Source: a virus. From it: a stretch of 27,440 nt of DNA. The DNA is taken from positions 1 to 27,440 of IMG/VR virus record IMGVR_UViG_3300021376_000287. One strand, given 5' to 3'. The notes beneath the pieces were generated by a model. The model did not search any database. It was not told where the DNA came from and saw nothing but the letters and a program-made list of their open reading frames with translations. Of this stretch, positions 1 to 27,440 are shown piece after piece. The position numbers and the translations under genes are program-made. Every line of letters starts with the position of its first letter. The first letter of the stretch is position 1.

Positions 1-107
1 CCGCATGATTTATAGAACTCAATCATACGATTTGCTTCCTCTAGTGTAGAGAATGATTGAGTCCTCCACTGTTGTTGATAAGGCGTAAAGTAACGGATGG
101 TGAACAT
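1..107 (-). CDS. Hypothetical protein, C-terminus beyond window
   Basis: Open frame from an ATG at 107 that runs off the left edge after 35 codons. Its ATG shares one base with the stop of the gene before it (TAATG), the tight coupling used throughout this genome. The visible part begins MFTIRYF and has a segment reading FSTLEEANRMIEFYKS, which looks like the short 'modify-by-residue' helix common in small phage proteins. Product unknown; the end cannot be seen. Confidence 0.6.
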   Translation of the reverse strand, partial: MFTIRYFTPYQQQWRTQSFSTLEEANRMIEFYKSC

Positions 108-244
108 TAGTTAAGTGGGAGGATTTGAGTAAGTTTGTAACCAGCAAGATGACCAAAGTTCTGTGTCATTGCTTTATATTCAGAACGCGCAATAATCGTC
201 TTAATGTGATGAGTATTGCAGTGTTGGAAGATATACTTTTTCAT
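107..244 (-). CDS. Small hypothetical protein (45 aa)
   Basis: A 45-residue frame beginning MKKYIFQHCNTHHIKTI and ending ILPLN. It starts 6 bases after the stop of the 104-aa gene upstream and its stop overlaps the next ATG (TAATG), so it looks like a member of the same short transcript. Basic and His-containing, no recognisable domain. Support comes from position and coupling rather than from family recognition. Confidence 0.55.
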   Translation of the reverse strand: MKKYIFQHCNTHHIKTIIARSEYKAMTQNFGHLAGYKLTQILPLN

Positions 245-250
245 TACAAT

Positions 251-565
251 TCAGTTCAAACGCATACCTGAGAAGAAGGGAATTGGAGCACCTTCGTATT
301 GAATGAACCACTGACCATTCTTCTGAAAGACATACTCACCATCGCAACCATGCACTTTCAGAATAGCATTAAGGCGCGACTTTGTGGTGTTTGATTGATA
401 ACCACCATCGAACAATTCAATCCAGGTTTCGCCTATACGAGCGATGAGATTGTTGTAGAGGTAGACATCAGAAACATTAGAATAAGTGATGACTTCAGTG
501 TTATCCTTTTTCCAATCTTGTGATGCAGTGATTGCATCATTCATTTGGCGTTCGATGACTCGCAT
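251..565 (-). CDS. Conserved phage hypothetical protein (104 aa)
   Basis: A 104-residue protein, first gene downstream of repeat copy R1, with a 29-base gap between repeat and ATG. The middle and C-terminal part (ARIGETWIELFDGGYQSNTT, then KSRLNAIL, VFQKNGQWFIQY and PFFSGM) resembles a widespread family of phage and mobile-element proteins of unknown function that carry the same 'FDGG..S.TTKSRLNA...VFQK.GQWF' signature. That resemblance is from memory, not from a search. No catalytic residues can be named. Confidence 0.75.
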   Translation of the reverse strand: MRVIERQMNDAITASQDWKKDNTEVITYSNVSDVYLYNNLIARIGETWIELFDGGYQSNTTKSRLNAILKVHGCDGEYVFQKNGQWFIQYEGAPIPFFSGMRLN

Positions 566-594
566 GGTTAGAGGTTTGGAGGTTTGTTGTGCTT

Positions 595-630
595 ATACTA
601 CTAGGACACTTTAGACGATCCTAACTTTAA
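595..630 (-). repeat. Intercistronic repeat R1 (type B)
   Basis: Copy 1 of the 13-copy element. Read on the minus strand it carries TTAAAGTTAGGATCGTCTAA, then AGTGTCCTAGTAGTAT. The TAA at 627-629 is the stop of the 46-aa gene; here the copy ends about 29 bases before the next ATG, and the AT-rich GTATAAG tail resembles a -10 box. GATC core intact. Confidence 0.95.
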
Positions 631-767
631 TAGGAACTGATTAGCGGTCCTTGAACATCACAAAACTCTAACAAAAAGTGGTCTAAAGTAATACCAAGAC
701 TCTTTGCTTCAGTGTTAAGTTGGTCGTATTGTTCCTGTGAAAGAATGTAAAAATCAGTCTCAATCAT
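627..767 (-). CDS. Small hypothetical protein (46 aa)
   Basis: A 46-residue acidic protein starting MIETDFYILSQEQYDQL and ending GPLISSY. Its stop codon TAA is part of repeat R1. Its start lies inside the 3' end of a possible signal-peptide gene (8-base overlap, ATGATTGA), the same coupling seen at 8841-8848, 22468-22475 and 22610-22617. No known domain. Confidence 0.6.
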   Translation of the reverse strand: MIETDFYILSQEQYDQLNTEAKSLGITLDHFLLEFCDVQGPLISSY

Positions 768-873
768 GGGGTGTGATAATGTCTGCTACAGTGTGTAATG
801 TGCTTGAGGTTGTGTTGCGAACTCCAGGTGAGAGTATAAACGCAACGATGAAAATGAGGAGGATTGTCTTCAC
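760..873 (-). CDS. Possible small exported or membrane peptide (37 aa, GTG start)
   Basis: A 37-residue frame with a GTG start: Lys at residue 2, then a hydrophobic run TILLIFIVAFILSPG, then a polar tail ending IITPHD. That is the pattern of a signal peptide or single membrane anchor. The stop overlaps the next gene's ATG by 8 bases, a junction type used repeatedly here, which is the main support. There is no good Shine-Dalgarno sequence and the start is not ATG, so it may be a chance frame. Confidence 0.4.
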   Translation of the reverse strand: MKTILLIFIVAFILSPGVRNTTSSTLHTVADIITPHD

Positions 874-918
874 TTTATCAGGTGACTTGAAAGTAAGTCT
901 TTTGGTTGATGCCACTAA

Positions 919-1134
919 TTAACCACCACCGTACACATATTCAACAATACCTGCTTCATCAAGTCCTACAGATTCGATGACAGTAAACCTGGCACAATTA
1001 TCGAACTCATCAGCATGATATTCGCCAAACTCTTTGATAAACAATTCGCGGCACTGTTCTTTAGTCTCAGCAGCAATCACTGCCATGCCAGAGGTATAAT
1101 CAGAGAGGACGTTGTTGATGATAAACAGTTTCAT
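919..1134 (-). CDS. Conserved cyanophage-type hypothetical protein (71 aa)
   Basis: Begins MKLFIINNVLSDYTSGMAVI and ends with the glycine-rich YVYGGG. The order 'short beta-strand, Tyr-Thr-Ser-Gly, ETKEQCRELFIKEF helix, Gly-rich tail' is one I associate with small proteins in T4-like cyanophages, function unknown. It follows the 76-aa gene by only three bases (TGA, then ATC ATG), so both are probably translated from the transcript that starts at repeat R2. Confidence 0.7.
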   Translation of the reverse strand: MKLFIINNVLSDYTSGMAVIAAETKEQCRELFIKEFGEYHADEFDNCARFTVIESVGLDEAGIVEYVYGGG

Positions 1135-1137
1135 GAT

Positions 1138-1368
1138 TCAGTCGAAGCGAGAAGATACATCAGGACCAGGATTTTCAAGATGTGCTACACTTTCAGCAAC
1201 ACCTTCAGCAGTTAATGCAAACTGAACTTTTTTACCTTCGTGATAGATGTAAAACACAGATTGCACATAAGGTGTTAGATTGCCTTGCGAATCCCAGGCA
1301 TTTCGTGTATGTGAAGTCTCAACGATTTCGTAGACTTTAGAGGTGAGAGGTGAAGTGTAAGTGCTCAT
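1138..1368 (-). CDS. Hypothetical protein (76 aa) of repeat-R2 cassette
   Basis: A 76-residue protein starting MSTYTSPLTSKVYEIVETS. The ATG is the last codon of repeat R2, so the start is fixed by the repeat. The protein alternates short polar and aromatic stretches (VQSVFYIYHEGKKVQFAL) typical of a small beta-rich fold. No motif or family recognised. First gene of a two-gene cassette with the 71-aa protein. Confidence 0.65.
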   Translation of the reverse strand: MSTYTSPLTSKVYEIVETSHTRNAWDSQGNLTPYVQSVFYIYHEGKKVQFALTAEGVAESVAHLENPGPDVSSRFD

Positions 1369-1407
1369 ACTATAGGTACAGTTTCGACGATCCTAACTTT
1401 AATTCAA
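1369..1407 (-). repeat. Intercistronic repeat R2 (type A)
   Basis: Copy 2, type A (minus strand: CTAA-type core followed by CTGTACCTATAGT and ATG). It has one difference from the consensus in the arm, TTCGACG instead of TTAGACG on the plus strand. Contains the stop of the 66-aa gene (1399-1401) and abuts the ATG at 1368. GATC intact. Confidence 0.95.
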
Positions 1408-1599
1408 AGTGATGTTCCAATCAATATCTGCATTAAGATTCACCCAAAAGTGATTCTTACCGTTAGCAGAGGTTAGAAACACTTTGTTCCCTTGATGTTG
1501 CTCCACAATACATTCATTATTGCGATTCATTAAGTTACAGAAACGATTGTGTGCTTTCTTGCTTTTGGGTGTTACAAATGCAGTCAATTTAGAGTCCAT
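1399..1599 (-). CDS. Hypothetical basic protein (66 aa)
   Basis: Starts MDSKLTAFVTPKSKKAHNRF at 1599, chosen because this ATG overlaps the end of the upstream gene by 11 bases, whereas an earlier in-frame start would bury far more of that gene. The N-terminal half is rich in Lys, Arg, Asn and His; the C-terminal half (VFLTSANGKNHFWVNL) is beta-like. The stop TAA is part of repeat R2. Possible nucleic-acid binder by charge only; function unknown. Confidence 0.65.
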   Translation of the reverse strand: MDSKLTAFVTPKSKKAHNRFCNLMNRNNECIVEQHQGNKVFLTSANGKNHFWVNLNADIDWNITLN

Positions 1600-1771
1600 T
1601 GATAAAGTCAGCAAGTGCTTCTTTGTATTCTGCTTCAGTCTCAAAGATGCGACCGTGAATGTTACGCGGATAGGTTACATTCTGCTTTCCAGCATCAGCA
1701 ACCATGCGACAGTCAGATTCATCATAACCCATCTCAATCAGGTTTTGAACGTAAGGATTGTAGTGTGTCAT
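1589..1771 (-). CDS. Hypothetical protein (60 aa)
   Basis: A 60-residue protein, MTHYNPYVQNLIEMGYDESD at its start and EYKEALADFINGL at its end. Middle gene of a three-gene cassette that begins at repeat R3 and ends at R2; five bases separate it from the gene before, and it overlaps the next by 11. Acidic and helical. The N-terminal NLIEMGYDESDCRMV resembles a UBA-like or other small helical motif, but this is too short to assign. Confidence 0.6.
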   Translation of the reverse strand: MTHYNPYVQNLIEMGYDESDCRMVADAGKQNVTYPRNIHGRIFETEAEYKEALADFINGL

Positions 1772-1776
1772 TTGTA

Positions 1777-1959
1777 TCAGTTACCGAAGAAAGCATCAAA
1801 CTCATCAGCAACAAAATCAATCAATTCATCAGTTGCATCAAGGTCAAAAACGTTGCAGACAAAATCTACACAATCATTCAAATCTGTGTGATTGTTGCAC
1901 ATGAACTCCAGAAGTGCAGGAGTGATGTCGGTTTGGAAGTCAGGAGAAGTGTTGTTCAT
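1777..1959 (-). CDS. Acidic hypothetical protein (60 aa)
   Basis: A strongly acidic 60-residue protein starting MNNTSPDFQTDITPALLEFM and ending DEFDAFFGN. The ATG is joined to repeat R3. Predicted largely helical with Asp-rich turns, a composition found in DNA-mimic and other small inhibitor proteins of phages, though nothing specific supports that role. First gene of the R3 cassette. Confidence 0.6.
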   Translation of the reverse strand: MNNTSPDFQTDITPALLEFMCNNHTDLNDCVDFVCNVFDLDATDELIDFVADEFDAFFGN

Positions 1960-1998
1960 ACTACTAGGACACTTTAGACGATCCTAACTTTAATTCAA
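1960..1998 (-). repeat. Intercistronic repeat R3 (type B)
   Basis: Copy 3, type B (CTAAAGTGTCCTAGTAGT directly followed by ATG at 1959). Unlike most copies, the upstream gene here stops at the TGA (1995-1997) formed by the TTTTGAATTAAAG end of the element. GATC intact. Confidence 0.95.
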
Positions 1999-2642
1999 AA
2001 GAGATTGCGACCGAATTGACCACACAAATAAAATGCCATTCCTTTGTTGTTGAATGTCACATCTGCAAAGGTCAAAGGTGTATAATCGTTACGCTTGGTT
2101 TTAGATGCTTTGGTGCGAATCTGAAGCAATTTGTTTGGACCTGTAATCGTGTGCGATGCTTTACCCTTACGATTCACAAATCCTAGTTGGTCAAGTTCAA
2201 CACCTCGCTCAAATGCAGTGCGAATCTGTTCACAAATGAACTCATAATCCTCACGCAATTCTTGATAATGTTCGGGATGAGTTTCTTCATTCAGAATCTC
2301 AGTTCCCACATAATCGTTGTTGCGACTAAAAGCAACATACACAGTTTGCTTCAGTTTCTGTCCAACTTTGCTCTCATCAAATGATACTTGATCCTCGATG
2401 ATTTCAGACAAACAGTGCTTCAACTGTGTGGCAGCAATAGATTGTCCAACTGTAAAAGTCTTGATCTCTCCATCCTCCAAATCTTTGAGGTCGGAAGAGT
2501 TAGGAACTCCCAGCGCAAGTTCTAGTAACTGTCCGCGAGCACCTTTGTTCTTGCCAGGTTTCTCATATACACTGAAATCAGTTACTTTCAGTTTGCCATA
2601 AACATCAAGCGTAGTCAGTTTCTGCATCGTGGTTGTGCTCAT
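1995..2642 (-). CDS. MutH/Sau3AI-family GATC endonuclease
   Basis: A 215-residue protein I align by eye with E. coli MutH (229 aa). Catalytic-type residues fit MutH Glu56, Asp70, Glu77 and Lys79: Glu41 in GQLLELALG, Asp54, Glu59 and Lys61 in GEIKTF. Downstream blocks also match in order: KLK at 96-98 (MutH KLKRVLW), LRED at 129-132, LQIRTKAS at 173-180 (MutH LQIRPKAA) and FYL at 204-206. The family cuts or nicks unmethylated or hemimethylated GATC. MutH acts with MutS/MutL in repair; Sau3AI is a restriction enzyme; which role applies here is open. Its cassette is bounded by R4 (start) and R3 (end). The window also has a Dam-type methylase at 16422-17273. Confidence 0.85.
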   Translation of the reverse strand: MSTTTMQKLTTLDVYGKLKVTDFSVYEKPGKNKGARGQLLELALGVPNSSDLKDLEDGEIKTFTVGQSIAATQLKHCLSEIIEDQVSFDESKVGQKLKQTVYVAFSRNNDYVGTEILNEETHPEHYQELREDYEFICEQIRTAFERGVELDQLGFVNRKGKASHTITGPNKLLQIRTKASKTKRNDYTPLTFADVTFNNKGMAFYLCGQFGRNLF

Positions 2643-2681
2643 ACTATAGGTACAGTTTAGACGATCCTAACTTTAATTCAA
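2643..2681 (-). repeat. Intercistronic repeat R4 (type A)
   Basis: Copy 4, type A, joined to the ATG of the MutH-like gene at 2642. The identity with R6 and R7 extends past the start codon into the first codons (ATGAGCAC/AACACNAC), giving these proteins a shared N-terminus MS(T/N)TTM. GATC intact. Confidence 0.95.
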
Positions 2682-2686
2682 ATGAA

Positions 2687-2935
2687 TTAGGACTCTTGTG
2701 TTACACTTTCAAGCAAATCATTCAACACCTCTTCATCATACAATTCTTCAATCTCAGATAGAAGTTCTGCCTCCGTGTATTTGTTATACTCTGCAACTAG
2801 AGATTCGATGGCAAATGTGACAAGATCATCCATGTCCATACCATCAATAACCATCTCTGCATAAGATTCAGTCAGAGCACAAAGTTGTTCGTTAGTAAGT
2901 GTCATTTTGCTTGTGGGATTAGGAAGGGAAATCAT
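2687..2935 (-). CDS. Acidic helical hypothetical protein (82 aa)
   Basis: Starts MISLPNPTSKMTLTNEQLCA, five bases after the previous stop. The C-terminal half is a long acidic helix (EAELLSEIEELYDEEVLNDL). A second ATG at codon 11 is possible. It lies last in the R5 cassette, before repeat R4. No family recognised; the composition suggests a protein-interaction or DNA-mimic type small phage protein, without direct support. Confidence 0.6.
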   Translation of the reverse strand: MISLPNPTSKMTLTNEQLCALTESYAEMVIDGMDMDDLVTFAIESLVAEYNKYTEAELLSEIEELYDEEVLNDLLESVTQES

Positions 2936-2940
2936 TAGTT

Positions 2941-3120
2941 TTACTGAACTTTGAGTTGATGAACTTGAACGTCGCAGTATTCAGGAGATTTATAGTCTTC
3001 GTTGTATTCTAGTTTCATCTCCTCTGCGCGACGATTTGCGTCTTCTTCGTTAGCATACAAACCATAAAGTTCAGATGGTTCGTATTCATCAAGACGGGCA
3101 AAGATTCCGTAGACAATCAT
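2941..3120 (-). CDS. Small conserved phage protein (59 aa)
   Basis: Frame MIVYGIFARLDEYEPSELYG and so on, ending VQVHQLKVQ. Its start overlaps the preceding stop (ATGA at 3117-3120). The layout 'short beta-strand, LYGLYANEEDANRRAEEMK helix, charged tail' is common among small phage proteins that are often annotated as unknown. Part of a run of five small genes downstream of repeat R5. Confidence 0.65.
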   Translation of the reverse strand: MIVYGIFARLDEYEPSELYGLYANEEDANRRAEEMKLEYNEDYKSPEYCDVQVHQLKVQ

Positions 3121-3326
3121 TTCAAAACAAGGCGATAATCAAGTGATTTGATACACCAACCGTAGGCAGTTGTAATCTCTTCGACTAGATCTTCTTCATC
3201 AGATGCTTCCCAGATTTGACCAAAGACTTCCTCATAAATCTCATCTTGTGACTCTACATCAAGTGCTTCATCATCAAGATCATCAGTGAAATCAAACTCA
3301 ATTTGTAGAACTTGAAATTGCATCAT
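3117..3326 (-). CDS. Very acidic hypothetical protein (69 aa)
   Basis: Contains DFTDDLDDEALDVESQDEIY and EASDEEDLVEEITTAY; roughly a third of the residues are Asp or Glu. Two consecutive ATGs at the start (3326 and 3323) overlap the previous stop, so either could be used. No domain recognised. Such charge could mimic DNA, but that is only a compositional argument. Confidence 0.65.
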   Translation of the reverse strand: MMQFQVLQIEFDFTDDLDDEALDVESQDEIYEEVFGQIWEASDEEDLVEEITTAYGWCIKSLDYRLVLK

Positions 3327-3457
3327 TTGCAGTAGTTAGGGTCAATTTGGCAGAAGCGATCTGCTTGTTGTTCTTGATACTCATTCACAGTAGCATGAGC
3401 AGCAAGACCAACGCGAAGACCGAGGGCAAGTGTAGCAATCAAAAAAGCAATTCGCAT
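3323..3457 (-). CDS. Small putative exported protein (44 aa)
   Basis: Starts MRIAFLIATLALGLRVGLAA, a typical signal-peptide shape (Arg, hydrophobic core, Ala-x-Ala-like end near residue 22), then a short polar tail with two cysteines (FCQIDPNYCK). The stop overlaps the next gene's start. After cleavage only about 20 residues would remain. Likely periplasmic or membrane-associated; role unknown. Confidence 0.6.
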   Translation of the reverse strand: MRIAFLIATLALGLRVGLAAHATVNEYQEQQADRFCQIDPNYCK

Positions 3458-3463
3458 TTCTAA

Positions 3464-3634
3464 TCAATCAACAACAGAGTAACAAGCAACCCAGGAAGGA
3501 ATCCCAGAGAGTGATAATGAACCATTGCGGGCATCGCAATAGTCTTGTGCCTCATCTTCAGAGTAGAAAGGTCCAATATACTCTGGAGATTCCAGAGATT
3601 CAGACCAGAATCGGACGGTGAAAGTGTTGCTCAT
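3464..3634 (-). CDS. Hypothetical protein (56 aa), first gene of R5 cassette
   Basis: The ATG is joined to repeat R5 and the protein begins MSNTFTVRFWSESLE, sharing the MSNT start of other repeat-linked genes. It then reads GPFYSEDEAQDYCDARNGSL, a pattern seen in small phage proteins of unknown role. Ends WVACYSVVD. The next gene begins seven bases downstream. Confidence 0.65.
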   Translation of the reverse strand: MSNTFTVRFWSESLESPEYIGPFYSEDEAQDYCDARNGSLSLSGIPSWVACYSVVD

Positions 3635-3670
3635 ACTATAGGTACAGTTTAGACGATCCTAACTTTAATT
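3635..3670 (-). repeat. Intercistronic repeat R5 (type A)
   Basis: Copy 5, type A, directly before the ATG at 3634. The upstream 47-aa gene ends with TAA at 3669-3671, so its stop is merged with the 5' edge (TAATTAAAG). GATC intact. Confidence 0.95.
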
Positions 3671-3812
3671 ACTTGAAACTTACGTTGACTCCAACAACTT
3701 TTGCGGTAGGATTGCGAGCGAGTGCAGTTTCACGCGCATCTTTTGGGTTGGTTGCTTGTACTTCTTCTTTAAAGACTTTGCCGCCAACGTATAACTCAAC
3801 GATGTACTTCAT
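3669..3812 (-). CDS. Conserved cyanophage small protein (47 aa)
   Basis: Starts MKYIVELYVGGKVFKEEV and continues with a segment reading TNPKDARETALARNPTAKV. This pattern (VELYVGG, then a helix with ALARNP, then a short strand) matches a short protein I recall from T4-like marine cyanophages, function unknown. It sits about 30 bases downstream of the 3' hairpin of non-coding element E1, so E1 may be its leader. Confidence 0.75.
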   Translation of the reverse strand: MKYIVELYVGGKVFKEEVQATNPKDARETALARNPTAKVVGVNVSFK

Positions 3813-3952
3813 GTGTTTGTTTGTATTTTGAAAAAAATTGATAATTTCACTGCAGTGGATGACCTTTGCCCCGTGTGCAGTGAAATTGCAGAAAAATCGG
3901 GTTTTTGATTGAGTGGTGGACAGGGTTCTCAGTGAGACTCAAGTGAGAATCA
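3813..3952 (-). ncRNA. Structured non-coding element E1
   Basis: A gene-free stretch with three inverted repeats in order. TTCTCA/TGAGAA (3926-3931, 3944-3949) touches the upstream stop codon. AAAAA/TTTTT (3892-3896, 3902-3906) comes next. A perfect 12-bp stem, 3843-3854 with 3876-3887, has a 21-base loop containing AGGTCATC on the minus strand, then ATCAATTTTTTTC. Element E2 (9446-9566) has the same order of stems with different stem bases and the same loop sequence. It could be a terminator, a 5' leader of the 47-aa gene, or a small RNA. The class is not one I recognise. Confidence 0.55.
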
Positions 3953-4144
3953 CAGGGTCTGCCAGTCTTGTGCCTCTTTGATGTTAGAATCAAAGAACTT
4001 TTGAATGATAGAATCAATCACAGGATACCATTCTTCGTTTGCACTTGGGTATCCACATTCTCGTGCTTGATTGAGAAACTTAAGGATGCAAGTTTCTTCA
4101 TTAGCAGTGAACTTAACACGATTGAAAGTGTAACCGTCAGTCAT
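3950..4144 (-). CDS. Hypothetical protein (64 aa)
   Basis: Starts MTDGYTFNRVKFTANEETC; the ATG at 4144 overlaps the previous stop (TGATG), which is why it is preferred to the TTG one codon earlier. Ends KEAQDWQTL. Helical, mixed charge. Its stop codon is at the base of the first hairpin of element E1. Last gene of the six-gene R6 cassette part. No family recognised. Confidence 0.6.
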   Translation of the reverse strand: MTDGYTFNRVKFTANEETCILKFLNQARECGYPSANEEWYPVIDSIIQKFFDSNIKEAQDWQTL

Positions 4145-4305
4145 CAATCATCTCCAAAGTTGTTTACAAGGAAGTCTTCAAGTTCGCAAAGTTCCACCTC
4201 ATCCAAGGAGGAAATGTAGTTGTGCAAAGTATCTACTAAGACACCATTATTCTTTTGGCAGGTTTCATACAGAAACTCAAAAAGTTGTGTTTTGTTAGTC
4301 ATCAT
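4144..4305 (-). CDS. Small acidic hypothetical protein (53 aa)
   Basis: Frame beginning with two ATGs, MMTNKTQLFEFLYETCQKNN, ending DFLVNNFGDD. Overlaps its neighbours at both ends by one base (TGATG), so it is clearly embedded in a translationally coupled string. Contains a conserved-looking SSLDEVELCELEDF helix. Function unknown. Confidence 0.6.
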   Translation of the reverse strand: MMTNKTQLFEFLYETCQKNNGVLVDTLHNYISSLDEVELCELEDFLVNNFGDD

Positions 4306-4580
4306 CAGTTCACCGATTCTTGGTAGATTGACATACCCTTACGCATAGAAATGTAATCACCAATCATCTCACCAACCTGTTCGTAAATGTAGGAAGAACC
4401 ACCTACATCACAGAGCACATCTTCGGTGAGTTGTTTAGAAAAATGCACTTCATTATCGTTAGCATCGAACTCAAAAACATCCTCTCCAGTGTATATAAAC
4501 GCAGCACAAGCAGCGTTCTCACCTTGACTCTCAATCAGTTGGTCGATTGAATCACGAAGTTCGGAAAGTGTGCGGAACAT
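4305..4580 (-). CDS. Hypothetical protein (91 aa)
   Basis: Starts MFRTLSELRDSIDQLIESQG at 4580, after the junction TGATTATG? that appears at five places in this window (here the stop TGA at 4583-4585 is followed by TT and ATG). The protein is acidic with a central DVFEFDANDNEVHF strand region and a C-terminal RKGMSIYQESVN. No domain recognised. Part of the R6 cassette. Confidence 0.65.
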   Translation of the reverse strand: MFRTLSELRDSIDQLIESQGENAACAAFIYTGEDVFEFDANDNEVHFSKQLTEDVLCDVGGSSYIYEQVGEMIGDYISMRKGMSIYQESVN

Positions 4581-4582
4581 AA

Positions 4583-4750
4583 TCAAACAGGGGTAACTTC
4601 TACAGAACGGATAAGATTGGTGCGGTCTTGTGCTAGGTAATCATCAGCGATTTTGCCACAAGATGAACGAGACTGAATGAACTTTTCTTCATATAGGTTC
4701 TCATCTTCGTCAGGAACCCAATACTCAATCAGAAGGCGATAGTTGTTCAT
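4583..4750 (-). CDS. Hypothetical protein (55 aa)
   Basis: Starts MNNYRLLIEYWVPDEDENLY at 4750 following a TGA-TT-ATG junction; an upstream in-frame start would overlap the previous gene heavily. Includes KIADDYLAQDRTNLIRSVEV. The strand-helix-strand order (RLLIEYWV, then a helix, then IRSVEVTPV) fits a small alpha-beta fold often seen in phage proteins of unknown role. Confidence 0.65.
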   Translation of the reverse strand: MNNYRLLIEYWVPDEDENLYEEKFIQSRSSCGKIADDYLAQDRTNLIRSVEVTPV

Positions 4751-4752
4751 AA

Positions 4753-4920
4753 TCAGCAACCGAAATCGACAGGAATAGATAACCAAATGGCACGATCCGT
4801 ACCGATTGTAAATTGATTGTCCCAGATAAAATGCGTTGCTTCCTGATTACTCAGATTGCAATGATCCATCAGGTGATTGACTGCTTCCTTGAAAGATGTA
4901 AAGCGGAGAGTGTTGTTCAT
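4753..4920 (-). CDS. Hypothetical protein (55 aa)
   Basis: Starts MNNTLRFTSFKEAVNHLMDH at 4920, again right after TGA-TT. The N-terminal helix FKEAVNHLMDHCNLSNQEA suggests a small helical fold; the tail reads WLSIPVDFGC. Shares the MNN start with the next gene, probably because the coupling sequence extends into the first codons. Function unknown. Confidence 0.65.
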   Translation of the reverse strand: MNNTLRFTSFKEAVNHLMDHCNLSNQEATHFIWDNQFTIGTDRAIWLSIPVDFGC

Positions 4921-4922
4921 AA

Positions 4923-5162
4923 TCAGTACAGGGGGCAGAAAGAACCACAGAAACGACGAACCCATTGCAAAGTTTCATAATGAGAACGAGGGTGAGACAT
5001 TACCATGCTTTTGTTAGTTTCAGGGTTGAGAGCAATAGCAACGTATTTGTGGTCACATTCTTGCCATTCAGGTGTAACTTGCTGAATGAACATTTGACGC
5101 ACAATACCTTCTTTCCAGTTGGTAGTGTAGTGAAAGACTTGATCCATGGTAGTGTTGCTCAT
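4923..5162 (-). CDS. Hypothetical protein (79 aa), first gene of R6 cassette
   Basis: Begins MSNTTMDQVFHYTTNWKEGI; the first six residues are encoded by sequence shared with repeats R4, R7 and R11. The rest, IVRQMFIQQVTPEWQECDHK and a C-terminal WVRRFCGSFCPLY with two cysteines, matches nothing I can name. It leads a string of six small overlapping genes running down to element E1. Confidence 0.65.
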   Translation of the reverse strand: MSNTTMDQVFHYTTNWKEGIVRQMFIQQVTPEWQECDHKYVAIALNPETNKSMVMSHPRSHYETLQWVRRFCGSFCPLY

Positions 5163-5201
5163 ACTATAGGTACAGTTTAGACGATCCTAACTTTAATTCA
5201 A
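5163..5201 (-). repeat. Intercistronic repeat R6 (type A)
   Basis: Copy 6, type A, abutting the ATG at 5162; homology with R7 continues into the coding sequence for about 18 bases. The upstream gene ends about 10 bases before the copy (TAA at 5212-5214), so here the stop is not inside the element. GATC intact. Confidence 0.95.
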
Positions 5202-5211
5202 AAGGATTGAC

Positions 5212-5466
5212 TTACCAAATACCTCTTTGAATGTAGATTTTGCGGACTTCCTGATGCAGAAAATGTCGAAGTTTAGGGTCGGTAGTGTTATCAAAAGCAA
5301 GATACAATCGTTTCAGGTATTCATCTTGTGTGGCACCTATGTTACCATCACCACCGATGTCGTTGAGTGATGAACCTGCCCTAGATTTTGGGCGTCCGAA
5401 GTTACCTGTAACGTTACCAGATGTCCTCAATTTAGGACGAATCTTTGAGAGGTTAGAGTAAGTCAT
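5212..5466 (-). CDS. Hypothetical basic protein (84 aa)
   Basis: Starts MTYSNLSKIRPKLRTSGNVT at 5466 after a TGA-TT-ATG junction with the HNH gene. The N-terminal half is basic and Gly/Ser/Asn-rich (GRPKSRAGSSLNDIGGDGN), probably disordered; the C-terminal half is helical (QDEYLKRLYLAFDNTTDPKL). No family recognised. Shares its transcript with the HNH endonuclease upstream. Confidence 0.6.
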   Translation of the reverse strand: MTYSNLSKIRPKLRTSGNVTGNFGRPKSRAGSSLNDIGGDGNIGATQDEYLKRLYLAFDNTTDPKLRHFLHQEVRKIYIQRGIW

Positions 5467-5468
5467 AA

Positions 5469-5969
5469 TCAACGAATAAGACGATAACCTTTACAAGGCA
5501 TTTGAGGATTTCGCAGAGACCTTAACATATTTCCAGAGGATTTGAGACCCAAAACTTCACGACACCATTTTGTAAGATTAAAGACCTCAATAACTTCGCC
5601 ACTTGGAGTTTCAATCAAACGGGTTTTTGCTTGCGAGTATTCTACATTATCGGCATTACTCATCCACTCCAAGTTCTCAATTCTATTATCAGTTTTATCC
5701 TCATTGATGTGATTAACTGTATCATAGTTGTGAGGATTTGGAAGGTAAGTTTCTGCTACTAATCTGTGAATACTTGTGTGTCTTGACCTATCAGTTCCTG
5801 CCTCAAGAACGACTTTTAGATAACCACCTCTACCTAGTCTTGGTTCTAACTCTCTTTTGTAAGAATAGTCAAGAACTTTACCTTTACCGTTTCCTCCAGG
5901 TTTCTTGTGAGAGAATACTTTTCCATCAGTTGTAATAGAGTATTCTGGATAATTTGGAATGAGTTTCAT
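5469..5969 (-). CDS. HNH homing endonuclease with NUMOD4 and NUMOD1-like modules
   Basis: A 166-residue freestanding endonuclease. Residues about 2-16 (LIPNYPEYSITTDGKVFS) are a NUMOD4-type DNA-binding motif. The centre holds an HNH_3 core (IHRLVAETYLPNP, VNHINEDKTDNRIENLEW, with His and Asn metal or catalytic candidates). The C-terminus (PSGEVIEVFNLTKWCREVLG and KGYRLIR) looks like a NUMOD1 helix. Such enzymes cut a site in related phages and spread by repair. A CTAAATA late promoter core lies 23 bases upstream. No intron or split gene is visible next to it. It interrupts the R6-R7 interval. Confidence 0.9.
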   Translation of the reverse strand: MKLIPNYPEYSITTDGKVFSHKKPGGNGKGKVLDYSYKRELEPRLGRGGYLKVVLEAGTDRSRHTSIHRLVAETYLPNPHNYDTVNHINEDKTDNRIENLEWMSNADNVEYSQAKTRLIETPSGEVIEVFNLTKWCREVLGLKSSGNMLRSLRNPQMPCKGYRLIR

Positions 5970-5991
5970 ATGATTGGATGCGATACATTTC

Positions 5992-5998
5992 TATTTAG
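5992..5998 (-). promoter_or_regulatory. Candidate late promoter CTAAATA for HNH gene
   Basis: Minus-strand CTAAATA 22 bases before the HNH ATG at 5969. CTAAATA is one of the two T4-type late core variants reported for freshwater cyanomyophages. It is also centred in a small inverted repeat (TTTCTA/TAGAAA). No -35 is expected for this promoter class. Confidence 0.5.
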
Positions 5999-6030
5999 AA
6001 ATATAACACATCCAATCACAGTTATCAACA

Positions 6031-6468
6031 TCATACAAACCTTTTGTATAAATATCCTCCACACCACGATGCGTTCTCAAATAACCATTCACGATCTTGA
6101 ATCAATCGCAGATCATAACGAACACCTTTGGCAGGAGATTTCCAGGTGGCAGACTTATACACTTCACCAGTGTTCTTGTCAATGAAGGCATGAACAGAGC
6201 GAGACATACCACTGGTAATCATGATCACTTTGTGATACTTTTTACCAGTCTCAATAGTGTAATCAATATCACACTTACCAGACTTAAGTTCATCAATCTT
6301 GCGTTGATGATACTCTTGATTGTCAGCATCATTCACGAACTTTTGATGACCGCGAATAGAATACTGACGATAGTTGTCCTTTAGTGCTTCAATCAGCAGC
6401 AGAGTGTTCTTATACACATTCTCTGCGATGGTTTGTTGTGCTTGTGCTTGCATGGTAGTGTTGCTCAT
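6031..6468 (-). CDS. Conserved phage protein of unknown function (145 aa)
   Basis: Starts MSNTTMQAQAQQTIAENVYK at the end of repeat R7. The C-terminal two thirds contain SGMSRSVHAFIDKNTGEVYK, ATWKSPAKGVRYDL and WCGGYLYKRF, a signature I know from many tailed-phage hypothetical proteins (RSVHAF, DKNTG.VYK..W..PAKGVRY). The function is not established. It is the sole clear gene of the R7 cassette before the inserted HNH gene. Confident as a gene, not as to role. Confidence 0.85.
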   Translation of the reverse strand: MSNTTMQAQAQQTIAENVYKNTLLLIEALKDNYRQYSIRGHQKFVNDADNQEYHQRKIDELKSGKCDIDYTIETGKKYHKVIMITSGMSRSVHAFIDKNTGEVYKSATWKSPAKGVRYDLRLIQDREWLFENASWCGGYLYKRFV

Positions 6469-6507
6469 ACTATAGGTACAGTTTAGACGATCCTAACTTT
6501 AATTCAA
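6469..6507 (-). repeat. Intercistronic repeat R7 (type A)
   Basis: Copy 7, type A. Abuts the ATG at 6468. The preceding gene stops at the TGA at 6504-6506 inside the TTGAATTAAAG edge. GATC intact. Confidence 0.95.
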
Positions 6508-7421
6508 CCCCAATCCTTTGCGAGCGTGAAGTTCAAGCGACTGAATTGCATCCTGTCAACAATCTTGTAAGTGCCAAACTTGTTGGACATTACAAATCCC
6601 TCATGCTCAGATTCTTCACCAGCAATCTCACATGAAATGCTGTCGTCAGTATGAATGAAGAAGAACAAATCAGTCTTGATAGATTGCACCAACTTCCACA
6701 GACGCATCAGGTTAATGTCAACATCATAATTTTCTGCAATCTCATGCTCGCAGACCTCCTTACCCTCACGGATGCAGGAATTGATGACTTTTTTGAGTTC
6801 TGTTGCTTGTTTTACATTCACGAACTCACAAAGAGTGCTCATTTGCTTGGCAAACTTACACACATCCTCCAAATCTTCACGATAAGGGTTCAACGACACA
6901 GCAGGTTGAACAAACAAGCAATCCTTAGTGCTCACAAACTTGCTGGTGATAGGGTGTGCTACCATCTCAGGCAGTTTATCACCAGTGTAGTAAGTATGAG
7001 GACAAATGATAATCTCCTGACGCACAATCTCAGGGAAACGATAGGTAATCAGTTGTGGTTTGAATGTATCAAGACCCTTACCGAAACCAATCCAATCTCC
7101 CTGATACACTTTCTTAGTGCGAGGCAGAAACTCCAGGCAGAAGATAAGGATTTGCGTTACACGAGGTTGACCACCAAAATGAGTAAAGATGTCATCTTCG
7201 GTATAACAAAGGCGAATCTTTTTCTTGTTAAATGCTGCTTTAGTACAGACAAAAAACTTACCATTTTCAGGATTTGTGCCCCAAACAATAGCAGGACTTC
7301 CATCCATCTTTACACTGATGGTAGAATCAGCACTGAACCAATCAAGAACAGATAGATTACCCGTCAAGATTTCATCTTCAGGGTGCTCAAGGTGCTTGTT
7401 TTGCATCGGTTGCTTGCTCAT
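6504..7421 (-). CDS. Ligase-like nucleotidyltransferase fold protein, DUF6267-like
   Basis: A 305-residue protein with the signature motifs of the covalent nucleotidyltransferase (DNA/RNA ligase, capping enzyme) superfamily. Motif I is Lys38 in VKMDGSPAIVWG (KxDG), motif IV is EGFV at 274-277, and a motif V-like YK lies at 285-286. The opening HLEHPEDEIL and the SPAIVWGTNPENGKFF block recall a cyanophage family I know as DUF6267, of unknown function. If active it would form a lysine-nucleotidyl intermediate, perhaps for nucleic-acid sealing. It lacks a recognisable OB or C-terminal ligase domain. Cassette bounded by R8 and R7. The family name is from memory. Confidence 0.75.
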   Translation of the reverse strand: MSKQPMQNKHLEHPEDEILTGNLSVLDWFSADSTISVKMDGSPAIVWGTNPENGKFFVCTKAAFNKKKIRLCYTEDDIFTHFGGQPRVTQILIFCLEFLPRTKKVYQGDWIGFGKGLDTFKPQLITYRFPEIVRQEIIICPHTYYTGDKLPEMVAHPITSKFVSTKDCLFVQPAVSLNPYREDLEDVCKFAKQMSTLCEFVNVKQATELKKVINSCIREGKEVCEHEIAENYDVDINLMRLWKLVQSIKTDLFFFIHTDDSISCEIAGEESEHEGFVMSNKFGTYKIVDRMQFSRLNFTLAKDWG

Positions 7422-7460
7422 ACTACTGGAACACTTTAGACGATCCTAACTTTAATCCAA
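7422..7460 (-). repeat. Intercistronic repeat R8 (type B)
   Basis: Copy 8, type B variant (AGTGTTCCAGTAGT before ATG at 7421). The edge reads TTGGATTAAAG rather than TTGAATTAAAG. The upstream gene's TGA (7461-7463) is just outside. GATC intact. Confidence 0.95.
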
Positions 7461-7664
7461 TCAAACTTCCACCAGTTTGCGTAGACGATTGCGAATATCA
7501 AAGAGTTCCATCTCATCCATATCTGCAGCATCTAAATCTACAGGAGCAAACTCTTCTAGATTTACATTACCATTTGAATAGATGGGAGCATAATACAACT
7601 CATCGCCATCTTCTTGCGAGAGAGTATAGACACAACCGTGGTCGGGATAGGTAACAAAAATCAT
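7461..7664 (-). CDS. Acidic hypothetical protein (67 aa)
   Basis: Starts MIFVTYPDHGCVYTLSQEDG at 7664. A longer in-frame reading back to 7706 would run through a terminator hairpin at 7693-7722, so the shorter start is preferred. The C-terminal half is very acidic (VDLDAADMDEMELFDIRNRL). Function unknown. It precedes repeat R8 and is preceded by that terminator, so it may have its own transcript. Confidence 0.6.
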   Translation of the reverse strand: MIFVTYPDHGCVYTLSQEDGDELYYAPIYSNGNVNLEEFAPVDLDAADMDEMELFDIRNRLRKLVEV

Positions 7665-7692
7665 CGGAGTTTCACGAACAAAGGTACAATAA

Positions 7693-7722
7693 AGGAGCAC
7701 AAGCAAAAAAGCAAGTGCTCCT
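7693..7722 (-). terminator. Hairpin, probable terminator of the 80-aa gene
   Basis: Perfect 8-bp inverted repeat AGGAGCAC/GTGCTCCT with a 14-base loop that contains six T, followed on the minus strand by TTATTGT. It starts about 10 bases after the stop of the gene at 7733-7975. The T-run after the stem is short, so strength is uncertain. Confidence 0.5.
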
Positions 7723-7732
7723 GTGTCAGTTT

Positions 7733-7975
7733 TTAGACTGCCACATGGCGGGCAGTCAGTTGTTCAATAAAGGTCACAATTTGCTTCACATAAGGCGAAA
7801 CAGTTTGAGTGAACTTAACCACATCTTCACGAAGTTTGTTGACTTCATACTGATGGATTTGCCAGCGAATCTTGATGTCTTGGAAGTATTGTTCCCGAGT
7901 AATCAGTACCTGTGGGACGGACACTTCGGGCGCAACAGCAACAACATCAGAGGTTTGCTTGCGAGCGCGAGGCAT
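7733..7975 (-). CDS. Hypothetical protein (80 aa)
   Basis: Starts MPRARKQTSDVVAVAPEVSV with a basic disordered N-terminus, then a helical region ITREQYFQDIKIRWQIHQYE and VSPYVKQIVTFIEQLTARHV. The ATG lies 16 bases after repeat R9, a longer leader than usual for these repeats. A hairpin terminator follows its stop. Single-gene cassette; no family recognised. Confidence 0.65.
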   Translation of the reverse strand: MPRARKQTSDVVAVAPEVSVPQVLITREQYFQDIKIRWQIHQYEVNKLREDVVKFTQTVSPYVKQIVTFIEQLTARHVAV

Positions 7976-7991
7976 AGGTTAGATGCGTCTT

Positions 7992-8030
7992 ACACTACCA
8001 GAACACTTTAGACGATCCTAACTTTAACTC
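7992..8030 (-). repeat. Intercistronic repeat R9 (type B, diverged)
   Basis: Copy 9, diverged type B: AGTGTTCTGGTAGTGTAAG follows the core, with the ATG 16 bases further on. The methyltransferase stop TAA (8024-8026) is inside the element. GATC and flanking TTAGGATCGTCTAA are unchanged although the tail has drifted. Confidence 0.95.
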
Positions 8031-8848
8031 ATAGCATTTAGCAGGGGATTGTTGATACGTTCCTGTGCAATCTTAAAGTATTGCTCATCCATCTCAATAC
8101 CGATGAAGTTTCTGTTACAATTTACAGCAGCGACTCCAGTTGTTCCAGAACCCATACAATTATCCAGGATAGTTTCACCTTCGTTGCTGTATGTACGAAT
8201 CAAATACTCCATCAAAGCGACTGGTTTTTGTGTGGGATGAACAGTATCCTTATCGAGTCCAAACTCTATAATTTCTGATGGATAGTTGGTATATTTTTGC
8301 TCATACACAGTTTCATGTAGTAGTTTATTGCCAACACCCATATGTTCTGGTTGATGCAGAAACTTGCCAAGTCGTTTTGCACTATTCTTTTTCACAACAT
8401 GTTTCTCAATCAAACCTTGTGGGTTGTAAGTCATGTTTTTGTTTGCTTTCTTAGACCCACCGCTAGCACCAAGGGGAGAGAATACCAAAACGTCTTCAGT
8501 TTCCTTCATAGGTCTTGCATTTGCATGAAGAAATCCTGTTGTCCTTTTCTTCTTCCAAATCCACTCATACTTGAACCACTCAAGGTTACTTACTACAAGT
8601 TGACTGGTGAATGGTTGGTCAGCAGTTAATACAACAGCACCCGTTGGTTTTAGCACCCTGCGATAGTGCTCCCACAACTCATCTAGTGGAATGACAGTAT
8701 CCCACTCCAAAACTCTATTGCTTCCTTTATCCTGAACACCTTTACGGTCAGTTGTACCATAGGGAAGATCGCAAAGAATAAGGTCCACAGACTGTTCTGC
8801 GACCTTATTCATCTCAATTAAACAATCGCCCAGATACAACTCAACCAT
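8024..8848 (-). CDS. Beta-class N6/N4 DNA methyltransferase
   Basis: A 274-residue enzyme of the N6_N4_Mtase type (PF01555). Catalytic motif IV DLPYGT is near the N-terminus (Asp27-Pro29-Tyr30). The SAM-binding motif I, DNCMGSGTTGVAA, is near the C-terminus (about 236-248), preceded by HPTQKP. This IV-before-I order defines the beta group. DLPY suggests N6-adenine or N4-cytosine methylation; the target cannot be read from sequence. It overlaps by 8 bases the HNH/endonuclease VII-type gene upstream, and the pair forms one cassette between R10 and R9. It may be a modification partner, a solitary methylase against host restriction, or a regulator. Confidence 0.9.
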   Translation of the reverse strand: MVELYLGDCLIEMNKVAEQSVDLILCDLPYGTTDRKGVQDKGSNRVLEWDTVIPLDELWEHYRRVLKPTGAVVLTADQPFTSQLVVSNLEWFKYEWIWKKKRTTGFLHANARPMKETEDVLVFSPLGASGGSKKANKNMTYNPQGLIEKHVVKKNSAKRLGKFLHQPEHMGVGNKLLHETVYEQKYTNYPSEIIEFGLDKDTVHPTQKPVALMEYLIRTYSNEGETILDNCMGSGTTGVAAVNCNRNFIGIEMDEQYFKIAQERINNPLLNAMS

Positions 8849-9221
8849 GAAGATTTCCCTCCTTTAGATAACGGATAGCACGCTCTAGTGATTCAATCGT
8901 ATCACCCAACATACCAATACTACGGTTACAATTATCACACAACCAACCACGATGTGCTAAAGTTTCGTGGTCATGATCGAACACCAATTTCTTATCAGTT
9001 CTACCACAATTATAGCACGGAGTTCCTAGTTCTGGATACTTCGGTTTCCCTGCTAGTTTGTATGCTTGTGTTTTACCTTTATTTGCTTTCTTGGTACACT
9101 CTTTACACTCTGGTCGGAAATACTTATCCCCACCAGTATTTGTTGACTGATTGCGACCAAAAAATTGCTCATTCAGTGGAAAGGTTTTTGCACACTTTGA
9201 GCAAGTTCTTGATAGTTCCAT
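8841..9221 (-). CDS. Endonuclease VII-like HNH nuclease with zinc ribbons
   Basis: A 126-residue protein with two cysteine-pair regions. An N-terminal CSKC and CKEC (residues about 8-42) form a probable zinc ribbon. A C-terminal CYNC, FDHDHETLAHRGWLC and CDNCNRSIGML have the layout of the recombination endonuclease VII family (PF02945, T4 gp49), with the Asp-His-Asp-His catalytic run. T4 gp49 resolves branched DNA, but many short phage members are HNH-type homing or restriction nucleases. The stop overlaps the methyltransferase ATG by 8 bases, so the two are translationally coupled. Starts 14 bases downstream of R10. Confidence 0.85.
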   Translation of the reverse strand: MELSRTCSKCAKTFPLNEQFFGRNQSTNTGGDKYFRPECKECTKKANKGKTQAYKLAGKPKYPELGTPCYNCGRTDKKLVFDHDHETLAHRGWLCDNCNRSIGMLGDTIESLERAIRYLKEGNLHG

Positions 9222-9235
9222 TCTAAAACACTGAT

Positions 9236-9274
9236 TATACTACTAGGACACTTTAGACGATCATAACTTTAATT
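9236..9274 (-). repeat. Intercistronic repeat R10 (type B)
   Basis: Copy 10, type B with the one base change inside the core (GTTATGATCG for GTTAGGATCG), still preserving GATC. Its tail gives TAGTAGTATAATCAG, the best -10-like TATAAT among all copies. The ATG of the nuclease is at 9221; the upstream gene's TAA (9269-9271) lies inside. Confidence 0.95.
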
Positions 9275-9445
9275 TACAGGAAGTTTGCCTAGTGATTTAC
9301 CTTTTTTGTGGTCATCAATAAACTTCCTAGCTGATGCTTCGGTCCTACACACTTTGAGTTGCTGACCGTTGTGGATTATCATAAGTTGATTGCCAAACGG
9401 AACTGCCGCATATATTCCTTTGCCCACAATAAATCCTTCTTTCAT
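9269..9445 (-). CDS. Hypothetical protein (58 aa)
   Basis: Starts MKEGFIVGKGIYAAVPFGNQ at 9445; the alternative TTG start 12 bases upstream would extend it by four residues. Reads LMIIHNGQQLKVCRTEASAR, then a basic Lys/Gly-rich end KKGKSLGKLPVN. Small beta-rich fold likely. It begins about 33 bases downstream of the 3' hairpin of non-coding element E2, paralleling the 47-aa gene below E1. Confidence 0.6.
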   Translation of the reverse strand: MKEGFIVGKGIYAAVPFGNQLMIIHNGQQLKVCRTEASARKFIDDHKKGKSLGKLPVN

Positions 9446-9566
9446 TACACTTTCCAAAAAATCGTCGTTTTTGTTACGGCAGATGACCTATGACACCTGC
9501 CAGGTAGAATCACGAAAAAATGAGGTTTTCGCCCCAGTCGTAGCCTTGAGTCTACTGTGAGACTCA
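9446..9566 (-). ncRNA. Structured non-coding element E2
   Basis: Second copy of the E1-type element. It has TGAGTCT/AGACTCA (9547-9553, 9560-9566, overlapping the helicase stop), CGAAAA/TTTTCG (9513-9518, 9526-9531) and GGCAG/CTGCC (9478-9482, 9497-9501), with minus-strand loop ending AGGTCAT. Stem bases differ from E1 while the order, spacing and loop motif are kept, which looks like compensatory change. Function unknown; could be a 3' end or a leader element. Confidence 0.55.
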
Positions 9567-10811
9567 CCGCCTCACCACCGACACGGCAGGTTCGCCCTTC
9601 TCAAAGATGGTATCAACAACTGCCTGCACACTGCGAGCGGTAGCAATACCAACCTTGCTGTAGACAGGGATACACACAAGACCGAACGATTTGCTATACT
9701 GACTCAGGTTGCCAGGTTCAATACGTCCATCGCGCATACCTTTAGCGTCATCGTGATGCAAACGGATGCAACGTCCGATTGTCTGGGAGATACCAATAAA
9801 ATCCATATTGCGAAGGAACAGAACTGCTTCCAGACCGCTGACGTTGATACCTTCTGCGAGGATGGAGTGGTGAAGAACAACGAACTTCTTGTCGTTATCC
9901 TTGCCCCATGCACTCAGAGTGTCAAAGAACACCTCACGGTTGACCTTCTGACCATCAATAACTGCGCCCGTCTTGGCAGTAATATACATCCAAGAATAAC
10001 CCCGCTGCTCTAGTTCAAAGCAGAAGTCAGTTTCAGACACTAGCGATACGATTTGCTTGGTTGCCTTAGCGCAGATCAGAACCTTGCCAACCTTGTTGTC
10101 ATCAATAGTTTCCAACAAGTTAGCAGCGTCGCGGTCAAAGTTGGTCTGCTTGCCCTTCACCATCTCCAGTTGCTTAACGATCACTTTAGGGGGGACAATA
10201 TAACCACCCTCAACCAACTCAGGAGCAGGCACTTTGCAGATGACCTGACCATAAACAGCAACATCATTCATCCCAGGTTTGCCAACAGCAAGGGAATGTT
10301 TGGGAGTTGCAGTGAAGAAGTAAGCGCGACGTGCGTTAGCAGAGAAGTGCTCAGTTGCGGGAAAAAAGTGACGCTGAACAGAATTATGTGCCTCATCAAA
10401 GTAGATGGTATCCACATCAACTTCTGCTACTTGAAGACGCTCCAGAGAGTTGTAGGTGGTTACAATCAGGCGATGATTGTCAGCGTTAGCATCAACCCAG
10501 CGGCGGATTTCACGAGGGCGAGTAGAACTATCGTGATGAGTTTCTCCACTATGAACGTGGAAAACCTTGGCGTTAGTGATAAACTCCAGAAACTCACTAG
10601 AGAGTTGCTCAGCAAGCAGGATGCGAGGAGCAACAACAACAATCGTCTGGGGAGTTTCAGACTGCAACTCGCGCAGAGCATCATAGATCATCTTCAACGT
10701 CTTACCGCCGCCAGTAGGAACAATGACTTGACCTTTATCATGCTGTTGCATAGCAGCAACACCACGTTCTTGGTGGGGGCGAAGTTGGATTTGCATGGAA
10801 GTTGTGCTCAT
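9564..10811 (-). CDS. SF2 DNA/RNA helicase (SSL2-like)
   Basis: A 415-residue helicase. Motif Q-like LRPHQERGV; Walker A VPTGGGKT (residues 31-38); motif Ia VVAPRILLAEQL; motif II DEAH (about 139-142); motif III FFTATP (about 167-172); motif VI QTIGRCIR (about 343-350). It resembles the compact COG1061/ResIII-like helicases of phages more than full T4 UvsW. ATP-driven translocation on duplex or branched nucleic acid is expected; substrate unknown. The first residues MSTTSMQ come from the repeat-linked leader (R11). Element E2 begins at its stop codon. Confidence 0.9.
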   Translation of the reverse strand: MSTTSMQIQLRPHQERGVAAMQQHDKGQVIVPTGGGKTLKMIYDALRELQSETPQTIVVVAPRILLAEQLSSEFLEFITNAKVFHVHSGETHHDSSTRPREIRRWVDANADNHRLIVTTYNSLERLQVAEVDVDTIYFDEAHNSVQRHFFPATEHFSANARRAYFFTATPKHSLAVGKPGMNDVAVYGQVICKVPAPELVEGGYIVPPKVIVKQLEMVKGKQTNFDRDAANLLETIDDNKVGKVLICAKATKQIVSLVSETDFCFELEQRGYSWMYITAKTGAVIDGQKVNREVFFDTLSAWGKDNDKKFVVLHHSILAEGINVSGLEAVLFLRNMDFIGISQTIGRCIRLHHDDAKGMRDGRIEPGNLSQYSKSFGLVCIPVYSKVGIATARSVQAVVDTIFEKGEPAVSVVRR

Positions 10812-10848
10812 AATATAGGGACAGTTTAGACGATCCTAACTTTAATTC
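10812..10848 (-). repeat. Intercistronic repeat R11 (type A)
   Basis: Copy 11, type A variant: the tail is CTGTCCCTATATTATG, so it reads TATATT instead of TATAGT before the helicase ATG at 10811. Contains the TAA (10842-10844) of the 65-aa gene. GATC intact. Confidence 0.95.
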
Positions 10849-11039
10849 GCTGTATCTTTGTATCGGTTGAGGTCTTCAATCACGCTCTGCATCGTGGCAC
10901 GACTATACCCATTTGCGTAACTTGGAGATTGCTCACTGTCATCCGAATTGTAATCTACATTATAGCATACATCAACGCCTTTCTGAAGTGTCTTGAGGAT
11001 ACGCTCATAGGCATAATCAGGGATTTGAATGTAATTCAT
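10842..11039 (-). CDS. Hypothetical protein (65 aa)
   Basis: Starts MNYIQIPDYAYERILKTLQK, with the middle reading YNVDYNSDDSEQSPSYANGY, then RATMQSVIEDLNRYKDTAN. Helix-loop-helix layout, mixed charge. Lies between a strong hairpin terminator (11074-11103) and repeat R11, so its promoter should be within the 34 bases upstream, where TTTTTAGATACC is the only candidate I see. Function unknown. Confidence 0.65.
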   Translation of the reverse strand: MNYIQIPDYAYERILKTLQKGVDVCYNVDYNSDDSEQSPSYANGYSRATMQSVIEDLNRYKDTAN

Positions 11040-11073
11040 CGTTCTCAGTGGTTTGGTATCTAAAAACTAAAAT

Positions 11074-11103
11074 AGCACACCTAGAGACGCTTCTAGGTGT
11101 GCT
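11074..11103 (-). terminator. Strong intrinsic terminator-like hairpin
   Basis: Perfect 12-bp inverted repeat (11074-11085 with 11092-11103, minus strand AGCACACCTAGA/TCTAGGTGTGCT, 6-base loop) followed by ATTTTAGTTTTTAG. It begins 13 bases after the stop of the 65-aa coiled-coil gene. The sequence is also symmetric, so it could act in either direction. Confidence 0.7.
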
Positions 11104-11116
11104 TGGTGGAGGTTAA

Positions 11117-11314
11117 TCAACCGCCATAAACTTCTTCAGCAATAGGAGTATCACCAAACATTTCATTAAACAACCAGTTTTCGGGTTTGTTGAGGTTGCT
11201 TTCACACTCTTTCAAGAAAGCAATCTCACGCTTCCAAAACTCTACAGATTTCTTTGCTTTCAGATACTCGTTGCGAGCATCATAGAGTTTGCGTTGGATT
11301 TCAATTCGGTCCAT
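11117..11314 (-). CDS. Small coiled-coil protein (65 aa)
   Basis: Starts MDRIEIQRKLYDARNEYLKA; the first 45 residues form one continuous charged helix (KKSVEFWKREIAFLKECESN), then a tail ending AEEVYGG. Preceded by repeat R12 with a 15-base leader that contains AAGGA, a possible ribosome binding site. Single-gene cassette closed by the hairpin at 11074-11103. Function unknown. Confidence 0.7.
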   Translation of the reverse strand: MDRIEIQRKLYDARNEYLKAKKSVEFWKREIAFLKECESNLNKPENWLFNEMFGDTPIAEEVYGG

Positions 11315-11329
11315 AATGAAGTCGTCCTT

Positions 11330-11370
11330 ATACTACTAGGACACTTTAGACGATCCTAACTTTAATTCAA
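11330..11370 (-). repeat. Intercistronic repeat R12 (type B)
   Basis: Copy 12, type B with tail TAGTAGTATAAGGACG; the ATG of the downstream gene is 15 bases on. The upstream basic protein gene stops (TGA, 11373-11375) three bases before the element. GATC intact. Confidence 0.95.
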
Positions 11371-11372
11371 AG

Positions 11373-11990
11373 TCAGTTTGCCATCCTCTTCTCAACGTGA
11401 GCAAGGATTTTAGTCTTTGCTTTACCCTTTGGTTTCTCACCAGTTGCCTTCTCATACTTCTCAGTTTCTTGCTGTTTCATTATACCTCTGAGCATTCTTT
11501 CACCTTCTCTGGTTTGCTTATTTCTTTCCTTTGCTGTAAGTCCAGATGCTTTTGCTGGTTTATAGTCAGGAGAGACTGCTTTTTTCTTTTTCTTAGAGAG
11601 AAGTTGTGATGCAGTTGGTGTTGGTTTCTCCGCTGTTGCGGCAGGTTTCTTACCTTGTTTTGCTGCAATTCTTGCTTGTGCTGCTTTTCTTCTTTCTTCT
11701 TTTGCTGCTGCTAGTTGTGCTTCTCTAGCAGATCCACGCTCTTGTTCGGGTTGCTGAGTTCTTGTAGATGCTTGGCGTTGTTGACCAATATCTGAGCGTG
11801 GTTTGTATTCTTTAGCGGGAGCAGTTTGTCCACCCCCGATTGCTTTTACTCTACGCCTTTCAGGAGCAGTCTTTTTGCGTTCTGCACCGATACGACCACC
11901 TTCACCAGTCCTACGGACTTGTGCTCCAGACATAAAAGAAGCATCGTATGCTGCTTCAGCAATCAAAACAAACTCCTGAAAGGTTCTCAT
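11373..11990 (-). CDS. Basic virion-interior candidate with T4-type capsid-targeting peptide
   Basis: A 205-residue protein, strongly basic and Ala/Lys/Arg/Gln-rich. It opens MRTFQEFVLIAE followed by Ala13. T4 internal head proteins begin MKTYQEFIAEA, a capsid-targeting sequence removed by the prohead protease after (I/L)-x-Glu. Here I10-A11-E12 before A13 fits that cleavage rule. The remainder (RKKTAPERRRVKAIGGGQ and repeated AAKEERRKAAQARIAAKQ) has low complexity and would bind DNA. A CTAAATA late core lies 25 bases upstream. It is probably packaged in the head and injected; a structural or scaffold role is the alternative. Confidence 0.7.
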   Translation of the reverse strand: MRTFQEFVLIAEAAYDASFMSGAQVRRTGEGGRIGAERKKTAPERRRVKAIGGGQTAPAKEYKPRSDIGQQRQASTRTQQPEQERGSAREAQLAAAKEERRKAAQARIAAKQGKKPAATAEKPTPTASQLLSKKKKKAVSPDYKPAKASGLTAKERNKQTREGERMLRGIMKQQETEKYEKATGEKPKGKAKTKILAHVEKRMAN

Positions 11991-12015
11991 TTTAGTATCT
12001 AAACACTCTTTTTAG

Positions 12016-12022
12016 TATTTAG
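12016..12022 (-). promoter_or_regulatory. Candidate late promoter CTAAATA for basic virion protein
   Basis: Minus-strand CTAAATA overlapping the stop of the 66-aa gene, 25 bases before the ATG at 11990. A second AT-rich box, TTAGATACTAAA, lies directly before the ATG. A late promoter fits an encapsidated product. Confidence 0.5.
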
Positions 12023-12219
12023 AACTCCTCTTCCTTTGCTTTATAGGAACCTTTGAATACACGTCCTTCAGCATAGAATTGTTTCACACGTTCACGACGA
12101 GTAGCAAGCAAAAGATCGTATTCCTCCTGCTGTTGTTTAGTGAATACAAAATCTTGTTTGCGCCATGCTTCATTCAATTCACGAATGTGAGGCAGCACGT
12201 TAGGGATTTGTTCAGTCAT
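12019..12219 (-). CDS. Hypothetical protein (66 aa)
   Basis: Starts MTEQIPNVLPHIRELNEAWR and is helical and highly charged (KQQQEEYDLLLATRRERVKQ), ending KAKEEEF. No membrane or catalytic motif. It follows the single-pass membrane gene by four bases and belongs to the R13 cassette of three genes. Function unknown. Confidence 0.65.
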   Translation of the reverse strand: MTEQIPNVLPHIRELNEAWRKQDFVFTKQQQEEYDLLLATRRERVKQFYAEGRVFKGSYKAKEEEF

Positions 12220-12223
12220 TTGC

Positions 12224-12412
12224 TTAATTTACAGGAGTTTGGGGGTCAGTGGGGGTTTCGGTGGTCAGTTCCGAAGGTGTCACACGAATGTTGTAAGGAG
12301 AATTGAAGAACCTGCGGAAAGCAGTAACAACAATAACAAGCGCCGAAACAACACCAACAAGACCAAGGAAGGTGATAGCATCACCGCCAAATGTATAGGT
12401 GTCAGGGTTCAT
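12224..12412 (-). CDS. Single-pass membrane protein (62 aa)
   Basis: Starts MNPDTYTFGGDAITFLGLVG at 12412, after a TGA-TT-ATG junction. Residues about 12-32 are one hydrophobic helix (ITFLGLVGVVSALVIVVTAF), followed by Arg-Arg and a soluble Thr/Pro-rich tail. By the positive-inside rule the tail would be cytoplasmic. Possible role in host membrane remodelling or lysis control; nothing specific seen. Confidence 0.7.
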   Translation of the reverse strand: MNPDTYTFGGDAITFLGLVGVVSALVIVVTAFRRFFNSPYNIRVTPSELTTETPTDPQTPVN

Positions 12413-12414
12413 AA

Positions 12415-12552
12415 TCAAAAGTCCCAGTTAGAGTTTAAGAAAGCATTAAAAGATTTGTCGTCGCTCTCTTCCTCAAAGAGACCTTCATTTAGTTCTTCAA
12501 CAAAGTCAAAGGAAGAGAGATCTTCAACTTGAATGTCGTCAAAGGATTCCAT
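12415..12552 (-). CDS. Very acidic small protein (45 aa)
   Basis: Starts MESFDDIQVEDLSSFDFVEE and ends FNAFLNSNWDF; about a third Asp/Glu and many Phe. First gene of the R13 cassette, 18 bases below the repeat, with its stop in a TGA-TT-ATG junction. The composition resembles small acidic inhibitor proteins of phages, but no family is recognised. Confidence 0.6.
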   Translation of the reverse strand: MESFDDIQVEDLSSFDFVEELNEGLFEEESDDKSFNAFLNSNWDF

Positions 12553-12570
12553 AACTGATGGAGTGCTTAC

Positions 12571-12608
12571 ATTACTAGGACACTTTAGACGATCCTAACT
12601 TTAATTCA
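12571..12608 (-). repeat. Intercistronic repeat R13 (type B), last copy
   Basis: Copy 13, type B with tail CCTAGTAATGTAAG. It holds the TAA (12606-12608) of the 82-aa gene. I find no further copy in the remaining 14.8 kb, so this marks the border of the repeat-organised region. GATC intact. Confidence 0.95.
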
Positions 12609-12854
12609 GTCAATCTTTTTGACTGATTTTGCCAACTTCTTCAGTCTCTTTGTTACTTCTTTTCCACCACTACGTTGAACAACTAACTTATCAACTTCTT
12701 TCTTTGTTGGTTTGCCTAATGGACCCTCATATCTTTGAAGAGTATAAGTCTGGGTGCCATCAGCGTCCCTCTTGTAAGTTCCAGGAACTGCATGTGGTGG
12801 AGTATCTGGTTTTTTACCCTCACAGATTTCGTAAAACTCTCTGAATGTTAGCAT
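12606..12854 (-). CDS. Second protein with T4-type capsid-targeting peptide (82 aa)
   Basis: Opens MLTFREFYEICE followed by Gly13, with the same spacing as the 205-aa protein at 11373-11990 (cleavage expected after Ile10-Cys11-Glu12). The mature part is basic: TPPHAVPGTYKRDADGTQ, a YTLQRYEGPLGKPTKKEV segment and a Lys-rich tail KRLKKLAKSVKKID. It would suit an internal head protein that enters the cell with the DNA. A late core ATAAATA lies 16 bases before the ATG. That it is cleaved and packaged is an inference. Confidence 0.7.
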   Translation of the reverse strand: MLTFREFYEICEGKKPDTPPHAVPGTYKRDADGTQTYTLQRYEGPLGKPTKKEVDKLVVQRSGGKEVTKRLKKLAKSVKKID

Positions 12855-12870
12855 CTTTTTTGTTTTTGAT

Positions 12871-12877
12871 TATTTAT
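12871..12877 (-). promoter_or_regulatory. Candidate late promoter ATAAATA
   Basis: Minus-strand ATAAATA within TAAAATAAATAATC, 16 bases upstream of the ATG at 12854 of the capsid-targeted protein. Matches the cyanomyophage late core variant ATAAATA. Confidence 0.55.
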
Positions 12878-12878
12878 T

Positions 12879-13169
12879 TTATTCAAACTCAAAAGTTTTA
12901 TTAGATACTTTCATGGGTTGAGTTTGATACTCTGGAATATTAGAAGTTTCAACAAATACTTCAATTTTAGTTTCATCATTCCAGTGTCTGATTGCGTTTG
13001 CTACAATAAAACAGTTAGTGATTAAAATAGACAAAAACATGAAAAGACGGATAAGAGCAATCTTATCCGCTTCTTTATCATTCTTACCAGACTTTTCTCC
13101 AAGTGCCTTAGCAATTAGTCTCCACACAGTCTTTTTCTTCTTCGTATTTTGATTTTCTTGATTTAACAT
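12879..13169 (-). CDS. Single-pass membrane protein (96 aa)
   Basis: A basic N-terminal domain (NTKKKKTVWRLIAKALGEKS), a hydrophobic helix at about 37-60 (IALIRLFMFLSILITNCFIV), and a soluble C-terminus ending NKTFEFE. The start at 13169 overlaps the preceding gene by 62 bases, an unusually long overlap here; no later good start exists before the membrane helix. Probably an inner-membrane protein with the N-terminus in the cytoplasm. Confidence 0.65.
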   Translation of the reverse strand: MLNQENQNTKKKKTVWRLIAKALGEKSGKNDKEADKIALIRLFMFLSILITNCFIVANAIRHWNDETKIEVFVETSNIPEYQTQPMKVSNKTFEFE

Positions 13170-13371
13170 ACTTTAACTGATTCCACTGATTAGGATAACA
13201 AATTACAAGAACTCTCTCATTTCTGTGTATGTTACAACACCGATAATTTATTTCGTCTTTTGGTCTAACAGACTGCTCAATCGTGATGTATTCCTTGCTT
13301 TTGAAATACACCCATCCTTCAACACCTTTATTCCATTTGACGTAATCATTTACCTGAGGTTCGTAACTCAT
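13108..13371 (-). CDS. Conserved cyanophage-type hypothetical protein (87 aa)
   Basis: Starts MSYEPQVNDYVKWNKGVEGW and continues VYFKSKEYITIEQSVRPKDE, then NIHRNERVLVICYPNQWNQL. I recall this 'DYVKW..GVEGWVYFK..YITIE..V.PK' pattern from T4-like cyanophages, function unknown; it suggests a small beta-barrel (SH3-like) fold. Overlaps the previous gene by four bases and the next by 62. Two cysteines in tandem precede NIHRN. Confidence 0.75.
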   Translation of the reverse strand: MSYEPQVNDYVKWNKGVEGWVYFKSKEYITIEQSVRPKDEINYRCCNIHRNERVLVICYPNQWNQLKYVKSRKSKYEEEKDCVETNC

Positions 13372-13661
13372 ACAAATGCTGCTTCTAGTGGAGTTTGCTG
13401 AAGAGGCATCGCTGTGTAGTTTCGTGTATTTTTGAACTCCACAACTTTGCCAATTTCCTTACTATTTACAGGACTATGGAATTGACACTTTTTGTAATCG
13501 TAGAATCCCCAGATTGTACGGGTAGGTTTGCCGTTATTGTAATCAAACTGGCGGTGACAACGCAACCAAATAGAAAAGATATTACGTTTGAACTCTTCAA
13601 CTTCATAGGAATAACCTTCGGGTGCTTTGTGTGTGAATTGTGGAATAAGTTTAATAGACAT
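13368..13661 (-). CDS. Conserved phage protein of unknown function (97 aa)
   Basis: Starts MSIKLIPQFTHKAPEGYSYE at 13661 (ATG preferred over the GTG just before it). The C-terminal block KKCQFHSPVNSKEIGKVVEF and RNYTAMPLQQTPLEAAF follows a pattern seen in several cyanophage hypothetical proteins (SP.N....G..V....TR..T.M......LEAAF). ATGA overlap with the next gene. Function not known. Confidence 0.75.
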   Translation of the reverse strand: MSIKLIPQFTHKAPEGYSYEVEEFKRNIFSIWLRCHRQFDYNNGKPTRTIWGFYDYKKCQFHSPVNSKEIGKVVEFKNTRNYTAMPLQQTPLEAAFV

Positions 13662-13678
13662 CACGGCATCAAACTCTT

Positions 13679-13849
13679 TTAATCAACGACGCGGACTGCC
13701 CGTAAGCGTTGGGGATTGTATCCTTTTTCAACGTAGTATTGAAGTTTGGCATCACATTCTTCTTTTGTGAGTTTGGATGAACTATCATCAATCAACCCCC
13801 ATCCATTTGTGAAGAACTCTTCTATGCGATAAAAAGTAATATCAGACAT
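13679..13849 (-). CDS. Small conserved cyanophage-type protein (56 aa)
   Basis: Starts MSDITFYRIEEFFTNGWGLI, then SSKLTKEECDAKLQYYVEKG, and ends RLRAVRVVD. It has the form 'YRIEE..T.GW.L.......LTKE......Y...GYNP.RLR' that recurs in cyanophage genomes as a small unknown. It sits between genes with five-base gaps on the left and 17 bases on the right. Confidence 0.7.
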   Translation of the reverse strand: MSDITFYRIEEFFTNGWGLIDDSSSKLTKEECDAKLQYYVEKGYNPQRLRAVRVVD

Positions 13850-13854
13850 TATTC

Positions 13855-14097
13855 TCAAGTAGTAAAGGACTCAACAACACCAGATTCTACATCTTCAGCA
13901 AGAGCATAAGTTCGTGCGTTCAGAATGTTTTCACGAAGAGCAGTGTAGTGCTGCTCATAGAAATTATCATCATCATCTGCTGAAATCAAATCAAAACACT
14001 CATCGTCATCTTCAGCAATTACATTCCAAAGTCCACCATATTCAGAACTTGGAAATGGAATGTAGTGGTCAACGATGTAGAGAAACTTTTGTGCCAT
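13855..14097 (-). CDS. Conserved cyanophage-type protein (80 aa)
   Basis: Starts MAQKFLYIVDHYIPFPSSEY at 14097 (chosen over a TTG eight codons upstream). Continues GLWNVIAEDDDECFDLISAD and ends ARTYALAEDVESGVVESFTT. This 'FLYIV...PFPSSEYGG..NVIA..DDE..DLI' signature recurs in T4-like cyanophages. Likely a small alpha-beta fold; function unknown. Confidence 0.75.
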   Translation of the reverse strand: MAQKFLYIVDHYIPFPSSEYGGLWNVIAEDDDECFDLISADDDDNFYEQHYTALRENILNARTYALAEDVESGVVESFTT

Positions 14098-14145
14098 TTG
14101 TGTTTGTAAAATACCTCTCAAGTTTAGTTGTTAATGGTTCAGATG

Positions 14146-14283
14146 TCAATAGAACTCCGCTAAAAAATACTCAACTGTAACTTCTTTTTCCGCTGCTTCA
14201 CGCTCAACTTCTTTCCAGAACTCTTCTGCTACTTTGTCCATTTCTGCTTGTTTAATGAGGTCGCGTAGTCGTTTGGGGATCAT
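14146..14283 (-). CDS. Charged helical small protein (45 aa)
   Basis: Starts MIPKRLRDLIKQAEMDKVAE and ends TVEYFLAEFY; almost entirely helix with alternating Lys/Glu. Its ATG overlaps the previous stop (ATGA at 14280-14283). It is the last gene of a coupled run of six small genes, most of them membrane proteins. About 48 bases follow with nothing recognisable. Function unknown. Confidence 0.65.
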   Translation of the reverse strand: MIPKRLRDLIKQAEMDKVAEEFWKEVEREAAEKEVTVEYFLAEFY

Positions 14284-14405
14284 TTAGATTTCTCCTTGAG
14301 TTGTTGTTCTTCGCGTGGATACATTACCTTGAGGTAATATGCCATGATGGATGATACAAACGCAACAAGTGCTGCGTAGATTGCTATACCAAGTCCAATA
14401 CTCAC
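14280..14405 (-). CDS. Small membrane protein with GTG start (41 aa)
   Basis: Starts GTG, giving MSIGLGIAIYAALVAFVSSI, one membrane helix (residues 2-24), then a charged tail YPREEQQLKEKSK. The GTG is supported by its overlap with the preceding TGA (CGGTGAG). It lies in a membrane-protein run. Possible holin-like or membrane accessory, but nothing beyond topology supports this. Confidence 0.65.
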   Translation of the reverse strand: MSIGLGIAIYAALVAFVSSIMAYYLKVMYPREEQQLKEKSK

Positions 14406-14560
14406 CGTATTTCAGAACTAGGAGGATTTTTGAGATTTTCTATCGCTTGTTGACGATAGTATGATTTATAGAGAGCATCATCACGCTGGATTAGAAAGAC
14501 ATTCCAACCAAGAATGACTGCAAAACCAATCAATCCAGCGACGACGTACTTGCGGTTCAT
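14402..14560 (-). CDS. Small membrane protein (52 aa)
   Basis: Starts MNRKYVVAGLIGFAVILGWN, a basic cap plus one hydrophobic helix (5-24), then a soluble tail QRDDALYKSYYRQQAIENLK and SSEIR. Starts inside the end of the SPFH-like gene (ATGA). Probably an inner-membrane protein with the C-terminus outside the cytoplasm; may act with its coupled neighbours. Confidence 0.7.
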   Translation of the reverse strand: MNRKYVVAGLIGFAVILGWNVFLIQRDDALYKSYYRQQAIENLKNPPSSEIR

Positions 14561-14976
14561 TTTTTAACAGCAGGTGCTTGTTGAATGTCAAAAGTGGGAA
14601 CAGGAGCGCCACCATTACTGGGAACCATATAAACAGTTCGACTGGTGTTCTCTTCACCTTGAGTAATCCACAAATACTGAAGATAAGCAGGATTACCTTT
14701 TAGACTATCGCCAATAATGGAGTTTGCTTTGGCGACACCTTGAGCACGAATTACTTCAGCATCAGCAAGTTGTTGTGCAGAATCTTTCTTTGCTTGTGCT
14801 TCTAATACAGCGGTTTGACGTGTATACTCTGCCTCCAATAGTTGTCCTTTCCCGTTTAAGGATTTGGTATAAACACCATATTGCGGAAGTCCAAAAGCAA
14901 GACCAGCAATCACAATCACCCCAACAAGACCAAGAACAGCAACACCAGGGTCAATAAATCCGTTTTGTTTAGTCAT
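14557..14976 (-). CDS. SPFH/prohibitin-like membrane protein, short form (139 aa)
   Basis: Hydrophobic helix at about 12-32, then GKGQLLEAEYTRQTAVLEAQ and a long helix with AEVIRAQGVAKANSIIGDSL, ending with VYMVPSNGGAPVPTF. This helix plus 'Y.VP.NGG.P' tail matches the C-terminal part of phage and bacterial stomatin/prohibitin (Band 7/HflK) proteins. The full SPFH domain is missing, so it is a truncated or reduced form. Such proteins scaffold membrane proteases such as FtsH; here it may modulate host membrane proteolysis. Coupled to two other membrane genes. Confidence 0.7.
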   Translation of the reverse strand: MTKQNGFIDPGVAVLGLVGVIVIAGLAFGLPQYGVYTKSLNGKGQLLEAEYTRQTAVLEAQAKKDSAQQLADAEVIRAQGVAKANSIIGDSLKGNPAYLQYLWITQGEENTSRTVYMVPSNGGAPVPTFDIQQAPAVKK

Positions 14977-15164
14977 TTTGTAGAAACTCCAGAGTTCTTA
15001 AAGATCATATTGGCAAGGATGATAATAGCAAGATTTTGCCAGAAGGTCAAAGATACACTAAACCAAGACAGAATCAGTCCAAGCAACCATACTTCAAATA
15101 AAATACTTGCTGTTACAATAACAACAGCACCAAAGACAACACCAAGAGCAGTAGAAGTTTTCAT
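14973..15164 (-). CDS. Two-helix membrane protein (63 aa)
   Basis: Starts MKTSTALGVVFGAVVIVTAS and is hydrophobic nearly throughout: helices at about 5-28 and 30-53 separated by a short Gly/Leu turn. Ends KNSGVSTK. Coupled to the SPFH-like gene by ATGA. The topology would allow a holin-like or membrane-partner role; no family recognised. Confidence 0.7.
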   Translation of the reverse strand: MKTSTALGVVFGAVVIVTASILFEVWLLGLILSWFSVSLTFWQNLAIIILANMIFKNSGVSTK

Positions 15165-15167
15165 AGT

Positions 15168-15593
15168 TCAGACGTGAAGAGCAGCAGAATGGATTTCAAC
15201 GATTTCAGGAAGTTTAGAATCATCAAACTGATTCATATTATAGCACACCCATTCCCCGTTACGAAAGACATAGTGATACTCTTCTGCTCCATCAGGCAAC
15301 AGATACTCACAAAGGTCAGAATCAAGACGTGGGGGGCAGTCTTCGCCTCTTTCGCTATAATGAAGGGGACCATAATAACCACGTTTAGTTTTACCTTCTG
15401 AAGTGTAGAATCCATCATCAGTCCATAGGCAACTCACATCTCCGCCATCCACAAGTTCCTCAACTTTCTCACGGGTATTATAATGTGTGCGGAGAATACG
15501 ACCTGCCCACTCGGGATAATTATCGTAATGGCTATAAATGCTGAGGATACTTCCATCAGCAAGTTCCAAACCCACTCGTCCTCTTGTAGACAT
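15168..15593 (-). CDS. Conserved cyanophage protein of unknown function (141 aa)
   Basis: Starts MSTRGRVGLELADGSILSIY and continues SHYDNYPEWAGRILRTHYNT, VEELVDGGDVSCLWTDDGFY, YYGPLHYSERGEDCPPRLDS and VFRNGEWVCYNMNQFDDSKL. I recall the motifs YSERGEDCPPRLD and FRNGEWVCY from a family widespread in T4-like and other marine cyanophages, with no assigned role. A TATAAT-type promoter lies about 28 bases upstream, and it leads the membrane-gene transcript. Confidence 0.8.
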   Translation of the reverse strand: MSTRGRVGLELADGSILSIYSHYDNYPEWAGRILRTHYNTREKVEELVDGGDVSCLWTDDGFYTSEGKTKRGYYGPLHYSERGEDCPPRLDSDLCEYLLPDGAEEYHYVFRNGEWVCYNMNQFDDSKLPEIVEIHSAALHV

Positions 15594-15620
15594 TTAAGGT
15601 GTTTTGTTGAATACCTTGCC

Positions 15621-15648
15621 ATTATAGGGCATCCAGAGCGTCCTACAA
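15621..15648 (-). promoter_or_regulatory. Candidate sigma70-type promoter for 141-aa gene
   Basis: Minus strand TTGTAG (15643-15648), 16-base spacer, TATAAT (15621-15626), start of transcription expected near 15614, 20 bases before the ATG at 15593. The -10 and the GATGCCC before it are repeated exactly at 26144-26156. The -35 is a poor match, so activity is uncertain. Confidence 0.5.
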
Positions 15649-16332
15649 GGTCTCATGTGACACTTCTTCTACTGCCACAAGGTCTCTGTATTTTTTCCAT
15701 TCTTTCAGTTGTAATTTTCTCAATCCAAGTTTATTATATCCCCTTTCTATTCTCCAAGGTTGAAGTGCTTTTACAATTTCAACGCTGCCATCTTGATAAG
15801 TAATTTTCCAAGTTTTTGCTCTTGGATTATTAGCACCACTTACATCTAATCCATTTTTATATCTGTCTTTCATCATTTGACGATTTATTTCTTTTTGATG
15901 TTCTGGTATAGTTCCACCTTTATTCCAACCAATATGCCCTTTATTTGCCTTCCCAATTTTTCTTTTATGCTCTTCACTTTTTTTTCTTCCTTTACCAGCA
16001 GCAGATAACTTTTCACAATGTTTTTTTGAAAGTTTTTTCCCAGTATTCCAAGGAATGACGCCAGATGCCCCATCGCCACCATTTGTAAGATTTCTTAAAA
16101 TTCCAGTTCCCAAATCTTTTCTACCAAAAACAAAAATCATATAGATTTCGTGCTTAAATGCTTCTTCTTCGGTGAGATTCTGCTTGAGTTTAATTATTCT
16201 ATCTTTTGGTGGAACTGGCAAAAAACCTATTCCTTTTCTTTTATGTTGATTATGTGCTCTGTTTCCTTTCCCCTTACCAATATAATAAGGCGTCCCATCT
16301 TCACGCAGGTAAGCGTAAGTGTAGTATTCCAT
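15643..16332 (-). CDS. GIY-YIG homing endonuclease with NUMOD3 repeats
   Basis: A 229-residue SegA-type enzyme. The N-terminus carries the GIY-YIG catalytic module (YAYLREDGTPYYIGKGKG, Arg20s and Glu in KHEIYMIFVFG). The central region holds several NUMOD3-type helical DNA-binding repeats (NTGKKLSKKHCEKLSAAGKG, KSEEHKRKIGKANKG, then WNKG). The C-terminus (ITYQDGSVEIVKALQPWRIE) is a NUMOD1- or HTH-like target-recognition end. A terminator and a TATAAATA late promoter precede it, as for T4 seg genes. Its stop codon is followed in the same frame by a six-codon DALDAL stretch. Confidence 0.9.
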   Translation of the reverse strand: MEYYTYAYLREDGTPYYIGKGKGNRAHNQHKRKGIGFLPVPPKDRIIKLKQNLTEEEAFKHEIYMIFVFGRKDLGTGILRNLTNGGDGASGVIPWNTGKKLSKKHCEKLSAAGKGRKKSEEHKRKIGKANKGHIGWNKGGTIPEHQKEINRQMMKDRYKNGLDVSGANNPRAKTWKITYQDGSVEIVKALQPWRIERGYNKLGLRKLQLKEWKKYRDLVAVEEVSHETL

Positions 16333-16354
16333 CTGCTTTATCCGTGGTTATATG

Positions 16355-16362
16355 TATTTATA
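16355..16362 (-). promoter_or_regulatory. Late promoter TATAAATA for GIY-YIG gene
   Basis: Exact T4 late consensus TATAAATA on the minus strand, 22 bases before the ATG at 16332, immediately downstream of the Dam terminator hairpin. Confidence 0.65.
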
Positions 16363-16363
16363 T

Positions 16364-16390
16364 AAGAAAAGGGTCTCAAAGACCCCCTTC
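16364..16390 (-). terminator. Intrinsic terminator after dam
   Basis: GGGTCT/AGACCC stem (16371-16376 with 16380-16385, three-base loop), followed on the minus strand by TTTTCTT. It begins about 30 bases after the Dam stop codon, and its 3' flank runs straight into the late promoter of the endonuclease gene. Confidence 0.75.
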
Positions 16391-16421
16391 CGCTTAAACA
16401 ACCACGAATAAGCATCATTAT

Positions 16422-17273
16422 TTAGTACACTGCGATTAACTCACTTGCTTTCTTCCGACTGCCACCTTTCGCAGCAATCGTTCTAGTTACTTGAATCGGA
16501 TAAATTGTAGCACTTTTATAGAGATCTCGTGTGACAGGGACATCATGATTAGATACAATCACCCGAATACCTTTGGATGCAAGAGATTCTGCAAGTTGTG
16601 CTAAATGAACTTGTTGGTCAGAAGTAAATCCATCAGTCGCATAACTTGTAAAGTTCGCTGTATCTGATACAGGAACATATGGTGGGTCAAAATAGACAAC
16701 ATCACCTGCTTCTAAATCTTCATAAAGAGATGAATCCTCAAATGAGAATGAAGTAAATCTCACTAGTTGTTTGGATAAGAAATACATCCTGAAGTTCATC
16801 ATTTCTTCTCTAGGAAAATAAGCATTTTCTATTTTCTTTTCTTTAGTATTTTTATCTTTAAATTCTCTACCATAAGGAACATTAAACTCTCCCTTGCTAT
16901 TGTATCGGGACAATCCATTAAAGCAGTGTTTATTCAAGTAAATAAACAGTCGTGCTCTCTCTGTAGTGTCTGTTGCTTGATTAAAGTGCTCTCGCAACTC
17001 TAAATATGCTTCTTTGGTGTTATTTTCTGGGACAAAGAGTTCCTCACAATACTGAACAAAACTATCATCGTTTGCATTTACCAAACTCCGATAGATTGCA
17101 ACCAAATCTTTGTTCACATCGTTGAGAATGTATTGCTCTGCTGGTGTATTCAAAGCAACAGCAAGACTACCACCAAATGGTTCACAATAACGCTTTGGAT
17201 AACCAATATGTGGAATAATATGAGGCAGGACTTTTGTTTTATTTCCTGCCCATTTCAAGAAGGTTTTGTTCAT
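16422..17273 (-). CDS. dam: Dam-type (D12 class) N6-adenine DNA methyltransferase
   Basis: A 283-residue alpha-class methylase (PF02086). The N-terminal FLKWAGNKTK is motif X; YCEPFGGSLAVALN holds the SAM-binding motif I (EPFGGS); YFDPPYVPVS is catalytic motif IV (DPPY). The order X-I-IV and the size match E. coli and T4 Dam, which methylate adenine in GATC. It starts two bases after the helicase stop, so the two are one operon. GATC is the core of all 13 repeats and the target of the MutH-like enzyme, so it probably protects phage DNA from that nuclease or from host enzymes. Specificity for GATC is by family, not proven. Confidence 0.9.
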   Translation of the reverse strand: MNKTFLKWAGNKTKVLPHIIPHIGYPKRYCEPFGGSLAVALNTPAEQYILNDVNKDLVAIYRSLVNANDDSFVQYCEELFVPENNTKEAYLELREHFNQATDTTERARLFIYLNKHCFNGLSRYNSKGEFNVPYGREFKDKNTKEKKIENAYFPREEMMNFRMYFLSKQLVRFTSFSFEDSSLYEDLEAGDVVYFDPPYVPVSDTANFTSYATDGFTSDQQVHLAQLAESLASKGIRVIVSNHDVPVTRDLYKSATIYPIQVTRTIAAKGGSRKKASELIAVY

Positions 17274-17275
17274 CT

Positions 17276-18889
17276 CTAAATGTTAAAAAATTTATCAAGA
17301 GTTCCGTCACCTTTCCAATCTTCAATATCTTGGTTCAAAATATATCCACAGTTTGGGCAATTAATTACATCATGCTCACATATTATCATAGTTTCTTGCA
17401 CTTGTGGTTTTGAATATGTTTCAAATTGTTCCAACCAAGAAAAACCTTTTGCTGCAGTATTTGCATAGTATTCTCTAAATTCATCAAGAGAATTCTTCCA
17501 TGTTTGTTTTTTATCCCCCTCTGGATACCAAATGTCATAGACATTAGCAGTTTTAATTGTTTCTAAGACTGTTTCAAGATCTATATCAAAATCTTTTGGA
17601 TAATTTTTGGTATAATCTTGAATGTTGTTTTTATATTTTTTTCTAATTATGTTATCTGTACCAACATTTATTCTAACCATTCTTCCGAAAATTTGGATTG
17701 GTATTTGTGTCCTCACTTCTTTCGGTCTACGAACTCTACAAATAACCTCACAAGATAAGTTGTGCAAATTTATTCCACTACGACACCTATTGATAGCAAT
17801 CAAAAATCTAACTTTGTCTGTAGGATCTTGCATACGAGAAAATAATTCCTCAGAACTATTAACTTTCTCACTATTACCACTTAGGTCATGAATACGAATG
17901 CCACCTTGACCATCTGCAGAAGAATCTTCAACCATAGTTGCGATCATTTTATCACTAATATCATATCCAGCATCTAGGAGATATTCTACAATAAGTTCTT
18001 TAACGTCTTCTATTGGACATCCCCAAACTCCTTCTCGATTTCCAGCAATAAAAAGTGCTGAAAGTTTTGGATTGATATTAGAATCATGTTCCTGCAGTGC
18101 TAAAAGATCATCTTCTCTATTAAGAAGAGTTCTAATAGCATTTTGAACTGCTGGGCGGCAAGAATTTTTTCCTTGAGATTTTACAAATTGATACTTTTTA
18201 ACATTATTCAACCATGCCTGATGTGGAAGTATATCTTCAAGAGATGCTAGTTCACTACAAACTTGAAATTGTTCTGTGAAGAAAGAATCACTTTCGTGGT
18301 GAAGTGTTGTAGTGGCAGTAAATCCAATGACTCTTGGATTAACCAACATCCACTCACGAATTCTTTTCATGGTTGTTGCATCATATTCACTATGAAAACC
18401 AAAATTGCGAAGATATGCTTCAGTGCCAGCGTCACCACACCCAGTAAATTGATGTGCCTCTTCTATACAGAGAATTGATTTTGAGGCAAGTTCTAAGAAT
18501 CTTGGAAAATGAGAAGCGTGAGAAAAATAACCATGAGTTACTGAAAGACAGAATACCACATCATCACCAGATAGAGTTGTAACTCCCATAGCATCTTCAG
18601 ATGGATCATTCAAATACCAGAATCTATATTCTTTATCTTCAATATTTTTTACTTTTTCAAAAGTACCATCATGAGCAACTTCATTAGTTGGAGAGAGTCT
18701 GATGATATATTTAAGTTCTGGAAACGCTTTTTTGAGAACTAAAGGCATTTCTGTATCTTGATAGAAAGATTTTCCACCTCCAGTTTGTAGAGTGAAAATG
18801 GAAACCTTACCATTAGTGAATTTACTATCACCAACAGTAGAGTTAAAAGCAGTCGAAAACTGCTCATAAGGAGTGAGTTTCATGTTCAT
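17276..18889 (-). CDS. SF2 helicase (type III restriction/ResIII-like) with C-terminal zinc site
   Basis: A 537-residue helicase. Walker A TLQTGGGKS (33-41); motif II reads EEAH (about 144-147) in place of DEAH; motif III FTATT (about 193); motif VI QIFGRMVR (about 396). The C-terminus has CEHDVINCPNCGY, a probable zinc ribbon. The fold resembles the motor subunits of type III restriction systems and phage helicases, but no nuclease domain is present. Start ATGAACATGAAA gives two possible Met. It leads the dam operon under a perfect consensus promoter. The role may be helping Dam on replicating DNA or acting in an uncharacterised defence-related pair. Confidence 0.85.
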   Translation of the reverse strand: MNMKLTPYEQFSTAFNSTVGDSKFTNGKVSIFTLQTGGGKSFYQDTEMPLVLKKAFPELKYIIRLSPTNEVAHDGTFEKVKNIEDKEYRFWYLNDPSEDAMGVTTLSGDDVVFCLSVTHGYFSHASHFPRFLELASKSILCIEEAHQFTGCGDAGTEAYLRNFGFHSEYDATTMKRIREWMLVNPRVIGFTATTTLHHESDSFFTEQFQVCSELASLEDILPHQAWLNNVKKYQFVKSQGKNSCRPAVQNAIRTLLNREDDLLALQEHDSNINPKLSALFIAGNREGVWGCPIEDVKELIVEYLLDAGYDISDKMIATMVEDSSADGQGGIRIHDLSGNSEKVNSSEELFSRMQDPTDKVRFLIAINRCRSGINLHNLSCEVICRVRRPKEVRTQIPIQIFGRMVRINVGTDNIIRKKYKNNIQDYTKNYPKDFDIDLETVLETIKTANVYDIWYPEGDKKQTWKNSLDEFREYYANTAAKGFSWLEQFETYSKPQVQETMIICEHDVINCPNCGYILNQDIEDWKGDGTLDKFFNI

Positions 18890-18979
18890 TTAAGCGTTTT
18901 ACCGTTCTTCAAACTAAGCAGAATAATCCGCCATGTCTTATTTGTTTTACCAAACAAGAAGAAAATTACATATATTTAA

Positions 18980-19008
18980 ATTATAAAACAAAAAAAGAGG
19001 GTTGTCAA
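18980..19008 (-). promoter_or_regulatory. Perfect sigma70 consensus promoter for helicase-dam operon
   Basis: Minus strand TTGACA (19003-19008), 17 bases, TATAAT (18980-18985). Both boxes and spacing are the exact consensus. The -35 lies inside the terminator stem-loop of the preceding gene and the U-tract is the spacer, so one sequence does both. Transcription would start near 18973, about 85 bases before the helicase ATG. Confidence 0.75.
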
Positions 19009-19011
19009 CCC
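18990..19011 (-). terminator. Terminator of glycine-zipper gene
   Basis: Stem GGGTT/AACCC (18999-19003 with 19007-19011) with a three-base loop, then TCTTTTTTTG on the minus strand. It begins directly after the TAG stop at 19012-19014. Also carries the -35 box of the next promoter. Confidence 0.7.
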
Positions 19012-19428
19012 CTATTCACAACCTGCTTGTGCTGCACCAGTTCCAAGAACTGCACCAAGAGGAATTGCCCAACTCCAAGCATCTTTCTTGGATACCGCTG
19101 CAGCAATTCCACCACCAAGTAAACCACCAAGAGTTGTTCTTGCTGGTGAACAGTAACCTCTACGATATGGTGGTTGCGCTACAGGAGCAGCAACAGGAGA
19201 TTGATATACTGTCCCACCATTTGGACGATAATATGTACCAGTTCCACACTGAACATTATAGCGTTGTGTATTTACTCCTCCCTGAACATAATTCCCATAC
19301 TGATCATAATATCCAGGAATATAATTTTCTTGATAGTTTGTGCAGACGGAATAAATGTTAGTCTGTTGAGCAAAAGCAGGAATAGGTGCTGCAATAAGAC
19401 TAGCAAGTAAAACTGCTTTAATGTTCAT
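19012..19428 (-). CDS. Exported glycine-zipper protein (138 aa)
   Basis: Starts MNIKAVLLASLIAAPIPAFA, a clear signal peptide with probable cleavage before QQTNIYS. The mature part is Tyr, Gln and Pro-rich with four cysteines (SVCTNYQENY, VQCGTG, GYCSP, AGCE). The C-terminal LGGLLGGGIAAAVSKKDAWS and PLGAVLGTGAAQ is a Gly-zipper pattern found in outer-membrane and lipoprotein-like bacterial proteins. It probably lodges in the envelope or periplasm. Strong promoter upstream and its own terminator, a single-gene unit. Possibly superinfection exclusion or lysis help; not testable from sequence. Confidence 0.75.
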   Translation of the reverse strand: MNIKAVLLASLIAAPIPAFAQQTNIYSVCTNYQENYIPGYYDQYGNYVQGGVNTQRYNVQCGTGTYYRPNGGTVYQSPVAAPVAQPPYRRGYCSPARTTLGGLLGGGIAAAVSKKDAWSWAIPLGAVLGTGAAQAGCE

Positions 19429-19449
19429 CTGATTTGGTATTCTAAAGTT

Positions 19450-19478
19450 ATTATATATGAAAAAAGGGCGCTTGTCCA
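19450..19478 (-). promoter_or_regulatory. Near-consensus sigma70 promoter for exported protein
   Basis: Minus strand TGGACA (19473-19478), 17 bases, TATAAT (19450-19455). Like the helicase promoter, the -35 is inside the hairpin loop of the upstream terminator. Start expected near 19443, about 15 bases before the ATG at 19428. Confidence 0.7.
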
Positions 19479-19484
19479 GCACCC
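19460..19484 (-). terminator. Terminator of the 54-aa gene
   Basis: Stem GGGTGC/GCGCCC (one G-U pair) with loop TGGACAA, followed by a run of six T on the minus strand. Begins 13 bases after the stop at 19498. Confidence 0.75.
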
Positions 19485-19497
19485 ATGTGACAGTTAT

Positions 19498-19662
19498 TCA
19501 GTTGCCTAGTTCTTTCAAACTTCGCACCAAGTATTCAGTAAACTCTTCCATTTTTTCGGGAATAAGTGCCTGAGGTCTTTCAGCGATAACTTTTCTGAGT
19601 GCATTCATCTCATTCCACTCATCATCTGTTAGACTTTGTTTTCCTCTAGATGGAAGTGTCAT
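19498..19662 (-). CDS. Hypothetical protein (54 aa)
   Basis: Starts MTLPSRGKQSLTDDEWNEMN at 19662, with GGGAG eight bases upstream, favouring this ATG over a GTG 12 codons earlier. The helical part EFTEYLVRSLKELGN ends it. A TTAAATA box at about 19699 may be a weak late promoter. It is followed by a good terminator. No family recognised. Confidence 0.65.
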   Translation of the reverse strand: MTLPSRGKQSLTDDEWNEMNALRKVIAERPQALIPEKMEEFTEYLVRSLKELGN

Positions 19663-19754
19663 ACTTTTTCTCCCGTGATTATGTCCATATCCTAACACTA
19701 TTTAAGGGAGAAGGGAGATTCCTTAATGTTGTCTTAAGAGTGTTGTAAAACTTC

Positions 19755-19979
19755 TTAATCATTAAAGAATGAACCAAAAGAACCTCTACTACCAGGTTTT
19801 CTATCTTCAAGCATATCCATAATCTGTTCAAATTTCTTACACTGCTCAATATCAAGAAGAAGTTGAGATAGTTGTTTTACAACTAGAGGTTTTTCATTTG
19901 TAGCAGCAGACTTAATTGCAGCACGAAGATGACTTTCTGCCTCTAAAAGATGCTCAAGTGTTTGTTTTGAAAGTGCCAT
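19755..19979 (-). CDS. Helical hypothetical protein (74 aa)
   Basis: Starts MALSKQTLEHLLEAESHLRA and is helical to about residue 60, then a Gly/Ser/Phe tail SRGSFGSFFND. Coupled to its upstream gene by TAATG. It is the 3'-most gene of the long right-hand operon; the 90 bases after it hold no other gene. Function unknown. Confidence 0.7.
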   Translation of the reverse strand: MALSKQTLEHLLEAESHLRAAIKSAATNEKPLVVKQLSQLLLDIEQCKKFEQIMDMLEDRKPGSRGSFGSFFND

Positions 19980-20173
19980 TAGTATTCGTTCCTATGTCTC
20001 GGTTTTTTTACTTCTGTTTTATAAAAACAATAGTCAGGTAATTGTGCTTTTTGTTGCTCAAAATAAATGCAAAGTTGGGCAACATCTTTTGGATATTTAG
20101 ATCTTACTATGCTGTCGTTGATTTTGTCAAGATGACAGAAAATATTATACCCGCACACAATAATTTCTACCAT
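19979..20173 (-). CDS. Hypothetical protein (64 aa)
   Basis: Starts MVEIIVCGYNIFCHLDKIND and ends KKPRHRNEY. Short strand followed by helix and a basic tail. It overlaps both neighbours by one base (TAATG-type). No family recognised; gene status rests on the tight packing. Confidence 0.65.
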   Translation of the reverse strand: MVEIIVCGYNIFCHLDKINDSIVRSKYPKDVAQLCIYFEQQKAQLPDYCFYKTEVKKPRHRNEY

Positions 20174-20775
20174 TAGGTTCTATCTACCTTACGAAGAGTG
20201 TAGGTGCCATTATTGTTATCTACCCACTCTACATGGTCACCTTCTTTAAGATTTGCTGCTTCTAGTAAATCATCAGGAAATTCAACAAAGTAGTCTTCTT
20301 CAGATTGTTGAACAGGAAGTTGCCACTTTACAACCCTATCTTTCTTTTTAGGAACAGTGTCAGGTGCCCAAATATCACCATCTTCACTCACATAAAGAGG
20401 AACTGGCGCATCTTCCCAAAACTTAGTCCAGGACTTTTGACATTCTGGTGATGTGTCATCTTTATCACAACTCAAAGGTTCTTTATGATGAATTGCGTAT
20501 TCAAGATCACTATGTCCCCAAGATGGCATAGAGGGTTCATAATACTCCCTTTCCTTCATTACATCTTCATATGTCCAACCACCATTACCGTTTAACAGTG
20601 CAAGGAGTTCATATGCTTGAGATGTTTTTTGTTTGTAAATGTAGTAGTTTTCTTTTACTACACCTATAATAACATCATGAATTTCTTTCGGCGTTGCTTC
20701 ACCAGCAGACATCGCATCGTGCATCCAATTCTCAAGATTTTCTAGAGAATACTTTTTATAATCAAAGTCAGTCAT
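20173..20775 (-). CDS. Conserved cyanophage protein with AbrB-like C-terminus (200 aa)
   Basis: Starts MTDFDYKKYSLENLENWMHD at 20775, the first ATG consistent with the neighbouring gene. The N-terminal part (TPKEIHDVIIGVVKENYYIY) follows a helical pattern I know from marine cyanophage unknowns. The last 45 residues (DYFVEFPDDLLEAANLKEGD and EWVDNNNGTYTLRKV) have the layout of a SpoVT/AbrB swapped-hairpin domain: strand, PDDLL helix, LKEGD turn, W strand. AbrB domains bind DNA or toxins. A central stretch is Trp and Asp rich with two cysteines. Role unknown. Confidence 0.75.
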   Translation of the reverse strand: MTDFDYKKYSLENLENWMHDAMSAGEATPKEIHDVIIGVVKENYYIYKQKTSQAYELLALLNGNGGWTYEDVMKEREYYEPSMPSWGHSDLEYAIHHKEPLSCDKDDTSPECQKSWTKFWEDAPVPLYVSEDGDIWAPDTVPKKKDRVVKWQLPVQQSEEDYFVEFPDDLLEAANLKEGDHVEWVDNNNGTYTLRKVDRT

Positions 20776-20974
20776 TTCTTGGTTTGGGTTTAGAGCAATC
20801 GTGGCAATAGTAAGAGAAACCATCGCGGAAGTATTTTACAACTTGATAGTGATCAACGTCAAGTGGTTTTTCCACTCCACACTTATCACAAATCCTTGTC
20901 TTTTTTGATGGACTTTCTAATTTGTTTGAGTTCTTTGAGTTCCATCTTAATATTTTTGTAAGCAGTGTCAGCAT
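20768..20974 (-). CDS. Zinc-ribbon small protein, start uncertain
   Basis: The frame ends with a zinc-ribbon: ICDKCGVEKPLDVDHYQVVK, then YFRDGFSYYCHDCSKPKPRN. The only ATG (20974) would overlap the 59-aa gene by 89 bases, far more than elsewhere, and the extra N-terminus looks like noise. A non-ATG start near the KKTRICDKC segment (about 20895) is more likely but cannot be fixed. The cysteine pairs and the HNH-like neighbourhood suggest a nucleic-acid-binding or nuclease remnant. Confidence 0.55.
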   Translation of the reverse strand: MLTLLTKILRWNSKNSNKLESPSKKTRICDKCGVEKPLDVDHYQVVKYFRDGFSYYCHDCSKPKPRND

Positions 20975-21065
20975 CTATTTTGCCTCCGAGTTCCATTGCT
21001 ATGATGATATCTACTCTAGTACCAAAGTGTGCCAGTGCCTTTTCAAAATCATCTAGATCGTACAT
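20886..21065 (-). CDS. Conserved cyanophage-type small protein (59 aa)
   Basis: Starts [20 protein letters not shown], then AMELGGKIDADTAYKNIKME, ending RKSIKKDKDL. Fits a cyanophage small-protein pattern (DDFE.AL.HFG.RVDII...E..GKI...AY..IK.E.KELKQ.RK). Start overlaps the ferredoxin stop (TGATG). Function unknown, helical. Confidence 0.75.
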   Translation of the reverse strand: MYDLDDFEKALAHFGTRVDIIIAMELGGKIDADTAYKNIKMELKELKQIRKSIKKDKDL

Positions 21066-21355
21066 CAGAGGTTCTCTTCTTGTTCAGTGAGAATTACACA
21101 ATCGCTGGTAGGATATGCCACACATGTTAGAATCCATCCATCAGCAATTTGATCATCATCAAGGAACGATTGCTCTTCATTATCTACAGTGCCGCTAATC
21201 AATTTGCCAGCACAAGCAGAACAAGCACCCGCTTTACAGGATGAAGGAAGGTCAACACCTGCCTCTTCTGCTGCTTCAAGAATATATTGGTCAGGAGCAC
21301 ACTGAATTACATTCTCAGTGCCATCGGGGGATTGGAGAGTAACGGAATAGGTCAT
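21065..21355 (-). CDS. petF: Plant-type 2Fe-2S ferredoxin
   Basis: A 96-residue ferredoxin with cluster ligands Cys40, Cys45, Cys48 and Cys78 in the canonical C-x4-C-x2-C-x29-C arrangement ([15 protein letters not shown] and LTCVAYP). The [11 protein letters not shown] helix and acidic surface match photosynthetic PetF. It carries electrons in cyanobacterial photosynthesis; phage copies may redirect electrons to bilin or nucleotide metabolism. It overlaps both neighbours by one to four bases, so it is co-expressed with the right-hand operon. Identification is strong. Confidence 0.95.
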
Positions 21356-21576
21356 TTGTCTAGTGTAAAGTCTTGTAAATTGTAAACGACGGGGTGTATG
21401 TTGTCAATCTGTGCTTGTAATCTGTTTTCAGATTCATACAAAGCATTGGTGAGTTCTATGTTTTCTAACTCTAGTTTTTCAATTCTCTCTTCTAATTGTA
21501 CGAGAATGGAATATACATCCATTTCTTCGCACATTTCTTTTTCAGTGGGAGCAAATAACCAGCGAATAAAATTCAT
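21352..21576 (-). CDS. Coiled-coil conserved cyanophage protein (74 aa)
   Basis: Starts [20 protein letters not shown], then a coiled-coil ([20 protein letters not shown]) and an end of [10 protein letters not shown]. The opening '[26 protein letters not shown]' is a signature I recall from cyanophages next to petF. Overlaps ferredoxin by ATGA. Function unknown. Confidence 0.8.
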
Positions 21577-21737
21577 TTTTGCACAATAGAATTATAGTAT
21601 CTATTGTAGGCAAGAAATCTATTCATGCTAGGTTTTATGTCCAAACTCTGACAACACTCCAAATATGAAATCCATTCATACCAAGGAGTTGTTGGATCAA
21701 GAACATGATACGGTTGGTCTACAGTAATTCTTTCCAA
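21573..21737 (-). CDS. Conserved-type small protein with TTG start (54 aa)
   Basis: No ATG fits this frame. A TTG at 21737 has AGGAG seven bases upstream, giving MERITVDQPYHVLDPTTPWY, then EWISYLECCQSLDIKPSMNR and a tail ending YYNSIVQK. The reading frame has a clean length, correct stop overlap (ATGA with the coiled-coil gene) and a compact aromatic-rich sequence, which makes it more convincing than chance. No family can be named with confidence. Confidence 0.65.
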   Translation of the reverse strand: MERITVDQPYHVLDPTTPWYEWISYLECCQSLDIKPSMNRFLAYNRYYNSIVQK

Positions 21738-21892
21738 AACTGCTCTCCTTTCTGAAGTGCCAACACAATGGTGGTGTGTTCTCTTGCGTGTCTATCTAGG
21801 TCCTTTTCCTTAAAGTAAATGTTAGACCTTTCTACAGCGCAACGGAACACATCAGCCCACATCTGTTGTTTCAGTGTCAGACGAAGTTTCAT
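21719..21892 (-). CDS. Helical hypothetical protein (57 aa)
   Basis: Starts MKLRLTLKQQMWADVFRCAV at 21892, reads ERSNIYFKEKDLDRHAREHT and ends GEQFWKELL. The start overlaps the preceding gene by 41 bases. The W-x-x-x-F-R-x-A-x-E and H-x-T-x-x-L-A-L pattern resembles the 62-aa protein at 24443-24631 (DVWCCAYQRRYNAM and REHQTLLMCL), so the two may be distant paralogues. Confidence 0.7.
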   Translation of the reverse strand: MKLRLTLKQQMWADVFRCAVERSNIYFKEKDLDRHAREHTTIVLALQKGEQFWKELL

Positions 21893-22088
21893 TTTTGTTA
21901 AATCCAAATTTAATCTTTTCTTCCTCTGCACGAAGTTTATGTGCAAGATTGCAGACTGTTTCCATTATTTTAAGAGTATCTTCAGTCGTAGCATTTCCTG
22001 GCATACGATTTCGGACAACATTAAACAACGAAAAGAATTGCTCTGCTGCCTTTTCTACTTCTTCAGGTGTTAGGGGTTTGTTGTTCAT
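21852..22088 (-). CDS. Helical hypothetical protein (78 aa)
   Basis: Starts MNNKPLTPEEVEKAAEQFFS and ends ETSSDTETTDVG with a disordered Thr/Ser/Asp tail. The tail overlaps the next gene, and the start overlaps the previous gene by 26 bases. Helix content is high (TTEDTLKIMETVCNLAHKLR). No family recognised. Confidence 0.65.
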   Translation of the reverse strand: MNNKPLTPEEVEKAAEQFFSLFNVVRNRMPGNATTEDTLKIMETVCNLAHKLRAEEEKIKFGFNKNETSSDTETTDVG

Positions 22089-22260
22089 TTTTCAAGCGAG
22101 GATGTGGTGCGTAAAGAGGTCCGTTGTAATTCCCTGCAAATTTTTTTTGATTTACTGCTTCTACAGTTTCATGAAGTTGTTTCAGTGCTTCAATCGTTTC
22201 TGCTGTTTCTTCCCAACTCCAGGAGTTACCGTTCTTATCTACAAAATTACGAATAGTCAT
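22063..22260 (-). CDS. Conserved cyanophage-type protein (65 aa)
   Basis: Starts MTIRNFVDKNGNSWSWEETA, then ETIEALKQLHETVEAVNQKK and a polar tail ending EQQTPNT. The opening 'TIR.F.D..GN.W.WEET.ET..ALKQLHE' is one I associate with cyanophage small proteins. ATGA overlap with the gene before. Function unknown. Confidence 0.75.
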   Translation of the reverse strand: MTIRNFVDKNGNSWSWEETAETIEALKQLHETVEAVNQKKFAGNYNGPLYAPHPRLKNEQQTPNT

Positions 22261-22475
22261 AGTTTTCCTCCAACTTCTCCAGAATAACTCTTTTCAGGTG
22301 ATTTGTCAAACTCACCTTCTTGTTTTGCTTTCAAATACCAACGAGTAGCAGTTACACACTGGTGTTCATTTAGTGAAGTAATAATACCACTACCGTCAGG
22401 ATAATGTGATTGCCACAGTCCATATTTCTTTTGCTCAATATAGAAAGCATCGTCATCATAAAACTGTTTACTCAT
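22257..22475 (-). CDS. Hypothetical protein (72 aa)
   Basis: Starts MSKQFYDDDAFYIEQKKYGL, then WQSHYPDGSGIITSLNEHQC and RWYLKAKQEGEFDKSPEKSY. A compact alpha-beta layout with one cysteine. Its start codon lies inside the end of the upstream 49-aa gene (ATGAGTAA). It may belong to a cyanophage family with the same WQSH...ITSL..E.C pattern, but I cannot be sure. Confidence 0.7.
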   Translation of the reverse strand: MSKQFYDDDAFYIEQKKYGLWQSHYPDGSGIITSLNEHQCVTATRWYLKAKQEGEFDKSPEKSYSGEVGGKL

Positions 22476-22617
22476 AAAAACTCAGTTGCCTCTCTAGTTC
22501 TACTTGCACTGAAATTAGTTTACTGGTTAGTATAAACTCATACTCATTACCTTCAAATAGTTTCGTAAGGTTATCAATCTGCATCAATGCAAGAATGATT
22601 TTAGTTTTATCATCCAT
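22468..22617 (-). CDS. Conserved cyanophage-type small protein (49 aa)
   Basis: Starts MDDKTKIILALMQIDNLTKL, continues FEGNEYEFILTSKLISVQVE and ends RQLSFYE. The 'TKIILALMQ..NL..LFE.NEYE.FL.S.L....ELQRQLS' form recurs in T4-like cyanophages as a short unknown. It overlaps the neighbour on either side by 8 bases (ATGAGTAA, ATGGATGA). Confidence 0.75.
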   Translation of the reverse strand: MDDKTKIILALMQIDNLTKLFEGNEYEFILTSKLISVQVELERQLSFYE

Positions 22618-22759
22618 CGTTCTCTAGTTCTTCCAGGCGGTCCATAATGACTTTGATAAAGTCTGCTTCTGTCCAGGTGTTGAGAATACTTTCCGTAGGA
22701 GAAGTTTCATCCCAGGTGATGGTGAATGATTTGTCTTCATTTTCAATTACTTGTATCAT
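22610..22759 (-). CDS. Small acidic hypothetical protein (49 aa)
   Basis: Starts MIQVIENEDKSFTITWDETS and ends DRLEELENDG; reads PTESILNTWTEADFIKVIMD in the middle. A beta-strand pair followed by a helix, strongly acidic. Coupled to the gene after it by ATGGATGA and to the one before it by an ATGA overlap. A probable member of a short cyanophage family, not named. Confidence 0.7.
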   Translation of the reverse strand: MIQVIENEDKSFTITWDETSPTESILNTWTEADFIKVIMDRLEELENDG

Positions 22760-23070
22760 TTTTTAGACTTTGTAGAGCGAGTAGTGTTTCTAGTGGAATC
22801 CACGCTGGATTTTCGTTTGCGAACTGGACTTGCACTTCCGTCACTTTTTGGTTTAGGTTTTTGTTCCACACTTCTCTTGTGTTTTTTACTGACGACAACG
22901 GGTTCATCACGACAATCAATCTTAATAGTTCTCTTATCCAGTTTACATCTTTCTAGATATTTGTCAAGGTGTTCTTGGCACTCAAACCAACAAATGGTAG
23001 AGTTTTTCTTTTCACCAAACTCCAACCTAAACGCAAACTTTTCGTAGGGAAACAATTCCGTGCTAATCAT
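22756..23070 (-). CDS. Conserved cyanophage-type protein with basic tail (104 aa)
   Basis: Starts MISTELFPYEKFAFRLEFGE at 23070 (ATG preferred over a GTG 15 bases upstream because it overlaps the DUF4385 stop by ATGA). The N-terminal part, STICWFECQEHLDKYLERCK, is a pattern I recall in cyanophages. The last 35 residues are Lys/Arg/Ser-rich (SKKHKRSVEQKPKPKSDG and RKRKSSVDSTRNTT), disordered and probably DNA- or RNA-binding. Role unknown. Confidence 0.75.
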   Translation of the reverse strand: MISTELFPYEKFAFRLEFGEKKNSTICWFECQEHLDKYLERCKLDKRTIKIDCRDEPVVVSKKHKRSVEQKPKPKSDGSASPVRKRKSSVDSTRNTTRSTKSKK

Positions 23071-23528
23071 TCTGCTGCTCTCCACTGCTTTCTCATTCTA
23101 ACATACTCTGGATCTTTTGCTGCTAAGTCTCTGAAGTGTTTGAAGATTGTTGCTGCTCTCGCCTTTTCGCTTGTAAGTGCATCTTCACTCTGGGGTAATA
23201 CCTTACCATTTTTAGCGTATTTTTTCCCGTCAGGATGATTCGCGTATCTTCTACTCCGCGTAAATCCCATCTCAAGGAATTTGCGGGCCATATCCATACC
23301 AACGAAATCGTCGTTCCTTGCATATGAACGGAACATTTCGTATATTTTAGCAGCAGATTTGCGAGCAGTAGTCTCATCTCTGAACCTCCAATACTGGCAA
23401 ATATCTTCGGTATATGGACGCACAAGTAATACTCCTTGTTCTCCGCGTCCAATTCTATATAGTTTTCTTATGTGAGGATTTGTGAAGTCTAAAGTTTTGT
23501 AATCAAGCGAGTAATCAAACTCTTTCAT
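23067..23528 (-). CDS. DUF4385 family protein (153 aa)
   Basis: Starts MKEFDYSLDYKTLDFTNPHI and carries the family signature RKLYRIGRGEQGVLLVRPYT, then GMDMARKFLEMGFTRSRRYA and HPDGKKYAKNGKVLPQSEDA. DUF4385 (PF14328) is found in phages, plants and bacteria, with no established activity. The length matches the family. It overlaps the next gene by ATGA and the previous by four bases. Confidence 0.9.
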   Translation of the reverse strand: MKEFDYSLDYKTLDFTNPHIRKLYRIGRGEQGVLLVRPYTEDICQYWRFRDETTARKSAAKIYEMFRSYARNDDFVGMDMARKFLEMGFTRSRRYANHPDGKKYAKNGKVLPQSEDALTSEKARAATIFKHFRDLAAKDPEYVRMRKQWRAAE

Positions 23529-23920
23529 CGTCCAGTGATGTCTTCGTAGTCCTGTAGTTTACCATACCTAAAGTGAAGTTTCAAGCGCGGCCATTCTTCC
23601 CATTTCCCTTCCCATTGTTCAGGATAAACCTCCACATACTTGGTAATCATCCAAGGACTTATCTTTCCGTGATTGCCATTAGGAATCCAGACAAAGTTAA
23701 GAAATTTACGTTCTCCATCATACCCATCATCACCTTCTTTGAGTTCTACAAAATCAGCGGTATGTGAGTAATCAATATAATACAAAACACCATCAGGAGA
23801 AATCCAATATTGCGACATTGTGCCGCCGATGCCATCTTCAATATCTTTAGTTTGAAGACGAGTATTAGTGAATTGTTCTCCTAAGTCATAAGAAGAACGC
23901 ACAAAGTCCATCATTCCCAT
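23525..23920 (-). CDS. Conserved cyanophage protein (131 aa)
   Basis: Starts MGMMDFVRSSYDLGEQFTNT, then LQTKDIEDGIGGTMSQYWIS, PDGVLYYIDYSHTADF, KISPWMITKYVEVYPEQWEG and WEEWPRLKLHFRYGKLQDYE. The sequence of motifs (FTNT..QTKDIEDGIGG, YWI.P.G.LY.IDY, WEEWPR.K.HFRYG) recurs in T4-like cyanophages; no function is assigned. The MGMM start leaves three possible Met. Confidence 0.8.
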   Translation of the reverse strand: MGMMDFVRSSYDLGEQFTNTRLQTKDIEDGIGGTMSQYWISPDGVLYYIDYSHTADFVELKEGDDGYDGERKFLNFVWIPNGNHGKISPWMITKYVEVYPEQWEGKWEEWPRLKLHFRYGKLQDYEDITGR

Positions 23921-24252
23921 TCTTTTTCTTCCTCCTGATTTAAAAGATGTGAAATATCATCAAGTTCTTCCAAAGTAATTGAATATGTTTCTACTTTACC
24001 AGTTTCAATATCATCTACCATTTGCATCAGATGTTCAAGGAATTCTTTAGGAAGAACCTCATCCTCACCCAAAGAACCCCAGAACCAATCTAAACATTCT
24101 TCATAGGGGTCATCATGCCACATCAGGGCATAGTCCTTATAGTTACCCGTCATCAGGTCTGCCCAGATACGGAACGAACCACGAATACTCTGCCATCCAC
24201 TCATCCAGCAGTGACCGAAATAATACTCAAACCAGTTTAGTTTCTTTGCCAT
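23911..24252 (-). CDS. Hypothetical protein rich in Trp and Asp (113 aa)
   Basis: Starts MAKKLNWFEYYFGHCWMSGW, with several Trp and aromatic residues, then a middle DPYEECLDWFWGSLGEDEVL and acidic tail LNQEEEKEWE. The aromatic N-terminus could pack against membranes or nucleic acid. It overlaps the next gene by 10 bases and the previous by one. No family named. Confidence 0.7.
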   Translation of the reverse strand: MAKKLNWFEYYFGHCWMSGWQSIRGSFRIWADLMTGNYKDYALMWHDDPYEECLDWFWGSLGEDEVLPKEFLEHLMQMVDDIETGKVETYSITLEELDDISHLLNQEEEKEWE

Positions 24253-24446
24253 CAGTCGTAGATATTCTGCTCCTGCTGTATCCTATCTAGGTAATGATAC
24301 ATCGTCTCTCTGGAATATTGAAACTCCTTGAAACGTCGTGGATTTTTTTGTTCCATCTTGATTAACATATTCAACCAGTCATAACGCTTATCAAGCACAT
24401 AACCGTAGCGGCGTTCATCGTGCATCAAATCAAATAGAGAAATCAT
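24252..24446 (-). CDS. Hypothetical protein (64 aa)
   Basis: Starts MISLFDLMHDERRYGYVLDK at 24446, overlapping the preceding stop by ATGA, so the GTG four codons earlier is less likely. Reads RYDWLNMLIKMEQKNPRRFK and ends DRIQQEQNIYD. Helical, charged. Stop overlaps the next start (TAATG-type junction). No family recognised. Confidence 0.65.
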   Translation of the reverse strand: MISLFDLMHDERRYGYVLDKRYDWLNMLIKMEQKNPRRFKEFQYSRETMYHYLDRIQQEQNIYD

Positions 24447-24631
24447 TGGTAAATCCACTCATATTTTGGTCTTTCAGAATCAAATGTCGTCCACTTTGCT
24501 ATTTTAAGACACATTAGCAAAGTTTGGTGTTCGCGCTGATACAACTCCCAATCTCCTTTAACCATAGCATTATATCTTCGTTGATAGGCACAACACCAGA
24601 CATCACGAAAGATTTTGTCCTTTTCAGTCAT
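24443..24631 (-). CDS. Helical hypothetical protein (62 aa)
   Basis: Starts MTEKDKIFRDVWCCAYQRRY, contains NAMVKGDWELYQREHQTLLM and ends PKYEWIYQ. The mid-segment resembles the 57-aa protein at 21719-21892 (both have a helix ending ...W or E-R-x-x and H-x-T-x-L). A possible small paralogous pair. ATGA-type coupling to the next gene. Confidence 0.65.
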   Translation of the reverse strand: MTEKDKIFRDVWCCAYQRRYNAMVKGDWELYQREHQTLLMCLKIAKWTTFDSERPKYEWIYQ

Positions 24632-24800
24632 CTCTAATCACACAGGATGTTAGACTACATTTAAGTTTACCAGAAGATCCAGACACAGTAGAAGTGTGCT
24701 GAGGTGTCTTTTCTGGTGTTAGATTATAAGATATAATCGCAGTAAAGAAAAATGCAAGTGCTGGAATCGCAACATATTGTAAATAAGTTTTACTGCTCAT
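24624..24800 (-). CDS. Single-pass membrane protein (58 aa)
   Basis: Starts MSSKTYLQYVAIPALAFFFT at 24800, one hydrophobic helix (about 6-24), then a Thr/Ser/Pro-rich tail HTSTVSGSSGKLKCSLTSC with two cysteines that could form a disulphide if exported. The long in-frame extension upstream overlaps the next gene by too much, so the shorter start is used. Overlap of 11 bases with the previous gene. Confidence 0.65.
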   Translation of the reverse strand: MSSKTYLQYVAIPALAFFFTAIISYNLTPEKTPQHTSTVSGSSGKLKCSLTSCVIRDD

Positions 24801-25146
24801 AATCGTCATCCCATGGTGCTTTGCGTTGAAATAATTTAGCAAGGTTTTCATTATACTCTGGTGGTTTATTGATTACTTCTACCAGAGCATCATATGCTTC
24901 TTCTGAAACATAAATTGTATGAATATATGGTTTTGCATCCAATCTTAACTGACGAACATGTGAGACAGTAGGATTAAAATCATCATCATAAGGATAGATA
25001 TACTCCATATACCACCCAAGATTTAATCCTTCCCAGAAATCATCATAACCCCAATCATCACCATCATTATAACAATCCAGACAATTCCAGAAGTTATGGA
25101 AACCGTCAAGAAAGAGTTCCCATCTTGTTGGTTCTTCAAACCTCAT
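24790..25146 (-). CDS. Hypothetical protein with antitoxin-like tail (118 aa)
   Basis: Starts MRFEEPTRWELFLDGFHNFW, with an acidic aromatic centre (DWGYDDFWEGLNLGWYMEYI). The last 48 residues, IYVSEEAYDALVEVINKPPE and YNENLAKLFQRKAPWDDDY, follow the pattern 'hydrophobic strand, SEE.(F/Y)DAL...INxPPExNE' of the toxin-binding tail of DUF1778/RHH antitoxins. Many cyanophage unknowns carry this tail. No toxin is adjacent. Overlaps on both sides. Confidence 0.7.
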   Translation of the reverse strand: MRFEEPTRWELFLDGFHNFWNCLDCYNDGDDWGYDDFWEGLNLGWYMEYIYPYDDDFNPTVSHVRQLRLDAKPYIHTIYVSEEAYDALVEVINKPPEYNENLAKLFQRKAPWDDDYEQ

Positions 25147-25328
25147 GGTGTTTCATCACTCCAATAATACTTCAGTTTATCACCATCAGCAGAAATATTC
25201 AAGTGATAGATTTTACCATCTTTACCATATACACCAATCCAGAGTGTGCGTTCATTCATACTTTCCAGATGAAACATCTCAACATCTTTCAGCACAATCT
25301 CATCGGGATTTTCAGTAAAACGGCTCAC
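25143..25328 (-). CDS. Hypothetical protein (61 aa)
   Basis: Starts MSRFTENPDEIVLKDVEMFH and ends KLKYYWSDETP. Reads TLWIGVYGKDGKIYHLNISA, a short beta-rich core with Gly-Asp turns. ATGA overlaps at both ends, so it is part of the same translationally coupled block. No family recognised. Confidence 0.7.
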   Translation of the reverse strand: MSRFTENPDEIVLKDVEMFHLESMNERTLWIGVYGKDGKIYHLNISADGDKLKYYWSDETP

Positions 25329-25624
25329 TTCAATACCTCATCAACATCAATACCATCAGGTAATCCAGCAATACCAAGTTTGAACCTTACAAAATGAGTA
25401 AAGTCCGTTGCGTCCTGTTCATAAACATAGTGAGAACCATTATTATCTGATTCGGTGTAGTTTGTGAGGTAGTCATCAAAAACTACCATAATCGCAAGAG
25501 CACGGGATTGGTCGTGTTTTGTGATTGCAGTGTGTGGGTGTGCGACAATCTTAGTGATACACTCAAACAACTCTTCACGAGTGTAAGAGAATGCTTTTGC
25601 CTCAGAATTCAAACCATAAGTCAT
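25325..25624 (-). CDS. Hypothetical protein (99 aa)
   Basis: Starts MTYGLNSEAKAFSYTREELF, then ECITKIVAHPHTAITKHDQS and a C-terminal DATDFTHFVRFKLGIAGLPD. Predicted alpha-beta with a central helix; the Ile/His-rich stretch HPHTAITKH is notable. ATGA coupling on both sides. No family recognised. Confidence 0.7.
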   Translation of the reverse strand: MTYGLNSEAKAFSYTREELFECITKIVAHPHTAITKHDQSRALAIMVVFDDYLTNYTESDNNGSHYVYEQDATDFTHFVRFKLGIAGLPDGIDVDEVLK

Positions 25625-25878
25625 TGATACTTCATCTCCTCAATCAGAGCAGTAAAGAAAGCAATACGGTCTTTTGAGTATTCAATATCTACACCATAAC
25701 CTTTACAGAAGTTCTCAACTTGCTGTTCAAGATGTGTAGGATAACTGAAATTGAACCTAGAATAAGTTATATAATTGATGAATTCTTGTTTCATAATCTC
25801 AAACAGACGCACTTGGTCGTCTTGTGTGAAATCTACCTCACGGTCAGTGGGAGAGTGTCCGTTGAATTTGATTTTCAT
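25621..25878 (-). CDS. Hypothetical protein (85 aa)
   Basis: Starts MKIKFNGHSPTDREVDFTQD at 25878, the ATG immediately after the previous stop; an earlier in-frame start would extend into that gene with a low-complexity leader. Reads LFEIMKQEFINYITYSRFNF and ends IAFFTALIEEMKYQ. Helical with charged ends. No family recognised. Confidence 0.65.
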   Translation of the reverse strand: MKIKFNGHSPTDREVDFTQDDQVRLFEIMKQEFINYITYSRFNFSYPTHLEQQVENFCKGYGVDIEYSKDRIAFFTALIEEMKYQ

Positions 25879-25879
25879 C

Positions 25880-26119
25880 TCAACCAACTCCATATGCTTC
25901 AAGAATACCATGAGCAAGAGCAATTGCCAAATCCTTCTGTGAGATACTCATATCTTCACGAGCACCACCAGAACAAGAAGTAATGAAAATACCAGCATTA
26001 TCTACTGTGAGTTCTACTCGTTCAGTTTCATTCTCATTTTCAGGATTAGTCCAGGTGAAAACATCAATCTTGGAACGGAGCACATCAGTTCCAGGAAGCA
26101 AAGTGTAGAAGTTAGACAT
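25880..26119 (-). CDS. Hypothetical protein (79 aa)
   Basis: Starts MSNFYTLLPGTDVLRSKIDV, reads FTWTNPENENETERVELTVD and ends DLAIALAHGILEAYGVG. A beta-rich N-terminus and a helix at the end. It is preceded by a TATAAT-type box with the GATGCCC context shared with the promoter at 15621, so it may start a transcript. No family recognised. Confidence 0.65.
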   Translation of the reverse strand: MSNFYTLLPGTDVLRSKIDVFTWTNPENENETERVELTVDNAGIFITSCSGGAREDMSISQKDLAIALAHGILEAYGVG

Positions 26120-26143
26120 CAGGTTTCTGTGTGTATGAGTGTA

Positions 26144-26156
26144 TTATAGGGCATCA
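26144..26156 (-). promoter_or_regulatory. Candidate promoter box with GATGCCC-TATAAT context
   Basis: Minus strand GATGCCCTATAAT, a 13-base match to the sequence at 15621-15633. The TATAAT ends about 25 bases before the ATG of the 79-aa gene; there is no good -35 at 16-18 bases. It overlaps the stop of the 114-aa gene (TAA at 26144-26146). Confidence 0.35.
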
Positions 26157-26488
26157 CAGGGGTCTTGTGCGTGTCCCTGTGTCAGTTCATCAGGTGTCAC
26201 AAGACTCCTCAACACCTTACGAAGAAACTGAATAGAACCATAAAACTCTTCACCATCTTGACCACCAATTACAATCCAATCAACCTCTTCAAGGGCAAGT
26301 TGGATTTTCTCATTTGTGGTAAGTTGTTCAAATCCTTTTTCCGTAAGTTCCTTTCTTTCAAACGCAGCAAGATGTTGGAATGCTTCCTTATGTTCTTCCA
26401 TAAGGTTCTTTGCGATGTCTAGAACTTGGTTTTCTTTCTCTCTCCGTGCTGCTTCTTCAAGCATTTCTTCGTGTGTAGGGTCAGACAT
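26144..26488 (-). CDS. Helical hypothetical protein (114 aa)
   Basis: Starts MSDPTHEEMLEEAARREKEN at 26488 with AGGAG five bases upstream, the clearest ribosome site in this block, which overrides an earlier non-ATG start. Helical through residue 60 (VLDIAKNLMEEHKEAFQHLA), then EKIQLALEEVDWIVIGGQDG and a C-terminal DELTQGHAQDPCDAL. The end is followed by the TATAAT box. No family recognised. Confidence 0.7.
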   Translation of the reverse strand: MSDPTHEEMLEEAARREKENQVLDIAKNLMEEHKEAFQHLAAFERKELTEKGFEQLTTNEKIQLALEEVDWIVIGGQDGEEFYGSIQFLRKVLRSLVTPDELTQGHAQDPCDAL

Positions 26489-26750
26489 AATTACTCCTAT
26501 CTCTATACCAATTAAGGTCACGTTTCACACCAATTATATCACAATCAAAGTAAAATCGTCTGTATCTGATTGAAAATCCAAATACAGTAGCATCACCAAT
26601 ATGAATATCAATACGTGGGAACCATTCCTCGCCACTATAATCATCCCATTGAAGTGTGAAATCTAAGAGGGCATACTTACGGTGTGGAAGGATTTGTAGA
26701 AACCATTCTTTTCCATAATCCTCATAAGTTTCGTAGTCAAAGAGTTTCAT
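26481..26750 (-). CDS. Hypothetical protein (89 aa)
   Basis: Starts MKLFDYETYEDYGKEWFLQI at 26750, overlapping the previous stop (ATGA); a TTG start three codons earlier is possible. Aromatic and beta-rich: FTLQWDDYSGEEWFPRIDIH, then FGFSIRYRRFYFDCDIIGVK. It overlaps the next gene by 8 bases (ATGTCTGA). No family named. Confidence 0.7.
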   Translation of the reverse strand: MKLFDYETYEDYGKEWFLQILPHRKYALLDFTLQWDDYSGEEWFPRIDIHIGDATVFGFSIRYRRFYFDCDIIGVKRDLNWYRDRSNYV

Positions 26751-26956
26751 TGTTCCCAAGCATAGGATTTCAAAAGTTCGTTGTCCTTCTCAAGTTGCCT
26801 TATTCTATCACGCAATTCTGCATTTAGTAAATAGAGTTCCTCCAAGTGTGATGCGAGTTGATAGAAATTGACTTCACCCATTTCATAACGACATGCACTA
26901 TCATTTGTGAGTTCAGTGAAGATATTTTTCCATAGTATTGATTCGTTTTCAGTCAT
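26747..26956 (-). CDS. Coiled-coil hypothetical protein (69 aa)
   Basis: Starts MTENESILWKNIFTELTNDS at 26956 and ends LRDRIRQLEKDNELLKSYAW EQ region, a leucine-zipper-like coiled coil at about 45-65. The ATG is favoured over a TTG three codons earlier by its ATGA overlap. Probably a dimeric small protein; no known family. Confidence 0.65.
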   Translation of the reverse strand: MTENESILWKNIFTELTNDSACRYEMGEVNFYQLASHLEELYLLNAELRDRIRQLEKDNELLKSYAWEQ

Positions 26957-27147
26957 ACTTCCCAATCTCTCCCCTCCCAGTCAATCAGGCACATATTCGT
27001 TTGTTCCTTATCAGTATAGTTCTCATAAGCATACTGACGACACTCTTCTTCTGTGCCCTCAAATAGCATTTCATACATTTTGTGGTCTCCATCGTAGGTA
27101 ATCTTATACAATCCCCACTCATCATAACAATCAGGAAAGAAAGGCAT
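26953..27147 (-). CDS. Hypothetical protein (64 aa)
   Basis: Starts MPFFPDCYDEWGLYKITYDG, reads MYEMLFEGTEEECRQYAYEN and ends WEGRDWEV. The 'W.LY.I.Y.....YE.LF.GT..EC..YA' layout is typical of small phage proteins of the strand-helix-strand type. TAATG coupling to the gene upstream, ATGA to the one downstream. Confidence 0.65.
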   Translation of the reverse strand: MPFFPDCYDEWGLYKITYDGDHKMYEMLFEGTEEECRQYAYENYTDKEQTNMCLIDWEGRDWEV

Positions 27148-27440
27148 TATCGTAGTTTCTCCCTAATTGTTCGGATACATTCATTCCATTTATAACTGTT
27201 AGTATCATGCTCTTTGAGCAACCACATATCAATCTGGTCTACCAAATCCTCAATAGATGTTTCACTATCCCAATCACCATGAACTGTGAATACATCACCC
27301 CACCAATCATAAATCAAATCGTACAGGGTTTTTGATTTAGGATAAGCATACTTGATTTTATCAAATACACCCTGGGTCTCATCATTCAACTCAACATACT
27401 TATCAATCAGTTTGAGTTCTTCAAGTGTGAGTTCAAGTGT
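27147..27440 (-). CDS. Hypothetical protein, N-terminus beyond window
   Basis: The frame is open to the right edge, so the true start lies beyond 27440; the internal TTG at 27389 is unlikely to be the start. The visible 97 residues read TLELTLEELKLIDKYVELND, then FDKIKYAYPKSKTLYDLIYD, DWDSETSIEDLVDQIDM and ECIRTIREKLR. Helical, acidic. No family named. Confidence 0.65.
   Translation of the reverse strand, partial: TLELTLEELKLIDKYVELNDETQGVFDKIKYAYPKSKTLYDLIYDWWGDVFTVHGDWDSETSIEDLVDQIDMWLLKEHDTNSYKWNECIRTIREKLR

Follow-up and report, generated by a model that had tools for sequence, protein, structure and literature searches.

An exported glycine-zipper protein of a T4-like cyanophage and the putative operator-hairpin promoter class to which its gene may belong

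In front of the gene for a small exported glycine-zipper protein of a T4-like cyanophage, a degenerate dyad operator, a terminator-type hairpin and a −10 hexamer follow one another, and this regulatory element is a more surprising part of the locus than the protein itself. We propose, with a confidence that stays somewhat short of even, that operator, hairpin and −10 make up a main early/middle promoter class of T4-like cyanophages, which would be served by host RNA polymerase and a putative dimeric activator, that the built-in terminator would let single genes travel as insulated cassettes, and that the exported protein would be a member of this regulon made alongside replication genes. For the protein, an envelope protein made early or in mid-infection is the likeliest reading of the sequence data; exclusion of other phages is a possible role by analogy, and its precise effect may be either exclusion or envelope stabilisation.

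The stretch of DNA that was analysed, called the window throughout, is a virus record of 27,440 bases from a T4-like cyanophage: the phage-collection DNA matches listed are to cyanophages or marine viruses and run mostly through a ferredoxin gene. The earlier note had placed the gene at 19012–19428, and the open reading frame found there, of 138 aa on the minus strand, agrees exactly. The gene, its parts and its neighbours are as follows.

19012–19428, minus strand: coding sequence of the 138-aa exported glycine-zipper protein (P0001; PHROG 767), an exact open reading frame with ATG at 19428 and stop at 19014–19012
19369–19428, minus strand: signal peptide, residues 1–20, with predicted cleavage between AFA and QQ (direct reading; A-x-A-like site before Q21 in 54/57 sequences)
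19246–19350, minus strand: predicted β-hairpin, residues 27–61, with the pair C29/C61 (AlphaFold strands 27–37 and 51–61, low confidence; conserved cysteines)
19018–19152, minus strand: glycine-zipper helical hairpin, residues 93–137, bracketed by C93/C137 (helices 95–112 and 115–135; PF05433 in 14/15 members)
19498–19698, minus strand: upstream gene, 66 aa, phrog_14124 by profile match, the transcript of which would be ended by the hairpin
17276–18889, minus strand: next gene downstream, 537 aa, with a weak helicase C-terminal match (Helicase_C, E 0.0048, below cut-off)

Elsewhere in the window, a 2Fe-2S ferredoxin, one of the metabolic genes usual in cyanophages, is encoded at 21065–21355 (minus strand; PF00111, E 2.1e-22), and 14557–14976 (minus strand) encodes a membrane-anchored protein that may resemble an S-SRM01 gene labelled ‘membrane protease subunit’. 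PADLOC returned 0 matches for the four proteins submitted.

The gene had been described as set in a promoter-terminator unit of its own under a near-consensus promoter, and both points hold: the promoter (TGGACA-17-TATAAT, 11/12, at 19478–19450) and the hairpins at 19484–19466 and 19012–18998 are all present. The operator at 19486–19508 is absent from that description.

19486–19508, minus strand: degenerate dyad operator that runs with its left part into the end of the upstream gene (operator and −10 together score 25.0 in the matrix)
19466–19484, minus strand: terminator-type hairpin that follows the upstream gene and separates operator from −10, with 7 pairs and T6 at 19465–19460 (hairpin and T-run; stem covariation)
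19473–19478, minus strand: −35-like hexamer TGGACA within the hairpin (sequence scan)
19450–19455, minus strand: −10 hexamer TATAAT, starting 27 nt before the ATG (sequence scan and matrix)
18998–19012, minus strand: downstream terminator-type hairpin GGGGTTGACAACCCT with a T-rich tail (sequence scan)
18980–19008, minus strand: promoter-like TTGACA-17-TATAAT (12/12), fused with the downstream terminator and facing the next gene (sequence scan)

Each of the two terminators is thus fused with a promoter, the −35-like hexamer lying in the hairpin and the T-tract in the spacer. Taken singly, the signals are not enriched between 17000 and 22000, where 16 bare promoter-like sites compare with 16.6 in shuffles and 5 bare terminator-like sites, also counted as not enriched, with 3.1. 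Fused elements, defined as a promoter of at least 10/12 with the −35 overlapping a hairpin and a T-rich tail, were counted against 20 dinucleotide shuffles per genome and number 2 in the window (shuffle mean, 0.05), 3 in S-SM2 (0.15), 4 in P-RSM1 (0.3), 2 in DSL-LC03 (0.15), 6 in 240,000 bases of S-SRM01 (0.65) and 1 in T4 (0.3), an excess of which part could be adjacency, since the shuffles ignore the crowding of both signals between genes. A literature search for overlapping promoters and terminators in phages found no paper.

The fused element is kept upstream of the gene with the same spacing in many relatives and is absent in others; by eye, the hairpin element is lacking in the 110 nt upstream in loci L011, L014, L016, L021, L024, L026 and L030–L032, and the stem is damaged in L025. 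Covariation was scored in 15 sequences, after exclusion of the near-duplicates L004, L008, L015 and L020 and also of L010. Of the 105 cells of the 7-pair stem, 88.6% hold standard pairs, and 4 pairs change on both sides, giving 8 double-change cells versus 1.8 in shuffles (0/500 shuffles reach 8), figures biased towards the stem, since it was itself drawn from the same related sequences; with the partner slid by 1–3 columns as a control, at most 63.8% standard and 4 cells were obtained. One locus, L009 (2939–2979), keeps the hairpin together with a perfect TTGACA-17-TATAAT and has lost the T-run, so that the hairpin may do more than termination.

The operator has the form GTGNCAGTT-N4-AACTGGCAC and lies about 36 nt before the −10, with the terminator hairpin between the two. 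Its spacing recurs: TG[GT]CAC is found 36 and 37 nt before TAT[AGC][ACG]T in 37 and 32 cases in the IMG/VR loci, which are partly redundant, versus a mean of 2.6 per offset, in 5 and 6 cases in S-SRM01 (versus 0.8) and in 4 and 3 in P-RSM1 (versus 0.7); the same offset test gave no 36–37 peak in S-SM2, DSL-LC03 or T4. When only the right half and the −10 were used to pick sites, 87 in number and including homologous sites in related loci, the mirrored left half GTGNCAGTT, which had played no part in the selection, agreed at no fewer than 4 of 5 checked positions in 75 of the 86 sites with full flanks. A matrix was then built from 56 IMG/VR sites, sites with a T6 run being excluded so that the element under study was not used. 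It gives, at scores of at least 15, 32 sites in S-SRM01, 30 in S-PM2, 17 in P-RSM1, 11 in Syn9, 6 in DSL-LC03, 5 in the window, 2 in S-SM2 and 0 in T4, with shuffle means (10 each) of 0.2, 0.3, 0.2, 0.1, 0.1, 0.1 and 0.4, respectively, and of 0.1 in T4; the enrichment in S-SM2 is marginal. S-SRM01 and P-RSM1 were among the data in which the pattern first came to notice, and S-PM2 and Syn9 were added only afterwards. Searches with the exact pattern matched 3 sites in P-SSM2 and 1 in S-B05, and none in P-HM2 or Bellamy. Besides the site before the gene, the window holds these members of the class.

26143–26200, minus strand: second operator-class site, score 36.3, before 25880–26119 (matrix)
15621–15678, minus strand: third operator-class site, score 32.2, before 15168–15593 (matrix)
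7686–7744, minus strand: fourth operator-class site, score 22.4, the −10 of which lies inside the listed TTG-started frame 7461–7706, with the next ATG following the −10 (matrix)

Some sites are counted on both strands because the operator is palindromic, and 86 matrix sites are left after merging. An ATG or GTG opening a frame of at least 45 codons begins 12–110 nt after the start of the −10 in 78 of these 86, versus 31–43% of random positions, and in 51 of the 78 it begins at 27–32 nt. The −10 falls within a stop-free stretch of at least 120 codons in 33/86 merged sites versus 52–91% of random positions, which means that the random control lies mostly inside genes. In the annotated part of S-SRM01 (68,506–88,817), 11 of the 13 plus-strand sites with a score of at least 14 are found 64–76 nt before an annotated CDS start.

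Between operator and −10, a hairpin with a stem of at least 8 occurs in 18/74 named-phage sites versus 2.0 in dinucleotide shuffles, and a first set without T6 elements, which overlaps the named-phage set, likewise gave 18/74 versus 1.0 in mononucleotide shuffles. The excess is uneven (S-SRM01, 11/27; S-PM2, 3/21; P-RSM1, 1/13; Syn9, 0/8). A −35 of at least 4/6 at 16–18 nt is present in 24 of the 74 sites, random positions in S-SRM01 giving 14%. With so few proper −35 hexamers and with hairpins enriched, the class resembles promoters of the activator type: the operator would replace the −35, and a hairpin is often built in. It might instead be argued that the element is an ordinary sigma-70 site, as its −35/−10 match of 11/12 at 17-nt spacing and the mere 2 operator sites of S-SM2 (0.4 in shuffles) would allow, and that hairpin and operator are chance or terminator leftovers; this is improbable, given the strong enrichment of the operator class in S-SRM01, S-PM2, P-RSM1 and Syn9 and given that most operator sites are without a good −35.

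As to what might bind the operator, a possible candidate on sequence is the protein encoded at 20173–20823 of the window (minus strand), the C-terminus of which resembles the DNA-binding part of AbrB/MazE proteins (phrog_661, 1.3e-7; PF04014 below its cut-off, with E 0.0014). A different repeated intergenic element, with the consensus TTAAAGTTAGGATCGTCTAAACTGTACCTATAGTATGAG, is present in 13 copies at 579–12616 (reference copy, 2625–2688; 6 strict matches), is confined to the left half of the window, faces minus-strand genes and is probably another promoter class. It contains an ATG, through which unrelated frames share the start MS-x-TTM, so that their true starts may be the next ATG.

The timing of the gene is suggested by its company. 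Operator-class sites stand directly before it in the window (25.0), S-SRM01 (20.8) and S-SM2 (18.3, one of the only two S-SM2 sites); DSL-LC03 is the exception, having the gene and no operator site just upstream. An overlap of 1–4 bases joins the gene to the end of gp32 in S-CAM8, P-RSM1 and Syn9, and an operator-class site precedes gp32 itself in Syn9 (TG at 1149, gp32 from 1245, score 25.8) and in P-RSM1 (TG at 58041 on the minus strand, gp32 from 57948, score 22.0). In S-B05 it is followed at a short distance by genes annotated as clamp loader subunit and translation repressor, and in S-SM2, S-SRM01, DSL-LC03 and Bellamy it lies amid small, mostly hypothetical genes. Genes of nucleic-acid metabolism and replication are middle genes in cultured cyanomyoviruses (PMC7238727). 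The ‘early-type promoter’ of the earlier note holds only in part, as the promoter belongs to the operator-plus-−10 class, the early timing of which is putative.

The anatomy of the protein is well settled. Signal peptide, four cysteines and C-terminal glycine zipper had been noted before and are all borne out in an alignment of the protein with 56 metagenomic relatives: the hydrophobic N-terminus ends in AFA before QQ, an A-x-A-like site being found in 54 of the 57 sequences, and the cysteines are in register in 55, the third being shifted in L051 and L057. Export towards the host envelope, as foreseen in the earlier note, and the separate transcription unit of the gene are both well supported by the conservation of the sequences. 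In a second alignment (A4) of 15 diverse members, named phages among them, E34, Y36, G50, C61, G101, G105, W120, G125, G129 and C137 are invariant and C29 is nearly so, the exceptions among the cysteines being a third one shifted in L024 and L051 and a first one out of register in L036. Modelled with AlphaFold (mean pLDDT, 60.0; pTM, 0.31), the protein shows a signal helix, two strands and two helices, with residues 62–92 as a low-confidence stretch, and a second model, from the 57-sequence alignment, has the same elements and is worse (mean pLDDT, 54.6). Conservation and the low-confidence model together suggest that C29/C61 would staple the β-hairpin and C93/C137 the ends of the helical hairpin. 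The helices have hydropathy medians of 0.99 and 0.64, and no lipid-attachment cysteine follows the signal peptide, the predicted mature protein beginning with QQ and having no cysteine before residue 29. In L019, L020, L022, L023 and L089 a similar first half is joined to a longer glycine-/tyrosine-rich C-terminus in place of the glycine-zipper half, a module swap.

The protein matches PHROG 767 with an E-value of 8.1e-11 (residues 29–138 to profile positions 47–139 of 143), and 14 of the 15 diverse members match the same profile. Among 50,697 phage records, tblastn gave at least 5 matches with P0001 as the query, at least 261 with the S-SM2 member and at least 266 with the P-RSM1 member, single-query lower bounds that include RefSeq duplicates; by the first word of their names, all are Synechococcus, Cyanophage, Prochlorococcus or Marine. 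For scale, P-RSM1 gp32 matches 2,399 records, 377 of them named Synechococcus and 61 Cyanophage. Profile searches find the family in Syn9 (with one stop within the matched stretch), Bellamy and S-B05 and in 5/5 other records, these five, Bellamy and S-B05 having been chosen for carrying PHROG 767, and are negative in S-PM2, P-SSM2, P-HM2 and T4. From these absences, the gene is dispensable, although frequent in cyanophages. Host homologues were sought in one scan of genome contigs, which did not cover cyanobacterial genomes, and two gut-bacteria loci were dropped as short GYYD-type matches in unrelated proteins.

Comparisons of fold are weak, and the nearest solved fold that they suggest is that of the outer-membrane protein SlyB. 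P0001 itself matches PF05433 (Glycine zipper 2TM) weakly, with 14.1 bits against a cut-off of 24.2 (E 0.045), while 14/15 A4 members match it at E≤1 (best, 4.8e-6) and 3/15 match PRK11280 (best, 5.3e-6). Against PDB sequences, the A4 profile finds a single chain at E≤1, namely SlyB at 0.89, and phmmer with P0001 only one unrelated-looking chain (E 0.39); neither search gave a sequence match to TraT. Foldseek found nothing in the PDB at E≤0.001, SlyB ranking 48th (E 5.8, 38 columns, 1.4 Å, 34% identity). With the model of pLDDT 60 as the query, VIA-align aligned 266 chains, 8 of them with Z≥2, and placed SlyB first (Z 5.8, rmsd 4.8, 54 residues) and TraT second (Z 4.5, rmsd 7.6, 68 residues), followed by mitochondrial complex rows at Z 4.2, 3.8, 3.7 and 3.6; rows less than 1 below TraT count as tied with it, and a Z below 8 may reflect a common arrangement. 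On these modelled comparisons SlyB would stand out a little, and TraT would not.

Putting promoter and protein together, the following course of events can be tentatively proposed, as a whole at clearly less than even confidence. The protein would leave the cytoplasm by Sec and form its disulfides outside it; the helical hairpin, end-stapled by C93–C137, would insert into the host envelope, the weak hydrophobicity of the helices making the outer membrane the likelier site, and would oligomerise much as SlyB or TraT do. Synthesis would take place early to midway through infection, with gp32-type genes, by means of the putative dimeric activator on the operator, the hairpin ending transcripts of the upstream gene so that each gene would be an insulated cassette. 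In the least certain step, the oligomer would alter the surface of the infected cell and hinder the entry of further phages, as TraT hinders conjugation. The promoter class, the operon-like place shared with gp32 in some marine phages and the appearance of TraT among the weak structural matches keep exclusion possible, and the T4 superinfection-exclusion proteins Imm and Sp are also small early envelope proteins. Against the SlyB/TraT-like part of this proposal, the structure is not secure (mean pLDDT, 60.0 and 54.6; no PDB match at E≤0.001), and the tie of TraT with unrelated folds lowers confidence in the proposal. The missing lipid-attachment cysteine, the negative profile searches in S-PM2, P-SSM2, P-HM2 and T4, the relatives lacking the operator or the hairpin element and the near-late −10 region of S-SM2 count against the proposal as well. 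A literature search for glycine zippers and superinfection exclusion found no paper.

Alternatively, the protein may be a SlyB-like envelope stabiliser, its oligomers keeping the host envelope intact during the latent period with no exclusion of phages. SlyB heads the structural matches and is all that the family profile finds among PDB sequences at E≤1, and PF05433 matches the family; the structural basis is just as weak, however, and a lipid anchor is missing, and this explanation is only slightly less probable than the proposal above. That the protein is periplasmic or virion-associated with some other function, perhaps travelling with the particle or working at photosynthetic membranes, is unlikely: the export signal agrees with it, the predicted location being resolved no further than past the cytoplasmic membrane, as do structural genes about 1.4–2.2 kb from the gene in P-RSM1 (on the other strand) and S-CAM8, but wherever its context was read the gene is directly flanked by gp32, by further genes of replication or by small genes that are for the most part hypothetical.

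The earlier note had also offered lysis as a role. Pinholins with such glycine zippers exist, and a protein of this kind, oligomerising through its zipper helices in the inner membrane to trigger lysis, would have the two short helices predicted here; in S-SM2, moreover, the −10 region (TATAAATT) differs from the late motif by a single base. The signal peptide and the conserved paired cysteines argue against this role, as do the position of the gene directly after gp32 in three marine phages (S-CAM8, P-RSM1 and Syn9), the lack of a TATAAATA motif before the gene in the window and the negative profile searches in S-PM2, P-SSM2 and P-HM2, and it is very unlikely. That it is a cAMP phosphodiesterase, as the PHROG 767 description, many records and two of the three matches at E≤0.001 in a viral structure library have it (the third being nameless, and no function being added), is hardly credible for a small exported protein with a glycine-zipper C-terminus, no phosphodiesterase being among the 8 Pfam and 7 NCBIfam families matched by any of the 15 members at E≤1. 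Thus, a widespread phage gene bears a misleading enzyme name, and its product is better treated as an envelope protein; a literature search for this name together with cyanophages found no paper.

By comparison with known systems, P0001 belongs to the same family as PHROG 767, or T4-like gene cluster 330, of cyanophages, with the same four-cysteine, glycine-zipper layout; it is 31–59% identical to other A4 members, and its nearest named relatives are from reservoir and lake phages. Whereas some marine members sit after gp32, the gene in the window has its own promoter. With SlyB and other PF05433 proteins it has the C-terminal glycine-zipper hairpin in common, from which it differs by the extra cysteine-paired β-hairpin and, as SlyB is named a lipoprotein, by the missing lipid-attachment cysteine. 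TraT, the surface-exclusion protein of F-like plasmids, is likewise exported and has a helical membrane part and a β part. TraT forms decamers, is lipidated and has a globular core (PMC11733297, PMC12658005); P0001, lacking the lipid-attachment cysteine, would not match it in lipidation. TraT crosses the outer membrane by helices, and its authors infer physical interference with conjugation (PMC12658005).

As regards the promoter, a class of this kind may help explain how cyanophages time their genes, and an operator at a fixed distance from the −10 (six named cyanophages, S-PM2 and Syn9 among them, have it by the matrix) makes early/middle control testable. No description of it was found in the literature searched, and one may already stand in the Syn9 transcriptome, Syn9 genome or S-PM2 genome papers. 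A 2010 review calls the mechanism of early/middle transcription in cyanomyoviruses unclear, states that these phages have no motA or asi homologues, mentions that in S-PM2 and Syn9 early homologues are preceded by sigma-70-like motifs, and suggests overlapping early and late promoters (PMC2984593); T4-like middle promoters and motA and/or asiA are also given as lacking in PMC5780444. For P-SSM4 and Syn9 the review refers to a putative middle promoter (PMC2984593), which may or may not be the operator class and which lowers confidence in the promoter-class reading: it, too, was proposed for cyanophage middle-gene homologues, and Syn9 has operator-class sites, but according to the review P-SSM2 and S-PM2, both of which have operator sites, yielded no such promoter. 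The two-fold dyad of the operator class is centred about 42 nt before the −10, unlike the MotA box of T4, and its matrix finds 0 sites in T4. In a T4 middle promoter the MotA box stands in for the −35 and the −10 is kept, and this activator-type layout is what T4 middle promoters and the operator class would have in common.
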